The notes beneath the pieces are model-generated. The model saw nothing but the letters and a program-made list of their open reading frames with translations. It made no database searches and was not told the DNA's origin. The translations under genes and the position numbers were made by a program. DNA of 64,000 nucleotides from Bacteriovoracaceae bacterium (GTDB lineage: Bacteria > Bdellovibrionota > Bacteriovoracia > Bacteriovoracales > Bacteriovoracaceae): assembly GCA_947446575.1 (NCBI GenBank), contig CANFHC010000012.1, positions 1 to 64,000 of the forward strand, given 5' to 3'. Within the stretch, counting starts at the first letter, position 1. Each line of letters opens with the position of its first letter. Shown here one piece after another: positions 1 through 64,000 of the stretch.

Positions 1-1109
1 GCCTTCAGCGTTTTTAAGTTTTTCTCTGAAACATTTTCTGGAAAAAATCTAATGTCAGTTCCCTTGGGGTCTATTTTTCTTCTAAAGCTATAAAGATTCT
101 GTATTAATGTGTTTCTTTCGCTCACATTCCCAATCACACACCAAACTTTTCCAAGATGTCCGGCCACTGCCTGAACGGTTGCGCGTCCACTTGTTCCTTC
201 ATTGTTAAAAATGACTACATAAGGAACCCCCATCTGTCTCATCTGATCGGCGACAAAATAATTTTCACCAATATCAAGGCGATCGATTCCGCCCTTTCGG
301 TAAGCAGTGCCGTGAGAAGCAAGGATCAATTCGTCTGCTAAAGGTAAACGAGCACCTTGAGCAGAACAAAAGCTGCGCGCTTCTCTAGGATCAAGGGATG
401 AAAGATTAGTCGGTCCTGGTACCCATGTCAGAGTTGGGTTAGGGTTTTTCCATGCGGGGCGATCAGAGGTCATTACTGAGCGAAAAAGTCCTTCGGCCGC
501 TTGATAGAGAGCCTTTTCAAGATAGCCCTCACCTTCATAAGTTCTCTCACTGCCATCATTCAAAGAGCCCAAGGTTGCCGATATTCTAAATTGACCGCCC
601 CCTACATGGGCCATCTGGACAAAAACATAATGATCGTATTGTGCAGAAGAATTATACATCATGCGCCCGTTGATCATCGGGAACATATTGGCAAAAGTAA
701 TTTTTCTTTCAGCATTGGTGATTCCGTTTTCTGTATAGAGTTTTTCAATAGCTGTTTTAAAAAACTCTCCCACTGAAAATCCAATACCAATACTATCGAT
801 TGCTTTATTGATGTCGCGCTTACTATCAGCGGCGTCTTGAATTCTTTGCAAAGGGGCCAGCATAAAAGATGGATCAAAGATTCCACCACTTAATTTAACG
901 GCAGCATCGACCACTTCATCCATATACATTTTACGAGTTTGATTCCGTGAAAGTGATAAGGTTTCTTCATATTGTGCGATATCCCCGCCTATTTCCACAC
1001 CAATAAAGCTGGCGATCTTTATCTTCGTATTATCCTCTGCATGCACATTATTTGAAGCAAAGACAAAAGATAAAAGAGCGAAACAAGTTAAAAAAGTTGA
1101 GGCTTTCAT
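1..1109 (-). CDS. Secreted protein with a possible FGE-sulfatase-type C-terminal domain (C-terminus off window)
   Basis: An open frame runs from an ATG at 1109 to the window edge without a stop, giving 369 visible codons. Residues 1-25 form a signal peptide (basic MK, hydrophobic core, ending near NVHA), so the protein is exported. The middle of the visible part has no motif I recognise. The last third contains DPREARSFCSAQGARLP, then a stretch on the pattern of LADELILASHG and a late GKVWCVIGNVSE. This order resembles the formylglycine-generating-enzyme/sulfatase-modifying fold (compare 'A..YC.W.G.RLPTE.EWE.A'). In bacteria that fold is often used as a binding module rather than an enzyme. 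No gene lies upstream on this strand for 220 bases. The family assignment is tentative; exported coding sequence is near certain. Confidence 0.75.
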   Translation of the reverse strand, partial: MKASTFLTCFALLSFVFASNNVHAEDNTKIKIASFIGVEIGGDIAQYEETLSLSRNQTRKMYMDEVVDAAVKLSGGIFDPSFMLAPLQRIQDAADSKRDINKAIDSIGIGFSVGEFFKTAIEKLYTENGITNAERKITFANMFPMINGRMMYNSSAQYDHYVFVQMAHVGGGQFRISATLGSLNDGSERTYEGEGYLEKALYQAAEGLFRSVMTSDRPAWKNPNPTLTWVPGPTNLSSLDPREARSFCSAQGARLPLADELILASHGTAYRKGGIDRLDIGENYFVADQMRQMGVPYVVIFNNEGTSGRATVQAVAGHLGKVWCVIGNVSERNTLIQNLYSFRRKIDPKGTDIRFFPENVSEKNLKTLK

Positions 1110-1329
1110 ACTGACTCCAAGAACTATTACTAAAATATAATTAAGAGCTCTAACATTAATCACTGGCCGGCATCAAAGGATCGTTATGATCAATGTAATA
1201 ATTACTCATATGTGATTACCATGCAGTGTGGATATCTAATCGAAGCTCACATTTAATGGCGTCTGCTTTGCATAATTAACTAATGATGTATGTGGATATT
1301 GTGAGGTTAGAAAATAATCGAGGTAAGCT

Positions 1330-1560
1330 ATGAAAATGAACGAAAATGTAGCAAAGGGAAAATGGCTAGAAATTAAAGGAGACGTGCAAAAAGCATGGGG
1401 TAAATTAACCGATGATGATCTAGATAAGGCAAAAGGAGACATAAAAAAAATTGCTGAAATCATTCAGCAAAAATATGGAGCTGCAGAAGCTGAGCATAGA
1501 AAAAAGTTATCTGAGATCTTCAAAAAGCATGAAATAAAAAATTGGCCCAAAAGTAACTGA
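1330..1560 (+). CDS. CsbD family stress-response protein
   Basis: A 76-residue, highly charged, soluble protein. The KWLEIKGDVQKAWGKLTDDD motif followed by LDKAKGD is the hallmark of the CsbD family (PF05532), whose members are small, abundant, general-stress-induced proteins of unknown biochemical role. The family usually ends near residue 60-70, so this one is full length with a short lysine-rich tail. A GAGG Shine-Dalgarno site at 1320-1323 lies 6 bases before the ATG. The gene stands alone between a divergent secreted-protein gene and a small outer-membrane-protein gene. A second in-frame ATG two codons on is a possible alternative start. Confidence 0.88.
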   Translation: MKMNENVAKGKWLEIKGDVQKAWGKLTDDDLDKAKGDIKKIAEIIQQKYGAAEAEHRKKLSEIFKKHEIKNWPKSN

Positions 1561-1622
1561 TAAGAAAAATAGAGGATAAATTTGGTAAAGTCATCAAAAG
1601 TTAACAAATAACAGGAGTAATT

Positions 1623-2231
1623 ATGAAAAAGCATATTTTTGTTTTTGTATTTTTGTTCTCGTCTATTGGAGTCGCAAAAGCAAGTATTGCAGGATTATTT
1701 GTGGAACCGATGCTAACTTATGAAACTGGGTCCGGAAATATTAGCTTTCCTGCTCCTATTAATAACAGCGATAGTAAAGTTAAAGGATTCGGTGTAGGCG
1801 CAAGATTAGGAGCTCAGGTTTTTGATATAGTTTTTGCTGGTGTAGATGGCAGATATTCGATACCTAAATTAAAAGATACAACTCTCAATCAAGATATCAA
1901 ATCAAAAGGATGGAACGCAGGGCCGATGGTCGGATTACAAATGCCAACTCCTGTTGGATTAAGATTCTGGGGAACTTGGATTTTAGCAGGTCAACTCGAT
2001 CCAGATAGCGATAAAGGGGTCGATGAGAAATTTAAAAGCGGAAATGGTTATCGTCTCGGTGCAGGTTTTAGACTTGGACCTGTTAGTTTGAATGCTGAAT
2101 ATCAATATATAAAATATGATCAAACAGAAATCCAACAAGTAGCAGTTTTTAACAATGGGTTTTCTACAAGTGATATTGTGCTGACAAATAAATCACTCAT
2201 TCTGAGTGTCAGTATTCCAATAGGATTATAA
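1623..2231 (+). CDS. Small outer-membrane beta-barrel protein
   Basis: A 202-residue protein with a clear signal peptide (MKKHIFVFVFLFSS, cleavage near AKAS). The rest alternates short amphipathic strands rich in G, Y and aromatic residues, such as GFGVGARLGAQVF and YRLGAGFRLGPVSLNAEYQY. It ends in a strand, LILSVSIPIGL. This matches small 8-strand OmpA/OmpW-like barrels (the 'outer membrane protein beta-barrel' families). An AGGAG Shine-Dalgarno site at 1613-1617 supports the start. The CsbD gene ends 62 bases upstream and the two may be co-transcribed. The specific function is not recognisable. Confidence 0.75.
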   Translation: MKKHIFVFVFLFSSIGVAKASIAGLFVEPMLTYETGSGNISFPAPINNSDSKVKGFGVGARLGAQVFDIVFAGVDGRYSIPKLKDTTLNQDIKSKGWNAGPMVGLQMPTPVGLRFWGTWILAGQLDPDSDKGVDEKFKSGNGYRLGAGFRLGPVSLNAEYQYIKYDQTEIQQVAVFNNGFSTSDIVLTNKSLILSVSIPIGL

Positions 2232-2239
2232 ATTTCTAA

Positions 2240-2425
2240 ATTATTAAAAGATTCAATAAGAGCAATTTCATAAAAAAGGAATTGCTCTCCAAATCACCTT
2301 CTTCAAAAGAAATATTAAGATATTTTAGTACAATTACGCTCAGGCCAGCAAAAAAACGTGAAAAGCTTGCAGCTCTTCAAACAGCTCAATTGGTAGAATT
2401 ACACTATAAAATGATGAAAGACTAA
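2240..2425 (+). pseudogene. Possible degenerate coding fragment without a usable start
   Basis: In the 354-base gap between the barrel gene and the ABC exporter, one frame stays open for 61 codons up to a TAA at 2423-2425. Its C-terminal half, including RPAKKREKLAALQTAQLVEL, reads like real protein. No ATG, GTG or TTG with a ribosome binding site is placed to translate it; the only ATGs are five codons or fewer from the stop. It could be the tail of a decayed gene or chance. The rest of the gap holds one small hairpin (2260-2287) and nothing else I can identify. Confidence 0.2.
2260..2287 (+). terminator. Hairpin downstream of barrel gene, weak terminator candidate
   Basis: Perfect 8-bp arms GAGCAATT (2260-2267) and AATTGCTC (2280-2287) enclose a 12-base loop, 28 bases after the stop at 2231. 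No T-tract follows, so intrinsic termination would be weak. Confidence 0.35.
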
Positions 2426-2585
2426 ATTCAATTTGACACTATTCGCATTTTGATACTACCCTATGAATTAATATTAATTGTTCTACCCAGACCAATCTAT
2501 TAAAGCTTTCTCGGAAAGCCTGCGTATGCACTTCTAATGATCTTGTGCCGTATTGAACTCTCTCAACTAATTAAAGACTTAAAAT

Positions 2586-4334
2586 ATGAAAAATAATAAT
2601 TATAATTTTTTTGTTAAACTTTTGAACTTAAGCCGAGAAGAATGGCCAATTTTAATTAAAGGAATGATTTTTCTTTTGATAAGTAGTGCCGCTTTATTAG
2701 TTTATCCCCAATACATTAAAGTCATTATCGACCAGGCAGTTAGGTCTAAAGATTTAAAGGCACTTAATCTTGCTGCCCTTTTGGCCATTGCTGTTTTTTC
2801 CATTCAAGCTATTACATCTAGTTTTCGCTATTATTATTTTACTTTGGCCGGAGAAAAGACTGTTAAACGACTTAGAGTAAATCTATTTTCGCAAATCCTA
2901 ATGCAAGAAATGCCCTTTTTTGATTTCTCAAAAACTGGAGAGCTCCTAGGTAGACTCTCATCAGATACGACCGTTTTGCAAAATGCTTTGAGTGTAAATA
3001 TTTCGATGTTAGTTAGAAATTTATTTCAAACGATTGGAGGAATTATTCTTCTTTTTGTGACTTCGGCCAAACTCACAATTTTTATTTTGATTCTTATCCC
3101 TCCACTTGCTTATTTAGTGGCGGTTTTTGGAAAACGCGTAAAAACCATATCTAAGTCGACGCAAGATGCTCTTGCAACTTCATCGGCCGTGGCGGAAGAG
3201 AGCTTATCTGGAGTAAGAACAGTTAAAGCTTTTGCTCAAGAAACATGGGAGATCAATCGCTATTACCAACAATTAGAAAAATCTTTTCAATTATCAATTA
3301 ATAAAATAGTTGAAGTCGCAAAATTCACAGGATCCGTTTCACTAATTGGTTTTGGGGCCATTGTCTTCATTGTCTGGTTTGGCGGGAAATTAGTTATTCA
3401 AGGTGAGATGAGTATCGGAACACTCACTTCTTATATTTTATACGTAATGACGACAGCTTTCTCTGCAGGCTTATTGGGGAGTTTATACACTGATTTCATC
3501 TCAGCCTTTGGAGCTGGACATCGTATTTTTGAATTACTTGAAAATTCAACTGTTAGTCTTGAGAATGGATTAAAGTCTTTAAAACAAATCTCTCATGGAT
3601 CAATCGAGTTTAAAAATGTATCTTTTTCATATCCTGCCAGAAGTGATGTTTTAGTTCTTAAAAATCTTTCAATGACAATAAATCCAAACGAAACAATCGC
3701 AATAGTTGGCTCTTCCGGGGCAGGGAAATCAACAATTGCTCAACTTTTAATGCATTTTTATGACTTAAGAAGTGGGAGCATTATTATTGATCAAAACAAT
3801 GTAAATGATTTTGATCTTTATTCTCTACGGCACCAAATCGGTATCGTTTCACAAGAACCTATTTTAATTTCTGAATCAATTGAAGATAATATCTCTTATG
3901 GAAAACCAGGCGCAAGCATTGAAGAAATTAGAATGGCTTCCAAATTGGCCTATGCTGATGATTTTATAACCGCATTTCCTGAAGGTTATAAAACGTTAGT
4001 CGGTGAAAAAGGTGTACAGCTATCTGGTGGACAAAAACAACGAGTGGCCATTGCAAGGGCGATTTTAAAGAATCCTAGAATCCTTATTTTAGATGAAGCA
4101 ACTTCTGCTCTTGATAGCGAAAGTGAATATTTGGTGCAAAAAGCTCTAGAGCATCTCAGTAAATCTCGCACAACTATAATCATCGCCCATAGGCTTTCTA
4201 CTGTAAAAAAAGCTGATAGGATTTTTGTTCTTGATCAAGGTCATATTATTCAAGAAGGATCTCACCAAGAATTAATTTTAAATCAAACGGGTTTCTACAA
4301 TAAATTAATCGAAAAACAATTTTCTACAAATTAG
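2586..4334 (+). CDS. ABC exporter, fused membrane and ATPase domains (ABCB/MsbA type)
   Basis: A 582-residue half-transporter expected to homodimerise in the inner membrane and export a lipid, drug or peptide. Residues about 20-305 are the six-helix type I exporter membrane domain. Residues about 340-575 are the nucleotide-binding domain with Walker A GSSGAGKS (375-382), signature LSGGQ (479-483), Walker B ending in LDEATSALD (D503, catalytic E504) and the switch histidine in IIIAHRLSTV. All ATPase residues are intact and the length is typical of MsbA/BmrA proteins. No clear Shine-Dalgarno site precedes the ATG. The glutaredoxin-like gene starts 11 bases after the stop, so the two are probably one operon. 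The substrate cannot be inferred. Confidence 0.93.
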   Translation: MKNNNYNFFVKLLNLSREEWPILIKGMIFLLISSAALLVYPQYIKVIIDQAVRSKDLKALNLAALLAIAVFSIQAITSSFRYYYFTLAGEKTVKRLRVNLFSQILMQEMPFFDFSKTGELLGRLSSDTTVLQNALSVNISMLVRNLFQTIGGIILLFVTSAKLTIFILILIPPLAYLVAVFGKRVKTISKSTQDALATSSAVAEESLSGVRTVKAFAQETWEINRYYQQLEKSFQLSINKIVEVAKFTGSVSLIGFGAIVFIVWFGGKLVIQGEMSIGTLTSYILYVMTTAFSAGLLGSLYTDFISAFGAGHRIFELLENSTVSLENGLKSLKQISHGSIEFKNVSFSYPARSDVLVLKNLSMTINPNETIAIVGSSGAGKSTIAQLLMHFYDLRSGSIIIDQNNVNDFDLYSLRHQIGIVSQEPILISESIEDNISYGKPGASIEEIRMASKLAYADDFITAFPEGYKTLVGEKGVQLSGGQKQRVAIARAILKNPRILILDEATSALDSESEYLVQKALEHLSKSRTTIIIAHRLSTVKKADRIFVLDQGHIIQEGSHQELILNQTGFYNKLIEKQFSTN

Positions 4335-4345
4335 GAGTTCAATTT

Positions 4346-4693
4346 ATGAACAGAAAAATTTTATCTGAATCAAAACTTTCGCCTGCAGCTTTGGAATTCA
4401 TTTCACAGAACCATGCAAACATCGTCAATGAAGTAATAAGCAGCATTGACAAAAACAAAATAGTCGTTGTTGGAATGGCCCAAAATCCCGTAGTTAAAAA
4501 AGCCCGCAAAGTTCTTGAAGCTGCTAATATGCCCTATGCGTACTTAAGTTACGGAAGTTATTTATCTAAATGGAAAGAGCGCCTTGCCATTAAAATATGG
4601 AGTGGATGGCCTACCTATCCTCAAGTTTTTATCGACGGAAAATTAATTGGTGGTTGCGCTGAATTGGTTAAGTATTTAACTGTAAAAAAATAA
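4346..4693 (+). CDS. Glutaredoxin-fold protein lacking both active-site cysteines
   Basis: A 115-residue protein following the glutaredoxin pattern: beta strand KIVVVGMAQ, helix KKARKVLEAANMPY, then WPTYPQVFIDGKLIGG (88-103) with the cis-proline (P92) and the GG motif that binds glutathione. Where classical members have CPYC and monothiol members CGFS, this one has NPVV (residues 47-50). Its only cysteine is C104, directly after the GG motif. It therefore cannot do ordinary dithiol or CGFS monothiol chemistry, but may still bind glutathione or a partner. An AGGAG site (4333-4337) overlaps the stop of the exporter gene, which indicates coupling to it. Confidence 0.8.
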   Translation: MNRKILSESKLSPAALEFISQNHANIVNEVISSIDKNKIVVVGMAQNPVVKKARKVLEAANMPYAYLSYGSYLSKWKERLAIKIWSGWPTYPQVFIDGKLIGGCAELVKYLTVKK

Positions 4694-4775
4694 AGATCGT
4701 TTAAGGTTTAGGGAAAACTTTGAAATCTGAGTCATTTGCTTTGCCAGAGAACGATTAATTTGGTTTAAGGCGTCC

Positions 4776-5675
4776 ATGAAAAAATTTTTAACATTTTGCC
4801 TTATTACTCTGGTTTCTTGCAACCCCAAATCTAGTACGAATCAAGAAAAAATTCTTGATGCAACTATTATGAATGGCAAACTTGTTAAAAGTGAAGACTC
4901 GATCGCTTCCAGTGTTGTTGGGATCTATGATTCAAAAGTAAATGGTATCTGCACTGGCTCTTTAATTGCTCCTAATATAGTTATGACCGCCGCGCACTGT
5001 GTTCCTTCAAGAGCTCAAGATGTGAAAATAATTTTTTCAACAAACATAAATAAAACCTTAAATATTAAAGAGCAAGACGGTCTTCATGAATTAGTTTTGC
5101 CAGCGGTTGATTTTAGAGTTGGTCCAACTTGGGACCCCAAAAATGATATTATCAATGTTGATACTGGTGATATTGCTCTTATAAAATTCAAAGGGAATAT
5201 TCCAAAAGGATATAAGCCAGCTACTTTCCTTAAAGATGGAAGTGATTTAAAAATTGGACAAATGGTCACTCTCGCGGGCTTTGGGGTTGATTCTGTGGAT
5301 ATGGAAGAAATAGATCCTAAAAAATATCGAAAACTTGATGAGGCCATTGAATTCGGCGAAGTCATTTGCAGTGGTAAAAATAAAGGCAATTACGGTACCT
5401 GTTATAAAATAGAAAAAAACGGTGATGGGCCGCTGCGAACTGCAAGTGCACCTATTTCCTTCGTCCATGAAACAGAAATTCGCCTTAATGAGAAGAACGC
5501 AGGAACCTGCAATGGAGACTCTGGTGGACCCGCCTATATTCAAAAGGATGGTCAGTATTTCCTTTTTGGAGTTACAAGCAGAGGATCTGATTTTTGCAAT
5601 GAAGTTGGAATCTATACAAATGCAATATATTACAAAACTTGGATTGAGGATTCTATAAAAGCGTTTGAAAAGTAA
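4776..5675 (+). CDS. Trypsin-like serine protease, lipoprotein
   Basis: A 299-residue S1-family peptidase. The N-terminus MKKFLTFCLITLVSC has a lipobox (LVSC, lipidated C15), so the enzyme should be membrane-anchored in the envelope. The catalytic triad is complete: H74 in MTAAHC, D132 in GDIALIKF and S249 in NGDSGGP. Cysteines near H74 and S249 match trypsin disulfide positions. The segment NGKLVKSEDSIASSVVGIY resembles the activation site and N-terminus of trypsins, so zymogen processing is possible. An AAGG site 5 bases before the ATG supports the start. It stands alone; 222 AT-rich bases follow in which I see nothing. Confidence 0.9.
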   Translation: MKKFLTFCLITLVSCNPKSSTNQEKILDATIMNGKLVKSEDSIASSVVGIYDSKVNGICTGSLIAPNIVMTAAHCVPSRAQDVKIIFSTNINKTLNIKEQDGLHELVLPAVDFRVGPTWDPKNDIINVDTGDIALIKFKGNIPKGYKPATFLKDGSDLKIGQMVTLAGFGVDSVDMEEIDPKKYRKLDEAIEFGEVICSGKNKGNYGTCYKIEKNGDGPLRTASAPISFVHETEIRLNEKNAGTCNGDSGGPAYIQKDGQYFLFGVTSRGSDFCNEVGIYTNAIYYKTWIEDSIKAFEK

Positions 5676-5897
5676 CAAATATTAAAAAATGACAATGGGC
5701 AAAATTACAAAAATATTACTTATTTACAAAAAAGACCTAATTCTTCTCCTGTTTAGAAAACAAAAGCATCTAAGTCGGCTTTTATATTTTTAAGATATTT
5801 CCAAAAAAACTAGCTATAATAATTTAAGCTTACTTATTTCAGAAACTAAACTTTTTAAATTTTTTTGAATAAATTTGCTTAAGGACGTTTTCGTTAT

Positions 5898-7145
5898 ATG
5901 CGAGAAAAGAAAAATAAGGTCAAAATAATCATCTTTGCTATCACCATTATGATGATTATCCTTGCATGCTTCATTTATCAATCTAACCAAGCTAAATCTA
6001 GCGATTCAAATACTATTAAAATTGGAATTGTAACTTACTACGGTTATGAGCCAGAAGTAAAACTCTCTTTTGGAGTAGGAACATTACTTGGAGCAGAAGC
6101 CTATATAAATAAAGTAAATAATCATGGTGGCGTAAATGGAAAAAAAATATCTTTAATTATAAAGTATACGAATACTCCAGATGAATTAGAAGCAATTAAA
6201 AGTGCTGAGGAAATTTTAAATAATCATCAAGTTGTCGCTTTTATGTTTCCATTTTGTAAATTGCAAACAAGAGGTATAAAAAAGGTCCTTGCCCAAACAC
6301 AACTTCCTATTCTCTTTCCAGTATCAGGATATGGTATATCTGATGAAAGTATTTTTTATGATAGACCATCATACCAAAATGAATATGATGATCATTTGGA
6401 GAATTTCCTAAAGACTAGACCTAAAAATGAAAGGATTGCTCTTCTCACTGAAAAAGATGAAATGTGTTATAACATACGTTCCACATTCCTAAAATCAAAT
6501 CAGCAATTCAAAAAAAACATAGTAGCTGACATTTTTTACTCCAATCTCTCTGAATTTAAAAAAGTATTGCTCACGAATTCTTCTAGACAAGAAAAGATTC
6601 AATCAGTTAAAAAATATGCCAAACCAATCGTTGAAAAAATAGTTAATTTGAAACCCGATCTTGTGTATTTTTCGTCGAGAATTTCAGGATCTTACATTTT
6701 TAGATTATTTAAAAATGCCAAACCAATGCCTGAATTTGTTTCAATTTCGAGCTATCCAATTGAATCACATGCCAATCTATACAAGGATATATTTAAGAAC
6801 AATTTCTACGCTACTACAATTTTTCCTATTCCATCGCGAGCAAAAAACTTGCAAGTAATGCGAGAATTCATAGAAGACATGAAATCTACAAACATTAAAG
6901 AAAGTGAGCTAACAACTATAATGTTCGAAGGGTATATTGGCGCAAGGATTCTTGTCGAGACATTAAAAAATGCTGGAGCAGATTTAACTCATAATAAACT
7001 AAAAGATACATTAGAAAATACCTCAAACTTAGACATTGGCGGGATGAAATTTTCTTTTACAAAAAATAATCACCATGGAAATAATAAAAGTTATTTTTAT
7101 AAGTTTATTTTGGGAAATCCCACTTTAATTAATGATAACAAATAA
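5898..7145 (+). CDS. Type-1 periplasmic binding protein (LivJ-like ligand receptor), probable lipoprotein
   Basis: A 415-residue protein of the Peripla_BP_6 (leucine/isoleucine/valine-binding) family. Diagnostic parts are IKIGIVTYYGYEPE, GAEAYINKVNNHGGVNGKKI and the later MFEGYIGARILVETLKNAG. The N-terminus is a long hydrophobic stretch ending IILAC, a plausible lipobox with lipidated C24. It would capture a small ligand in the periplasm and pass it to a permease or a sensor. No transporter genes lie nearby. The next gene is a diverged tandem copy. The only SD-like site, AAGGA, is 12 bases before the ATG, which is long. Confidence 0.82.
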   Translation: MREKKNKVKIIIFAITIMMIILACFIYQSNQAKSSDSNTIKIGIVTYYGYEPEVKLSFGVGTLLGAEAYINKVNNHGGVNGKKISLIIKYTNTPDELEAIKSAEEILNNHQVVAFMFPFCKLQTRGIKKVLAQTQLPILFPVSGYGISDESIFYDRPSYQNEYDDHLENFLKTRPKNERIALLTEKDEMCYNIRSTFLKSNQQFKKNIVADIFYSNLSEFKKVLLTNSSRQEKIQSVKKYAKPIVEKIVNLKPDLVYFSSRISGSYIFRLFKNAKPMPEFVSISSYPIESHANLYKDIFKNNFYATTIFPIPSRAKNLQVMREFIEDMKSTNIKESELTTIMFEGYIGARILVETLKNAGADLTHNKLKDTLENTSNLDIGGMKFSFTKNNHHGNNKSYFYKFILGNPTLINDNK

Positions 7146-7277
7146 GTCATTTAGCCAAATTTATTTGAACTGCTGTTTAAAAAAAGATCTATCTTTGATG
7201 GATTGTGCTTACTTATTTAAGTTCATCTTGATAATATTAATTAATATTTTTTCCTTCTCTATCCTAGTTGTTTTAAA

Positions 7278-8492
7278 ATGAAAAAAATTCTCCTTTATTT
7301 AATTTTGCTATTTCTCCCCTTTACTTCACAAGTATTAGCTCGTGATCAATTTAATAAAGAAATTTTAATCGGTGTTATCGAAGGTCTACTAGACCAAAAT
7401 ACAAAAAATCCAGGCTATCCCGAAGAAGCAATTAAAGGGGCAAATATTTATTTCAATGATGTAAATAAAGCTGGAGGCATATTTAATAGGAAAATTAAAA
7501 TAGTCTTTCGTAAAACAAAACTTACAAATGCTTCCATTAAAAAAGAAGCAAAAAAATTACTTTCAACAAATAACATTTTTGCCTTCATGTGGCCTGTTTG
7601 TAATTATGGAACAAATGCAATTCAAAGTGTAATCAAAAACAACGAGATACCAATTCTTTTTCCGATTTCTGGTACAGGCGACAATATACGTGCCAAAAAT
7701 ATTTTTTACGACCGTGGAACTTGGAAGAATGAATTTGAAAATCATATTGGAAAATTTTTTAAATATCGGCCTCATGATGAAACAACAGTCGCAATAACAC
7801 AATTAAATCATTTCTGTTTTCCTGCACGCTCTGCATTTTTAAAATATTACCAACAAGCTCTAGGCCGAAAAATTGCTGGAGATTTTTTTTACGATGCTTC
7901 AAAATATAATCAAACTATACCAGTTGAACTACCTGAAAATGTACCTGCTGAAAAATTAAAAGATAATTCTAATATTGTTGGGTTGGTTGATAAATTAATT
8001 AAAATTAATCCATCTGTAATATTTCATACATCCATTTTGACAGGGGCTTTTTTTTACGAAATAGCAAAATTAAAAAACTTTAAAACAACCTATGTGGTTC
8101 TATCTTATTTTCCAATTGATTTTTTTGTGCGCTATGTTTTAAAGACAAAATTAAATAATTTTTTTTCCACTTCACCTTTTCCAATTCCTTCATCACCAAG
8201 CAAGGCAAAAGTATTGCAAACTTTTTTTGTGGATGCAAAGAAAGCCGGCTATGACAAGAATCAATTAAGTTCACTTATGTTTGAGGGTTATATTGGAGCT
8301 AAATTATTCGTAGAAACTTTAAAATCAACTGGCCCAAAACTTACGCAGAAAAAGTTTATGGAAACATTAGAAAATACGAAGAATCTAACAATTGATAATG
8401 TTAAATTTTCATTTTCACCGACTGATCATATTGGCAATAAAAGAACTTATTTTTACAAGTATGTTGATGGTATTCCTATACTTCAGGAATAA
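7278..8492 (+). CDS. Type-1 periplasmic binding protein, tandem paralogue
   Basis: A 404-residue protein co-linear with the preceding gene: GANIYFNDVNKAGGIFNRKI near the N-terminus, ILFPISGTGDNI in the middle and MFEGYIGAKLFVETLKSTG followed by the LENT.NL pattern near the end. Unlike its neighbour it has an ordinary signal peptide (MKKILLYLILLFLPF, cleavage near VLARD), so it should be freely periplasmic. The two copies diverge most at the N-terminus and in the central segment (about residues 205-225), where ligand preference may differ. The 132-base gap has no strong terminator, so co-transcription is possible. No ABC permease or ATPase accompanies them. Confidence 0.82.
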   Translation: MKKILLYLILLFLPFTSQVLARDQFNKEILIGVIEGLLDQNTKNPGYPEEAIKGANIYFNDVNKAGGIFNRKIKIVFRKTKLTNASIKKEAKKLLSTNNIFAFMWPVCNYGTNAIQSVIKNNEIPILFPISGTGDNIRAKNIFYDRGTWKNEFENHIGKFFKYRPHDETTVAITQLNHFCFPARSAFLKYYQQALGRKIAGDFFYDASKYNQTIPVELPENVPAEKLKDNSNIVGLVDKLIKINPSVIFHTSILTGAFFYEIAKLKNFKTTYVVLSYFPIDFFVRYVLKTKLNNFFSTSPFPIPSSPSKAKVLQTFFVDAKKAGYDKNQLSSLMFEGYIGAKLFVETLKSTGPKLTQKKFMETLENTKNLTIDNVKFSFSPTDHIGNKRTYFYKYVDGIPILQE

Positions 8493-8514
8493 TTCAAAAA
8501 TTCGTTGATTAAAA

Positions 8515-9723
8515 TTAGAAAGCTTTCCCCGACTCGATTTTTTGCATCTCCAAAACATAGGCCGCACCCCAACTAAAAGGGCTCTCCGAGCGGTATAGAT
8601 AAGAACTATAGGCATGAAATCCTCTAGGCGAATCATAAATCTCATTGATGGTCTGATCTCTTCTGATTAAAGTTTCCAAGAAACTCTTAAGGCGTTGTGC
8701 TTCAGCAGCATCACCTTGCTTATAAGCTACAATTGATGCATAGGCCATGAGCCAAGACCATGAAAGATTTCCGTGGTACTCGTTGAGCCCACTTAAAAGC
8801 ACCTGAGGAGCGATCCAAGATTTAGGATAACTGGGATAGGTTGCAAAGCCAGCAGCGCCATATAAATTCCACAGCGGGTGTTTTTTTAAATGAAGATAAA
8901 GCTGATCTGTCTGAGGCATGAGTTTTTTATCAATTGCCCATAAAATTCCGTCTAGAGAAATTTGCGGAGAACCTAAAATAGAAAAATAGAGGCCGGTTTT
9001 AGAGTCATAAAAACTCTCATGAATTTTTTGTGACAAGCGATTGAGATCTTCCTTATCCAAAAATTGATATTTTTTGGAAACATCTAAAAAAAGTAAATTA
9101 GTAAAAAAAGTTTTTCCCTTTCGCTTAGCACTATCTTGCCAGTCAGAGTATGATCCTTGAGCAATCAATCCGTCTTGAATAAAAGGCCGGTAGTAATTAT
9201 AGATTTCAAGAAAGTCACTTTGTTTTTCTTGCCACCAATCCTCATCACCCGAGGCTTGATAGTAATCATATGCCGCCAGCAGCACTAAAAAATTAGCATC
9301 AATCGTGGAATAAGTTCCATTGGCTCGATAAAAGGGCTTAATTTGTCCCGTAATTTTCAATTGGATTTTCAGACCGGTTGCCTGATTAAAACTTCCCACC
9401 GCAACTCTTATCATGGGACTAATGGAGTCAGCATATATGGGTACTAAACCATCATCGTGGCGGTTTTTAATTAAATAATTAAGTTGATTTTTGACTAAGG
9501 AAAATTTTTTTAATCGCAAAAGGCCAGGAACAGAAAAGCAGAAGTCTCTGGTCCATAAACTTCCAAACTGATGCGCCCCGGCCGCCAAAAAATCACCTTG
9601 AGGCAAATGAACAATATTTTGCTCTAGAGAAGTTCGAGCTAGACGCTCTACATCTAGCTCTTGGGCCATAAGGCTTGATAAAGTAAGAGATTTTAATAAA
9701 AAAAAACTTAACACTATTTTCAT
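8515..9723 (-). CDS. Secreted six-hairpin glycosidase (glycogen-debranching-like)
   Basis: The start is taken at 9723 because that ATG opens a clean signal peptide (MKIVLSFFLLKSL, cleavage near SLMAQ). The longer frame to 9771 would bury it behind a polar, cysteine-rich leader. The mature part, about 380 residues, is rich in aromatic residues and has six-hairpin (alpha/alpha)6 hallmarks: LWTRDFCFSVPGLLRL, STIDANFLVLLAAYDYY, SYSDWQDS and a C-terminal ESPFSWGAAYVLEM. The WTRDF motif and general-acid-like D and E residues resemble amylo-alpha-1,6-glucosidase and GH100-type enzymes. The expected role is hydrolysis of glucan or another sugar polymer in the periplasm or outside. The gene is convergent with the binding-protein pair and ends 22 bases from it. 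The exact substrate is unknown. Confidence 0.72.
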   Translation of the reverse strand: MKIVLSFFLLKSLTLSSLMAQELDVERLARTSLEQNIVHLPQGDFLAAGAHQFGSLWTRDFCFSVPGLLRLKKFSLVKNQLNYLIKNRHDDGLVPIYADSISPMIRVAVGSFNQATGLKIQLKITGQIKPFYRANGTYSTIDANFLVLLAAYDYYQASGDEDWWQEKQSDFLEIYNYYRPFIQDGLIAQGSYSDWQDSAKRKGKTFFTNLLFLDVSKKYQFLDKEDLNRLSQKIHESFYDSKTGLYFSILGSPQISLDGILWAIDKKLMPQTDQLYLHLKKHPLWNLYGAAGFATYPSYPKSWIAPQVLLSGLNEYHGNLSWSWLMAYASIVAYKQGDAAEAQRLKSFLETLIRRDQTINEIYDSPRGFHAYSSYLYRSESPFSWGAAYVLEMQKIESGKAF

Positions 9724-9890
9724 CAAGGCATTCTCGCAAAAATTCTTTTCATTTTCTAGCTGACAGCACAAAACGTGTAATATTTATATTGTGAGCAGAC
9801 AACTGAAAGTTTCTCATTATTTCATGAAAATCTTAATTCTTTCATTAAAAAATGAGCTAAACATCGAACATTTATACTATACTCATTCAC

Positions 9891-11963
9891 ATGGAAAATA
9901 ACTCAATAGAGAATCTTAAAAAAACTAATCGTTTATATGCTGTTAGTAGCAGTATAAATAATATGATTTTGCATATTAAAGATAAAAATAAAATTTTTGA
10001 AGAAGCATGTCGAATTGCAGTTATTGAAGGAAAATTTGTAATGTCTTGGATTGGTTTAATAGATGAATCCTCAGAGAAAATTGTACCCATAAGTTGGTTT
10101 GGCCATGAAGACGGATATTTAAAAAGCATAAGTCAAATATCCATAAAAAATATTCCCGAGGGACAAGGGCCAGCAGGGAGGGCAGTTCGTGATAGAAAAA
10201 CCTGTTTCACTAACGATTTTACCAACGACCCAAAATTCGTTATCTGGCGTGAAGAAGCTCTAAAGCGCGGGTATGCTTCAAACATTTCAATTCCAATTGT
10301 GTTAGCTGGCAAAGGGATCGGGGTCTTTGCTATTTACTCTTCAGAAATTAATTTTTTTAATGAATCTGAAATTCAGCTACTTGAGACGCTCACTGCAAAT
10401 ATCTCTTTTGCAATAGAAGCGATAGAAAATGAAGAATTACGAAAAAAATCAGAAACAGAAGTTATTGAAAAAAATAATTTTATTAACGTTATTTTTAATT
10501 CTATGCCAGGACTCTTGTCCTACTGGACTCCGGATTTGCGATGCTCATTTGCCAACCAAAAGTATTTGGAATGGTTTGGCAAGGATTCCGATCAAATGGA
10601 TGGATTGCATTTATCTGATTTATTTAATGAGGATCAATGCAATAAAAGCTCACCTTTTATTGAGAAGGTTTTGGCCGGCCAGAAATCAGAGTTTGAGAGA
10701 GTTTTAGTCAAGTTTGATGGTAGTGTTAGTCACATCTTAGTTCAATACGTCCCGCACTTCATGAACAACAAAGTTCAAGGCTTTTTTGTTATGGGCTCGG
10801 ACATCACAAAGAGAAAGCTTGCTGAAATTAAGCTAAATATTCAGGCAAAAGAGTTTGCTGTAGTAAATGCTCGTTATGAGTCTTTTTTGGAAAGCATGAA
10901 GGAAGGCCTTCAGATAATTGATTATAATTATACTTATCTTTTTGTAAACGATGCCACGACAAAGCATGGGAAATTAACTAAAGAAGAATTGCTAGGTCAT
11001 ACAATGATGGAATTGTATCCCGGAGTTGAAAAGACAGAACTTTTTGAAAAAATTCAATTAAGCATGATAAATCGAATTCCACAAACGTTTGAAAATCAAT
11101 TTTCATTTCCTAGTGGCGATAATGAATGGTTTGAAATTCGTATTTCACCAATTCCTGAAGGTGTTCTTATTTTGTCTTTGAATATTAATGAGCGGAAAAA
11201 AATAGCTTCTGAATTACTATCTTCCAAAAAGGCCCTTGAGGAAGAAACCATGTACAGCACTTCAAGAATGGCGGCGCTTGGAGAAATGGCAAGTGGTATC
11301 GCTCATGAGATAAATAATCCTCTTTCAATTATTATTATGAAAATATCTCAAATGCTTCGCAAGTATCAAACAAATATATTGGGCGAAGAAGAGCTAGAAG
11401 AAGGACTCTCGAAAATTGCAGCGACTGCTCAGCGAATTGGCAAGGTGGTTAAGGGACTAAGTTCAATTTCTCGTAACTCTCAAAACGATCCTATGACAAA
11501 AATTAAATTAGTGTCTGTTATCGAAGATACACTTCAGCTTTGCCGAGAAAGATTTAATAGTCATGCCGTTAAAATCGAAACTAATTTATCTGATATAGAT
11601 GTTAATCTTGAAATTGAAGGCAGAGCTTCTCAAATTATGCAAGTTCTACTCAATCTCTTAAACAATGCTTTTGATGCCACAGCACAGCTTTCAGTTAAAT
11701 GGATTTCACTTCAGGTGATCCCTGGGGATTTAGGAGTTGTTATAATGTTAACTGATAGTGGTCCTGGTATTTCAGATCAATTATTAGGAAAAATAATGCA
11801 ACCTTTTTTCACAACCAAAGAATCTGGAAGAGGAACTGGACTAGGTTTAAGTATTTCAAAAGGAATAATCGATGAACACCAAGGACAATTTTATTACCAG
11901 AAAAACTCCCAACATACATGCTTTGTCATTGAACTACCGTATTCTCAAAAAAAGATTTTCTAA
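9891..11963 (+). CDS. Soluble GAF-PAS-PAS sensor histidine kinase
   Basis: A 690-residue kinase with no membrane helix, so it probably senses a cytoplasmic signal. The order is GAF domain (about 15-185, with ISIPIVLAGKGIGVFAIYSS), PAS (about 200-310), PAS (about 325-445), then a HisKA dimerisation helix with the phospho-acceptor H472 in ASGIAHEINNPLS. The HATPase_c domain has N-box LLNLLNNAFDA (N592), G1 DSGPGI and G2 GRGTGLGLSISKGI. All catalytic boxes are intact. There is no response regulator next to it. There is no Shine-Dalgarno site, and a TATACT -10-like hexamer at 9878-9883 ends 7 bases before the ATG, so the transcript may be leaderless. Confidence 0.92.
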   Translation: MENNSIENLKKTNRLYAVSSSINNMILHIKDKNKIFEEACRIAVIEGKFVMSWIGLIDESSEKIVPISWFGHEDGYLKSISQISIKNIPEGQGPAGRAVRDRKTCFTNDFTNDPKFVIWREEALKRGYASNISIPIVLAGKGIGVFAIYSSEINFFNESEIQLLETLTANISFAIEAIENEELRKKSETEVIEKNNFINVIFNSMPGLLSYWTPDLRCSFANQKYLEWFGKDSDQMDGLHLSDLFNEDQCNKSSPFIEKVLAGQKSEFERVLVKFDGSVSHILVQYVPHFMNNKVQGFFVMGSDITKRKLAEIKLNIQAKEFAVVNARYESFLESMKEGLQIIDYNYTYLFVNDATTKHGKLTKEELLGHTMMELYPGVEKTELFEKIQLSMINRIPQTFENQFSFPSGDNEWFEIRISPIPEGVLILSLNINERKKIASELLSSKKALEEETMYSTSRMAALGEMASGIAHEINNPLSIIIMKISQMLRKYQTNILGEEELEEGLSKIAATAQRIGKVVKGLSSISRNSQNDPMTKIKLVSVIEDTLQLCRERFNSHAVKIETNLSDIDVNLEIEGRASQIMQVLLNLLNNAFDATAQLSVKWISLQVIPGDLGVVIMLTDSGPGISDQLLGKIMQPFFTTKESGRGTGLGLSISKGIIDEHQGQFYYQKNSQHTCFVIELPYSQKKIF

Positions 11964-11989
11964 ATTATTAAATATCACCTAATTTACAA

Positions 11990-12799
11990 TTAGTTGCAAA
12001 AAGGAAAGCGCATGACGAGATCTTTAATGGAAGGCTTAAGTGTAGTATCTTGGCTCTGGCTTTTTTTGGAGAGAATCTTTTGTTGATTAACACCGTTGTC
12101 TTTAAGTCGTAAATGTTGCCAATAAGAACTTTTCCAAAATAATTCGCCGGTTCCAATATTTTTAAAATAAGTTCCATTAGAACCTAGAAGTTGTTGATGA
12201 AGAATTTCTACTCCGCAAGAAAGATTTTCATGAGCTTCCATAACAGTTGAGACACCACAATTTGGTCCTCGGCCTTTTCTCAGCTCCATGGTGTCTTCTA
12301 ATTGTAAAAGACCTACGGCCTTACAGTTAATTCCTTGAGATATTTCGTTGGGATCACAACTAGATTCTTGCCAAGCAATCGCAGCAAAAGTCCACGCCCA
12401 AAATTTTAATTTTAAATCTTTAGAAAACTGAGAAAAATTAGGACAAATAAAATTCATGTCAGGAATTGAGTTCGATAAAAATGAACGGTCTTGCTCTTTT
12501 GGTGGAAGCTTATTAATGGCCTTGATGACAGAATTGCCCCAAGGACCCAAATCACCTTTTTTATCAAAAAATTTATCGCATTTATTGTTCACTCCATTGT
12601 TACTAAAGTGAGGTGCTAAAACAACTTTAGCAATTTCTCCAGCCTCAGCTTCACAAGAATTAGGAGACGTGCTTCCCTCTTTTAATTTTGGAAGCGATTG
12701 ATCTGTAAGCTCTACGGCCTGAACGAGAGCTTGTTTCTCAGGATCTTGGGCCTGAGTTAATGAAGTCAAAAGAATGTAGGAAATGATAAATATCTTCAT
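11990..12799 (-). CDS. Periplasmic lytic-transglycosylase-like protein (SLT fold)
   Basis: A 269-residue exported protein (signal peptide MKIFIISYILLTSLTQAQ). The central WTFAAIAWQESSCDPNE holds the catalytic glutamate (E145) of the lysozyme-like SLT fold. It is followed by KAVGLLQLE, equivalent to the 'GxxGLMQ' motif of lytic transglycosylases. A later SCGVEILHQQLLG fits the third conserved block. Several cysteines suggest disulfides. The expected role is cleavage of peptidoglycan glycan strands with anhydro-muramyl ends. The ATG overlaps the stop of the upstream secreted gene by 4 bases (ATGA), so the two are translationally coupled. The family is fairly clear; the specific subfamily is not. 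Confidence 0.8.
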   Translation of the reverse strand: MKIFIISYILLTSLTQAQDPEKQALVQAVELTDQSLPKLKEGSTSPNSCEAEAGEIAKVVLAPHFSNNGVNNKCDKFFDKKGDLGPWGNSVIKAINKLPPKEQDRSFLSNSIPDMNFICPNFSQFSKDLKLKFWAWTFAAIAWQESSCDPNEISQGINCKAVGLLQLEDTMELRKGRGPNCGVSTVMEAHENLSCGVEILHQQLLGSNGTYFKNIGTGELFWKSSYWQHLRLKDNGVNQQKILSKKSQSQDTTLKPSIKDLVMRFPFCN

Positions 12800-13212
12800 T
12801 TTTTTAAACTTAATTCACAAGTTATCGTGCTATCTTTTTTTACAATCGACATTTTGAGTTTATCACTTTCTTGGAGATAAAAATTAATCGATCTCTTAAA
12901 AGAAGGTGACTTCTTACATTTTGCAAGAATCTGCTGCTGATAACTTTCTCTGGTATGAATATTCTTAATTGTATATTGGCAATCTTTATCATCACTAACT
13001 AATTTTACAACTGGTGATTTGTAATTTTTGAAAATCAACTTTGCTCCAAGGATAAGATCTTCGCCATTAAGCTGCAAAGGACCTTCGAAGCAAAGTTCGG
13101 CATCTCCCTTAATTAGTTCATACAGTCCCGGATGAAAATCTAGAGACCAACTTTTGGTAGAGAATAAGAAAAGTAAAATCAATAAGTAAGTCTTTGGCAT
13201 TCTAAAAATCAT
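12796..13212 (-). CDS. Secreted hypothetical protein coupled to a lytic transglycosylase
   Basis: A 138-residue protein with a signal peptide (hydrophobic run YLLILLFLFSTKSWS) and a mature part of about 115 residues that looks beta-rich. It has four cysteines (for example ELCFEG, KDCQYT, AKCKK, TCELSL) and no motif I recognise. It is the first gene of a two-gene unit: its stop overlaps the start of the transglycosylase gene by 4 bases. A role as a partner or inhibitor of that enzyme is possible but is inference from position only. A second in-frame ATG at 13200 also gives a good signal peptide; the GGGA before the ATG at 13212 slightly favours the longer form. Confidence 0.65.
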   Translation of the reverse strand: MIFRMPKTYLLILLFLFSTKSWSLDFHPGLYELIKGDAELCFEGPLQLNGEDLILGAKLIFKNYKSPVVKLVSDDKDCQYTIKNIHTRESYQQQILAKCKKSPSFKRSINFYLQESDKLKMSIVKKDSTITCELSLKK

Positions 13213-13336
13213 GTTAATTATCCCATTTCATACATACTCGGCTCAAAAAAAATTAAACTTAAATCTTTTACTGTAGCAGGTAAGTAAGGCATTAAAAATG
13301 CAACAAAAACAGTCAATGAAGGGTGTTTAATTTTAC

Positions 13337-13450
13337 ATGCTTAATGAGCCAAATGGTAATTATACCATTTATTACCAAGCAGAAATGCCGTTCAATGAAA
13401 AAATCATAAAGGCAGCTTCCAATAAAGAATTAGTTAAAATTAAAAATTGA
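13337..13450 (+). CDS. Possible 37-residue small protein
   Basis: ATG at 13337 to TGA at 13448-13450 encodes 37 residues, including NGNYTIYYQAEMPFNEKI and ending KELVKIKN. The composition is protein-like, but I recognise no family. A GAAGGG site lies about 12 bases upstream, which is long. It may equally be a remnant of a larger gene. Otherwise this 331-base gap holds only the shared terminator at 13504-13535. Confidence 0.25.
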   Translation: MLNEPNGNYTIYYQAEMPFNEKIIKAASNKELVKIKN

Positions 13451-13503
13451 AAAATTCATTTTCCAAGGATAGAAATAAGTTACTCCATTGGGAGAATGTT
13501 TAT

Positions 13504-13535
13504 AAAAAAAGCCTGAATTACTTCAGGCTTTTTTT
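13504..13535. terminator. Bidirectional intrinsic terminator
   Basis: Arms AAGCCTGAA (13509-13517) and TTCAGGCTT (13522-13530) form a perfect 9-bp stem with a TTAC loop. It is flanked by an A-run on the left and a T-run on the right, so it works on either strand. It lies 9 bases past the stop of the KimA-like gene on the minus strand. Confidence 0.9.
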
Positions 13536-13543
13536 ATTGCTTT

Positions 13544-15367
13544 TTATAAGTGATATCTAATCGATGTAACAACTTTGCCGGTTTTAAGCCTCAGCGCCGT
13601 TCTCAATACTAACGTCATCTGATTATGTAAGAACTGATGATACCAGTGTCTCGTGATAAATTCTGGCACAACAACCGAAACCATATCCTTACCTGAGTCT
13701 ATATGGACTTGATCGATATAATCTAAGAGCGGGCCTAATACCGATCGATAAGGCGATTTTAAAATCTGTAGCGGAAGTCCTTGAGACCATTTCTCCCAGA
13801 CTTTTAACATTTTCTCAGTTGCATCTTTATCAACATCAACATAACAAACTCGCACATCATCAGAGATTGTTAGCGCGTATTGCACGGCCATAACAACACC
13901 TGGATGAATTCCAGAAATAGGAACGATCGCTGTGTATTTTTTCTGATCAACGATATTAATGTCTTGATGATAAGTATCGCGAGCAAGTTGGTGACCAACT
14001 CCAAGATAGTGGCGCTTAATTTGTTTAAAGAAAAAGACTAAACTTGGAATGAGTAAAACAATAATCCAAGCTCCGTGCATGAATTTTGTCACTGTGATAA
14101 CGATCAAAACGATAAACGTAGTAAAGGCTCCCATCGCATTAATGATGAGTCCTTTTTTCCAATGGGGTTCTCTAATTTTTTGATGGTGAACAATCATTCC
14201 TAATTGAGAAAGTGTAAATGAAAGGAAAACTCCAACTGCGTACAATGGAATCAGTAAGTGAGTCGAGCCTTTAAAGATGATCATTAAAAGGGCAGCTGAA
14301 ACAGTAAGACCAATAATTCCGTTAGAGAAAACTAAACGATCTCCGATGCTTGATAACTGGCGCGGTAAAAATCTATCCTTAGCTAGTAGAGAAGATAGTC
14401 TTGGAAAGTCGGCATAACTAGTATTAGCAGCAAGTAAGAGAATGAGGGCCACTGCTACTTGTGTTGCGTAATATAAAAAATTTGTTCCGAAGACAGATCG
14501 CGATAAAAGCGACATTACAGTTTCACCATGCACTGGAGTGATACCGTAAAGATGTGCCAACAAAGTAATCCCTAAAAAGAATACCCCTAAGATTGCTGAC
14601 ATCCAGATCATTGTGATTTTAGCATTTGATTGACTTGGCTTTTTGAAAATTGGCACACCATTAGAGATGGCCTCAATTCCTGTTAAGGCCGAACAACCTG
14701 AAGCAAAAGCACGCAGAAGTAAAAAGAGTGGGACTTCTGGATAATTTTCATGAAGAATTGGTGCGTGTTGAATTTCGGCGCCTGTAGCGATTTTATAAAA
14801 ACCTACAATTAATAAAAGCAGAACGCTGAAAATAAAAAAGTAAGTTGGGTAAGCAAAAATATTTGATGACTCTCTTATTCCGCGAAGATTGAGCGCCATA
14901 ATAACAATAATAATTAAGACGCCTATAATGACATTATGTTGGGCAATTAATGGAAATGCCGATCCAATGTTTTCCACTCCTGCGGAAACTGAAACGGAAA
15001 CAGTTAGAATATAATCTATAAGAAGAGCTGCTCCAGCAATTAAGCCTGCGGTCTCCCCTAGATTTTCCTTGGCAACCGTATAAGCACCACCACCATGCGG
15101 GTAAGCTGAAATCGTTTGTTGATAAGAAAGAGTGATAATAAGAAGTAATATCGCAACTCCCACCGCCATGGGCATTGACCACGCCATCGCTGCGACGGAT
15201 AGCGATAAAAGGGCAATTAAAACTTCTTCAGTAGCGTACGCCACAGAAGAAAGAGCGTCAGAAGATAAAACGGCCAAGGCCTTCCATTTAGGAATTTGTT
15301 CTTCCTCTAGTTTGTCCATTGTTAAAGGATCACCAATAAAGAACTGCTTCATCTTTACGAAAAACAT
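13544..15367 (-). CDS. kimA: KimA-like high-affinity potassium importer (APC superfamily)
   Basis: A 607-residue inner-membrane protein, the same length as Bacillus subtilis KimA (YdaO). It matches that family closely: KALAVLSSDALSSVAYATEE, AYPHGGGAYTVAKENLGE, LIAGAALLIDYILTVSVSVS and ALNLRGIRESSNIFAYPTYF. About 12 membrane segments precede a cytoplasmic C-terminal domain from about residue 450 (YTAIVPISGIHPGVVMAVQY). KimA is a proton-coupled K+ importer, in Bacillus inhibited by c-di-AMP at both RNA and protein level. The conserved cytoplasmic domain keeps this assignment more likely than a generic amino-acid permease. A GGTGA site supports the ATG at 15367. The leader just upstream carries a terminator-like hairpin, described separately. 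Transcription is divergent from nrdBA. Confidence 0.85.
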   Translation of the reverse strand: MFFVKMKQFFIGDPLTMDKLEEEQIPKWKALAVLSSDALSSVAYATEEVLIALLSLSVAAMAWSMPMAVGVAILLLIITLSYQQTISAYPHGGGAYTVAKENLGETAGLIAGAALLIDYILTVSVSVSAGVENIGSAFPLIAQHNVIIGVLIIIVIMALNLRGIRESSNIFAYPTYFFIFSVLLLLIVGFYKIATGAEIQHAPILHENYPEVPLFLLLRAFASGCSALTGIEAISNGVPIFKKPSQSNAKITMIWMSAILGVFFLGITLLAHLYGITPVHGETVMSLLSRSVFGTNFLYYATQVAVALILLLAANTSYADFPRLSSLLAKDRFLPRQLSSIGDRLVFSNGIIGLTVSAALLMIIFKGSTHLLIPLYAVGVFLSFTLSQLGMIVHHQKIREPHWKKGLIINAMGAFTTFIVLIVITVTKFMHGAWIIVLLIPSLVFFFKQIKRHYLGVGHQLARDTYHQDINIVDQKKYTAIVPISGIHPGVVMAVQYALTISDDVRVCYVDVDKDATEKMLKVWEKWSQGLPLQILKSPYRSVLGPLLDYIDQVHIDSGKDMVSVVVPEFITRHWYHQFLHNQMTLVLRTALRLKTGKVVTSIRYHL

Positions 15368-15381
15368 AGATTGATCACCAT

Positions 15382-15413
15382 AAAAAAAAATCCCTCTCGC
15401 ATGCAGAAGGATT
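15382..15413 (-). promoter_or_regulatory. Terminator-like hairpin in the leader of the KimA-like gene (possible attenuator)
   Basis: Read on the minus strand, AATCCTTCT (15413-15405), loop GCATGCG and AGAGGGATT (15397-15389) form a 9-bp stem with one G-U pair. Seven further T residues follow at once. This is an intrinsic-terminator shape ending about 15 bases before the start codon and just ahead of the ribosome binding site. No minus-strand gene lies upstream for it to terminate, so it should act within the kimA leader. Confidence 0.6.
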
Positions 15414-15439
15414 CATTAAATTAACTATTTATTACTTTT

Positions 15440-15467
15440 ATTCTAGCCTAAAAATGCGCTTAGTGAA
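15440..15467 (-). promoter_or_regulatory. Candidate promoter for the KimA-like gene
   Basis: On the minus strand a TTCACT (-35-like, 15467-15462) is followed after 16 bases by TAGAAT (-10-like, 15445-15440). A second, stronger -35-like TTGACA lies at 15479-15474 but has no well-spaced -10. Transcription from here would give a leader of about 65 bases containing the hairpin at 15382-15413. Confidence 0.4.
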
Positions 15468-15500
15468 GACCTCTGTCAAGATTGAAAAAGTTATGTTTTT

Positions 15501-15544
15501 CATTAAAAATTCATTAAAAATTGATCAAAAATTGATCAACAAAA
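15501..15544. repeat. Four 11-bp A-tract direct repeats
   Basis: Two identical copies of CATTAAAAATT (15501-15511, 15512-15522) are followed by GATCAAAAATT (15523-15533) and GATCAACAAAA (15534-15544). The unit length is close to one helical turn, so the A-tracts are in phase and the DNA is likely curved. They sit between the divergent kimA and nrdB genes. Confidence 0.7.
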
Positions 15545-15553
15545 AACAGATGG

Positions 15554-15602
15554 CCACAAAATATATGAGCAGTAATGCCCCCGACCATACTATATATTGT
15601 GG
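15554..15602 (+). promoter_or_regulatory. Pair of NrdR-like boxes upstream of nrdBA
   Basis: The NrdR box consensus is a 16-bp palindrome, acaCwATATATwGtgt, usually found as two copies about 31-32 bases apart. ATACTATATATTGTGG (15587-15602) matches its core at every position. CCACAAAATATATGAG (15554-15569) matches well in its first three quarters. Their spacing is 33 bases. They lie 340 bases before nrdB, so a long leader is implied. That leader (15603-15926) has no other feature I can name except a short CA dinucleotide run at 15899-15910. Confidence 0.5.
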
Positions 15603-15940
15603 TGTCGAAGGTCTTTTTTAAACAAATTCTGTTTTAAATGGAGAATAATAAAGCGATGTAAGTTTAAATTAGATAAGAAATTTTAGATTCATAGGACCAG
15701 ACATATATTGCGTATCTGTCTAGTATTATTATGTTTTTAATGATCTCCGAAAAGTAATTTTTACCAAGATAAAGAAAATAAGGTGGAATCTCGTCGGAAT
15801 TTTTTATTTTTAAAATTCAATGATCTTGTTATCTTTTAATTATAGGTTTTATTTTTTAGATTTTCGGCAAAAAATTTAGAAGTTTTTAATCCTATAAAAC
15901 ACACACACACAACGTTCTAGACATTCAGGAGGCACACAAT

Positions 15941-16933
15941 ATGGTAGCAAAGGAATCTGCTCAATCAGAAATTTTACGACAAAATGACAATCGTTTTGTA
16001 CTTTTCCCCATCAAGTATCACCAGGTATGGGAAATGTACAAGCGACACATGGCGGTTTTTTGGACATCAGAAGAAATCGATCTCGTTCCAGATCTTAATG
16101 ATTGGGAAACAAAATTAAACAACGACGAGCGATATTTCATCTCACATGTACTGGCATTTTTTGCGGCATCAGATGGAATCGTAAACGAAAACTTAGCACT
16201 GCGTTTTTATAAAGACGTACAAATTCCAGAAGCAAGATGTTTCTACGGATTTCAAATTGCTATGGAAAATATCCACAGTGAAACGTACTCACTTTTAATT
16301 GATACTTATATTAAAGATCCAAAAGAAAAAGACCTTCTCTTCCACGCTACAGACAATATGGCGTGTGTTGCTAAAAAAGCTAAATGGGCCATCAATTGGA
16401 TTTCATCGAAAAAATCTTTCGCTCATAGATTAATTGCATTTGCGGCCATTGAAGGAATTTTCTTCTCTGGATCATTCTGCGCAATCTACTGGCTTAAAAA
16501 AAGAGGCTTAATGGCCGGTCTTTGTACATCGAACGAATTCATCTCTAGAGATGAAGGGCTTCACTGTCAATTCGCTTGTCTAATACACTCTCTGTTAACT
16601 CCAGAAGAGCAATTAGATCACGCAACAATTAAACAAATCATTTTAGAAGCAGTAGAAATTGAAAAAGAATTCATCACTGAAGCTCTTCCCGTTTCTCTCA
16701 TTGGAATCAATGCAGAATTGATGTCTCAATATATTGAGTTCGTAGCTGATCACTGGTTAATGCAACTAGGGGCCGCGAGACACTTTAATACTAAAAACCC
16801 ATTCGAGTGGATGGAACTTATTTCACTTGAAGGAAAAACAAACTTTTTTGAAAAACGAGTTTCTGAGTATCAAAGACCAGGAGTTCTCGGAGAGAAACAA
16901 TCACACACATTCACACTAGACGCGGAGTTTTAA
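15941..16933 (+). CDS. nrdB: Ribonucleoside-diphosphate reductase class Ia, beta subunit
   Basis: The 330-residue R2 subunit holds the diiron-tyrosyl radical cofactor needed to make deoxyribonucleotides. The metal ligands are all visible: D47 (SEEIDL), E109 and H112 (MENIHSE), E171 (AAIEGIFFS), E205 and H208 (RDEGLHC). The radical tyrosine is Y116 (SETYSLLID). The C-terminus FTLDAEF is the tail that docks on the alpha subunit. The sequence is of the eukaryote-like type ([18 protein letters not shown]). A strong AGGAGG site at 15927-15932, 8 bases before the ATG, fixes the start. nrdA follows after 1 base. The NrdR-like boxes upstream suggest repression when dATP/ATP is high. Confidence 0.97.
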
Positions 16934-16934
16934 C

Positions 16935-19304
16935 ATGTACGTTATTACAAGAAGTGGGGAAAAAGAGCCCATTAAGTTCGATAAAATTACCGAAAGAATT
17001 GAACAACTTTGTTTTGATCTAGATAGATCATTCATCGACCCAATGAAAATTGCTAAAAAAGTTATCGAAGGAATTTACGACGGAATCACGACAAAAGAGC
17101 TTGATCAATTAGCAGCTGAAACTGCAGCGTACTTATCAACTCAACACCCACAATACGCAACTCTTGCAGGAAGAATCGCGGTAAGCAATCTTCACAAAGA
17201 AACACGTGGATGTTTTTCTGAAAACATTAAAGCAATGTACAACTATCACAATCCAGTTACTGGGGAGCCTTCTCCTCTAGTTTCTACTGAATTGTATGAA
17301 ATCGTAATGAAGAACGCTCACCAACTTGATAAAGAAGTTGTAGACCGCCGCGATTTCAACTACGACTACTTCGGATTTAAGACGTTAGAGAAATCTTATC
17401 TTCTTAAGATGAACAACAAAATCGTGGAACGCCCGGGACAAATGTTAATGCGTGTCTCTTTAGGGATTCATGCTAACAATTTAGAAGCGGCCATTAAGAC
17501 TTATAACTTAATGAGTGAAAAATATTTCACTCATGCAAGTCCTACTCTCTTTAACTCTGGAACAAATAAAGCTCAGCTTTCGAGTTGTTTCTTGTTAACA
17601 ATGAAAGACGATTCGATTGAAGGGATTTATTCGACGTTAAAACAAACGGCCCTTATCTCTCAATCTGCTGGCGGAATTGGTTTATCAATTCACAACATTA
17701 GAGCGAAGGGATCTTTTATCAAAGGAACAAACGGAACATCTAACGGTATTGTTCCGATGTTAAAAGTTTTCAACGATACAGCAAGATATGTTGATCAAGG
17801 CGGAGGAAAACGTAAGGGTGCTTTCGCGGTTTACTTAGAGCCATGGCATGCTGATATTTTCGACTTCCTAGAAATGAAAAAGAATACTGGAAAAGAAGAG
17901 CAACGTGCTCGCGATCTTTTCTACGCTCTTTGGATTCCAGACCTATTTATGAAACGAGTTGAAGAAGATGGAATGTGGTCATTATTTTGCCCACATGAAG
18001 CTCCAGGTCTTGCTGATTGTTACGGTGCTAAATTCGAAACCCTTTATAAGTCTTATGAAGAGCGTGGACTAGCAAAGAAAACAGTACGCGCACAAGACGT
18101 ATGGTTTGCAGTTCTTGAATCTCAAATTGAAACTGGCTCTCCTTACATGCTCTATAAAGATGCAGCTAACGAGAAATCAAATCAAAAGAATTTGGGAACA
18201 ATTAAATCCTCAAATCTTTGTACAGAAATTTTAGAATATACAGCTCCTGATGAAATCGCTGTTTGTAACTTGGCAAGTGTTGCTCTTAATAGATTTGTTG
18301 ATCATGAAAGTGGCAAAGCAAGATATGATCATAAAAAATTATATGATGTTGTTTATCAAATGACGGTTAACTTAAACCGCATTATCGATATCAATTTCTA
18401 TCCAGTTGAAGAAGCAAGAAACTCTAACATGCGCCATCGTCCAATCGGTTTAGGAGTTCAGGGCCTCGCTGATACATTCTTTGAAATGAGACTTCCTTTT
18501 GAATCGCGTGAGGCGCTTAAATTAAACAATGATATCTTTGAAACTATTTATTTTGCAGCAGTCACAGCATCTAAAGATGCGGCCATTAAAGATGGACCGT
18601 ACTCAACTTTTGCTGGCTCTCCAATGTCGGAAGGAATTTTCCAATTTGATATGTGGGGTGTTCAACCAACTTCTGGAAACTGGGATTGGGCAAAATTAAA
18701 AGCAGACGTTAAGACTCATGGAGTGAGAAACTCACTTCTAGTAGCTCCAATGCCAACTGCTTCGACTTCACAAATTTTAGGGAATAACGAATGTTTCGAG
18801 CCGATCACATCAAACATTTATGTTAGACGTGTTCTCTCAGGTGAGTTCGCTGTTGTTAACCGCTTCTTAGTAAATGATCTTATTCAAATGGGATTGTGGA
18901 CTGATCAAATGAGAAACGAAATCATTGCTAACAATGGTTCAGTACAAAACATTCAATCAATTCCTGATGAAGTTAAGGCACTCTATAAAACTGTTTGGGA
19001 AATTAAGCAAAAAGCAGTTGTGGATATGTCTCAAGGACGCGGCCCTTTCATTGATCAAGGTCAGTCATTAAACGTATTCATGGAAGATCCTAACTTCGGA
19101 AAACTCTCTTCAATGCATTTTTATGCATGGAAAGCAGGTCTAAAAACAGGAATGTATTATTTAAGAACCAGAGCTGCGGTTAATGCTGTTCAGTTCACTG
19201 TAAAAAATAATGAAGCTCCGGTGCGAAAATCAATTGAAGAAGAACAAGCAGCAATGGTTTGCTCGTTAGAAAATCCTGAAGATTGCGTGATGTGTGGGTC
19301 TTGA
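16935..19304 (+). CDS. nrdA: Ribonucleoside-diphosphate reductase class Ia, alpha subunit
   Basis: The 789-residue catalytic R1 subunit. An N-terminal ATP-cone (about 1-90, the dATP overall-activity switch) precedes the ten-stranded barrel. The active site is intact: N427, C429 and E431 in SNLCTEI give the thiyl radical and its partners. C218 (SSCFLLT) and C444 (AVCNLAS) are the redox pair that reduces the substrate. The C-terminal DCVMCGS holds C784 and C787, which re-reduce the active site from thioredoxin or glutaredoxin. The gene starts 1 base after nrdB, with a GGAG site inside the nrdB end, and is followed by a strong terminator. Confidence 0.97.
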
Positions 19305-19330
19305 TCTTTAATCAAATTTTAAAAAGTATG

Positions 19331-19356
19331 AGGGCCGTAAGGCCCTTTTCTTTTTT
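19331..19356 (+). terminator. Intrinsic terminator of nrdBA
   Basis: AGGGCC (19331-19336), loop GTAA, GGCCCT (19341-19346), then a T-rich run (TTTCTTTTTT). It begins 26 bases after the nrdA stop. Confidence 0.88.
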
Positions 19357-22300
19357 AGGGAAAGCCCTCGCCTAAATCACTGAGTTTTCCTGATGTGCTA
19401 TGGAGATCTGGATTTTTATTTGTCACACCAGTTTGCGGATCAACTTCAAAATTCCAAATAGCATTGGTAGCATTTAATGGATCACTTCCCACCGACCAAG
19501 AGGTGCTTAACGGAATTGGAATACCTCCAAAGCTTACTCCAAAGTTAGATCCATATGGTAGAGAATAAGTTAGTGCTGTTTCATAATATCTTCCAAGAGA
19601 AAGCGCTACAGGTGACACCTCATACTGCTTAGTGAGATAAAAGACATCCGAGACAGGAGTAATATAATTATTTTTATCACCAGCAGAAATAATTTGATTG
19701 ACCCCATTAATACACATGACAATATCACCATTGGATACTGGTGAGTTAAATGGACTACTCGCAGAGCTACCATTAATAGTGTAATAGTCCCCAGCAGTTG
19801 GACAACTCGCTGAAAGAGTAAAATAATTCGCACCAGATGCATTCCAAGTGCCTTTGTTATTTGGAAGCGCAAATCGGTTAGCATCTGTTTCAGTATCAAA
19901 AGTAGCAAAACCTCTCGCAACACTTCCCGTATTCTTTGCAAAAAGTTGAGGGTTACTAGATTGACCTAGTGCCGGTGTATAGAAATTAATTCGATCAAAA
20001 CTTGTAAAGTCATGAATGTCCCCATTATTAATAGCGACGAAAGAAGAAATTGCACTTGTTACATCTTGAAAGAGAGTACAATTAGAAAACGCACCATTTG
20101 TGTTAGAGCGAAACTCCCCTTGATTTTCAACTTCGGCAATACTCCCAGTATTTTTCCCAACAAAAGCCCCGAGGACTTCTTGATAAGGAAAATGCATTGG
20201 GGCATTGTTACTGTTACAAGAAAGAGTTCGAGACATGGAAGTATGATTTTTAATCCCAGAAATTTGCCCACTGTTAAATCCTACGAATCCGCCAGCAGTT
20301 AAGGTATTACTCGTTATAGTTGCATTAACAAAATTGCCCGTAATATTCGGATCAACATCATTTGTAGAGTTATGAATGACTCCCGTATTACTTCCAACAA
20401 GTCCCCCATAATAAACACTCATTGCTGAAGTGGGTGCCACGTTTAAATTAGCATGCCCAAAGGAAGTAGAGACATTTTCAAGTGTACCAGCATTTCGTCC
20501 TGCTAAAAGCCCCGCATGTAAAATGGGCGTTCCTGAAATCATTGAAGCAGATAAAGTCGATCCAAAAATTTTCAAATGAGAGATCGTTGATCCAACATCT
20601 AAACTGGCAAAAATCCCCTGCCCATAAATTGTCGTTGATCCAATTTGTTGATAATTGCTAAGAGGAAAAGAGTAGAGGCCATAATTATTTCCCTCTAAGT
20701 GATAGGTCCCACTAGTAAATGGATAAAAAGATGCTCCCTCATAATAAATATTTTTCTTTAACTGATAAAAAAATCCAGGAGTCATGGCCAAAAATTGATT
20801 GTAGCTGCAAATCCATTTAGGATCAGCTGCTGTACCCGCCCCATATTGAGAGGCATAATAACCATGGCAATCACGTTTTAGATAGGGAACATCCATTTCG
20901 ATACTCGCTTCAAAAGCTAAGCGTGGCGTATCATGACCTTCATCTGGCATAATCCACTTTGTATTAAAATTAGTACTCCAATTAGAAAAGCTAGCTTGTA
21001 TTTTTGTGCTCGCTAAAGGTGACTGAGTTCCACATCCATTTGTGGGTCCTATGGAGTCATTATCACCAGTAAAAAAATTAGTTCCGCTTGCTTGGCATAC
21101 TGGAGCCGTCGTTACAAAGCCTCCGACAATACCACCTAGTGTGTGATCGTAGGTCGCGCTTCTATTAGAAGATCTGATCCCATTAAAAGCAAGGACTCGA
21201 TCAATATGGCCAGAATCAGCAACACCAACAGCTCCTCCCATATAAACAGGACTTGCGGCAGTTGTCTGAGAAGAAGAGCGAAGATTAGCTTCTGCGTATG
21301 AATCAAAAAGAGTGACGTTACTAGCAGAACCGATTAATCCACCGACAAAACGGCTTCCTTCGATTCTCTCTGATTTAACAATCGCCTCGGATAAGGATAA
21401 ATTAACGGCTTTACCAATAATGCCACCAACAGGTGAAGAAGCTAATGAATCATCATGAGGACCTGCACCGAGGGAACCAGAAAAACTGACTTTTGAAATG
21501 GTGCCATTTTCAGCAGTTCCAAAAAGACCTCCGACATTAGCAAGTCCTTTATGATCACTGATAGCGTGAACTTGGTGAACTTGAAGGTTTGCCGAAATTA
21601 CAGCAGAAGCATATCCAACAGCTGCTCCTACATTATTTTGACCTTCAATATGGCCGTGAATTTTGATATTTTCTAAAACGCTTGGGTAAGTAGAGGCAGC
21701 GGGTGTTTCATCTTGAAATTTTCCAACTAAAACACTAATATTATCTCCACCTTCGCAATTAACAATTCCTTGATTAATTACTAGATTTTTAAGTGTGGCA
21801 TTTCTCACCTCTCTAAAAAAACCTACTGCCTTATTAAAAGCGGTTTGTGAAGGAACCATGCAATCAATCATAAAATGAGAAATTTTATGATTTCCCCCAT
21901 TGAAAACTGGATTATCAATTGTTGAATACCCCAATTGATTACCATAGTAATGCGAAGGATCTCCTCCCGAAATACTTAATGAATCACCGATAGGTTCTAT
22001 TTTGGTCATGCCATAATCAATATCTGTGAGCAAGTCAAAACTCGATGCTTTATAAGTTAAAAATTCCGATCTTAATAAGTTCAACTGCTCTTTCGTGCAG
22101 ATGGCATAAGGCCTTCCAGTTGTTCCAGCACCTGCAGCAAAACTAGTCGTCGCCATTCGCGGACCTGGAACACAAACGTCTGCCTCATCTGACTTGACAT
22201 GAAGAAAATATTTTGGAGGTGTGTACGTTTTTTCAACAACTGTTTTTAGCCTAGGGTTATCGCTAAATGGAATGACATCTACACCATTAGAACCATCGCA

Positions 22301-23071
22301 AGCACTTCCCCCATAAAAAATTTCTACTGCAAGTGAAAATCCATTTCCAAAAGTTGTGGGTACACGTATTTCAAAAGGAGCACTAAGTCCCCCAGAGGTA
22401 GTAGTATTAGTTTCAGCACACATAGATTGAGCAATTTTTACTGGAGGAGTAAGGTCTCCAAAATTTTTAGATTCAAATGCGACCACTCGATACGAAGTTG
22501 CATAACCTTTATTAAAATTTGATGTGAGAGTTTTATCACAAATATAGGTATTTAAACTCCCAGAAACAGCGCCGAGATTTTTGCACGTTAAAAAATCTGC
22601 ACTTGGCAATTCGTAAATTCCAGGCGATGGTGTTGGATTAAATTTTGTATCCGCTGAAAAAGCAGGATCGTTGCAACCAGCATTAGTTAAATCTATGGCA
22701 ATAGTCGTATCAGTACCGTTTAATACTGCCGAGGTCTTTCCACAATATGTTTTACCCTTAAAGTCTGGTAGTGCACCATTAGCAGCTTGTAGTTCCCAAG
22801 CAATAGCATAAAAACTCCAAGTCCCATTGGGAAAAACTAAATCGGCAGTGTCGTTTTCGATTTTTTTGGTAAAAAATTTACCATCAGAACTTTTTCCATA
22901 AAGAATTAATCCGTTGTTTGCTTTAGTCGCTAAAACAGAGGCAAAGTTTCCGGAAAAAATTTTTAATTTTGAAGTCGTATTACCTGCTGATTTAGAACAG
23001 GCCATTTCCAAGAAGGAAAGACTTAATAGTAAAATAATGTTGAACCTAGATGGCTTCAATAATTTCTTCAT
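19355..23071 (-). CDS. Very large GLUG-repeat surface lipoprotein
   Basis: A 1238-residue exported protein. Its N-terminus (RFNIILLLSLSFLEMAC) ends in a slightly unusual lipobox, EMAC, with C25 the likely lipidated residue. From about residue 440 it holds many GLUG-type repeats of the form GG(L/A)(F/I/V)G followed by a turn and two short strands. Examples are VGGLFGTAENGTISKVSFSG, FVGGLIGSASNVTLFDSYAE and YGGLVGSNTGVIHNST, which should stack into a beta-helix. The first 400 residues are beta-rich with paired cysteines and look like a different domain. Such proteins usually sit on the cell surface and act in adhesion, but no ligand can be inferred. The stop overlaps the tail of the nrdA terminator on the other strand. 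Confidence 0.8.
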   Translation of the reverse strand: MKKLLKPSRFNIILLLSLSFLEMACSKSAGNTTSKLKIFSGNFASVLATKANNGLILYGKSSDGKFFTKKIENDTADLVFPNGTWSFYAIAWELQAANGALPDFKGKTYCGKTSAVLNGTDTTIAIDLTNAGCNDPAFSADTKFNPTPSPGIYELPSADFLTCKNLGAVSGSLNTYICDKTLTSNFNKGYATSYRVVAFESKNFGDLTPPVKIAQSMCAETNTTTSGGLSAPFEIRVPTTFGNGFSLAVEIFYGGSACDGSNGVDVIPFSDNPRLKTVVEKTYTPPKYFLHVKSDEADVCVPGPRMATTSFAAGAGTTGRPYAICTKEQLNLLRSEFLTYKASSFDLLTDIDYGMTKIEPIGDSLSISGGDPSHYYGNQLGYSTIDNPVFNGGNHKISHFMIDCMVPSQTAFNKAVGFFREVRNATLKNLVINQGIVNCEGGDNISVLVGKFQDETPAASTYPSVLENIKIHGHIEGQNNVGAAVGYASAVISANLQVHQVHAISDHKGLANVGGLFGTAENGTISKVSFSGSLGAGPHDDSLASSPVGGIIGKAVNLSLSEAIVKSERIEGSRFVGGLIGSASNVTLFDSYAEANLRSSSQTTAASPVYMGGAVGVADSGHIDRVLAFNGIRSSNRSATYDHTLGGIVGGFVTTAPVCQASGTNFFTGDNDSIGPTNGCGTQSPLASTKIQASFSNWSTNFNTKWIMPDEGHDTPRLAFEASIEMDVPYLKRDCHGYYASQYGAGTAADPKWICSYNQFLAMTPGFFYQLKKNIYYEGASFYPFTSGTYHLEGNNYGLYSFPLSNYQQIGSTTIYGQGIFASLDVGSTISHLKIFGSTLSASMISGTPILHAGLLAGRNAGTLENVSTSFGHANLNVAPTSAMSVYYGGLVGSNTGVIHNSTNDVDPNITGNFVNATITSNTLTAGGFVGFNSGQISGIKNHTSMSRTLSCNSNNAPMHFPYQEVLGAFVGKNTGSIAEVENQGEFRSNTNGAFSNCTLFQDVTSAISSFVAINNGDIHDFTSFDRINFYTPALGQSSNPQLFAKNTGSVARGFATFDTETDANRFALPNNKGTWNASGANYFTLSASCPTAGDYYTINGSSASSPFNSPVSNGDIVMCINGVNQIISAGDKNNYITPVSDVFYLTKQYEVSPVALSLGRYYETALTYSLPYGSNFGVSFGGIPIPLSTSWSVGSDPLNATNAIWNFEVDPQTGVTNKNPDLHSTSGKLSDLGEGFP

Positions 23072-23194
23072 ATAATATTCCTTAATCTTTAAACGACTAA
23101 CCTAAACAGCAAAGTTCACCTGTGATTAGTCTAAAGTCTTATCGGAAATATAAATAAAAAATTGAAAATATAATAACTTACTGAATTGATTTTA

Positions 23195-23243
23195 AAGGTC
23201 TACTAACATAACTGTGTCTAATTGTTGTCAGTTAGTAGACCTT
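23195..23243 (-). terminator. Long inverted repeat after the nitroreductase gene
   Basis: Perfect 13-bp arms AAGGTCTACTAAC (23195-23207) and GTTAGTAGACCTT (23231-23243) enclose 23 bases. The nearer arm is 6 bases past the nitroreductase stop. The T-run is short (TTTAAAAT), so it may terminate weakly or protect the 3' end of the mRNA. Confidence 0.5.
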
Positions 23244-23249
23244 AAAAAC

Positions 23250-23900
23250 TTATTTATGAATAATTAGGTCTTTAGCATCAAATCGAACTTTTTTAGATGT
23301 TGCATACTTATCTTCAGCGTCTCTGTATCCAGCAGGACAAGCGACTACGACTTTCCACCCACTTCCGGCAAGTCCCAAGATCTCAGTGTACTTAACTGGA
23401 TCAATTCCTTCTAATGGACACGTATCAATTCCTACAACAGCAGCTGCCGTCATAAAGTTCCCTAGAGCAATATACGCTTGGCGAGCGGCCCACTCAGAAA
23501 TCATGTGGCTGCGAGGCCCGGTGACTAAATCACCTAACATCATTTTTTTATAACCTTCCATACTGCTTGCTTCAATGCCTCTGATTTTTGCAGTTTGATT
23601 TAAAAAAGCATCGATGTGTGCTTCGTCCATTTTTTCTTTAATCGCAAACACTACGTGGTGAGAGCAATCAGAAACTTGTGACTGGCCCCAAGAAACAGCC
23701 TTTAATTGATCTTTAATTGCTTGGTCTTCCACAATGATAAATTTCCATGGTTGTAATCCATAAGAAGAAGGAGACAAAATAAGAGCGAGCTCAAGAGATG
23801 CCCAAGTATTTTTGTCGATTTTCTTATTCGCATCAAATTTTTTAGTAGCGTAACGCCACTCAAGTGATTCAATCAATTTTTCAGGTGATAAATTTTTCAT
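23250..23900 (-). CDS. NAD(P)H-dependent nitroreductase-family oxidoreductase
   Basis: A 216-residue FMN enzyme of the NfsB/nitroreductase fold: LEWRYATKKFD (N-terminal FMN-binding arginine block), LILSPSSYGLQPWKFIIVED, WAARQAYIALGNFMTAAAVV and a late GSGWKVVVACPAGYR. These proteins form homodimers and reduce quinones, nitro compounds or flavins with NAD(P)H. The ATG at 23900 is preferred over that at 23912, because a GGAG site (23910-23907) overlaps the upstream ATG and sits 6 bases before the inner one. The gene is single, between the giant lipoprotein gene and the end of the lipid operon. The physiological substrate is unknown. Confidence 0.9.
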   Translation of the reverse strand: MKNLSPEKLIESLEWRYATKKFDANKKIDKNTWASLELALILSPSSYGLQPWKFIIVEDQAIKDQLKAVSWGQSQVSDCSHHVVFAIKEKMDEAHIDAFLNQTAKIRGIEASSMEGYKKMMLGDLVTGPRSHMISEWAARQAYIALGNFMTAAAVVGIDTCPLEGIDPVKYTEILGLAGSGWKVVVACPAGYRDAEDKYATSKKVRFDAKDLIIHK

Positions 23901-23994
23901 TAAAGTCTCCATAATATTAATTAATATATCAGTTAAATTGAATGCCTATTTTACCATTAATTAGCGCACAATAAAAACATAAAGATTAATTTAC

Positions 23995-25101
23995 TTATTT
24001 AGCGAAAATTGATAACGGTGAGTACTGATAGACTCTGATACCGTACATCTGAACTAATTCCTTTTTAATAAGTTCTAGATGCTGATCTGTTACATCAGTA
24101 AATCCAGCTAAATCGCAATTAGAGACCCGTAAATAATACCGATTGACTACAATTGCTCCGGGATTCAAGGATGGACGTAGCATTTGCATGAAATTGCGCT
24201 CTAATTCACCTTTGAAATAGGATGGAACATCACTTAGAGATAGAAAGTCATAAGTTTTTAAACCACTGCTTAAATGAGCAATCATGTCTTCCGTTATATA
24301 AGTCGTCTTTGTCTGAGAATCTTTTATTCGTTGGTGAATTTCTTTTTGAGCTTCAATGGGAACTCCTGCGAGGGATTTAATTTTTCCGTAAAAGCAAAGA
24401 TGTAAAAAAAAACTTTTCTGCGCCAGATCCGTTGTAAAAAGTCGATCAAAGGCGTTTGAGTAAAATTCAAAATGAGATTCTTTTATATTTTTTTCAATAA
24501 AATGCCCTTTGTACAAAAGTGCATTAAACAAAGTTTTATTTCCAAGACAAAATAAGACTAACTTCCAGCGAGCATGGGGAAAACTTTCTTGGTAATATTT
24601 TTTTTGGGCATTTAGATCATCAAAGCGCAAAATATGATCAAAGTCAGCTCCCAGAATTGTTCTTGTTACTTTCGCCAAAACTTGAAATGTTCGTTCCCAT
24701 TTTCCTAAATACAGAACTGAAGTAAAATTAATCTCTGTAAAAACTTTGCTAAAAAAGTCTTTTACATCCTGATCAATATTTAATTGATTGAATATTTTTT
24801 TTCTTTTATCGCAAAAATTATCATCAGCGTATGGAAAATACCCCCAAAAGCATAAAAAATCCTCATAATCTAATTGCCGATAACTTGCCTCTCGAAGACT
24901 AGCTAGTCGAATTTGCTCTTGCGATAAATCCGCCAGAGTTAGATTTTCGGTAGTGCTTGAGCACAACGGTAACGCTCGCCCACCTGATCCACAGACACTA
25001 AAAATGGATTTTGGTTTGTAGTGATCGACTAATTTTATTTCTAGAGTTGTATCTTCATTACCAAGAGTATAATTAAGTCCACTAAAATATTTCTTGCTCA
25101 T
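23995..25101 (-). CDS. BtaA-like S-adenosylmethionine 3-amino-3-carboxypropyl transferase (DUF3419)
   Basis: A 368-residue protein of the DUF3419/BtaA family. The SAM-binding loop is SIFSVCGSGGRALPL (33-47), followed by LADLSQEQI (D58, the ribose-binding acidic position) and the very characteristic YRQLDYEDFLCFWG (74-87). BtaA transfers the aminocarboxypropyl group of SAM to diacylglycerol, giving diacylglyceryl-homoserine, the precursor of betaine lipid DGTS. The usual partner methyltransferase BtaB is not in the window. The start at 25101 overlaps the stop of the upstream gene by one base (TAATG), so translation is coupled. It is the last gene of the lipid operon. The acceptor here may differ from diacylglycerol. 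Confidence 0.75.
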   Translation of the reverse strand: MSKKYFSGLNYTLGNEDTTLEIKLVDHYKPKSIFSVCGSGGRALPLCSSTTENLTLADLSQEQIRLASLREASYRQLDYEDFLCFWGYFPYADDNFCDKRKKIFNQLNIDQDVKDFFSKVFTEINFTSVLYLGKWERTFQVLAKVTRTILGADFDHILRFDDLNAQKKYYQESFPHARWKLVLFCLGNKTLFNALLYKGHFIEKNIKESHFEFYSNAFDRLFTTDLAQKSFFLHLCFYGKIKSLAGVPIEAQKEIHQRIKDSQTKTTYITEDMIAHLSSGLKTYDFLSLSDVPSYFKGELERNFMQMLRPSLNPGAIVVNRYYLRVSNCDLAGFTDVTDQHLELIKKELVQMYGIRVYQYSPLSIFAK

Positions 25102-27149
25102 TACAATAATCCCTTTAATTTTTTTTGTGCATGCTCTCGACACAGATTGAACTCTTCATCTGTGATGAATCCATTGTGTCCCATAATTTGAGACAATCGC
25201 ACACCGTGCACATGGGCCAGCTTATCGATTTCGATAACTTTTTCGTAATCAATATTGCGCGAAAGAGTAAATGATTCGAATTTTCCTTCCATCGCAAGCA
25301 ATGCCGTTTCTGCTAAGCAGGCATAGACGATATTGCCTTCAAGCCCAATGTCTATTTCTATATTCACGTTATCTCCTGGAAGTTGAACTTCACCACTGGC
25401 AATAACAAGAACATCGGGTCTTTTAATGGCATCTTTTTCACTTATATCAAAAGGTCTTGAGACATCACAGATCACACAACCTGGTTTTACTTTCATAATA
25501 TCTAAAATGGTTTTTCCCTGGCCAGAAGTTGTCGTAATAATAAGATCGGATTCGAACGAATGGGCATCTGATTCAGTGGAGATAATAATATTAGCTTCAG
25601 GATTTATTTTTAAAATATCATCTTTAAGCTCGATTAATTTATAGGCCCTGGGAGCAACGAGAATAATATTTTTCCAACTAAGTGAGAGAACTTTTGCAGA
25701 CACAGCTCCGATACTTCCCGTGGCCCCTACGACCATCACAGTCCCTAGGAATTGATGATCCAACTTTTTTACAAAGCCTAGTTTTTCAACGGCCAGTTTA
25801 GCGGCCCACAACGTTGAAGCGGAAGAAAGTGAATTACCAGTTGTAACGGGAATGGGACTTAATCGATCGATTGTGACTCCAGCGTCACCTACAATTTTCG
25901 TATAGGCCCCTAGGCCCATAATCTTTGATCCGGCCTTTTGAGCTTTTTCGCAAAGTTTTAAAATTTTCTTATAAATAACGTCCGGCTCTTTCTCCATTAA
26001 TTTTTTTGGAGTTTCAGTAACTGCATAAATTAATCCTTCAACTTTTTTTCCATTTTTCTCACTGACAATTCCGTCAATTTTTCCATAATAAAAACCAGGG
26101 GACATTGATAGAAGCTCTTCAATCCCCGATTCAAAGGGTTTGGAGTATTCTTTACTAATGAACTTAAGACCAGGCAGCTTAAAAAGATACCGAGAGCTCA
26201 GTGGATGAATAACAAATGAAAAAATAGCTGTGTCACTATTGTCTTCATTTAATTTTTTTATTTCAGGAGCAAGTTTTAATTCTTCAACTAAAGAGACCAC
26301 ATCATCATCCTTCACTGGAGATCCTATGCCTTTTTTTAATTGCATGATGCCTTCTAAAATTGAGTAATTAATTTTAGAGTGGCTTGACAGTTGCGGCAAA
26401 CAAATCAGGGCTTCTTTAAGCCCTGCTTGTTTTAATTTTTCTTCTAATAAGGGCGAAACAATATCAATAATAAGAGTCTTTCCTTTTAGGTGTGAAAGAT
26501 TGAGAAAATGAATATTAGCTTCATTTCCTACTAAAATATCACAAGAGAGAAACTCATCTAGTGCTCTATTCATTTTTCTATTTGATTCAGAAAATGATGG
26601 CACATTGCTTTTTTTAATTTTGAGTCTTTTAAGCACTGGAGAAAGTGCTTTAAGGTATTGATCGAGTCCCTTACTGCTATGAAGATTAAATGGCATTTTT
26701 GTTAAAAAATAAGGATCGGCCATGACTAAATTATTCTCTAGGTCTTCTAACACTTCCACAAATGATTTCTGAAGTGCAGCAGAATAAAACCCAATTTTTC
26801 TTTTAGATAAAAAATTTTTATTTTTCAAATAAAAAAGTCTTAAGGCATAAGGAATATAAACATCTTTAATAATTTGACCATCTACAATCGGAGTAAATTT
26901 CGCCGATGTTTTTATTCTATAGGCATCAGGATGAAGGAAAAAACCTTTTTTAAATTTTATTTTTTGCGGTAAACCAGAAATACAAATAACATCACAAACT
27001 CCATCATATTTTTTTATAATACTTTCAGTTAATTCCATATCAAAATTTGTTGAGTACTGAGTGATACGATATGTAACTCCGTTAAATTCAACTTCTTCGT
27101 CAAAATTATAGTGATCTTGGGCAAAGGCCAAAGAAAGAATATGCTTCAT
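25101..27149 (-). CDS. Long-chain acyl-ACP reductase (AAR-like) with a novel N-terminal extension
   Basis: A 682-residue protein in two parts. Residues about 300-655 resemble the cyanobacterial aldehyde-forming acyl-ACP reductase: LGAYTKIVGDAGV and TTGNSLSSASTLWAA (substrate side), NAD(P)-binding VVGATGSIG (473-481), ISTESDAHSFESDLIITTTS, then YACLAETALLAMEG with C611 where AAR has its acyl-accepting cysteine, and a final RNIDYEKVIEIDKLAHVHGV. The first 300 residues have no family I know; a segment near 200-255 (ILVGNEANIHFL, KTLIIDIVSP) suggests a second, possibly inactive, Rossmann-like unit. AAR itself is only about 340 residues. The expected role is reduction of acyl-ACP or acyl-CoA to fatty aldehyde. 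The gene lies 18 bases after the SDR gene and is translationally coupled to the BtaA-like gene. Confidence 0.75.
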   Translation of the reverse strand: MKHILSLAFAQDHYNFDEEVEFNGVTYRITQYSTNFDMELTESIIKKYDGVCDVICISGLPQKIKFKKGFFLHPDAYRIKTSAKFTPIVDGQIIKDVYIPYALRLFYLKNKNFLSKRKIGFYSAALQKSFVEVLEDLENNLVMADPYFLTKMPFNLHSSKGLDQYLKALSPVLKRLKIKKSNVPSFSESNRKMNRALDEFLSCDILVGNEANIHFLNLSHLKGKTLIIDIVSPLLEEKLKQAGLKEALICLPQLSSHSKINYSILEGIMQLKKGIGSPVKDDDVVSLVEELKLAPEIKKLNEDNSDTAIFSFVIHPLSSRYLFKLPGLKFISKEYSKPFESGIEELLSMSPGFYYGKIDGIVSEKNGKKVEGLIYAVTETPKKLMEKEPDVIYKKILKLCEKAQKAGSKIMGLGAYTKIVGDAGVTIDRLSPIPVTTGNSLSSASTLWAAKLAVEKLGFVKKLDHQFLGTVMVVGATGSIGAVSAKVLSLSWKNIILVAPRAYKLIELKDDILKINPEANIIISTESDAHSFESDLIITTTSGQGKTILDIMKVKPGCVICDVSRPFDISEKDAIKRPDVLVIASGEVQLPGDNVNIEIDIGLEGNIVYACLAETALLAMEGKFESFTLSRNIDYEKVIEIDKLAHVHGVRLSQIMGHNGFITDEEFNLCREHAQKKLKGLL

Positions 27150-27167
27150 ACATCCTTGCGAGGAAAT

Positions 27168-28193
27168 TTAAGCGAGATAAAGAAATAACTTCTCTTTATA
27201 ATCACTGTACATGCTCTTTTTGAGCTCGGGTAAATCCTCTATTGTACGTGTCTTATCGTAAGAGAGTTTCGAAAACATGAAAGGAATTAACTCTTTGGGA
27301 ATACCCAAGAGTTTAAGTAATGAATTGTGAACCGGGTTCTTCATTACAGGAATATACTGAGTTTTTAAGCATAAAGCTTGATTAATGTCTTCTAAAAATT
27401 CTTTAATCGTTGGTAGTTCTGAACTTATTAAATGATAGGTTTTCAGCTCTAAACTAAAATCTTCTCTAAGAATAAGGGCAACCATTGCTTGAGCACAATG
27501 ATCAACTGGTATTATTGGAAGTCTTGTTTTTGGGTTAAAACTTAAAGGCAAATAGGCAATTGTTTTTAAAAGAAGTGAGTGCTTTTTAAGAACACTCATA
27601 AAATAATAAGGTCCGTCACATTTATCCATTCGGCCTGTAACTGAGTCCCCAATGATAATTCCGGGACGAATTATTCTAATAGGAAGCTTACAATCACTTA
27701 GACCTTTTAGATCACGCACCATTTTTTCAGCATGATATTTAGTTTCTGAATAATAATCATTAAATTTTTTTCTTTCAGGGAAATGATCTTCTTCTAAAAA
27801 ATAGGTCTCTTCATCACCAACCGCTATAGTTGAAACATAAAAGAAAGCTTTTAGTTTTTTACAATTTTTAATAAGTCGTAATGTATTTTGAGTTCCAACG
27901 ACATTCTGTAAATAACATTCTGAATGCGATGCCATGACATCATAAAGGGCGGCTGCGTGAATAATAAAATCAACATTTTCGATAATATTATTATAATCCA
28001 CATTATTTTCAATCATTTGAGGATTAGTAATATCACCTTTAATTAATTTAACATTTTCAAGATCGCTAAATTTAGAAAATTCTGAGTTACGAGACAGAAT
28101 AAATATTTCTTTTACATCAAAATGTTTTAAAGCAATCTCGCGAACTAAATATTGCCCCAAAAAACCGGTGGCTCCTGTGATAAATATTTTCAT
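27168..28193 (-). CDS. NAD_binding_4/extended SDR reductase (fatty acyl reductase-like)
   Basis: A 341-residue extended short-chain dehydrogenase. The cofactor loop TGATGFLGQYLVREI sits at the very N-terminus. FFYVSTIAVGDE, YYSETKYHAEKMV (catalytic YxxxK) and RIIRPGIIIGDSVTG are as in the NAD_binding_4 group that includes fatty acyl-CoA reductases and thioester reductases. Expected roles are reduction of an acyl thioester, an aldehyde or a 3-keto group; next to an AAR-like enzyme, reduction of aldehyde to alcohol is a reasonable guess. The start at 28193 shares an ATGA overlap with the stop of the lipid-kinase gene; the longer frame to 28214 would lose this coupling. C-terminal residues 250-341 form the substrate lid. 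Confidence 0.78.
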   Translation of the reverse strand: MKIFITGATGFLGQYLVREIALKHFDVKEIFILSRNSEFSKFSDLENVKLIKGDITNPQMIENNVDYNNIIENVDFIIHAAALYDVMASHSECYLQNVVGTQNTLRLIKNCKKLKAFFYVSTIAVGDEETYFLEEDHFPERKKFNDYYSETKYHAEKMVRDLKGLSDCKLPIRIIRPGIIIGDSVTGRMDKCDGPYYFMSVLKKHSLLLKTIAYLPLSFNPKTRLPIIPVDHCAQAMVALILREDFSLELKTYHLISSELPTIKEFLEDINQALCLKTQYIPVMKNPVHNSLLKLLGIPKELIPFMFSKLSYDKTRTIEDLPELKKSMYSDYKEKLFLYLA

Positions 28194-29149
28194 ATTAATG
28201 AAACTTGAGTGCAAAGATTAATCATGTCTGTTTGATCTTTTGGAGAAAAAACAGAAAGAAAATTCGGATGACATCTAATATTCCATGAATTGGAATGGTT
28301 TAATATCTCTCCATCGCCAAAAAAAGCTAATGAGTCTTCGTCTAGTAAATCAATTTTGATTTTTTCTGTTTCAAAACTAATAAGATTTTTATCATCTTTG
28401 GGATAATGACCATGCAATATTTTTAAAATGCATTGAATGAGTTCAAGTCTATTTTGGTGCTTAAATATCGTTATATTAACTTTTCCATCTTGATGATTTG
28501 TATTGGGAGCAACAATAAAATCTCCCCCAAGTGCGGGTTGATTATTAACTAAAATTAACGGAGATAAAAGAATGTCATTATATTCTTCTGATTCAATTTT
28601 AAACTTATAACTTTTAATTTCTCTATTTAATAATTTTTTAGCCAAAAAAAGAGAGTAAATACTTTTGCCAGAAAACTTCATAAAACTTTTAAATTGAGGA
28701 TAAGCTGATCTTAATTCATTTATCTCGCGAGCTACTTCGGCCGCAAAGCCGAGGCCTCCGTTTGTGGCCATAAATTTTCCATTGATTCCAATAAGATCAA
28801 TTTTTTTCTTAACATTTTGACGGATTGTTTGAGTGATTTTTTTGATATTAGAGCTTGATCCTAACACACGAGCAAAATCATTAGCTGTGCCGCCAGGAAC
28901 AACTAAAAGGCTAACTTCTGTTCCCGCGAGTCTTTGAATAATTGTATTTACTGTACCGTCCCCACCTACAGAGAGGATAGCATCGATATTTTTTTCAATA
29001 TCGCTATCTAATTTTTCGTAGAGTTCTTCTAAATTACTCGGAGTCATGTATTCAACATTACTTCTAAAAAGAGCATTGTTTATTTGCTCTTGCCAGTCGT
29101 TTGCGCCATTTGAGGCCCTCTGATTTAAATAGACAGAGATGTTTTGCAT
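28190..29149 (-). CDS. Diacylglycerol-kinase-family lipid kinase
   Basis: A 319-residue soluble kinase of the DgkB/YegS/sphingosine-kinase superfamily. The nucleotide-binding loop is AILSVGGDGTVNTII and the second catalytic motif is VPGGTANDFARVLG. FMATNGGLGFAAEVAREI and the late LAFFGDGEIL complete the family pattern. It should phosphorylate a lipid hydroxyl such as that of diacylglycerol, an alkylglycerol or a long-chain base with ATP. Within this cluster it could charge the product lipid or recycle diacylglycerol. It follows a 102-base gap with an inverted repeat and is coupled to the SDR gene by ATGA. All key glycine motifs are intact. Confidence 0.88.
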   Translation of the reverse strand: MQNISVYLNQRASNGANDWQEQINNALFRSNVEYMTPSNLEELYEKLDSDIEKNIDAILSVGGDGTVNTIIQRLAGTEVSLLVVPGGTANDFARVLGSSSNIKKITQTIRQNVKKKIDLIGINGKFMATNGGLGFAAEVAREINELRSAYPQFKSFMKFSGKSIYSLFLAKKLLNREIKSYKFKIESEEYNDILLSPLILVNNQPALGGDFIVAPNTNHQDGKVNITIFKHQNRLELIQCILKILHGHYPKDDKNLISFETEKIKIDLLDEDSLAFFGDGEILNHSNSWNIRCHPNFLSVFSPKDQTDMINLCTQVSLI

Positions 29150-29166
29150 ACCATAGTCCTAATTGA

Positions 29167-29190
29167 TTGTTACACCAACTATTGTAACAA
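29167..29190. promoter_or_regulatory. Inverted repeat before the lipid-kinase gene
   Basis: TTGTTAC (29167-29173) and GTAACAA (29184-29190) are perfect 7-bp arms 17 bases apart centre to centre, 18 bases before the lipid-kinase start. It is in the only sizeable gap of the lipid operon, so it may be an operator for an internal promoter, or an RNA hairpin. Confidence 0.35.
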
Positions 29191-29251
29191 CTTTTAGAAG
29201 TGCACCCTTAAGAAGTGAAATAATTACATTGATACTTAAAAAGCGTCTAAA

Positions 29252-30274
29252 TTATAGACTGAGCTCTAAGATTTCATACAGATGGGTCCAAACAAGCTTC
29301 ATTTTTCTTCCGTAAGATTCACTTTGAGCTCCTTCTTTCACCATTGCTGCCACCATTTGATGTATCCCCATGTTTTGGGCCTTTACCAACGATAGATATA
29401 ATGAACCGTTCGAAATTCCAGAACCTCGGTGAAGCTTTGATATCCCAATGGTTTTAACTACTATGCAATCGTGTTCGATAAAATTGATGAAATACCCGAT
29501 TTTCTCTTTTTTTGGAGATAAAATAAAAAAGGAAAGACTAAAGTCTTCTTTTTTTGATTGTGCCACATAAAGAGATCGAAATGTATCAAAATCAATAGGT
29601 GTAGCAAGATAATTCTCATTGAAAATTTCAAGAGATAATTTATGGAGATCTCGCATATCCAATTCAGTTAATTCTTTGGGCATAAAATCTAGCGTATAAC
29701 CTAGACTCATCGCCTTTTCATAATCTGCTTTGGAGAGATCAATGATATTTTGTAATTCAGTATAACCTTTGGAAGAGAAAACTTGGTTTGTTACAAGACC
29801 ATGTTTTTTTAAAAGTGTGAAATATTCAAGAGGGCGGTCTGGTTCAAATGAAAAATAGGGGCCTTGATCTTTAAAGCTTAACAATCGATACGGAAGCCAC
29901 GTTGAAAAATTAATTGGCCCTAATACTTTTTTAGCGCCTTTGTCTTTACTCCAACCAGCAATCAGTTTCTTAAATTCTTCTAACACTACATCAACCTTCG
30001 AATTTTTATAATCAAAATCCAAAAGACCGAAATATGCTAAATCATCAAATGGCGTAAGACAAATCATTGAACGAAGTAATACAACACCTTCGTCTTTAAT
30101 AAGAAAAAAATCATGTGCCAAACTGTGAAGCTTGAAATACATACTTTCTAATTCAACAGGAAGTTTTTTTACCGCTGGATCATTTTTATAATAATCATTT
30201 GGAAAACTCGCAAATTCTAAAATAAAAGCTTTTTTATCAAGGCATTTGCTATAAAATTCAATTTGTAAGGACAT
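29252..30274 (-). CDS. GNAT-like acyltransferase-fold protein
   Basis: A 340-residue soluble protein that looks like a duplicated GNAT fold. The N-terminal half contains KKVLGPINFSTWLPYRLLS, typical of an uncharacterised GNAT-related family in which 'GPINFS' is conserved. The C-terminal half contains IVVKTIGISKLHRGSGISN, equivalent to the acetyl-CoA pyrophosphate loop (Q/RxxGxG/A), here RGSGIS. The expected chemistry is transfer of an acyl or aminoacyl group from a CoA, ACP or tRNA donor, but the substrate is unknown. The gene overlaps the end of the UbiA-like gene by 17 bases and belongs to the lipid operon. Confidence 0.65.
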   Translation of the reverse strand: MSLQIEFYSKCLDKKAFILEFASFPNDYYKNDPAVKKLPVELESMYFKLHSLAHDFFLIKDEGVVLLRSMICLTPFDDLAYFGLLDFDYKNSKVDVVLEEFKKLIAGWSKDKGAKKVLGPINFSTWLPYRLLSFKDQGPYFSFEPDRPLEYFTLLKKHGLVTNQVFSSKGYTELQNIIDLSKADYEKAMSLGYTLDFMPKELTELDMRDLHKLSLEIFNENYLATPIDFDTFRSLYVAQSKKEDFSLSFFILSPKKEKIGYFINFIEHDCIVVKTIGISKLHRGSGISNGSLYLSLVKAQNMGIHQMVAAMVKEGAQSESYGRKMKLVWTHLYEILELSL

Positions 30275-31121
30275 ATAAAATTCCTGAATAAAGAAAAACG
30301 ATTAGATTTAAGGTTGCAAGATGCTCTACTATTTTAAATTTTATTTTTCCATTATTCAGTGCGAGTAATCCACTCAACAAAATAACGATGGTGATATAAA
30401 AGAAATACTGATTTAAATTTTCTTGAAAAAGATAATGAATAGCAAATACATGTAAAATCAATAGCACTCCAACAATTTTAATGACTCCACCCATGCCATA
30501 AATATAACGGTATGTTTTTAAAAGTGGATGAGCATTAGGATCTAGTTTTCTACATACTTCATAGCTAAAAAACGCAAAAAGAACTGAAAAAGAATACACC
30601 CAGTCCATTCGTGAAAATGGCACTGAAACATTATTTCGATAGGTCGACATACAGTAAAGACAAAGTGTCACGAGAATTAATTGATGGGTAACTGCATAGA
30701 GAAGTGGACGTGCATTGATCCATTCAGCTACATAAAACTCTTTATACATCAACCACAAGTGTATGATGATTAAAGTATAAAACATGGTCGAAAACTTATA
30801 GTCTAACAAAAAAAGAAACGCATCAAAGGTGATTAATAATCCAATGCCTAGATTGATCCCGTTTTTAAATTGTGGCAAAGGAATTAATCCACGTGGAAGC
30901 GGTCTTGTTGGATGAGCAAGTATATCTTTTTCGTAGTCTTTATATTCATCCATCATACGAAGGACAATAAAAAATAAAAAATATCCTAAAAAAGATAGGA
31001 ACATATCAAACTTAGTTGGATGTGCAGATAAAAAATAACCTGAACTCACGGGGCCCATCGTGATTAATAGATAACTTGCAAGTGGAGTTCTTTCTTTAAA
31101 AAATATTAACCAGTTTTTCAT
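30258..31121 (-). CDS. UbiA-superfamily membrane prenyl/lipid transferase
   Basis: A 287-residue inner-membrane protein with about eight or nine helices. The first Asp-rich motif MMDEYKDYEKD (followed by the HPTRPLPRG block) is that of UbiA enzymes, which bind prenyl diphosphate through Mg2+. The second motif is weaker: CRKLDPNAHPLLKTYRY has only one aspartate where DxxxD is usual, which suggests a changed donor or acceptor. UbiA enzymes transfer polyprenyl groups to aromatic rings, haem or, in archaea and some bacteria, to glycerol-based lipids. The gene starts 3 bases after the AMP-ligase gene and overlaps the GNAT gene. The family is confident, the substrate unknown. Confidence 0.85.
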   Translation of the reverse strand: MKNWLIFFKERTPLASYLLITMGPVSSGYFLSAHPTKFDMFLSFLGYFLFFIVLRMMDEYKDYEKDILAHPTRPLPRGLIPLPQFKNGINLGIGLLITFDAFLFLLDYKFSTMFYTLIIIHLWLMYKEFYVAEWINARPLLYAVTHQLILVTLCLYCMSTYRNNVSVPFSRMDWVYSFSVLFAFFSYEVCRKLDPNAHPLLKTYRYIYGMGGVIKIVGVLLILHVFAIHYLFQENLNQYFFYITIVILLSGLLALNNGKIKFKIVEHLATLNLIVFLYSGILYVLTN

Positions 31122-31124
31122 TTT

Positions 31125-32543
31125 TTACCTATTTATCTTTTTTCCACCAGAGGCCAAGCGATCAATTCTTGCCCGATGTCTTTTGTCTTTAATTATTTTT
31201 GTTTCTGCTACTTTTGATATTTCAGGAAATGTTTTCTGCAAAGTACTTGCTTTGTCTTTTAGGTTTTCTCCCAGAAGAACAAGCTCGTTATTTAGAGTGC
31301 GATGAATAAAACTTAAGTCGTGATTAAGAAATTTATAGATCTTTTGCTCTAATTGAAAGTCTTCTGCATGAAGCTGCGAGCGCCCTTCATACCACCAATC
31401 TTTACTCTCATTATCAACTGCAATTCGATCCCCCATAAAATGCCAAATCTGACCTTTTGAATCGAGATATTTATTAAGTTCATTTTCTTTTTTATTGTTA
31501 AGATAAAAAGGACATACGTGAGGACCTGTTACCCACATACCGTTACTTTTATTTTCAGACTGAATTTCAGGAATAGGATTTCCTAGATGAAGAGCATGAA
31601 AATAATTTTTATCGAGTGATTTTTTAACTGAAACTCTCGCATCTACAATACAGACCGGCTCAACTTCGCTCGATCCATAAACGTGCATAATTTGGGTATC
31701 TTTATAAGTATTAAATAGCTCTTGAAATTGCGAACAAGGAGTGAGCGCACCTCCAATATGGATATCTTTAATATTTGATAAAGTAATCTCAGCATTCATG
31801 GCCTTCATAAACGCAGGGCCTGCAGTCATGGTTTCAATATTGTAAATTTTTGAAGCGCCCTCTAACCATTGGAAATTTTTTTTTGACCAATTAGTTGGAA
31901 AAAAAACAGTTGGTTTTCCCTGTGCCAAATTGAGAAGTGTCCAATTAGCAAAAATACAAAGATCACTTCCAGAAAAAGCATCAAAATGCAGGGATTTTTT
32001 TAAGACTTCAAATTGTCGTAAGAGATAACCTTGCTCTCGCACAACACCTTTTGGTGTCCCACTAGTGCCAGAGGTAAAAGTAATTATTCCAGGATTTTTT
32101 TCATCAATCGATTCCAAAATCAACTGAGAATTTTTTCCAGACAATAAAGTTCCGGGCCTAATCCAATGGGGAATTTGTCTTATTTCTGGAACCCTTAATC
32201 CCCAAAGATTACCTACCATTGAGCTGATAAAAATTTTGGGATTAACTATTTTAATTACTTCAGAAATGCGCTTAATTGGCATCCAGGGCTCAACTAAAAC
32301 AATACTGCCACCAAGGCCCAGAACTGCTAAAATAATAGCATATAAGTCTACTGTTGGCTCTGTAGCAATAAGAACAGAATCACCTGCTTTAAAGTTTTTA
32401 TCTATTAATGAGCTTTGGGCCCTAATGACTCTCTCACGCAGATCCGTAAAAGTATAAGTTGGCCCATTTGGTGATACAAAGGCCAATTGGTCTTTCATCT
32501 CAAGAGACTTTAATGCAAATAATTCTATACAGTTCATGCGCAC
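31125..32543 (-). CDS. Acyl-AMP ligase/AMP-dependent synthetase (OleC-like)
   Basis: A 472-residue adenylate-forming enzyme. The P-loop-like motif ITFTSGTSGTPKGVVRE (A3), MHVYGSSEVEPV (A5) and HFMGDRIAVDNESKDWWYEG (A7/A8) are clear. The C-terminal subdomain is short but keeps a late lysine in KTKIIKDKRH-like sequence near the end. The protein is shorter than acyl-CoA synthetases (about 550), and the FANWTLLNLAQGKPTVFFP and YGSSEVEPV stretches recall OleC, the beta-lactone synthetase of olefin synthesis. It should activate a fatty or hydroxy-fatty acid as an adenylate. The start codon is GTG with GAGGA 10 bases upstream; an ATG two codons on is the alternative. It is the first gene of the seven-gene lipid operon. 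Confidence 0.8.
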   Translation of the reverse strand: MRMNCIELFALKSLEMKDQLAFVSPNGPTYTFTDLRERVIRAQSSLIDKNFKAGDSVLIATEPTVDLYAIILAVLGLGGSIVLVEPWMPIKRISEVIKIVNPKIFISSMVGNLWGLRVPEIRQIPHWIRPGTLLSGKNSQLILESIDEKNPGIITFTSGTSGTPKGVVREQGYLLRQFEVLKKSLHFDAFSGSDLCIFANWTLLNLAQGKPTVFFPTNWSKKNFQWLEGASKIYNIETMTAGPAFMKAMNAEITLSNIKDIHIGGALTPCSQFQELFNTYKDTQIMHVYGSSEVEPVCIVDARVSVKKSLDKNYFHALHLGNPIPEIQSENKSNGMWVTGPHVCPFYLNNKKENELNKYLDSKGQIWHFMGDRIAVDNESKDWWYEGRSQLHAEDFQLEQKIYKFLNHDLSFIHRTLNNELVLLGENLKDKASTLQKTFPEISKVAETKIIKDKRHRARIDRLASGGKKINR

Positions 32544-32678
32544 ATTATCGTGATCCTCTAAAAAAAGATAAGAACTATCTTTTTAACCCGACAATAACGG
32601 TCAGAATAATTCACTACTCAATCTTACTTCCTTTCAACCGATAACTTTAGAAATCAATATCCCATGAAGGAAAGCACC

Positions 32679-35384
32679 ATGCTTAACACGAAACGTTTAT
32701 TAACTGTAACGAACAAAAGTACTTATCACTTTGCTAAAAAAGAAAGTGGTGGAAAAGGCTTCAATCTTTTTTTATTAAATGCTAACGGAGTAAATGTCCC
32801 AAGCTTTATCACACTACCTCCGAATTTTTTTGAATCATTTAAAGAATCAACAAAGATAAATGAATTTATTGAAAATATTTTTGTCGACCCACATCTATCC
32901 CTATTAGATATCTCAGAAAAAATACGTATGAAAATCGTAGAAACAAAATTTACTAAAGATTTAGAAGATCAAATCCAGACCATTTATAAAGATTTAAACA
33001 AAGATTTAATTTCTGTTCGATCAAGTGCGCACGACGAAGATAGTGCACTACACTCTTTTGCTGGTCAGCTTAGCAGTTTTCTTTATATCTCAGATTTTCA
33101 AAATGCATTAGCAGCGATTAAAGAATGTTGGGCATCTGCATACTCAGAGCGATCTTTACACTATCGAACGATCAATAAACTAGAGCTAAAAAATATTAAA
33201 GTTTCAGTTGTTCTTCAAGAAATGATTGATCCAGATATTAGTGGCGTCCTGTTTACATGTAATCCTGTAAATGGAAATAATGATCAAATATTCATCAATA
33301 GTGTTTATGGTGTCGGAGAAGGTCTCGTCTCTGGTCTTTTAGATGCTGACACTTATGTTATCTCGAAAATTGCTGGCGTAATGTTGGAAAAAACGATCGT
33401 TGAGAAAGCAAAAAAACTCATACGAGATAATTCAAATCAAAGATGTTTGGAAGTTGACGTTGAGAATTCTCTGCAAAATGCTGATTCTTTATCTTCAAAC
33501 GAAATAAAAAAAATTCATGCAATCGCTGCTAAAATTGAACTTTTTTATGGAAGACCTCAAGACGTTGAATGGGCCATTAAAGATGGTGAACTCTATATTT
33601 TGCAATCTAGACCAGTTACTACTGCAACAGAAAATAATCGAGGCATTCTCTATATTTGGGACAATTCTAATATTGTAGAAAGTTATGGTGGTATTACAAT
33701 GCCGCTAACTTTTGGTTTTGCTCACTACGTTTATCATGAGGTCTACGTTCAGTTTTGTGAAATTTTAGGTGTGCCTGAAAAAAGCATAAAAGAAATGGAT
33801 CGAAATTTAAACAATATGCTAGGTCTTTTTTACGGACGCGTTTATTACAATATTCTCAACTGGTATAAACTTGTGTCCATTCTTCCTGGTTTTAAAAACA
33901 ATCGTCAATTCATGGAAACAATGATGGGTACCAATGAAGGAATCTTAGATGAAGTCGCAGATCGGGTTCGTCCGGCAGATTTTCAAAATGGATTTGGAGC
34001 ACAATTTCGCCAATTCATCACTGGAATGAAATTCTTCTGGTTTCACCTCACTATCCAAAGTTTTGTTGATAAATTCCAAGCAGATTTTCACGTGGTCTAC
34101 GACAAATTTAGAAAAATTGATTACTCGCGATTATCGGCCGATAAAACATTCGAACATTTTCAAAAACTTGAAGACCAAATTTTAAGAAAATGGCATGCCC
34201 CCATTATTAATGACACACTCTGTATGGTCCATTACGGAACATTCAAAAAACTTACCAGCAAATGGTTAAGTCACTTGGGTGACGCTTTCTACAATGACCT
34301 ACTCGCTGGAAACGGTAATTTAGAATCGGCCGAACCAACTAAAAGGCTAATCATTCTCTCTGGTGTTGTTTCAAAAAATCCTGAATTAAAAGCACTTATT
34401 CTCACAACCCCCAATGAACATTGCTTAGAGGCCCTCAACCAATCAGAGTTTCAAGATTTTTATAAAATGGTTCTTGATTATATTGATCGATATGGATTTC
34501 GCTGTATGAGCGAAATGAAATTAGAACAAAAAGATCTCCACCAGGAGCCTGGTCTCTTTTTTATTTTCTTAAAAAATTTAATTAATTGCGGACAAACTGA
34601 TTTACATGAGTATGAAAAAAGAGAAAAAGATATTCGCAACAATGCTGAGGCTCTGTTAGAAAAAAATATTTCTGGCATTAAAAAAATTATCTATAAGTGG
34701 TCACTCAAACATGCTCGCAAGGCCGTTATGAATCGTGAGAATACAAGATTTTGTAGAACTCGCATCTATGGTGTTGTCCGCTCAATGTTTTATGCTATCG
34801 GTGAAGATTTTACTAAATCAAACATAATCGACAAAAAAGAGGATATTTTCTTTTTAAGTTTTGATGAATTCAAAGGAGCCTTTGAAGGAACTAATACAAT
34901 TCAAAATCTTCGTGCCGTTATCGAAGTTAGAAAAAAAGAATATGAAGGTTATAAGGATGTTGAACCAGCTCCTCGTTTCATCACAAGAGGCCCTGTCTAT
35001 TGGCAAAACATTCATACTGAAAAAATTGAAGAAGTGAAATTCGATGAATCAACTCTCCTTCCAAATCAAATGCGAGGAACACCTTGCTCTCCAGGAGAAA
35101 TCATTGGAGTGATTAAGGTAATCATGGGTCCTGATGACGATATGGTTTTAAATGGAGAAATCCTAGTTACAGATAGAACAGATCCTGGGTGGATTCCACT
35201 TTATCCTTCGTTATCAGGATTACTGGTTGAGCGCGGAGGACTACTTTCACATTCAGCAATCGTTGCTCGCGAAATGGGACTGCCTACTGTTGTTGGAATT
35301 AAGGGCCTCACAAAAAAATTAAAATCTGGAATGAAAGTTAAAATGAATGGAGAATCAGGAATTATAGAAATCCTCGAAGATTAA
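32679..35384 (+). CDS. Rifampin-phosphotransferase/PEP-synthase-type dikinase, substrate unknown
   Basis: A 901-residue protein with an N-terminal ATP-grasp domain of PEP synthase type (about 1-320): KESGGKGFNLFLL, LISVRSSAHDEDS, QEMIDPDISGVLFTCNP and DVEWAIKDGELYILQSRPV. The C-terminal phosphohistidine domain (about 810-900) has ERGGLLSHSAIVAREMGLP, whose histidine carries the phosphate. Between them lie about 480 residues of unfamiliar, helix-rich sequence in place of the PEP/pyruvate barrel. This is the layout of rifampin phosphotransferase, which moves the ATP beta-phosphate to a hydroxyl. Position opposite the lipid operon suggests a lipid or alcohol substrate. The inner ATG at 32679 is preferred because AAGGAA (32667-32672) precedes it; the ATG at 32664 has no such site. 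Confidence 0.82.
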   Translation: MLNTKRLLTVTNKSTYHFAKKESGGKGFNLFLLNANGVNVPSFITLPPNFFESFKESTKINEFIENIFVDPHLSLLDISEKIRMKIVETKFTKDLEDQIQTIYKDLNKDLISVRSSAHDEDSALHSFAGQLSSFLYISDFQNALAAIKECWASAYSERSLHYRTINKLELKNIKVSVVLQEMIDPDISGVLFTCNPVNGNNDQIFINSVYGVGEGLVSGLLDADTYVISKIAGVMLEKTIVEKAKKLIRDNSNQRCLEVDVENSLQNADSLSSNEIKKIHAIAAKIELFYGRPQDVEWAIKDGELYILQSRPVTTATENNRGILYIWDNSNIVESYGGITMPLTFGFAHYVYHEVYVQFCEILGVPEKSIKEMDRNLNNMLGLFYGRVYYNILNWYKLVSILPGFKNNRQFMETMMGTNEGILDEVADRVRPADFQNGFGAQFRQFITGMKFFWFHLTIQSFVDKFQADFHVVYDKFRKIDYSRLSADKTFEHFQKLEDQILRKWHAPIINDTLCMVHYGTFKKLTSKWLSHLGDAFYNDLLAGNGNLESAEPTKRLIILSGVVSKNPELKALILTTPNEHCLEALNQSEFQDFYKMVLDYIDRYGFRCMSEMKLEQKDLHQEPGLFFIFLKNLINCGQTDLHEYEKREKDIRNNAEALLEKNISGIKKIIYKWSLKHARKAVMNRENTRFCRTRIYGVVRSMFYAIGEDFTKSNIIDKKEDIFFLSFDEFKGAFEGTNTIQNLRAVIEVRKKEYEGYKDVEPAPRFITRGPVYWQNIHTEKIEEVKFDESTLLPNQMRGTPCSPGEIIGVIKVIMGPDDDMVLNGEILVTDRTDPGWIPLYPSLSGLLVERGGLLSHSAIVAREMGLPTVVGIKGLTKKLKSGMKVKMNGESGIIEILED

Positions 35385-35414
35385 GCAATTAATCCCTATT
35401 CGTTTTAAACAATA

Positions 35415-35446
35415 AAAAGCCGATCCTAAGATCGGCTTTTTTATTT
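35415..35446. terminator. Bidirectional intrinsic terminator
   Basis: AAAAGCCGATC (35415-35425), loop CTAA, GATCGGCTTTT (35430-35440), then more T. It lies between the convergent dikinase gene and the first subtilase gene and can serve both. Confidence 0.92.
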
Positions 35447-35448
35447 TA

Positions 35449-36819
35449 TTAAAGGCTAAAAGCTATTGGTGATGGAAGAGGCAACACCATTGATTTATCA
35501 ACTTGGTGGTAACGAGAACCTGCCATTTTTTCATTAGCAGTAGGTGCAAGAATATCATTTTTAGATTGTGAAATTGCTTTTGTAATATCTAGTGTTCTTG
35601 AAAGTTCCGCCGCTCTAATCGCGCGAGCGCGGTTTACAAGACCAGACGTTTTAACTTTTCCAACTAACCACGGCTTTACATCAACAGTTTCCATGATGAT
35701 TTTTTTAATTTCTCTAAAGCCTAATTTAGGGTTGGCGTCTTTTACGGCGCCAGCGATGTTGGCAACATAAGGAGCTGCTTGAGAAGTTCCACTAACAGCA
35801 AGATAATTATTCATCGGAATTGTTGAAAGAATACCTACTCCAGGAGCAGCCACTTCTACGTTTTTAGCTCCATAGCAAGAAAAGTTTGCCAGTGCTTGGT
35901 CACCTAAAGTCGCAGCTACTGAAATTTTATTTTCAGCTTCAACGTTTGTTGGAGAAGATGGTACTTCATCATTGTTAGATCCTTCATTTCCAGCTGCAAA
36001 AACAAAAAGTGTATTTGGAGCAGATGATAAGAATTTTTTTGTTTCAGCAAGATTTACTGTAAAAAAATGATTTGTGTATAACTTCAATTCGTCAGCAGTA
36101 GGATCTTTTTTGAAAAAAGTTTTATAGAGTTGAGAGATAACTCCAGAGATAGCATCGTATGAAGTACCAAATGATCCGTTCATAACATCAGCTTTGGTTC
36201 CGTTGATGTATCCACCAATTTCTACATAAACCTTAGTCTGTTGTTGAGCTAAAGCAGTAAGGGCTGCCTTTAGAAGTGTTTCTTTAATTCCACCTTTATC
36301 TGCCAGTTGAACAAATTTAGAGTTTTTTCCAGGAACTTTTACTTCCGTTGGAATAAGTTTAATACCAATGGCGCGAGCTTCTGGTGAATTTTTCACGGCA
36401 ATCCCAGTTACGTGAGTTCCGTGCATCCAGTTTCCAAAAATTTGAAGATTTTTAATAAATGCTTCATCTTTAAATTTTTCTCTGGCCCAATCACGCTCTT
36501 CTGTAGTGATTGTTCCAAGAAAAGATTTTAATTGAATATCAAAAAACTTTCTAGCGTCAGGTGTATTGGAATTCGCGTATGAGTAATCAACAAGTGTGTT
36601 ATTGCCTTCAGCAAAGTTCCATCCATTGACATCATCAGGATATCCATTCTTATCTTCGTCGCGATCGTTTGAGGGAATTTCCAAAGGATTAACCCAAGCT
36701 TTGTTTACAAGATCTTGGTGTTTAAAATCGTTACCCGAATCAACAACTGCAATAATTGCTGAATTCGCCGACTGAACTGATAAAAATAAAAGAACTGCTA
36801 AAAAATTAAGTTTTGTCAT
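35449..36819 (-). CDS. Secreted subtilisin-like protease without propeptide
   Basis: A 456-residue S8 peptidase. The ATG at 36819 is chosen because it opens a signal peptide (MTKLNFLAVLLFLSVQSANS) and has AGGAG 7 bases upstream. The catalytic triad is complete: D27 (AVVDSGND), H133 (MHGTHVTG) and S346 (SGTSQAAP), with oxyanion N278 (AAGNEG). The aspartate comes only about 7 residues after the signal peptide, so the usual inhibitor_I9 propeptide is missing. The segment after D27 has the Asp-rich DRDEDKNGYPDDVNGWNF typical of this S8 subgroup. About 60 C-terminal residues after the catalytic domain are polar and of unknown role. The next gene upstream is a paralogue. Confidence 0.92.
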   Translation of the reverse strand: MTKLNFLAVLLFLSVQSANSAIIAVVDSGNDFKHQDLVNKAWVNPLEIPSNDRDEDKNGYPDDVNGWNFAEGNNTLVDYSYANSNTPDARKFFDIQLKSFLGTITTEERDWAREKFKDEAFIKNLQIFGNWMHGTHVTGIAVKNSPEARAIGIKLIPTEVKVPGKNSKFVQLADKGGIKETLLKAALTALAQQQTKVYVEIGGYINGTKADVMNGSFGTSYDAISGVISQLYKTFFKKDPTADELKLYTNHFFTVNLAETKKFLSSAPNTLFVFAAGNEGSNNDEVPSSPTNVEAENKISVAATLGDQALANFSCYGAKNVEVAAPGVGILSTIPMNNYLAVSGTSQAAPYVANIAGAVKDANPKLGFREIKKIIMETVDVKPWLVGKVKTSGLVNRARAIRAAELSRTLDITKAISQSKNDILAPTANEKMAGSRYHQVDKSMVLPLPSPIAFSL

Positions 36820-36956
36820 CCACTGACTCCTTTCTCGATAACCATTATGGTATTGCTTAAATAGTGCGCTCAAGGATCTTTTTAATCCATGCTATATTTC
36901 TGACTAAACCTTACCATTGTGCAAAGCTCTGTCCGACATATATCCACCCTGGGAAT

Positions 36957-36980
36957 AAAAAAGGCCCACTTACGTGGGCC
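36957..36980 (-). terminator. Intrinsic terminator of the second subtilase gene
   Basis: On the minus strand GGCCCAC (36980-36974), loop GTAA, GTGGGCC (36969-36963), then TTTTTTAT. It lies 45 bases after the stop at 37026 and separates the two subtilase genes. Confidence 0.88.
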
Positions 36981-37025
36981 TCTTGCTAATCCATTACATT
37001 CTTGGGTGAAAGTATTGAAAAATAT

Positions 37026-38408
37026 CTATTTTTTAATTAGTAAGCTTGGACGAATTGGCTTGAATGCAAATCCTAATCCTGCTGGTTTAATCGATAATGA
37101 TTTCTCAACAGGAACATCAATAATGATTACGCGAGCATTCGAAATTGCTAAATCAACTGTAGTTGTTTTTGCTAATTGCGCCGCTTTTAACGCACGTGGT
37201 TTATTTACAATTCCAGAAGATTTAACTTTTCCTTTTAACCAAGATTTTACATCAACAGTTCCTACAAGAATAGCTTTCAAATCGCGAGCGGATAAAGCTG
37301 GATTCACATCTTTCATTGCTGCGATAATGTTTGTTACATATGGAGTCGCTTGGCTTGTACCACTAAGAGGAATATATGTATTAGTTGGCGCAGTTGAAAT
37401 AATGGCAACACCAGGTGCTGCAACATCGACCTTAGTTGCTCCGAAATTAGAGAAGTCAGCAAGAGATTTATAACCTAGGGTTGCTGCTACAACAATTTTA
37501 TTATCTGCAGGAATATCTGCTGGGTAATCAGGAAACAAATCATTATTAGAAGAATCGTTGCCAGCGGCGATTGTAAAAATTGTATTCGGCGCAGCTGCAA
37601 ACATTTTTGGACCATCAAGCATAATTTGGCCGAAATAAGCTTTTAATAAAGTATCCATCTCTTCTTTTGTAGGCACGCGTTTAATTTCTGCGATAAAACC
37701 TGATTGAATAAAATTAGTAGCATCACCATAACCAATTCCAAAAGATTGGTTAACAACATCAACTTTGTGTTGATTAATAATAGTATGAAGTCCAATCATT
37801 TCTGTAATTTGTTGAGCGGCACTATCTACAACTTCTGCTTTATATTCATCAAAAGTTTTTGTCACTTCTGTATTATCTTTATTAGGATTAGGTGCAACTT
37901 TAGGAGCGTTAGGATCTACTTTTACAAGTTCAGTATAAACCGTCGGAATGATTTTCATCGCAAGAATTTTTGCTTGTGAATTATTTAGTGCCGAAATTCC
38001 TGCCACGTGTGTCCCATGTATATAGCCACCAATGAAGTTAACTTTATTCATTAGGTCTTGGTCTTGATTATGTGATTTAAGCCACACTAATTCGGCTGAA
38101 GTCGATTTACCCATTTCATAATGACTGTAATAGCTGAAGAATGTTTTAACATCATCAGTGATTAAATAATTGTATTTGTCGTTGAAAACTTTAGGTGAAT
38201 TCTCAGTGAAATCCCATCCATTAATATCGCCTGGAAGGCCATCGTTATCTAAATCTACTGTACTTCCAATTTGCTCAAATCTATTAATCCACGCTTTAGG
38301 GGCAAGATCTTTATGAGAGATGTCTGTACCAGAATCCATAACTCCAATTAATGAAGCATTTGCAGAACTAAATTGCACAAGGGCAAGTAAAGGGATTAAA
38401 ATTTTCAC
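37026..38408 (-). CDS. Secreted subtilisin-like protease, tandem paralogue
   Basis: A 460-residue S8 peptidase related over its whole length to its neighbour. The signal peptide MKILIPLLALVQFSSANA runs almost straight into the catalytic aspartate D25 (GVMDSGTD), so it also lacks a propeptide. H131 (IHGTHVAG), N284 (AAGNDS) and S352 (SGTSQATP) complete the active site. A longer, charged insert rich in Pro, Asn and Lys at about 160-195 distinguishes it from the first copy. The two have separate transcripts, since a terminator lies between them. Likely roles are secreted proteolysis of prey or environmental protein; this is inference from the general profile of the region. Confidence 0.92.
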   Translation of the reverse strand: MKILIPLLALVQFSSANASLIGVMDSGTDISHKDLAPKAWINRFEQIGSTVDLDNDGLPGDINGWDFTENSPKVFNDKYNYLITDDVKTFFSYYSHYEMGKSTSAELVWLKSHNQDQDLMNKVNFIGGYIHGTHVAGISALNNSQAKILAMKIIPTVYTELVKVDPNAPKVAPNPNKDNTEVTKTFDEYKAEVVDSAAQQITEMIGLHTIINQHKVDVVNQSFGIGYGDATNFIQSGFIAEIKRVPTKEEMDTLLKAYFGQIMLDGPKMFAAAPNTIFTIAAGNDSSNNDLFPDYPADIPADNKIVVAATLGYKSLADFSNFGATKVDVAAPGVAIISTAPTNTYIPLSGTSQATPYVTNIIAAMKDVNPALSARDLKAILVGTVDVKSWLKGKVKSSGIVNKPRALKAAQLAKTTTVDLAISNARVIIIDVPVEKSLSIKPAGLGFAFKPIRPSLLIKK

Positions 38409-38547
38409 GAAGTCTCCTGCGTAGAAGTAATGGGCGAGAAACTAACATTTTTTTTGATAAATTGAATATAAAAAAAGTTGACTAGGCCTATTTTTACTCA
38501 GACTCATGATATTGTAATAAATCAAAGCATCACAACGGAATTAATCT

Positions 38548-39504
38548 ATGAAAAAAAAGGTAATTATTACACGCAATATACTTCCTGATGGACTTAGTCT
38601 TTTAGAATCCCATGGAATTGCTTTCGATGTTAATTTATCTGAGAAACCACTTAGCTATGAAGAATTAATGGAAAAGGCCTGCAACGCAGATGCAATAATC
38701 TCCATGCTCTCAGATAATATTGACCAACGATTCCTTGAGAGTAACCCCCACTTGAAAGTCATCGCAAATTACGCAGTTGGTTTCAATAATATTGATCTTA
38801 TGACTGCGCGAGCATTAAATATTCGCATTGGAAATACACCAGATGTTTTAACTGAAGCAACTGCCGAGACTGCCCTAGGATTGATGATTGCTGCCGGAAG
38901 AAATTTCAAAGGGGCCAATTCAGCAGTTAACGATGGTAGATGGAAAAACTGGGGCCCAAAAGATCACCTAGGTTTTGCTTTAAGGGGAAAAACATTAGGA
39001 GTGATTGGTCTAGGTCGCATTGGAATGAGATTGGCTGAAATGGCGGCAAGCGCTTTTAAGATGCAAATTATTTATACGGCCAATTCAACTAAAGAAAATA
39101 CATTCGGAGCAAAAATAGTTTCATTAGATGAGCTTCTCTCGCAATCAGATTATATATCAATCCATGCTCCACTGAATGCCTCTACCAAGCATTTAATCGG
39201 CAAGGATCAGTTTCAAAAAATGCGCCCGCACAGTGTTCTTGTAAATACCGCCAGAGGTGAAATCATCGATCAAGATGCACTTATCTGGGCCCTCAAGGAA
39301 AAGTTAATCTTTGCAGCAGGCCTTGATGTCACTGAGCCTGAGCCACTGCCATTATCGAGCGAATTATTAAAACTAGAAAATGTTTTTATCCTACCCCATA
39401 TTGGCTCGGCGACGTTCGAAGCAAGAAGAGAGATGTCTATCTTGTGTGCAAAAAATATTATAGCGGGATTAAATGGAGAAAATCTAATTAGTGAAGTTAA
39501 ATAA
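38548..39504 (+). CDS. D-isomer-specific 2-hydroxyacid dehydrogenase (glyoxylate/hydroxypyruvate reductase-like)
   Basis: A 318-residue cytoplasmic dehydrogenase. The substrate domain begins KVIITRNILPDGLSLLESHG. The NAD(P) domain has GVIGLGRIG (151-159). The catalytic residues are R236 (NTARGEIID), E263 or E265 (VTEPEPLP) and H284 (LPHIGSAT). The TEPEP and PHIGSAT motifs are those of the GyaR/GRHPR branch, which interconverts glyoxylate with glycolate or hydroxypyruvate with D-glycerate. The gene is monocistronic and divergent from the second subtilase gene. The family is certain; the substrate is a best guess. Confidence 0.92.
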   Translation: MKKKVIITRNILPDGLSLLESHGIAFDVNLSEKPLSYEELMEKACNADAIISMLSDNIDQRFLESNPHLKVIANYAVGFNNIDLMTARALNIRIGNTPDVLTEATAETALGLMIAAGRNFKGANSAVNDGRWKNWGPKDHLGFALRGKTLGVIGLGRIGMRLAEMAASAFKMQIIYTANSTKENTFGAKIVSLDELLSQSDYISIHAPLNASTKHLIGKDQFQKMRPHSVLVNTARGEIIDQDALIWALKEKLIFAAGLDVTEPEPLPLSSELLKLENVFILPHIGSATFEARREMSILCAKNIIAGLNGENLISEVK

Positions 39505-39506
39505 AA

Positions 39507-39553
39507 ACCTCCGTCCGTAGAGGTATAAATAAATAAGGGGACCTTAATCCCCT
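39507..39553. terminator. Two small hairpins in a convergent gap
   Basis: ACCTC/GAGGT (39507-39511, 39520-39524) and AGGGG/CCCCT (39536-39540, 39549-39553) lie between convergent genes. Both have 8-base loops and no strong T-run, so termination is uncertain. Confidence 0.35.
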
Positions 39554-39574
39554 AGTTTATATTTCAACTATTTT

Positions 39575-40468
39575 TTAATTTTTTGGAAGAGCTTTAATAT
39601 TTGTAATTCTAGTTACGTCTTCACCACGTCCACCAAATTGATCGCGGTGAACTGAAACCATGCAAGTGTCGTTATCTACTTGTTGGTAGTCTTGATCTCC
39701 ACGAACGAGAATTCCTTCTACGATTCCTGTTCTTGAATCAACAACGGCAGATCCAGAATTTCCACCGTAAGTATCGGCATTAGTTCTAAAGAAAATAGGA
39801 TTTGAGTTATCTCTCATGTCTGCAGCTGCAGTAATTTTTACAGGAAGACCAGTTGGGTGACCAATAACAGTAAAAACAGCATCGTCAGCTGGTTTTCCAG
39901 AAGTTCTAACCTTTAGACCTTTGCGACCCACAACTGGGCGGTCTAGTTTTAAAACAGAATAGTCATTCAATGTGCTACTATTTTTTTCACGAGCAATAAT
40001 TTTTGTGCATTTATAAACTTGATCTTTAGAAAATGTGAAAGATGTTTTTTCTTCGTTAGTGTTGGCGAAATCAAAAACCCAAGAGTGATTTTCACAATCT
40101 GATACAGCATTGATACAGTGACCAGCTGTCACGAGTGTATCAGCAGAGACTAAAAATCCTGAACAGTTCGCAGCTGCCATTTGTTTTGCAAAACGCTCTG
40201 TGGAACAAATTCCTTGTTCTTCAAGAGTGTTTGACTTGACAATGTACTTATCACCTTCTTGAACTAAGTTGTTGTTTAAGATTTGAGCAGCCGTAGATTT
40301 CGCTAATTCTTTCATTAAAGAATCAGAGCTCTCGAAAATATCTAGACGATCATCTTGCCCATAAATAACTTTTGGAACAATTTTAATTGGTGAAAAATTA
40401 GTTTTAACAGCTGCGTTAGCACCAAAACAAATTGTAAGAACTGAAAGCGTAATGAGACAAAATTTCAT
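39575..40468 (-). CDS. Secreted trypsin/V8-like serine protease
   Basis: A 297-residue protein. The ATG at 40468 is chosen: AGGA lies 8 bases upstream and the signal peptide MKFCLITLSVLTICFGANA starts there. The longer frame to 40495 has neither. Triad: H117 (VTAGHC), D169 (LNDYSVLKL) and S238 (GGNSGSAV). VIGHPTGLPVK before the serine and GNSGS rather than GDSGGP place it with V8/glutamyl-endopeptidase-like S1B proteases. About 80 residues between the signal peptide and the CSTERF segment may be a propeptide. A closely related gene lies at 42301-43212. Confidence 0.9.
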   Translation of the reverse strand: MKFCLITLSVLTICFGANAAVKTNFSPIKIVPKVIYGQDDRLDIFESSDSLMKELAKSTAAQILNNNLVQEGDKYIVKSNTLEEQGICSTERFAKQMAAANCSGFLVSADTLVTAGHCINAVSDCENHSWVFDFANTNEEKTSFTFSKDQVYKCTKIIAREKNSSTLNDYSVLKLDRPVVGRKGLKVRTSGKPADDAVFTVIGHPTGLPVKITAAADMRDNSNPIFFRTNADTYGGNSGSAVVDSRTGIVEGILVRGDQDYQQVDNDTCMVSVHRDQFGGRGEDVTRITNIKALPKN

Positions 40469-40579
40469 ATCAGATATCCTTAAAAATGCCTGCAAATAGG
40501 CAGTGGATATTAAAGGCTTTTCAGGGCAATTTGTGCACTAACAAAACCTTACAATTGACTAATTTAATCAACTTAATTC

Positions 40580-41869
40580 TTACAACTTATTACCGCTTAA
40601 AAAGACAGCTTCTAAAGAGCCAGGAAAAGTGACCCCTAAGAAAGGAGACCACAAGGCCTTTGTTTTAAGCTTTTCTGAGGTGACAGTACAAGGTTTAGCA
40701 AGATTCAAAACAGTAAATGAGGCTGAGAAGCCAGGTTTCAAAAACCCCATCCCTTGACCCCATTTTTTATATTGATCCACTTTTGCATTAAGTGATGGCA
40801 AGAACTGATTGAAAAATTCGCCAGGATTTTCTGCAGTCACCAATGCAATGGTTTGGGGATTAATTTTCTTTTCTAATAAAAGCCAAGTCACAAATGGACC
40901 GTAAGTATCAAGCCCAGGTAGTCCGCTCATTCCTCTGGTTTTTTCTTCCGGAGAATGTGGAGCGTGATCAGTTGCTAAAAAATCAATTTCATTATTTTCT
41001 AGCGCATTCAATAATTTTTCAGCGTCGCTTATGGATCTTATAGGTGGATTCATCTGAAATTGAACTTGTTGGTCTGCAGGCATTTTTCTAAGCACTTCTT
41101 CAGAAAAATAAAGGTGTTGAGGAGTGACTTCACACACGACATCCACTCCGCGCTCTCGAGCTTTTTTTATAGCAGCTAGCCCCTCACCTGCGCTGTAATG
41201 ACAAAGTTTTCCTTTGAGATTATATTTTTCTATCAAAAGCAACGCTAGATCGGTCGCCATCAATTCTGCAGAAATAGGTCTTCTGGTAAAATGATCCGTT
41301 TGAGATTTATTAAGCTCTAGAATTTCTGGGTCTTCACAATGAAAACTTACAGACTCTCCAACATAAAATTTAAGAACTTCATCGAGTTCTTGATTATTTT
41401 TAAAAAAGAGATCACCAACGGATGGCCCCATAAAAGCTTTATAAGGAACAGGAAAACTCAACGGTCTTGTAAGAGGTCCGATACCAGCATACATTAAAAA
41501 GGGAATGGCATTATTTTTTGAAAGCTTCACTTTTTGCAAATAAGTTTCATCATCAATTGGCGGAACTGGATTGTTAGGCATGTCCGCAACGTGCACCACG
41601 CCACCATTAAGGGCAGAACAACTTGATGAGTGAAAATCTTCTTTGTAGGTATTTTTACCTGAAATATCTTCTCTGGCATGGATGTGAATATCACCCATGC
41701 CAGCAAATAATAAACAATCATCATTAAAATAAAAATCTACATTCTCGGATGGTTCGAGGCAATCACCGACAGAAACAATTAAACCGGACACACAATCAAT
41801 AATAATTTGTTTCCGAGAAACAAATTCACTCGTGGCGATAATAGCATCAATAATTTTATGTTTTTTCAT
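40580..41869 (-). CDS. pyrC: Dihydroorotase, class I type
   Basis: A 429-residue amidohydrolase for the third step of pyrimidine synthesis (carbamoyl-aspartate to dihydroorotate). The metal site is visible: H62 and H64 (GDIHIHAR), candidate carboxylated K144 (PYKAFMG), H177 (SFHCED), H224 (CHYSAGE) and D301 (ATDHAPH). The PPIRS and ATDHAPHS motifs are diagnostic of dihydroorotases rather than hydantoinases or allantoinases. The length is typical of the large (PyrC class I) type. It follows a small VOC-like gene by 8 bases; no other pyrimidine genes are in the window. Confidence 0.9.
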   Translation of the reverse strand: MKKHKIIDAIIATSEFVSRKQIIIDCVSGLIVSVGDCLEPSENVDFYFNDDCLLFAGMGDIHIHAREDISGKNTYKEDFHSSSCSALNGGVVHVADMPNNPVPPIDDETYLQKVKLSKNNAIPFLMYAGIGPLTRPLSFPVPYKAFMGPSVGDLFFKNNQELDEVLKFYVGESVSFHCEDPEILELNKSQTDHFTRRPISAELMATDLALLLIEKYNLKGKLCHYSAGEGLAAIKKARERGVDVVCEVTPQHLYFSEEVLRKMPADQQVQFQMNPPIRSISDAEKLLNALENNEIDFLATDHAPHSPEEKTRGMSGLPGLDTYGPFVTWLLLEKKINPQTIALVTAENPGEFFNQFLPSLNAKVDQYKKWGQGMGFLKPGFSASFTVLNLAKPCTVTSEKLKTKALWSPFLGVTFPGSLEAVFLSGNKL

Positions 41870-41877
41870 AGAGCAAT

Positions 41878-42261
41878 TTAAAAATTTAGTAAAGTTTTTA
41901 ACTCAAATCGCCATAGTCTGTGATCTATATCAGAAATAGTCAAAGTCGTCTGTAATTCGTTTTGAACAAGATCAATTTTTTCCAGAATATTAGTTTGAGA
42001 TTTTCTGTAGAGAAAAAAGTTATATTTACTTATTATTTCTTTTAATTCTTGCTCTGATTTTACTTTGAAAGAAAAAACCACACCTTGATTGCTAAGACCT
42101 AAAGGAGGGGTTGAAATTTCGCATAATTTAAAAAAAAGAGGTCCGCGCTGAACACTTTCTGAAACACTGTCGACTTCGAACTCAAAGACGTCAGATAGAA
42201 AATCCATCATCCGATTTTTATCCTGACTGTAAAGGAGAACTGGGCCACATTCATATTCCAT
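41878..42261 (-). CDS. Small VOC/glyoxalase-fold protein
   Basis: A 127-residue soluble protein. It opens with GPVLLYSQDKNRMMDFLSDVFEFE, the strand-helix-strand of a vicinal-oxygen-chelate module. A second part (VVFSFKVKSEQELKEII, then DIDHRLWRFEL) fits the other half of the same fold. The usual metal-binding His and Glu are not obvious, so it may not be an enzyme. It lies 8 bases upstream of pyrC and is probably co-transcribed with it. There is no clear ribosome binding site. The function is unknown. Confidence 0.6.
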   Translation of the reverse strand: MEYECGPVLLYSQDKNRMMDFLSDVFEFEVDSVSESVQRGPLFFKLCEISTPPLGLSNQGVVFSFKVKSEQELKEIISKYNFFLYRKSQTNILEKIDLVQNELQTTLTISDIDHRLWRFELKTLLNF

Positions 42262-42300
42262 TTATTAATGGTAAGAGATGCTGAGAAAAAATTCAACTTA

Positions 42301-43212
42301 TTAAATTTTAGGAATGAGCTTTAGTGGTAGAACGGTGGTTCTTTGGACAGTTTCACCACGGCATTCATTGCCAAAGCAATGATAAGAGCGATTGCAGCTT
42401 AAATCTATATCCATTGAAAAATCTTGATCACCTCGAATAAGAATTCCTTCTACGAGATGAGTTTTAGAGTTGATTACTGGAGAACCCGAATTCCCACTAA
42501 AAGTATCAGCATTAGTTACAAAGGTGTATGTGAGAGAGTTATTACGGATAATGGCCTCATTAGTAAAAATTTTAGGCAATCCCATTGGGTGGCCAATAAC
42601 TTCTAATGAATCGGCATCGTCAATTTTACCTATTCTTCGAATTGAAAGTGGCGCTCGCTCTGAAAGTTTTCGATTAATTTTTATTAAAGCGTAGTCTAGT
42701 TTAATATTTTCAGATTGTGATACAAGTTGGGCACAGGTAATTAAATTTTCTTTTTTGATAGTAACAACGCCATCAGTGCCCATAAAACCTAACGAATCGT
42801 TATAATCCAGGGCCCAATAATTTTTTTGGCACTCATATTTGTCTTTGATACAATGGCCCGCCGTTAATAACAGATCGGGGCCAACTAAAAATGCCGTGCA
42901 ACTACCAACGAGAGGCATTTCACTGAATTTTTCATCGGAACAAAAATTCATTCCCGATTCTAAACTTTTCGTTTGAATGGAAATATTGTCTGTATCTTCA
43001 GAAGTCACTCTCCATTTAGGTATTTGAATTAAAACAGAGCGGGATTGAGTAATTTGGATACTTTCTTGTTCGGGATTTAGGTCACTTATAAGACGGCGAT
43101 TGTCATCACCGTATATGCCTTTATTTTCTTCATAAGAAAAACTTGGGAATGCTTGCGCGCTAGAGATAGCGATCCCCCAAAAAATTAGGCTTAATGACAA
43201 ATAAAATTTCAT
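42301..43212 (-). CDS. Secreted trypsin/V8-like serine protease, paralogue
   Basis: A 303-residue protein with a signal peptide (MKFYLSLSLIFWGIAISSAQA). Triad: H120 (LLTAGHC), D173 (KLDYALIKI) and S242 (SGNSGSPV). VIGHPMGLPK, NADTFSGNSGS and VEGILIRGDQDF show it is a paralogue of the protease at 39575-40468. It has four extra cysteines near the C-terminus (SCNRSYHCFGNEC region), which probably form disulfides. The 68-residue segment between the signal peptide and NFCSDEKF is polar and may be a propeptide. The pair flanks the pyrC unit. Confidence 0.9.
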   Translation of the reverse strand: MKFYLSLSLIFWGIAISSAQAFPSFSYEENKGIYGDDNRRLISDLNPEQESIQITQSRSVLIQIPKWRVTSEDTDNISIQTKSLESGMNFCSDEKFSEMPLVGSCTAFLVGPDLLLTAGHCIKDKYECQKNYWALDYNDSLGFMGTDGVVTIKKENLITCAQLVSQSENIKLDYALIKINRKLSERAPLSIRRIGKIDDADSLEVIGHPMGLPKIFTNEAIIRNNSLTYTFVTNADTFSGNSGSPVINSKTHLVEGILIRGDQDFSMDIDLSCNRSYHCFGNECRGETVQRTTVLPLKLIPKI

Positions 43213-43352
43213 AAAGGCTTACTAACAACTCTCATCCTCTTTGTATGCTCAGGAAAAAGTATAGTGAATATTTTACAATCTTACTTTTAGCTTGAGTATG
43301 TAAACAAATTTTAGTTTTTGTTACTTCATATTTATTGGACCAAGAAGAAAAT

Positions 43353-43523
43353 ATGGAAAATTTAAAAAAATCATGGAATCCTGCAGAAGTCTCTGGTCTA
43401 GGCCACGGACTTTTTATTTCCAAACAAATAATAAAAGCTCATGGCGGTGTGATTTGGGCAGAAAGCGAATTAGGAGCAGGATCAGAATTTAAAATTAAAC
43501 TTCCTCTGCATCACTTATCTTGA
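43353..43523 (+). pseudogene. C-terminal remnant of a sensor histidine kinase
   Basis: 56 codons encode the end of a HATPase_c domain: [20 protein letters not shown] followed by [17 protein letters not shown], matching '[31 protein letters not shown]'. The G2 box has His in place of the usual Leu or Thr. The N-box, G1 box, HisKA and sensor domains are all absent, and the 140 bases upstream do not encode them in any frame. It is therefore a decayed remnant or, less likely, a small stand-alone ATPase-fold peptide. Its end overlaps the convergent methyltransferase gene by 9 bases. Confidence 0.65.
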
Positions 43524-44159
43524 AAAAAACCAGGTAATCTCTTCTTCAAACATGGCCCCTCTTTCTTTCAATGCATCTCGAAGTGGAAAACTTTTTGTCT
43601 TTAATTTTGTTAATTCAAAAAAGTTTCCGTATAAATCACGAATTTCCTGCTCAACAACTGAATATGGAGGTCCTGTTTCAACTTCACCGCAATTAAAAAT
43701 TGGAGCAAGGAGCGTTTTTAAATCAAGTGCTAATTCGCAAAGAACATGAGCATATTTTATCCGCTCATCTCTATTAAAGGCCACCATAGATGCCCGATCG
43801 TAACAAGCAGTGATTTCTGAAAAAAAGCTACTAGGGAGAAGAAAAAAATCACCTTGATAAATATCGATATTTTCACCACTATAAACAGTAAATTCTCCAA
43901 CTCTCCTTTGAGACATTTTTAAATTATTTTCTTCAATAAAATCAATGATCGCAACCTCAGAGAACTCTACTCCGTAAACGTGTAATCCGTGCTCTCTTAG
44001 AAACAACATGTCGAGTGATTTTCCACAAAGAGGAACTAAAACCTTTTTGTGACCTTTAAAACAATCAATGAATTCAACTAGGCTTTCATGAACTGCACTT
44101 TGGTGAAAACCTATTTGATTATTTAACCATCGTTCATTCCAAAAATTATAATTAGGCAT
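43515..44159 (-). CDS. tpm: Thiopurine S-methyltransferase family protein
   Basis: A 214-residue SAM-dependent methyltransferase. [15 protein letters not shown] at the N-terminus, [19 protein letters not shown] (SAM loop), [11 protein letters not shown] and [19 protein letters not shown] are diagnostic of the TPMT family. Bacterial members methylate tellurite, selenite or thiol compounds. The start overlaps the folP end by 8 bases and has AAGGA upstream, so it is the last gene of the tilS-ftsH-folP-tpm run. The length is normal (about 215). Confidence 0.9.
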
Positions 44160-45030
44160 TGAGTTCCTTTAATGCGTTATGAACGATATTAAAATCGTGT
44201 GTTCTAAAAATAATTTGTCCCAAATTCTTTAAGAGAATTTGTTTAATCAATTGAAGGTGAAGTATTTCAGCATCTTCAAATGTGTTTTTACCAACTTGAA
44301 GCGATTTTCTTAAAAATGATTTTTTAGAAATTCCAACTAACCAAGCTCCTTTAAAATTTTGTTTTTTAATTTCGTTCACTACATTTTCTATCTTGTTTAA
44401 CAGCTGCCAATTTTGTTCATAAGATTTTGAAAAACCAAAACAAGGATCTAAAATAATTTGATCTAAGCAATCACTTGATTGAAATATCTCAATTGCATCA
44501 GAAAATTTTTTTATCGTCGAGTCTTGAATATCTTCATCCATTTTTACATAGTCCATGTGTTTTAAAACAAATTCACGTGAAGGAATATGCGTGCTTGAGT
44601 AAAGATAATAAAAATTCTTCTGCCGTTTTTTATCCTTTAATAAATTAATTAAATTATCGTCTACTACGCCAGAGACATCATTAAAAATGAATCCCATATT
44701 TTTATATCGACTCATAAATTGTCTCTCAAAATAGCTAAAATTTTCTGGTCTATAAGTATCAAAAGAAATCCAGCGATTACTTAGGTTAATATCCTTAATC
44801 TCATCAAAGAATACATCAAAGCGCTTTTTTTCTTCAAGGGCCGAGATGGCCTCATTCATTGGGGCCGTGGATTCAAAACCAAAATCCAAGATGAGATCAG
44901 AGCGATCCTCTAGATTTTTTAAAGTATTTAATAGGTGATCACGATTTAAGAATTTATTTGGGTCTGAAAACGAATTGGGGGTTATATTCATAACCCCCAT
45001 CGTAATTAATTTGTGAAAATCTTGTAGCAT
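44152..45030 (-). CDS. folP: Divergent dihydropteroate synthase
   Basis: A 292-residue TIM-barrel enzyme of folate synthesis (joins p-aminobenzoate to pterin pyrophosphate). Motifs in order: MGVMNITPNSFSD, DFGFESTAP, SFDTYRPEN, NDVSGVVD, DPCFGFSK, GISKKSFLR and FRTHDF. Several are unusual: the common DIGGESTRP has become DFGFESTAP, losing one glycine and the arginine, and LDPG(I/F)GFGK has become LDPCFGFSK. It is still most likely the functional enzyme, as it sits directly after ftsH (3-base gap), the position folP holds in many proteobacteria. It may differ in sulfonamide binding. Confidence 0.85.
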   Translation of the reverse strand: MLQDFHKLITMGVMNITPNSFSDPNKFLNRDHLLNTLKNLEDRSDLILDFGFESTAPMNEAISALEEKKRFDVFFDEIKDINLSNRWISFDTYRPENFSYFERQFMSRYKNMGFIFNDVSGVVDDNLINLLKDKKRQKNFYYLYSSTHIPSREFVLKHMDYVKMDEDIQDSTIKKFSDAIEIFQSSDCLDQIILDPCFGFSKSYEQNWQLLNKIENVVNEIKKQNFKGAWLVGISKKSFLRKSLQVGKNTFEDAEILHLQLIKQILLKNLGQIIFRTHDFNIVHNALKELNA

Positions 45031-45033
45031 TAC

Positions 45034-46923
45034 TTATGCAAGAATTGGATCAAGTGTACTCGCTGGAGTTGGTGTTTTAACGTCTTGATTATCAACTTTC
45101 TTTTCCGGCTTTAGAGGCAAACCAATATCCTTTCCTGCAATAACATCTTTTACTTGTTGGAAGTCAATTGTCTCCCACGACATAAGAGCGTTAGCTAGGC
45201 GATCAAGTCCGTCGCGATTTGATTTTAAAATATTAAGTGCTTGCTTATAATTTTTTTCAACAATGCGATTAATCTCTTCATCAATTTCTTGAGCTGTTTT
45301 TTCAGAGTAATCAGTTGTCTCACCCATTCCACTAAATGGAGACATTCCCGATTTATTATAATTGATCGGTCCCATTTTTTCCGACATTCCCCACTTACAA
45401 ACCATATTGCGAGCTAAACTAGTAGCGCGTTCAATATCGTTAGAAGCTCCAGAAGTCATTTGTGTATAAACAATTTCTTCAGCACATCTTCCACCCATTA
45501 AAAAGGCTATGAAGTTTTCTGCGCGGTCGTTCGTAAGAGATAACATATCTTCTTGAGGAAGTGTTTGTGTAACTCCTAAAGCTCCACCACGAGGCATAAT
45601 TGAAACTTTATGGATAGGATCTGTGTGAGGTAGATTCATCCCAACTAATGTATGTCCAGCTTCATGGTAAGCAGTCATTAGTTTTTCTTTATCTGAAATA
45701 ACTAACGATTTTCGTTCAGGTCCCATTAAAACTTTATCTTTAGCTTGCTCAAAATCTTCATTCGTTAATTTCTTTTTATTAAGTCTTGCTGCATTTAGAG
45801 CAGCTTCGTTAACAAGATTAGCGAGATCTGCACCAGTGAATCCAGGAGTACCTTTAGCAATGATTTCTAAATCAACATTATCTTCCAATGGAGTTTTTTT
45901 AGTGTGAACTTTTAGAATCCCTAAACGTCCGCGAACATCTGGAGCTCCAACCATAACTCGTCTATCAAATCTGCCAGGACGAAGAAGTGCAGGGTCTAAT
46001 ACGTCAATTCTGTTTGTTGCAGCAATTAAAATAACACCTTCATTAGATTCAAATCCATCCATTTCAACAAGAAGTTGGTTAAGAGTTTGTTCACGTTCAT
46101 CGTGACCTCCGCCCATACCTTGACCTCTGTGACGTCCAACTGCATCGATCTCATCGATAAAGATAATACATGGAGCGTGTTTTTTACCTTGTTCAAATAA
46201 ATCGCGAACTCGAGAGGCACCAACTCCAACAAACATTTCAACGAAGTCAGATCCTGAGATTGAGAAAAATGGAACATCAGCTTCACCAGCAACTGCACGT
46301 GCTAATAAAGTTTTACCTGTTCCAGGAGGACCGACGAGGATAACACCTTTAGGAATTTTTCCACCAAGAGCTGTATATTTTTTGGGATCTTTTAAGAAGT
46401 CGACAACTTCTTCGAGTTCTTCTTTTGCCTCTTGAACACCAGAGACATCACCGAACGTAATTTTTTTATCGTGGGGGTTTAGCATGCGAGCACGCGACTT
46501 ACCAAAGCTCATCGCTTTGCCACCACCGGCCTGAATTTGTCTAAGGAAGAAATAAAAAATAACGATGAGTAAAATCATCGGTCCCCAATTCAATAATAAA
46601 GAAGTGAAGAATGGTTGCTTTTCTTCTTCTTCATATTGAGGAATGATTCCGTTAGCGCGTAAAATATTAAATGTCGCGTCTCCAGTATTTCCCGTTAAAC
46701 TAAAACGAGCACCAGCTTCGTAGCCAGGTTTAAATTTTCCCATGATTGTGTCTTTGCCTTTAAAGACAACTTCATCAATATTTTTTGCTTCAACAGCTTT
46801 AACGAAGTCTGGGTATTTAATAAATTTTGTCGTGGTCTTATCGACCATCGCAACTTTTGCGAGCAAGGCCATTAACAAAATGACCACGATCCAGAGAGTG
46901 AGAGTTTTTTGTTGAGGTTTCAT
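45034..46923 (-). CDS. ftsH: ATP-dependent membrane zinc metalloprotease FtsH
   Basis: A 629-residue AAA+ protease that extracts and degrades membrane and short-lived cytoplasmic proteins as a hexamer. Two membrane helices (about 9-25 and 110-128) flank a small periplasmic domain. The AAA module has Walker A GPPGTGKT (198-205), Walker B IIFIDEID (to 260), pore loop FVEMFVGVG and the SRH around RPGRFDRR. The zinc site is HEAGH (420-424) with D496 (GASNDIE). The C-terminal tail is short and Pro/Thr-rich. A strong AAGGAAA site precedes the ATG. The length matches E. coli FtsH (644). Confidence 0.98.
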
Positions 46924-46997
46924 TTATTTCCTTATTACTTTTTTAGTCGAGAGTCTTATAACTGATTTTTTAATACTATATTAAGCGCCTACCTATT

Positions 46998-48296
46998 CTA
47001 TAAACCCAAGATGGAAGAATCAAGTATGACAGCGCGAAGACGTTCTTTTTGTCGCGATTTTTTTAACAATAACGGATAAAAACTATACGGTATATGGTGT
47101 TCTTTGAGCCATTGAGTGCTTTTTGGCATGAGTGGATGCACTAACCTCGAAGATTTTCCCTTATCAGCAGAATTCAAAACAGTAAGGTAAGGGAAAAATC
47201 GCTTTTGACTATTTTTTGAAACACTGGCAGTAATCTGCGTTGCATTGCCTTTATGTTCTAAATATAGCAATAATAGCTCATCACATTTGCGATAATAATC
47301 TAGATGCAAATCATTTGTGATGAGTAAAAAATTATCTAATATATAAATTTTTACCCCACCAGAAAATGAAAGTGGACCTTTTATTTTAGGAGCTCGAGGA
47401 TCATTTTTTATATCTTTATGAGCAACAATTAATTTATCTACTTCGCGGTCAATTTCTCCGCGATGAGTTTTTGAAAAAAAATGAATCCACTCTTTAATCT
47501 CGTCTTTATGAAAACTAAAATCAGTTGATTTCAAAACAATGGCACCCGATGCTTCTCGACTTTCAATCAGAGTCGGATTTTCTTTTGGAATATTATTTAA
47601 TGAAAGGCTGCGATGCTTATTTAATTTTAAAGCAAGTTCTGTATGCCGAGAAACATAATGTCGCAAATATTGTGGATAACGTTTATGAATTGTTTCCGTT
47701 AAGGCTGCTCTAAAAAAATTGCGCTCGAAACGAATGTCTTTATTACTTGGATCTTGGGCCCATAAAAGCTTAAGTGCATTTGCATATCGAGTGATATGAT
47801 CTTTGCTTACACACATGAATGGTCTTACTAACCCACGGTTAAAAACGGGGATACCAAGAGTTGAAAGAAGTGAGCTTTGTTTAAAAGATTGAATCATACT
47901 CCATTCAAAAGAGTCATCGAGGTGATGAGCAGTATAAACCCAATAATTTTTTTGCAAATATTGCTTATAGACTTCCGCCCGCAAATTTCTAGCAACAGCT
48001 TCGAAGTTTGTTTGTCCTAATTTTAAGGTGAACTTCACCACATCGACTTCAAGGCCTAAAATTTTTGCATGTTCTAGAACTAATTTCTCTTCGCTCGCGT
48101 TTTCGAGTCGCGTTCCATGATTAATATGCAAAACACGTAATTTCCCTTTTAAAATACTTGCAAGAGCATACATAAGAGCAAGTGAGTCAACTCCCCCCGA
48201 AACAGCAACTAAAACTAATTTATGGGGATTAGTCAGCTGCATTGAATCCATAAACTTATGGACATGAGCGGTGAATTGTTTAGTATTAAAACTCAT
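46998..48296 (-). CDS. tilS: tRNA(Ile)-lysidine synthetase
   Basis: A 432-residue N-type ATP pyrophosphatase that converts C34 of tRNA-Ile(CAU) to lysidine. The P-loop SGGVDS (33-38), LHINHGTRLENAS, the EAVARNLRAEVYKQY segment and YTAHHLDDSFEWSM are characteristic. C-terminal residues from about 330 form the TilS tRNA-binding domains. The ATG at 48296 is preferred, because the longer frame to 48395 adds 33 residues unlike any TilS and runs towards the divergent tRNA gene. There is no strong ribosome binding site for either. ftsH follows downstream after 74 bases. Confidence 0.93.
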   Translation of the reverse strand: MSFNTKQFTAHVHKFMDSMQLTNPHKLVLVAVSGGVDSLALMYALASILKGKLRVLHINHGTRLENASEEKLVLEHAKILGLEVDVVKFTLKLGQTNFEAVARNLRAEVYKQYLQKNYWVYTAHHLDDSFEWSMIQSFKQSSLLSTLGIPVFNRGLVRPFMCVSKDHITRYANALKLLWAQDPSNKDIRFERNFFRAALTETIHKRYPQYLRHYVSRHTELALKLNKHRSLSLNNIPKENPTLIESREASGAIVLKSTDFSFHKDEIKEWIHFFSKTHRGEIDREVDKLIVAHKDIKNDPRAPKIKGPLSFSGGVKIYILDNFLLITNDLHLDYYRKCDELLLLYLEHKGNATQITASVSKNSQKRFFPYLTVLNSADKGKSSRLVHPLMPKSTQWLKEHHIPYSFYPLLLKKSRQKERLRAVILDSSILGL

Positions 48297-48406
48297 AGGC
48301 CAATCATATCGTGCTCGCCTGAAAAAGCTAGAAATCCTTGAAAGTTTTTCTAGAAATTCTTGACAGATAGCAGGCCTTTCAATAGGATTAGGCAAACTTT
48401 TTTTAT

Positions 48407-48483
48407 GGCTTGGTAGCTCAGTTGGTTAGAGCGATGGATTCATAACCCATAGGTGGGCAGTTCGATTCTGCCCCAAGCCACCA
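48407..48483 (+). tRNA. tRNA with CAT anticodon, probably elongator tRNA-Met
   Basis: A 77-base cloverleaf including an encoded CCA. Acceptor stem GGCTTGG/CCAAGCC, D-arm GCTC...GAGC, anticodon loop TTCATAA, T-arm GGCAG-TTCGATT-CTGCC, discriminator A. The G1-C72 pair excludes initiator tRNA. The U4-A69 and U5-A68 pairs argue against the TilS substrate tRNA-Ile(CAU), which in E. coli has C-G pairs there. The last anticodon-stem pair (A31-C39) is mismatched. It is divergent from tilS. Confidence 0.93.
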
Positions 48484-48540
48484 AATTTTTCTTTCATTTA
48501 AGTTATTTTAAAATCAAGACATTTGTGAAAAGATCAAATT

Positions 48541-48828
48541 ATGAAAAATCTTATTTTAAGTGTTTTTATTATTGTTCTTTCTGCTTGTACTTATCATCAA
48601 CCCAAAAATACTTTGGGAGATAGTGAAGTTCGAGTTCCTCCTCATACAAAAGCAGTAGATGAAGCCTTACCAACTAGAGCAATACCAGACGTTAAAAAAT
48701 GTATATGTGTTCAACTATGGATGCCTGTGTGTGGTGATAACGGAAAAACGTATTCTAACTCTTGTTTTGCAGATTGCGCAGGTGTGAAGTACAAACAAGG
48801 TTCTTGTTCAAAAAACATAACTGACTAG
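48541..48828 (+). CDS. Kazal-type serine protease inhibitor lipoprotein
   Basis: A 95-residue lipoprotein: signal sequence with lipobox LSAC (lipidated C16), a polar linker of about 35 residues, then one Kazal domain (54-89). The cysteines are C54, C56, C64, C75, C79 and C89, with the hallmark PVCGDNGKTYSNSC. Alignment to ovomucoid puts the reactive P1 residue at Q58. The first two cysteines are only one residue apart, as in non-classical Kazal domains. Tethered in the envelope, it could protect the cell against its own or foreign serine proteases. The window encodes at least five such proteases. The stop overlaps the convergent oxidoreductase gene by 4 bases. Confidence 0.9.
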   Translation: MKNLILSVFIIVLSACTYHQPKNTLGDSEVRVPPHTKAVDEALPTRAIPDVKKCICVQLWMPVCGDNGKTYSNSCFADCAGVKYKQGSCSKNITD

Positions 48829-49841
48829 AGTTGTGACTTAATGACTTCAGCGCTTAAATGCCCAAGGGTATATCCATTTTTGTAAAATCCGCTTATTAGA
48901 AAAAGACATTTTTCATCATCTAGAGCTCGAAAAATTGGACGTCTTTTATTTCCTTTATGTCTCAGACCTGTTTTGATTTGAAAATCAAGAAAAGATCCTA
49001 AATCAAGATTGATCTTTTCCTGAACCATTATTAGAATTTTCCTTAATCCCTCAATGTCTGCGACTAAAACGGCGCCTTCGCTAGAAACACTTCCAACAAT
49101 TAATTTGTGATCTTCCGAGCGGTAAATAATATTTGAATCCCCTATCGTAAAATAAAATGAATCACATTTAAGATCTACTGAGCGCTCAAGATAACTTCCC
49201 GCCACAATCTGAGTATTTTCAATTAATTTTGTTTCTGGGAAATATTGGCTAAAGAGTTTTGCATACGCCCCCGAACAAAAAACTAATTTTTTAGCGGTGA
49301 ATACTTCATTACCTAAAATTTTACAATTTATAAGACCATCACTATCTTTAGAAATTTCTCTGACAAAACCTGAAATTTTTTTAATTTTATGTTGAGTTAA
49401 TTTTTCTTCATACCAATTGGTATAAAGCTCGGGACTAACAAGATAAGAAGGTACTTTTTTTCCCAAAAAATCTTCTTTAATTAATGGATGAGTTAGATGA
49501 TCAATACTTTTATAGCGTCTAATCATTTTTGCTTTTTCTTTTTCCGTCGTAAAAGCAACAAAACGATCTACTTTTTCCACACCTCTAGGATGATTTTTTT
49601 CATTAAATTCAACGAACATTTCATAAGCTTTTTTTAATTCGTCACCTAATTCGCTTATTCCTTCTTCAATTCCGTTAGGAGAAACAGTGGCGGTAGAACG
49701 CAGCGAACATGATGGTGCAATATCTTCAGAAAAGATTTGAGCAACAGAAAAATTCTGACTTTTTTTCACATCATTAAATAATTCAAATAGAAATGTCTGA
49801 CTTGCAAGACCATTTCCTACGACTATTAAATCATAAACCAC
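48825..49841 (-). CDS. FAD-dependent oxidoreductase, DAO-like
   Basis: A 338-residue flavoprotein. The N-terminal YDLIVVGNGLASQTFLFEL is a Rossmann dinucleotide fold (GxGxxS variant). AKKLVFCSGAYAKLFSQYFP and the C-terminal LFLISGFYKNGYTLGHLSAE (FAD ribityl contact) are as in D-amino-acid-oxidase/glycine-oxidase-type enzymes. These oxidise amine or hydroxy groups of small metabolites. The substrate cannot be predicted. The RRPIFRALDDEKCLFLISG block is typical and supports an active enzyme. The gene is single, divergent from tex. Confidence 0.82.
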   Translation of the reverse strand: MVYDLIVVGNGLASQTFLFELFNDVKKSQNFSVAQIFSEDIAPSCSLRSTATVSPNGIEEGISELGDELKKAYEMFVEFNEKNHPRGVEKVDRFVAFTTEKEKAKMIRRYKSIDHLTHPLIKEDFLGKKVPSYLVSPELYTNWYEEKLTQHKIKKISGFVREISKDSDGLINCKILGNEVFTAKKLVFCSGAYAKLFSQYFPETKLIENTQIVAGSYLERSVDLKCDSFYFTIGDSNIIYRSEDHKLIVGSVSSEGAVLVADIEGLRKILIMVQEKINLDLGSFLDFQIKTGLRHKGNKRRPIFRALDDEKCLFLISGFYKNGYTLGHLSAEVIKSQL

Positions 49842-49978
49842 AAAATCTCCAAAATTGTGCCAAATAGTGCACCTCTTTCAATGATAGCGTATTGCCAACA
49901 GTTTTTAAAATGTTTATCGTTTCTCTTCACACAATTTGACACAATTTCACAATGGTTTTGGAAAAGGAGAGTTTATTC

Positions 49979-52297
49979 ATGTCACTCGAACAAAGCGCAG
50001 TTATCTTTGCGGCACAAGAAACAAACTTAAACGCAAGGTCGGTACTGGCCGTTCTGAATCTTCTTGTCACTGAACAAGCAACTGTTCCCTTCGTAGCACG
50101 TTACCGTAAAGAAGTAACGGGCGATATGGATGAAGTGCAGATTCGCGCTATTCATGAATCATATGAAAACTATATTGAGCGTGAAAAAAGACGAGAGTAT
50201 ATTTTAGAGGCCATCAAAAAAATGGAACTCATGACTCCGGAATTAGAGAAAAAAATTAAGCTTGCAGATACGATCAACCAGCTTGAAGACCTTTATGCAC
50301 CTTATAAAGCAAAAAAGAAATCAAAAGGAATGATCGCCAAAGAAGCGGGCCTTGATCCACTGGCAGAAATTATTCTTTCTACAACAAAATCTAAACAAGA
50401 ATTAAAAGCTGAAATTGGTGATAAATTTAACAAACCAGAATTTAAAATTACAAATTTTGAAGAAGCCTTTAGTGGTGCTTTCGATATTATTATTGAAACC
50501 ATGGCCCACGATCCAGAGACTAAAGAAATTTTACGTAAAGACTATTGGAGCGATGCTCTTATTAAATCCACAAAGAGAGATAAGGCAGAACAGGAAGATA
50601 AAGACTGGTTGAAATACAAAGACTATTTCGAATTCTCTCAAAAGGCCAGTGAACTAAAAGAGCCAAAAGCAGGCCATCGTTTTTTGGCGATGAGAAGAGG
50701 AATGACTTCAAAAACTCTAAAAGTGGATGTTGTTTTTCCTGAAGAAGTAGCATTGGGATTATTAAAGAAAAGATTTTTTGATAAAGGCAATCTCGGATGC
50801 ATGGCCGATTTAGAAATCGCAGCAAAAAAAGCTTACACTAATTATATTCATCCAAGTCTAGACCTAGAATTAAAATCTGAGCTCAAAAGAGTATCAGATG
50901 AAACGGCCATTAGTGTATTTGGAATCAATTTAAAAAATCTTCTACTTCAACCCTATCTTGGACCAAAATCAGTTATTGGTGTTGATCCAGGTGTGCGCTC
51001 TGGTTGTAAAATAGTTATTATAGACAATACTGGAAAACTCCTTGGTGATTGTGTAATTTATCCCCATGAACCAAGAAACCAAGTTAAAGAATCAGCAGCG
51101 ATTTTAAACGCTATAATTGAGCAGTTCAATGTTCATCACATCGCAATTGGTAGTGGAACCTTTGGGCGTGAAACACTTACATTCATTCAAGAAAATGTAA
51201 AACAAGTTAAAGAAGGAATTGTTCAAGCAACTTTAATTTCTGAAGCAGGGGCATCTGTGTATTCTGCTTCTGAACTTGCCGCTTCTGAATTTCCAGATAA
51301 AGACGTTACTGTTCGAGGTGCGGTTTCTATAGCAAGGCGTTTTCAGGATCCTCTAGCAGAACTTGTAAAAATTGATCCGAAATCAATTGGAGTTGGTCAA
51401 TACCAACACGACGTCAATCAAGCGCGTTTAAAAAAATCCCTCGAAGGAGTAGTTGAATCTTGTGTTAACTTTGTTGGTGTTGATTTAAATACGGCCTCTG
51501 CTCCACTTCTTGCCTATGTCTCAGGAATTGGACCAACTCTTGCGGGCAACGTTGTTAAATACAGAGAAACAAATGGTGGATTTAAAAGCAGAAAAGATAT
51601 TTTAAAAATTCCAAGATTTTCAGCTAAAATTTTTGAACAAGCAGCTGGCTTTCTTCGTATCTATAACGGTGAAGAGCCTCTTGATGGAACATTTATTCAC
51701 CCAGAGCGATATGAAGTCTTATCTCTTTGGGCAAAAAAGAATAATACGAATCTAAAAGATTTAATCAAGGATAAAGAACTCATTGCAAAATTAGAGCGAG
51801 ATCATGATTTCAAAACTCAATTAGGAGAATTTACTTTTAACGATATCGTTAAATCTCTTAAAGCCCCTTCACAAGATCCAAGAACGGAATTTAAATCGTT
51901 TGAATATAGAAAAGATATTTCAAAAATTGGCGATTTAAAAATTGGTGAATGGTATCCAGGACTCGTCACTAACATCACTCAGTTTGGCGCTTTCGTTGAT
52001 ATTGGGATAAAAGAAAATGGATTGCTTCATGTATCTCAAATTTCAGATACATTTATTGAGAATGCCATGACTGCACTTAAAGTGGGTCAAGAAGTAAAGG
52101 TACAAGTTTTAGAAGTGGATTTTGATAGAGGTCGCATATCTCTCACTGCTAAAAAAGGTGAACAAGTGAACCGTGCATCCGGACAAAGCACGGGAAGTCG
52201 ACCGCAACAACAAAATAGTAGACAACCAACTCCGCCGCCACCAGCGCCAGAACTAAAAAATAAGGCCTTCGCAGGACTTAAGAATATTAAATTATAA
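49979..52297 (+). CDS. tex: Transcription accessory protein Tex (S1 RNA-binding)
   Basis: A 772-residue nucleic-acid-binding protein. The N-terminal helical region has VPFVARYRKEVTGDMDEVQI, diagnostic of Tex. The YqgF/RNase H-like domain (VIGVDPGVRSGCKIVIID) sits in the middle, followed by helix-hairpin-helix motifs (LLAYVSGIGPTLAGNVVKYR) and a C-terminal S1 domain at about 650-722 (GLVTNITQFGAFVDIGIKE). A Gln/Pro-rich tail follows. Tex affects transcription and RNA processing. The ATG at 49979 is chosen, since GGAGAG lies 7 bases upstream; the first in-frame ATG at 49952 has none. It is a single gene, ending 1 base from the convergent permease gene. Confidence 0.96.
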   Translation: MSLEQSAVIFAAQETNLNARSVLAVLNLLVTEQATVPFVARYRKEVTGDMDEVQIRAIHESYENYIEREKRREYILEAIKKMELMTPELEKKIKLADTINQLEDLYAPYKAKKKSKGMIAKEAGLDPLAEIILSTTKSKQELKAEIGDKFNKPEFKITNFEEAFSGAFDIIIETMAHDPETKEILRKDYWSDALIKSTKRDKAEQEDKDWLKYKDYFEFSQKASELKEPKAGHRFLAMRRGMTSKTLKVDVVFPEEVALGLLKKRFFDKGNLGCMADLEIAAKKAYTNYIHPSLDLELKSELKRVSDETAISVFGINLKNLLLQPYLGPKSVIGVDPGVRSGCKIVIIDNTGKLLGDCVIYPHEPRNQVKESAAILNAIIEQFNVHHIAIGSGTFGRETLTFIQENVKQVKEGIVQATLISEAGASVYSASELAASEFPDKDVTVRGAVSIARRFQDPLAELVKIDPKSIGVGQYQHDVNQARLKKSLEGVVESCVNFVGVDLNTASAPLLAYVSGIGPTLAGNVVKYRETNGGFKSRKDILKIPRFSAKIFEQAAGFLRIYNGEEPLDGTFIHPERYEVLSLWAKKNNTNLKDLIKDKELIAKLERDHDFKTQLGEFTFNDIVKSLKAPSQDPRTEFKSFEYRKDISKIGDLKIGEWYPGLVTNITQFGAFVDIGIKENGLLHVSQISDTFIENAMTALKVGQEVKVQVLEVDFDRGRISLTAKKGEQVNRASGQSTGSRPQQQNSRQPTPPPPAPELKNKAFAGLKNIKL

Positions 52298-52298
52298 T

Positions 52299-53453
52299 TT
52301 AACTAATTGAGCGAACATGATCCAAAAGATTATGTTCGCGCTTAAATTGTGAAAGCGCAAAGCTGACAAACACAGATGAAATTAAATAAGGCACAAGAAA
52401 AGATATCAGTAAACCTTTAGTCGTTATTAAAATTGGAATTTTTCTGTCGACAAAAACATCAGGCATAATTTCTGGTGCGTAATGATCAAAGAGAAATAAA
52501 AAGCAAAGTCCTGCCCCCACACCACCAACAATCGAAAGAAAACTCATCAGATGCAGAAAGTATTTTGTCGATCTATTAATTTGGTTAAAAGAAGCACCTA
52601 AAATCCAAAAGCTCGAAAGATCAGTTTTAATTTTATTAAAAAAGATAAGAAGACCTGATGAAATACATAAAGAAACTAATAAACTCATGGCCGCAAATAA
52701 AAAAATCATTACCGAACTCTCTAAATTAAGCGCCCACACTAAGGTCTTATTTTCATCGTCCCAAGTTTTAAATTGTACCCAAGGTGGAAGGTCTTTTTTA
52801 AGAGCATCAAAATCGACAATTGAATAAATGCGAATGCGATTAATTAATCTATCTTGAATTAAATTTTGAATTAAAGGCAATCTCACCCAGAGATTAGTTG
52901 AATCAATTTCTGGAACATCAGAGCTAAATGTATGATCAATTTTAATTGTCTGACTTCTAGGTATATCTCCCATGAGTGAGTCGACGTGGGAAGGTGAAAT
53001 AAGCTGAAGACTCTCCGGAGGGGCCACGCCAACTTTATAAGCAAGTTCAGTAGGAATCATTGTTTCAAACTTACCGCCGTTGTCTAGAAATTTAGGAATG
53101 AATCCTTTTTGATCAATTCCATGAACAATGACGGGAGTTATAAAAGTTTGGTAACGAAGTAAAAGCTCTATTTCATATTCTTTGGTGAAATTAATTTTCC
53201 TAGATTTTAAGAGATGCTCAAGTGATGCGAGTTTTTGATCGGACTCTTCTGCCTTAAAAATAATTGTGGCCCTGCCTATAACGGCCTTAGAGCGCTCCAT
53301 TAGCTTATTTTGAAGACCCCCCATACTGCTTTGCAGAACTATAAGAGCAAAAGAAGAAATAAAAAGACCAACGACAGCTAGAATCAGCAGTCGTTGGCGA
53401 TTTTTAGCAGAAATAATATAGAAAAAAAAATATTTAAGATATGAAAGAAACAA
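52299..53453 (-). CDS. LolC/E-like (FtsX-fold) ABC permease
   Basis: A 384-residue inner-membrane protein: one helix near the N-terminus (LLILAVVGLFISSFALIVLQ), a periplasmic domain of about 190 residues and three C-terminal helices. This is the MacB/FtsX-type layout of lipoprotein-releasing permeases. Two such subunits with ATPase LolD sort lipoproteins to the outer membrane. No lolD is present; the gene instead sits 2 bases after fadJ at the end of a beta-oxidation operon. It is somewhat shorter than LolC/LolE (about 400-415). Placement with LolC/E rather than another FtsX-fold permease is likely but not certain. Confidence 0.75.
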   Translation of the reverse strand: MFLSYLKYFFFYIISAKNRQRLLILAVVGLFISSFALIVLQSSMGGLQNKLMERSKAVIGRATIIFKAEESDQKLASLEHLLKSRKINFTKEYEIELLLRYQTFITPVIVHGIDQKGFIPKFLDNGGKFETMIPTELAYKVGVAPPESLQLISPSHVDSLMGDIPRSQTIKIDHTFSSDVPEIDSTNLWVRLPLIQNLIQDRLINRIRIYSIVDFDALKKDLPPWVQFKTWDDENKTLVWALNLESSVMIFLFAAMSLLVSLCISSGLLIFFNKIKTDLSSFWILGASFNQINRSTKYFLHLMSFLSIVGGVGAGLCFLFLFDHYAPEIMPDVFVDRKIPILITTKGLLISFLVPYLISSVFVSFALSQFKREHNLLDHVRSIS

Positions 53454-53455
53454 AT

Positions 53456-55585
53456 CTATTTAGCCTTTTCGTAAAAGTTGGTTTTATTTTCAACCAGATC
53501 TATTAAGTACTGACTTGGATTATATCTTTCTTTATCCACAGTACTACTAAAGTTTTGAAGAGCTGCTAAGATTTTATCGAGACCTTCGCTATCAGCATAA
53601 CGAAGTAGCCCACCTCTAAATGGAGGAAATCCAATACCAAAAATTAATCCAAGATCGACTTCAGAAGCAGTTTGTACGATTCCATCTTTTAAGATCGCCG
53701 CAGCTTCGTTGATCATTGGTAAAAATAAGCGCATTTGAATCTCAGTTTCACTCATTTTTTTGCGTTCTTTAGGAAGCAAATCATCAAGCTCAGTGTTTGG
53801 CCCTATTACTTTTCCTTTTTCATCGTAAAGATAAAATCCTTTGGCATTTTTTTTACCAAGGAAATTTTTCTCAGCTAATTTGGAAGAAAATTTTGAAGGG
53901 TGAGCACGCTCTCCTAAACCTTCGTACATTACTTTAGCAACCTTTACGGCCACATCAATTCCAACTTCGTCTAATAAACGCCCTGGCCCCATGGGCATCC
54001 CAAAATTAAGAGCTGCTTGATCTAAGTCCTTAAGTGAAACACCCTCTTCAAGTAAAAACCCTGCTTCATTTAAATAAGGCATAAGGATTCTGTTAACTAA
54101 AAATCCAGGGCCATCTTTTACGACAACTGGAGTTTTCTTAACTCTTAAAACCCATTTGTAAAGTGCCTCAACAGTTTCGGGGTCAACTTTACTATGAACA
54201 ATAATTTCTACTAAAGGCATTAAGTGAACTGGATTAAAAAAGTGAAGCCCAGCAAAACGTTGTGGAAATTCTAAGGCTTTCGACATTTCTTCCACTGATA
54301 ATGAAGAAGTATTACTTGTTAAAAGACAATCGCGATGAACATTTTTTTCTGCTTCAGCGAATACTTTTTTCTTAATATCCATGTTTTCAACAACAGCTTC
54401 AATTAATAAATCAACTTTTTGAAAGCCGCTGTAATCAAGTTGAGCAGTAATTGATCGCTGTCTTCTTTCAAATTCATCAGGAGAGATTTTTTTGCGTTTT
54501 AGTGCGCCGGCAAAATTAGAAGACGATTGTTTTAATCCTAAATTCAGAGCTTCAACGGTGAGGTCTTTCATAATAGGATGCATTCCAGCGTCGGCCATAA
54601 GCCAAGCAATCCCGCCTCCCATTGTTCCAGCACCTAGGGCCGCACCACGCTCTAATACTGGCAAGGCTTTAGTTGATTTAGGTCCACTATATTTTTTTAC
54701 TCCTTCAGACATAAAATAAATATGTTGAAGATTTTTACTTTGCTCACTGATAGCAAGTTCACCAAAAGCTTGTGCTTCACCAGCCAGATAGCTAGTGCGG
54801 CCTTTCATCATTCCTGAGTCCATGACATCTAAAATTTTAAGAGGTGCCTGATAGAAACCATTTGTTTTTTTAAGAACAGATTCCCGAACTTTTTGGAAAA
54901 TGATTTTTCTTGTGACAAAATTTTCTGTCGCCAATTCTTTCATTGATTCTTTTAGGGAATGCGAAGGATTTTTTCTATTGAAAAACTTTGGCGCCATCGC
55001 CAGCAAGTTTTCTTTTGGATAAACTTCAGTAACTAATCCCACTTTCTTTGCCTTATCAGCTCGCAGAGTTTTACCAGTTAAAATCATATCAAGAGCATTA
55101 GGAAGTCCAATTTTTCTTGGAAGTCGATAAGTTCCTCCAAATCCTGGAATAATTCCCAGTTTCACTTCTGGAAGACCTAATTGAGTCTTAGAAGAATTTG
55201 AAGCTAGAATCGTTTTACAAGAAAGTGATAATTCCAATCCACCACCAAGACAAACTCCATCCACACAAGCAATTGTAGGAATTGGTAAATCTTCAATGCG
55301 ATTAAAAATATTTTGACCTTGCTCAGACTTATCCGCCGCTTCTGATTCAGTTGTGAGAGAAGCAATCAAAGTAATATCTGCTCCTGCAAGAAAACAATTT
55401 TCTTTGTGTGAAAAGAAAATAACTCCCGTGAGATCGGATGATTTTGTGTGCAACTCTTCAACAATGCTTGCTAGTTCCGTCATTGTTGCAATATCAAGAG
55501 TATTCATAGAGCGCGTATTATTTAATCCAAATCCAACATACGCGATTTTTTCTTTAACTTCGAAACTAATTTTATGATATGACAT
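53456..55585 (-). CDS. fadJ: Fatty-acid oxidation multifunctional enzyme (enoyl-CoA hydratase / 3-hydroxyacyl-CoA dehydrogenase)
   Basis: A 709-residue two-step beta-oxidation enzyme. The crotonase domain (1-190) has ENCFLAGADITLI (oxyanion hole) and GLPEVKLGIIPGFGGTYRLP with the catalytic glutamates. The dehydrogenase domain (about 310-600) has GAALGAGTMGGGIAWLMADA for NAD, SNTSSLSVEEM and LHFFNPVHLMPLVEII with the catalytic histidine. The C-terminal repeat is FPPFRGGLLRYAD. The length matches FadJ (714) rather than FadB (729). It follows the thiolase gene by 29 bases, the same pairing as fadI-fadJ. The product subunits form the trifunctional complex. Confidence 0.95.
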   Translation of the reverse strand: MSYHKISFEVKEKIAYVGFGLNNTRSMNTLDIATMTELASIVEELHTKSSDLTGVIFFSHKENCFLAGADITLIASLTTESEAADKSEQGQNIFNRIEDLPIPTIACVDGVCLGGGLELSLSCKTILASNSSKTQLGLPEVKLGIIPGFGGTYRLPRKIGLPNALDMILTGKTLRADKAKKVGLVTEVYPKENLLAMAPKFFNRKNPSHSLKESMKELATENFVTRKIIFQKVRESVLKKTNGFYQAPLKILDVMDSGMMKGRTSYLAGEAQAFGELAISEQSKNLQHIYFMSEGVKKYSGPKSTKALPVLERGAALGAGTMGGGIAWLMADAGMHPIMKDLTVEALNLGLKQSSSNFAGALKRKKISPDEFERRQRSITAQLDYSGFQKVDLLIEAVVENMDIKKKVFAEAEKNVHRDCLLTSNTSSLSVEEMSKALEFPQRFAGLHFFNPVHLMPLVEIIVHSKVDPETVEALYKWVLRVKKTPVVVKDGPGFLVNRILMPYLNEAGFLLEEGVSLKDLDQAALNFGMPMGPGRLLDEVGIDVAVKVAKVMYEGLGERAHPSKFSSKLAEKNFLGKKNAKGFYLYDEKGKVIGPNTELDDLLPKERKKMSETEIQMRLFLPMINEAAAILKDGIVQTASEVDLGLIFGIGFPPFRGGLLRYADSEGLDKILAALQNFSSTVDKERYNPSQYLIDLVENKTNFYEKAK

Positions 55586-55614
55586 ATTTCACTCTCTTAT
55601 TGCTTAATTTATTA

Positions 55615-56910
55615 TTAGCGAATTAGATTCTCAACAACGACTGCTCCACCTTGTCCACCACCAATGCATAAAGAAGCAAGTCCATAGCGACCTTTTCTTT
55701 TTTTCAATTCGTGAATTAAAGAAACAATTAAGCGCGAGCCTGTTGAACCAACTGGATGTCCTAGAGCAATACCGCCACCATTAACATTCACGCGGCTCCA
55801 ATCAAGTTCACCCCACGCAATATCCACATTAAATCTAGCAGCAACTTCTTTATCTTTTAGAGCGATTGAAACTGCTAAAATTTGTGCGGCAAAAGCTTCA
55901 TTCAATTCGAACAAATCAAAATCAGATAGCGATAATTTTGTTCTTCTCATAACACCATCCATTGCAAGCAGCGGCCCCATACCCATTCTCTCAGGCTCTA
56001 ATCCATGGAAGTGATAATCGACTAATTTAGCAATTGGTTTCAAGTTATATTTTTTTACAGCTTCTTCTGAAGCAAATAATAAGGCAGATCCGCCATCAGT
56101 AATTGGACAGCTGTTTCCAACAGTTACTGTTCCTGATTTTTTATCGAAATAAGGCTTCATTTTTCCCAGGCCTTCAACAGTAGAATTTTCTCTTGGACCT
56201 ACGTCATCAACTAAAAGTTTATTTAAACTTCCACCGATTGTGATTGGAAGAATTTCATCTTTAAATCTTCCTGACTTTGTTGCAGCAACTGCTTTTGCGT
56301 GAGAGTTGTTGGCGTATGTATCTTGCATTTCACGTGTGATTTTTAATTCACGCGCAAGTAATTCTGCCGTTTGCCCCATATTGAGACCGCAGAAAGGATC
56401 CGTTAATCCTTGCTCGATTGCAATAATGGGAGTTAGAAAATTAGGTCTAAAAGAGCTCATGGCCGATAATTTTTCAGTCACCGATTTTGCTTTCATCAGT
56501 TTTGCAAAAAGATCAGTCATCTCTTTGTTATACATCAATGGCATTTGTGACATTGATTCAACTCCACCAGCAACAATAATATCTGATCTTCCACTTGCGA
56601 TTTTTAAATAGGCTTGAGAAACAGCTTCCATTCCTGAAGCACAATTTCTATGTACTGAATAACCAGAAGTTTTTTTATGTAAGCCTGCTTCAAGCGCAAT
56701 AACACGCCCAACATTTGGATACTTGGCAGGAGTTCCAGTGTTTCCAAAAATAACTTCATCAACCATGTCAGTTGGAATTTCGGTATTATCGATTAAATGT
56801 TTTACAAGATACGCTCCCAAGTATGGGGCCTGAACATCTTTTAAATCTAAACCTGCTTTTGCTTGCGGGGTTCTTTTACCATCGACAATATACACGTCTT
56901 TCATTGACAT
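55615..56910 (-). CDS. fadI: 3-ketoacyl-CoA thiolase
   Basis: A 431-residue thiolase that releases acetyl-CoA in the last step of beta-oxidation. Acyl-accepting C90 lies in VHRNCASGMEAVSQAY, the catalytic histidine in GIALGHPVGSTGSR and the second cysteine in LASLCIGGGQGGAVV. The length is that of FadI (436), not FadA (387). The ATG at 56910 is chosen because GGAGAG (56920-56915) lies just upstream and overlaps the longer frame's ATG at 56922. It heads the fadI-fadJ-permease operon. No FadR-like operator is evident upstream. Confidence 0.95.
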   Translation of the reverse strand: MSMKDVYIVDGKRTPQAKAGLDLKDVQAPYLGAYLVKHLIDNTEIPTDMVDEVIFGNTGTPAKYPNVGRVIALEAGLHKKTSGYSVHRNCASGMEAVSQAYLKIASGRSDIIVAGGVESMSQMPLMYNKEMTDLFAKLMKAKSVTEKLSAMSSFRPNFLTPIIAIEQGLTDPFCGLNMGQTAELLARELKITREMQDTYANNSHAKAVAATKSGRFKDEILPITIGGSLNKLLVDDVGPRENSTVEGLGKMKPYFDKKSGTVTVGNSCPITDGGSALLFASEEAVKKYNLKPIAKLVDYHFHGLEPERMGMGPLLAMDGVMRRTKLSLSDFDLFELNEAFAAQILAVSIALKDKEVAARFNVDIAWGELDWSRVNVNGGGIALGHPVGSTGSRLIVSLIHELKKRKGRYGLASLCIGGGQGGAVVVENLIR

Positions 56911-57033
56911 AATTCTCTCCATGAATTTTAAGGGATCAATTTGGATATAGATAAATTCTAAGGGAAATAATCCATTAAAGAAAGATGGTAATGTTTGGAT
57001 TTTGTGAGGAGTTGATGAAATAAAATAGATGAC

Positions 57034-57065
57034 AAAAAAAAACGGGCATCATCAAGATGCCCGTT
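57034..57065 (-). terminator. Intrinsic terminator of the coiled-coil/barrel protein gene
   Basis: On the minus strand AACGGGCATC (57065-57056), loop TTGAT, GATGCCCGTT (57050-57041), then a T-run. It begins 25 bases after the stop at 57091. Confidence 0.92.
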
Positions 57066-57090
57066 TCATAGTATTTTTAAATTTAATCGA

Positions 57091-58167
57091 TTAGAATTTT
57101 ACAACCAATCCGGCCTGAATCGATGTTACGTCAGCGGCTTCAATTGATTTAGTAACGTTTTGAAGTCTAACTTGGTCCGGGTTATTTGTTGTTGTATCAG
57201 CGTTACTCGAAATCCCTGAACTAAGTGACTTAGTATAAGAGATATCTGCGTTGAACCCGACTGTTTCGCTGAAATCAACTTCTGCACCTAGCTTTGCTCC
57301 AGCACCCATAGAGGAAGATGAAAAACCTTCACTACCATAGTTTACACCATTGTTTTGGAAACCATTACCACTATCAGTATATTTTAAGTTAGATCTATTT
57401 AAACTTAAAGTTGCACCTACAAAAGGTTTAACTTTTGATTCTGCAGTTAAGAAAAATTTTCCATTCGCTTCGATAGAAAGTTTGTCATAAGACATTTTTC
57501 TACCACCTGAAAAAGCGTTGTAGTAAGTCGATCCGTAAGAATAGTTCGAGTTAAAATCATTTGATGTATCTGTTGCATCTAAAGTTGAATAACCAATTCC
57601 CAATCCAACTGAAAGTTGTTGCATTACAAGAGTCTCAACATTCACACCAATATTAAGTTTTGATTCCCAATCAATTTTGTCACCCTTAATTGATGAAGCT
57701 CCAAGATAAGGAATCACTTTTGATTTCTTAACTTCAGGAAGTTTTTCTTCTTTTACTTCGACAATTTTAGTTTCAATTACTGGTGCCGCTACTATTACAG
57801 GTTGAGGAGCAATTGGAGCAGCCTGAGTAACTTGAACTTTATCTTCATTAAGATTATTCAAACTTTTTCCAAAAGCGTCTTGAAGTTTATTCGTAAGTGC
57901 AATTTCTTGCTTTACACGAATATCTTCTATTTTCTTTTCGACCATGACTTTATTTCTTTCTTCTAATTTTTCTCTTCTTTGACGAAGACGCTCAGATGGA
58001 GAAAGTTTACCCTCTAAGTTAATGTCTTCCATTTGAAGAGCGTCATCTGCTTCATCAAGCATATCGTCTTGAGCATTTGCCTTTTGTGGATGAATCCCAG
58101 CTAATAATGCAGTTGCTAGAAATAAACTCATGAACGTTAATCTTTTATTCTCAATTGAAAGTTTCAT
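57091..58167 (-). CDS. Outer-membrane beta-barrel protein with N-terminal coiled coil
   Basis: A 358-residue exported protein. The ATG at 58167 has a strong AAGGAGAA site and opens the signal peptide (LFLATALLAG, cleavage near KANAQ); the longer frame to 58212 adds an unrelated leader. Mature residues about 30-110 are charged and helical (SERLRQRREKLEERNKVMVE), probably a coiled coil. A Pro/Val/Ala linker follows, then a barrel from about 155 to the end, with glycine-rich strands (VGLGIGYSTLD, GAGAKLGAEVDF) and a C-terminal phenylalanine (LVVKF), the usual outer-membrane signature. The layout suggests trimerisation or peptidoglycan contact by the helical part. The function is unknown. Confidence 0.82.
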   Translation of the reverse strand: MKLSIENKRLTFMSLFLATALLAGIHPQKANAQDDMLDEADDALQMEDINLEGKLSPSERLRQRREKLEERNKVMVEKKIEDIRVKQEIALTNKLQDAFGKSLNNLNEDKVQVTQAAPIAPQPVIVAAPVIETKIVEVKEEKLPEVKKSKVIPYLGASSIKGDKIDWESKLNIGVNVETLVMQQLSVGLGIGYSTLDATDTSNDFNSNYSYGSTYYNAFSGGRKMSYDKLSIEANGKFFLTAESKVKPFVGATLSLNRSNLKYTDSGNGFQNNGVNYGSEGFSSSSMGAGAKLGAEVDFSETVGFNADISYTKSLSSGISSNADTTTNNPDQVRLQNVTKSIEAADVTSIQAGLVVKF

Positions 58168-58321
58168 AACTTCTCCTTTGGATCTCGCAAGTGCCTCAGA
58201 CACTGGCGCCAATCATTAAACACCTATTAATCGTTTTCCCATTTGTTATAGCAGTCACAGAATTTACTGCACTACAATTCGACAGCATGTGTAGATTTTA
58301 CCAAGTGGTGCCATTTTGGGA

Positions 58322-58597
58322 TTACTTTTTGAAAGGATAGTATTCGAACTTTTTAGGGCCGCCCTTAGGCGCTAGTATGCCATTAATTTTACAAAGTAAT
58401 GTCTTAGAATTCGGGCCACTTTCGCACTTTTTAGGGTCGCTAATATCCCCTAAATACTTGTTCTTCATTGTAATCATAATTGAGGAAATGATAGTCGCCA
58501 TAACTACCAAGAGCAGCAGGTACTCGACCATTGTTTGCCCGGATTCATTTGGAGCTAAGTCTCTATTCCCAAGGAATCTCAAAGCGTCTCTCTCCAT
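58322..58597 (-). CDS. Flp/type IVb pilin-like protein
   Basis: A 91-residue pilin-like protein. NESGQTMVEYLLLLVVMATI gives the type IVb prepilin site: cleavage after G20, with glutamate at +5 and tyrosine at +6 (the GxxxxEY pattern), followed by a hydrophobic helix. The mature domain has two cysteines (KKCES, LLCKI), possibly a disulfide. No tad/cpa assembly genes are near. Its start overlaps the end of the upstream gene by 19 bases, so it is the last gene of the Kdo-transferase-like operon. It could be a minor pilin or a pseudopilin serving an assembly system elsewhere. Confidence 0.82.
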   Translation of the reverse strand: MERDALRFLGNRDLAPNESGQTMVEYLLLLVVMATIISSIMITMKNKYLGDISDPKKCESGPNSKTLLCKINGILAPKGGPKKFEYYPFKK

Positions 58598-59970
58598 TTT
58601 TTTATTTCAATTAAAGAGGAAAATGTTCCGAGGGCATCCTCATTATAAGGACCAAAATAGAGAACGTTTTTTAGTCGTGAAAACAAAAGGGGAGCCGAGT
58701 CTTCTAAAACATGCACCAGTTTAGTTGATAAACTGGAATCAAGTCTTTTATAAGCATTGTAGTCTTTATCTTCAATAAAAACATCTAATGTGAATTTCAT
58801 CGAGCATTTTTCAACTTCAAAAATATATTCGGGAAATAAAAAATCTAAATCAGCAAGTAGCAATGAAAAGACTCTTTCTTCGATAAATTCAATCTTTATC
58901 CCTTCTCGTTTTGCTAAGATAATATTGAAAACCGCATTTTGATCTTTGAAATTGACTTCCCAAAAAGGCCTGTCAGTTCCTATTTTCATAGGTGAAGAAA
59001 ACAGTAATTTCTTTTCTTTTAACAGTGCCGGCAATGGTGATTTAAAATCCAAAGTCACATTTAAACAATTATATGACGAACTCGAAGTCTTTAGTCGAAT
59101 AGGAAGGCCTACGGGATAACCCCCAATAAAGGCCATTTTTTTGGGTTTTATAAGCCCTTCAAAACTCTCTAATTCAAAACTTTTCACTAACCCACTTTGA
59201 AATTTTAAGTCTGCAAGATTTAATTTTTTAAACTCTCCACCAGAGAATTGATGAACTTTTAAGAGGTCTTGAATTAATCGTTCGTGATCGAGTTTAAAAT
59301 AAGGTGAGATGAGCGAGAAAAATAAATGCATTATTTCAGAGCGGCTTCCGGTGGTGTTCAATCGGCTTTGAAAAAAACCTCTGGTCATAAAGATGAGTGA
59401 ATTAAATTCACCTCTGGCCACTTCAGACATTTCATCTTTTTTAGAAAAATGCGAAAAAAAATGTTCAAAATGATAAAGCAATTCCGAAGGAATTGAATTT
59501 TCGAAAAGTTTTGAGATTTTATGTGATTTTTTTTCTATAAAAATTGCTCTAGTCGTTTTAGCGCAAAAATCATTATAGCTCTTATTAAAATCTAAGATTT
59601 CATTCTCGAAGGACAATGATCCTGTTTTGTCGTTCAAAAAGAGTTCGGGGAATTTGCGGCAGAGTTCACGGTAATTGCGAAGAGGAGTGTCGCCCAAAAC
59701 AATTTGTTTTTTCCCAACAAAAAAATAAATTTCTGATGGAGAGAGATAGTCATCAATATTTTTTAATGGAAGTAGATCGCCCAACTCCCCCCAAGTACGC
59801 AAAAACTCTACGTCTAAAAGTGTGAGTGAGTTAGTGAAAAAATCTCCATAATTAAAACGATCATCATCGAGTACTAATACTTTTTTCCCGCGGTTTAATA
59901 AACCGACTGAGAGTAAAAAGGTGATGAAGTTATGGCCAACAAGGGCATAGTCGATATCTTTATTTAACAT
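58579..59970 (-). CDS. Uncharacterised protein with N-terminal Rossmann-like motif
   Basis: A 463-residue, largely soluble protein. The start MLNKDIDYALVGHNFITFLL followed by RGKKVLVLDDDRFNYGD looks like the dinucleotide-binding strand-helix-strand of FAD oxidoreductases, with the third glycine replaced. MAFIGGYPVGLPIRL later could be a second nucleotide or substrate contact. No other family features are recognised. It overlaps the upstream Kdo-transferase-like gene by 7 bases and the downstream pilin gene by 19 bases, so the three are co-translated. An envelope-sugar or redox role is possible but unsupported. Confidence 0.7.
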   Translation of the reverse strand: MLNKDIDYALVGHNFITFLLSVGLLNRGKKVLVLDDDRFNYGDFFTNSLTLLDVEFLRTWGELGDLLPLKNIDDYLSPSEIYFFVGKKQIVLGDTPLRNYRELCRKFPELFLNDKTGSLSFENEILDFNKSYNDFCAKTTRAIFIEKKSHKISKLFENSIPSELLYHFEHFFSHFSKKDEMSEVARGEFNSLIFMTRGFFQSRLNTTGSRSEIMHLFFSLISPYFKLDHERLIQDLLKVHQFSGGEFKKLNLADLKFQSGLVKSFELESFEGLIKPKKMAFIGGYPVGLPIRLKTSSSSYNCLNVTLDFKSPLPALLKEKKLLFSSPMKIGTDRPFWEVNFKDQNAVFNIILAKREGIKIEFIEERVFSLLLADLDFLFPEYIFEVEKCSMKFTLDVFIEDKDYNAYKRLDSSLSTKLVHVLEDSAPLLFSRLKNVLYFGPYNEDALGTFSSLIEIKKWRETL

Positions 59971-61271
59971 GTTTCTATCTCTTTAATGATTTGCTCCTTT
60001 TTTTCTGAGGCCAAAAGGCGTTGACACTGGCGAGCAGACAGATCAGGTGGAATCATTCGATTTAAGTTAAATAAATTATAAAATGAATCTGGATTATTGA
60101 GAAGATGTATTTCATTCGGAGAAATTTCCGCAATAAAATCGTATTCTGTTGATCGGTGAATCGAAGGCCCAATAAAAACCCTACAACCAGCAAGGTATGG
60201 CTCTAAAACAGAGTGAATTGATCGAGCGTATCCACCGCCGACGTAACTGCACTCAAACATAGTGTAAAGTTCACAGAGAACTCCACTTAGATTTAGTAGA
60301 ACAATTCCAGGTATTGCTGGATCAAAATCACTGCCCATTCTGGTTATTTCATAAACAGGAATTCCCTTAAAGAGATCCCATAAATGCTTTTTCATCTGCT
60401 CAATTGATTTAGGCCTTAAATCGTGGGGTACGATAAGGAGATGAACTTCTCCACTAGCGAGAACTCCCCTCCACTCATTGGATTTTAAAATTCCAAAATC
60501 ACTCTCCCATGCACTTCCCATAATGAAGTTGGAGTTTTTTGGTCTCAGTCGCAAAAAGTCTAGGTAAGAAGTAAGTGAGTTAATAGCTTCGAGAGTTTGT
60601 TGAGATTTGCCAATACGTTCAAAAATTCTTGGAATTCTAAAATCAAATTGATTAACTTTTGCTTTTTTAAAATGTGTTTGAAAATATTGTTCTTCTTTTT
60701 TATTGGCCGCGATGATGACGTTGAAAAGTCGATACACTTCCGATTTAAACCAACTGGGATTTTTACCTGCGGCTGAAACCAAGATAAATTTTACTCCAAA
60801 AAATTTTAAAATTAAGAGTTCCGGAAAAAAATCATAACGGCAAAAAATAAGTTTTTTAGCACTCATCCACTTACTGGCCGTCTGAAAAAGAAAAAAATGA
60901 GTAACAATAGGAAGTCTTAAAACACGAATCAGGTCTTGATGGTCTCGGGCCATCTTTAGGCACTTACTTTCCACTGATGGGGAAGCAAAAAGAATTTCTA
61001 CTCTTTTATTCTTTTTAATAAAAAACTCAATTAATGGTCTGACTTGTTCAAGTTCTCCTTCGGAAGAAACTTCAAAACAATAATCGGCTACAAGATTATC
61101 TAATTTATTTGACCTGCAAACATTATCAATTTCTAAAAAATTCTTTCGCTCAAAGTCAAAACGTTCTTTTAACTTGGGATGAATATTTTTTATAACAATA
61201 AGTAAAAGTGAGAGTGGGCCACGCACTATGGCGGCCAAGACTAAAAGGAGGATGAAAAAAAATCGCGACAT
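59964..61271 (-). CDS. waaA: Kdo-transferase-like glycosyltransferase (WaaA/GT30-like)
   Basis: A 435-residue protein with an N-terminal membrane anchor (FFFILLLVLAAIVRGPLSLLL). SSEGELEQVRPLIEFF corresponds to the 'SVGE...PLI' block of WaaA, whose glutamate is the catalytic base. FILVSAAGKNPSW sits where WaaA has its acceptor loop. The C-terminal half has SYVGGGYARSIHSVLEPYLAG then CRVFIGPSIHRSTEYDF, closely like 'VGGS...GGHN.LEPA..G.PV..GP...NF'. WaaA adds Kdo to lipid A precursor on the cytoplasmic face of the inner membrane. The match is partial (GGHN becomes RSIHS), so specificity may differ. It is the first gene of a three-gene operon. Confidence 0.7.
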   Translation of the reverse strand: MSRFFFILLLVLAAIVRGPLSLLLIVIKNIHPKLKERFDFERKNFLEIDNVCRSNKLDNLVADYCFEVSSEGELEQVRPLIEFFIKKNKRVEILFASPSVESKCLKMARDHQDLIRVLRLPIVTHFFLFQTASKWMSAKKLIFCRYDFFPELLILKFFGVKFILVSAAGKNPSWFKSEVYRLFNVIIAANKKEEQYFQTHFKKAKVNQFDFRIPRIFERIGKSQQTLEAINSLTSYLDFLRLRPKNSNFIMGSAWESDFGILKSNEWRGVLASGEVHLLIVPHDLRPKSIEQMKKHLWDLFKGIPVYEITRMGSDFDPAIPGIVLLNLSGVLCELYTMFECSYVGGGYARSIHSVLEPYLAGCRVFIGPSIHRSTEYDFIAEISPNEIHLLNNPDSFYNLFNLNRMIPPDLSARQCQRLLASEKKEQIIKEIETC

Positions 61272-61517
61272 AATTATTTAGAATCGCAGAGTAGGGTCAG
61301 CTTGTCACTTAAGCTTTCGGAATTTTGTTTTATTTCGCAATTTCTTACTATTACTTACAATTCAAGTATTTTGTGCTCAACTATTTAAAACACCGTTGTA
61401 TTCTTGAGTAAAAAACATAAGAATAGCGTTTTGTATTTATAGAGTTACATTATCATAACCAAAATTAAATATTAGATTAAAAGCGCATTACGCGAACAAA
61501 AAAGGGGAGCTATTTCA

Positions 61518-62645
61518 ATGTACGCAAAGATTTTACTCATGACCGCTGTTTTATTATCAGGTCAGGTTTACGCACAAAGTGCCACTCCAACAACTACTCC
61601 AGTTGTTAAAACAAAAGCTAAGAAAAAGAAAAAAGCCGCTACAGCTGCTGCAATAACTCCAGTTGAAACTGTTGCTGCTACAACGACTGCACCAGTTGCG
61701 GAAGTAAAGAAAACAGAAGTAAAACCTGTTGTTGCAGTTAAAGCTGATGAAACAAAAATGGATGTAGTAAAATACATGAAGGAGCATTTTTCAGCTTCTT
61801 ACCATGGTGAATTCTACCTTCAAAGAAGAATGGATGACTACCTGGCAGCTCTTCCCCATCCAAATGAAAAAGACAAAGACATTCAAGACATCAAGATCAT
61901 GCACAACCCAACGATCATCTATAAGCCAACAAAAGATTGGCAATTTCTCTCTACAGCAGAATTTAAGTATGCTGACCAAGATGGGATAGCGACATACCCT
62001 AATACTTTCTACCGTGCTCTTTTTACTCTAACGAGAAAAAATATTTTAGAGGAAAAAGTTCATGGTGTTCAACTTGATGCTGGTATCGGTAGACGTCAAT
62101 TTAACACTGGCGTGACGGCCCTTCCTTCTTATGGTAACGACCGTGTTTTCACTACTGTGACAAAAAACTTTGGAAAACATAGCGCATCTTTTTTTGCTCA
62201 ATATTTATTCAATGATTACAAAAAAACTGGAGCGACTACTTGGAAGCATAGCTTAGAGCTTATTCCTAGTTTAACTCTTCAGTTAACTGATAAACTTTCT
62301 TATCTATTCAACGATGATATCGTATTAAATACTTCAAAGTTAAATACAAAACATGACATTTCAATGTCTCATGAAATGAACGTTGGATATGTAAATTACC
62401 AATGGACTGATAAGATCAATACTTATTACCAATTGAAGTGGTACCACACTGACGGATTTGCTGAACCAAGAAATAACGATGAGTGGTTTGAGCACTATGT
62501 AGGTATTGGTTATGCTTTCACTCCAAAAGCTACTTTAACTTTTGAAGTTGGAAACGAAATCGTTCACAGCAGTGACCGTAGAGATTTCTTCAGTCAAAAA
62601 GCTAAGTACCCAGAACTTGCTTTCTACTTAGACCTAGCTCTTTAA
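61518..62645 (+). CDS. Outer-membrane protein with low-complexity linker and beta-barrel
   Basis: A 375-residue protein with signal peptide MYAKILLMTAVLLSGQVYAQ. Residues 21-75 are a repetitive Thr/Ala/Val/Lys-rich linker with a KAKKKKKAA patch. From about residue 88 on it is a predicted barrel of alternating aromatic strands (FYLQRRMDDYLA, WQFLSTAEFKYAD, INTYYQLKWYHTDGF) ending in LAFYLDLAL. The basic linker may contact peptidoglycan. AGGGGAG about 8 bases before the ATG is a good ribosome binding site, and a strong terminator follows. The 246 bases upstream hold nothing else I can identify. The function is unknown. Confidence 0.78.
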   Translation: MYAKILLMTAVLLSGQVYAQSATPTTTPVVKTKAKKKKKAATAAAITPVETVAATTTAPVAEVKKTEVKPVVAVKADETKMDVVKYMKEHFSASYHGEFYLQRRMDDYLAALPHPNEKDKDIQDIKIMHNPTIIYKPTKDWQFLSTAEFKYADQDGIATYPNTFYRALFTLTRKNILEEKVHGVQLDAGIGRRQFNTGVTALPSYGNDRVFTTVTKNFGKHSASFFAQYLFNDYKKTGATTWKHSLELIPSLTLQLTDKLSYLFNDDIVLNTSKLNTKHDISMSHEMNVGYVNYQWTDKINTYYQLKWYHTDGFAEPRNNDEWFEHYVGIGYAFTPKATLTFEVGNEIVHSSDRRDFFSQKAKYPELAFYLDLAL

Positions 62646-62660
62646 TTAAAGAATACAAAA

Positions 62661-62691
62661 AAGGTCGGCCAATGTGCCGGCCTTTTTTTTT
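62661..62691 (+). terminator. Intrinsic terminator
   Basis: AAGGTCGGC (62661-62669), loop CAATGT, GCCGGCCTT (62676-62684) with one G-T pair, then a T-run. It begins 16 bases after the stop at 62645. Confidence 0.92.
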
Positions 62692-62749
62692 ATAGTCCTA
62701 CCAATCTTTGCCGATAAGTACTTGAGTATAACTGCCCAAGGATTATCAC

Positions 62750-63904
62750 ATGTCACAAAATAATTTAGCTGTTTTAGAAACCTACCTCAAAGATATAATC
62801 TTTACTGAAGCAGCGATCACAGCAAATGTTGAAAACCGTGAACATATTTTTGAAATCAAAGATAGTGAATCGAGCTTAGGTTTCATCTCACTTTATGATT
62901 TAAAGGCCTATGTTTATGAACATGAAGAAGAAGCAAAAAATTATTCTGTTAAAAACATTGATCTCCCCGATTGGAAAAATATATACGAGCACCCCTTTTT
63001 CCAGAGAAGAAAACCGCAATTAATTTCAGCAGAAAATTTAAAAAATGCTGGAGACGAAGAATTTTTTATCTTGCTTAAAGGTCAAAAAGCCGGTCCTTTT
63101 GAAAAATACGAATTAATGGATATGGTTGATAACAAAGAAATACTTTTATCAGATATGGTTTCATTTAATGCCGGATATACTTGGATAAAACTTTTTCAAG
63201 TTGATGGTTTTGATAGACGTACATTAAAAGAAAGCTCGCAACTGCCAGGAATGCCAACGAGTGATTTTTTACAAAGACCAGCAGAGGGAAATAATAAAAT
63301 TGGTGAAACAACTGATGCAATTACATCGCTAGCTTATTTAGGAAATCAAAAACGCGGTAAAATCCGAGATCGTGAAAAAGAAATATCTTATCAAGATGAA
63401 ATGGCCAATAAAGCTAATTCTACTTCCAACTATAAGTGGCTACTCGTTGCCTCTATTATAGGAATTGTGTATTTTCTATTTAATATTAGATCACACCTCA
63501 CTTCCCCTTTTAGTGGAGAAAAAACTTCAGCAATCGGAGAACAAGCAGAAATGTTAACCCCTGTTGATAATATTAACCCTACACCAAATGGCATGAATTC
63601 TCGCAATAGTGGAATTAATGATCAAAGGAGAATGGGTAAATTTGAAACCAGACAAATGGCGCCAGTCCGTCCAGTTGCGAGAAAATCATTTATGGATACG
63701 AAAAAATTTCAAGACAGTGCTGGAAGATCTGTTGGTGGAGAAGATACTTCGACCAACGATGCTAACTATTATTATGATAACGCGACACCTATGGAATTAG
63801 ATCCAGTCAGGTCACAAATATCTAAAGAAAATTTTGATAATGCCGGAGAACCAGGGGCAGCTCCTCAACAAGATAGTCTTTTTAGCCAAGAAGTCTCAAA
63901 CTAA
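62750..63904 (+). CDS. GYF_2-domain single-pass membrane protein
   Basis: A 384-residue protein. Residues about 105-155 form a GYF_2-type domain (FFILLKGQKAGPFEKYELMD, then DMVSFNAGYTWIKLFQV), normally a peptide-binding module on the cytoplasmic side of bacterial membrane proteins. A single membrane helix follows at about 228-245 (WLLVASIIGIVYFLFNI). The last 140 residues are low-complexity, rich in Asn, Arg, Pro and Ser, with no fold evident, and would be periplasmic. The N-terminal 100 residues are acidic and may be a second adaptor domain. The partner is unknown. There is no clear Shine-Dalgarno site. Confidence 0.72.
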   Translation: MSQNNLAVLETYLKDIIFTEAAITANVENREHIFEIKDSESSLGFISLYDLKAYVYEHEEEAKNYSVKNIDLPDWKNIYEHPFFQRRKPQLISAENLKNAGDEEFFILLKGQKAGPFEKYELMDMVDNKEILLSDMVSFNAGYTWIKLFQVDGFDRRTLKESSQLPGMPTSDFLQRPAEGNNKIGETTDAITSLAYLGNQKRGKIRDREKEISYQDEMANKANSTSNYKWLLVASIIGIVYFLFNIRSHLTSPFSGEKTSAIGEQAEMLTPVDNINPTPNGMNSRNSGINDQRRMGKFETRQMAPVRPVARKSFMDTKKFQDSAGRSVGGEDTSTNDANYYYDNATPMELDPVRSQISKENFDNAGEPGAAPQQDSLFSQEVSN

Positions 63905-63974
63905 GCAGGAAACCTTTGCTCAATTACCTCTCTTTTTGGTAAAGTTCCATTGAACATTTATCAACAGGATGATT

Positions 63975-64000
63975 ATGAAAGAGATAACTCACGAGCTTTT
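63975..64000 (+). CDS. Start of a gene running off the right edge
   Basis: ATG at 63975 with AGGAT 6 bases upstream opens MKEITHEL and continues past the window. An in-frame ATG at 63969 is the alternative. It is too short to identify. Confidence 0.4.

Follow-up and report, generated by a model that had tools for sequence, protein, structure and literature searches.

A putative AAR-type thioester reductase fused to an unnamed domain lies in a conserved operon, probably for lipid synthesis, in Bdellovibrionota

Introduction

Cyanobacteria form fatty aldehydes with acyl-ACP reductase (AAR). In AAR and in GluTR, the acyl group is passed to an active-site Cys and is then reduced with NADPH (PMC8341465). 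For PigE, lysate experiments support thioester reduction, and the purified enzyme supplied with NAD(P)H showed none (PMC8341465). Another described enzyme, the bifunctional fatty acyl-CoA reductase of Marinobacter (maFACR), reduces aldehydes to alcohols in its N-terminal half, where the catalytic residues are Ser126, Tyr152, and Lys156 (PMC7573125). The PRK07201 profile has been used for AcrB (PMC11948995), which is the basis on which we equate PRK07201 with the AcrB/maFACR type. Here, we analyze a stretch of 64,000 nt from a Bacteriovoracaceae bacterium (GenBank assembly GCA_947446575.1, contig CANFHC010000012.1, positions 1 to 64,000), hereafter the window, for which a preliminary description made from the sequence alone had proposed an AAR-like reductase fused to a 300-residue unknown domain.

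Results

The proposed ORF at 25101-27149 is real, with exactly these limits, and lies on the minus strand. Read from 27149 to 25101, it codes for a protein of 682 aa; the plus strand across the same interval is full of stops. Its parts are as follows.

25101..27149, minus strand: fusion gene (682 aa), an N-terminal unnamed domain followed by a predicted C-terminal AAR-type reductase, from the ORF call and homologues
26244..27149, minus strand: N-terminal domain (residues 1-302), unnamed family, delimited by the model, conservation, and stand-alone homologues
25101..26243, minus strand: C-terminal domain (residues 303-682 and stop), predicted AAR-type thioester reductase, from sequence and fold
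25707..25727, minus strand: GATGSIG (residues 475-481), predicted nucleotide-binding loop, aligned with GATGDIG of AAR
25317..25319, minus strand: Cys611 codon, putative acyl-thioester nucleophile, from its alignment with AAR Cys294 and its invariance

Both signatures on which the AAR assignment had been based, GATGSIG and YACLAE (residues 609-614, containing C611), are present. When 50 fused homologues were aligned, glycines 475, 478, and 481 and C611 were all invariant. A phmmer search of PDB sequences returned PigE (4ppm, E 3.6e-22) and AAR (6jzq, E 6.6e-10), and the likeness to AAR is not a matter of chance. In the alignment to 6jzq, C611 aligns with AAR Cys294, an equivalence obtained by counting the printed residue numbers of the alignment. 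The curated models were matched below their cut-offs, both TIGR04058 for cyanobacterial AAR (E 3.3e-15, 56.2 bits, or 58 bits in the genome search, versus 449.7) and NF053554 for PigE (E 2.9e-44, 151.6 bits versus 850, with the reductase region alone matched). Because these scores are far under the AAR and PigE cut-offs, the enzyme may act on something other than a long-chain acyl group. In sequence, the domain is nearest to the reductase half of PigE, and no match was found to an aminotransferase such as the class III domain that follows the reductase in that protein. Pfam gave Rossmann matches for the C-terminal domain, all of them sub-threshold. FcrA, an HMG-CoA reductase-like acyl-CoA reductase, was considered as an identity and rejected, as it belongs to a different family.

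The AlphaFold model of the full protein has a mean pLDDT of 87.7 and a pTM of 0.61. Its C-terminal domain matches AAR 6jzq with a Z of 33.1 (330 residues, 3.1 Å); AAR and carmabin TAD entries score Z 32-33 over 327-347 residues, and the next folds score ∼14. Sequence, predicted fold, and active-site alignment therefore all agree with the preliminary description for this half, and support the prediction of an AAR-type thioester reductase in residues ∼303-682. The opposite outcome that it had named, a fold from another Rossmann family with C611 away from the active site, was looked for, and the domain was instead placed with AAR and C611 on Cys294.

The N-terminal 300 residues had been reported as unrecognizable. 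This stands with respect to family models, since there is no Pfam match above threshold and no NCBIfam match, but not more generally, since the domain belongs to a widespread family and AAR is its best fold match by VIA structural comparison. Stand-alone relatives likewise match nothing above threshold in Pfam or NCBIfam, a profile of the domain finds nothing relevant among PDB sequences, and a viral structure library yielded nothing with an E of 0.001 or below. Modeled alone, the domain has a pLDDT of 92.5 and a pTM of 0.90. AAR and TAD account for all of the best eight VIA entries (Z 10.5-11.4), in which residues 1-302 are matched to AAR over its entire length. Solute-binding proteins come next on the same residues (Z 10.3 to 9), so that over the whole domain AAR at 11.4 leads solute-binding proteins at 10.3 by a gap within the error of the VIA method. 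Foldseek ranked a solute-binding protein first.

These results bear on two readings of where the domain comes from. It is probably a degenerate AAR-like half that lacks the catalytic Cys and the glycine loop, the conserved versions of which are absent from this domain in the 50 fused homologues; we hold this view with moderate confidence, at slightly better than an even chance. The eight leading VIA entries argue for it, as does a comparison of N- and C-terminal profiles, in which a TPxxDG segment aligns in the expected register with the PVTTG segment preceding the nucleotide loop. The local match (residues 85-111 with the PVTTG helix) has a P of 0.016, and the global score is higher than in all 40 column shuffles and in 39 of 40 block shuffles. 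That global alignment disappears once stand-alone sequences are added, and duplication is therefore not proven by sequence. The same loss, together with the solute-binding proteins that score nearly as well and top the Foldseek list, and the occurrence of the domain alone in Chloroflexi, would fit a ligand-binding domain of separate origin that has a common Rossmann-like or solute-binding-protein shape and was acquired by fusion. We treat this as a tenable alternative with somewhat under an even chance, in view of the AAR and TAD entries, the register of the two segments, and the shuffling results.

The fused domain is not peculiar to the source genome but represents an unnamed family that is widespread, occurring in fusions in several phyla and also on its own. 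The query has matches, mostly full length, in 98 of 291 Bdellovibrionota genomes, the weakest of which include PigE-like reductase-aminotransferase proteins. Among named homologues, the closest comes from a Bacteriovorax sp. MAG and is 87% identical, and near-full-length relatives with ∼32-37% identity occur in Gordonia, Nocardioides, Herpetosiphon, Chloroflexus, Vreelandella, Inhella, Endozoicomonas, and others. Plasmid records gave matches to the reductase domain only, mostly in aminotransferase fusions, and none covers 80% of the query. Stand-alone ORFs of ∼300 aa were found with the N-terminal profile in Chloroflexi (a sample of the Herpetosiphon phylum), where the neighboring genes (histidine kinase, NTP-transferase, PAP2, and MFS) point to no function; such proteins may carry the annotation "quinate 5-dehydrogenase." A few Bdellovibrionota genomes carry stand-alone paralogues of the domain as well, including 318-aa proteins encoded away from the fusion in the same genomes (L070:8887-9843 and L071:2995-3951).

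The fusion gene is flanked on the same strand by genes for predicted lipid enzymes, next to which lies a second module.

23995..25101, minus strand: DUF3419 protein (PF11899, 94.8 bits, cut-off 28.2)
27168..28193, minus strand: SDR akin to the aldehyde-reductase half of AcrB/maFACR (PRK07201; S/T-Y-K)
28190..29149, minus strand: diacylglycerol kinase-like lipid kinase (PF00781, 66.3 bits, above cut-off)
29252..30274, minus strand: possible acyltransferase-like protein without a Pfam family, neighboring module (GNAT label by inspection only)
30258..31121, minus strand: UbiA-type prenyltransferase-like membrane protein, neighboring module (PRK13592, E 6.3e-12, below cut-off)
31125..32543, minus strand: AMP-forming acyl ligase, neighboring module (PF00501, 93.8 bits)
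32664..35384, plus strand: PEP synthase-like protein (906 aa), divergent, neighboring module (NF004881, 1037 bits, cut-off 883)

Two starts were reassigned. The DUF3419 gene likely starts at the Met at 25101, the listed GTG ORF starting at 25143, and the SDR start was set at Met8 of a TTG ORF (27168-28214), so that the SDR and kinase genes overlap by 4 nt. The order diacylglycerol kinase, SDR, and AAR on one strand is found in all 35 Bdellovibrionota loci with enough flank. Near the fusion in these loci are also genes for DUF3419 (31/35), PEP synthase-like (27/35), UbiA (25/35), and AMP-ligase (24/35) proteins. The loci span several families but were chosen by homology, several being from one genus, and hence do not amount to 35 independent events. 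SDR and AAR genes are codirectional in every adjacent case, most commonly with a 4-nt overlap. Outside Bdellovibrionota, neither the kinase nor the DUF3419 gene adjoins the fusion and the SDR is also absent beside most such loci, although SDR-AAR pairs exist in Gordonia and Nitriliruptoraceae.

The DUF3419 protein, which has no match in the PDB, is a candidate BtaA-like transferase, which would move a 3-amino-3-carboxypropyl group from SAM onto a lipid; PF11899 is the family of BtaA, a maker of betaine-lipid precursors. The SDR matches PRK07201 with an E of 2.4e-55, covering positions 1-349 of 657 only, and the Gordonia SDRs beside AAR match the same half (1.7e-75 and 1.5e-73). A single chain with two SDR halves, as in PRK07201-type proteins, was not found here, the AAR-type protein not having an SDR fold. 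The catalytic set of the SDR is Thr129, Tyr155, and Lys159 (YxxxK), with S/T, Y, and K kept in 107 of 107 aligned sequences, and its spacing equals that of Ser126, Tyr152, and Lys156 in maFACR. This extended SDR could act on another substrate.

No aldehyde-deformylating oxygenase (ADO) had been seen nearby, and the same is true genome-wide: PF11266 has no match in the source genome (3.39 Mb, 95.5% complete) or in 17 other Bdellovibrionota, while the Synechococcus elongatus control was matched. Wax-ester synthase (PF03007) has no match in the 18 genomes, in a search in which no control matched either.

In Bdellovibrio-type genomes, genes for a LolA-like protein and for an FtsX-type permease with an ABC ATPase adjoin the operon (L036:6278-8041 and 12575-14460), which hints at possible lipid export to the outer membrane. 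In one lineage, a cytochrome P450 gene and a metallo-beta-lactamase-fold gene lie between the fusion and the ligase (L067:7466-9663). At 29252-32543, the window has the GNAT-labeled gene, the UbiA gene, and a gene for a short AMP-ligase (472 aa). These differ from what other members of the same genus have next to a PEP synthase-like gene nearly identical to that of the window, namely a formyltransferase-like gene and one for an 807-aa ligase (L052); the module thus seems to have been swapped. Further on, at 35449-38408, are two adjacent similar ORFs of 474 and 460 aa that, by inspection only, look like secreted subtilisin-type proteases. In a genome from another Bdellovibrionota family (G102), an 889-aa protein combining aminotransferase-like and PigE-like reductase parts is encoded between two PEP synthase/PigC-like genes, all below curated cut-offs (L050:6681-13958), a region that resembles a prodiginine- or tambjamine-type cluster. 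For the locus of the fusion, a prodigiosin-type cluster was rejected because the fusion has no aminotransferase and the PEP synthase-like gene is below the PigC cut-off.

Discussion

The best explanation for this locus, and one that we consider fairly probable, is a two-part acyl-thioester reductase that works with the SDR in a route to alcohol for lipid synthesis. An acyl chain would be transferred from acyl-ACP or acyl-CoA to C611 of the C-terminal domain, where NAD(P)H bound in the GATGSIG loop would reduce the resulting thioester so that a fatty aldehyde leaves the enzyme. The N-terminal half would probably have lost catalysis and may have a structural, docking, or chain-guiding role. The co-transcribed SDR would most likely convert this aldehyde to a fatty alcohol. 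In the same operon, the lipid kinase and the BtaA-like transferase could then incorporate the alcohol, or a lipid that contains it, into a lipid. The predicted fold, the active-site equivalence, the conservation, the gene order, and the finding of no ADO are observations, from which we infer substrate, redox cofactor, SDR step, and end product. Because a conserved lipid gene set and a relative of an aldehyde-to-alcohol enzyme adjoin the fusion, its product most likely goes into membrane lipids and not into hydrocarbons. The suggestion in the preliminary description that aldehyde is made for something other than alkanes is thus in line with a conserved operon in which a lipid kinase and a BtaA-like transferase accompany an SDR of the aldehyde-reductase type. 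More speculatively, and in our view doubtfully, the degenerate and active AAR halves of one chain would form, together with the aldehyde reductase, a Cys-based route to fatty alcohols encoded by two genes, and this route would lead to an undescribed alkyl-chain lipid of Bdellovibrionota, bearing a SAM-derived, homoserine-like head added by the BtaA-like enzyme.

The aldehyde might instead itself be the building block, undergoing amination or condensation as with PigE and TamH, the SDR then acting elsewhere in the pathway. That PigE is the nearest family by sequence fits this, as do the matches of the neighboring PEP synthase-like protein to PigC and RedH ligase models (below cut-offs) and the PigE-like reductase-aminotransferase proteins of other Bdellovibrionota, such as that in L050. 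However, an aminotransferase is missing both from the fusion and from its conserved partners, and the partner that is conserved and co-transcribed is an SDR of the aldehyde-reductase type, which makes this possibility unlikely. An alkyl ether or plasmalogen-type lipid, made as in the myxobacterial Elb route with the fusion replacing the FAR1-like domain of ElbD, seems quite improbable to us: the operon has no recognized alkyl-DHAP synthase or acyltransferase, and its protein families are unlike those of Elb, even though functions for acyl reduction, ligation, SDR chemistry, and lipid phosphorylation are found close together, ElbD combines a reductase with a ligase domain, and ether lipids require ElbE, a protein of the NAD-dependent epimerase type (PMC9131029).

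An AAR-like reductase outside cyanobacteria is indeed present here, as first noted, but is not new as such, since PigE, TamH, and carmabin TAD precede it. Within the libraries and open papers searched, the novelty lies in the family of fusions, in the unnamed domain that it carries, and in the conserved operon of lipid genes, the fusion not being described in the open-access literature searched. Cyanobacterial AAR (TIGR04058; 6jzq and 6jzy) has the C-terminal fold predicted here, the nucleotide loop, and the same position of the catalytic Cys, but shares only ∼24% identity over the aligned domain, and differs from the protein reported here, which has an extra 302-residue N-terminal domain and no ADO partner. 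PigE and TamH, of prodiginine and tambjamine synthesis, are closest by sequence and have the same Cys (PMC8341465), but their reductases are fused to a PLP aminotransferase, whereas the present chain stops at residue 682. Carmabin TAD (9e4s and 9e4u) has this fold in common with the C-terminal domain (Z 33.2, 346 residues), but is the terminal domain of a peptide assembly line and is 18% identical to it. With maFACR/AcrB, the overall reaction is likely alike, from acyl thioester to aldehyde to alcohol, and the neighboring SDR corresponds to the N-terminal half of those enzymes. However, the acyl-CoA reductase half of maFACR is an SDR that forms no Cys intermediate, in place of which a separate, Cys-based AAR-type gene would serve here. 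The myxobacterial Elb operon likewise brings an acyl reductase together with ligase and epimerase/SDR functions to make a membrane lipid (PMC9131029), yet the FAR1-like reductase, ACP, and acyltransferase domains of ElbD belong to families not found here. The protein defines two unnamed families, one of long AAR-type reductases, which is widespread across several phyla and tied in Bdellovibrionota to a conserved lipid operon, and one of a domain for which neither Pfam nor NCBIfam has a model. If our reading is true, AAR chemistry, paired with ADO in cyanobacteria, serves the building of membrane lipids in these bacteria.
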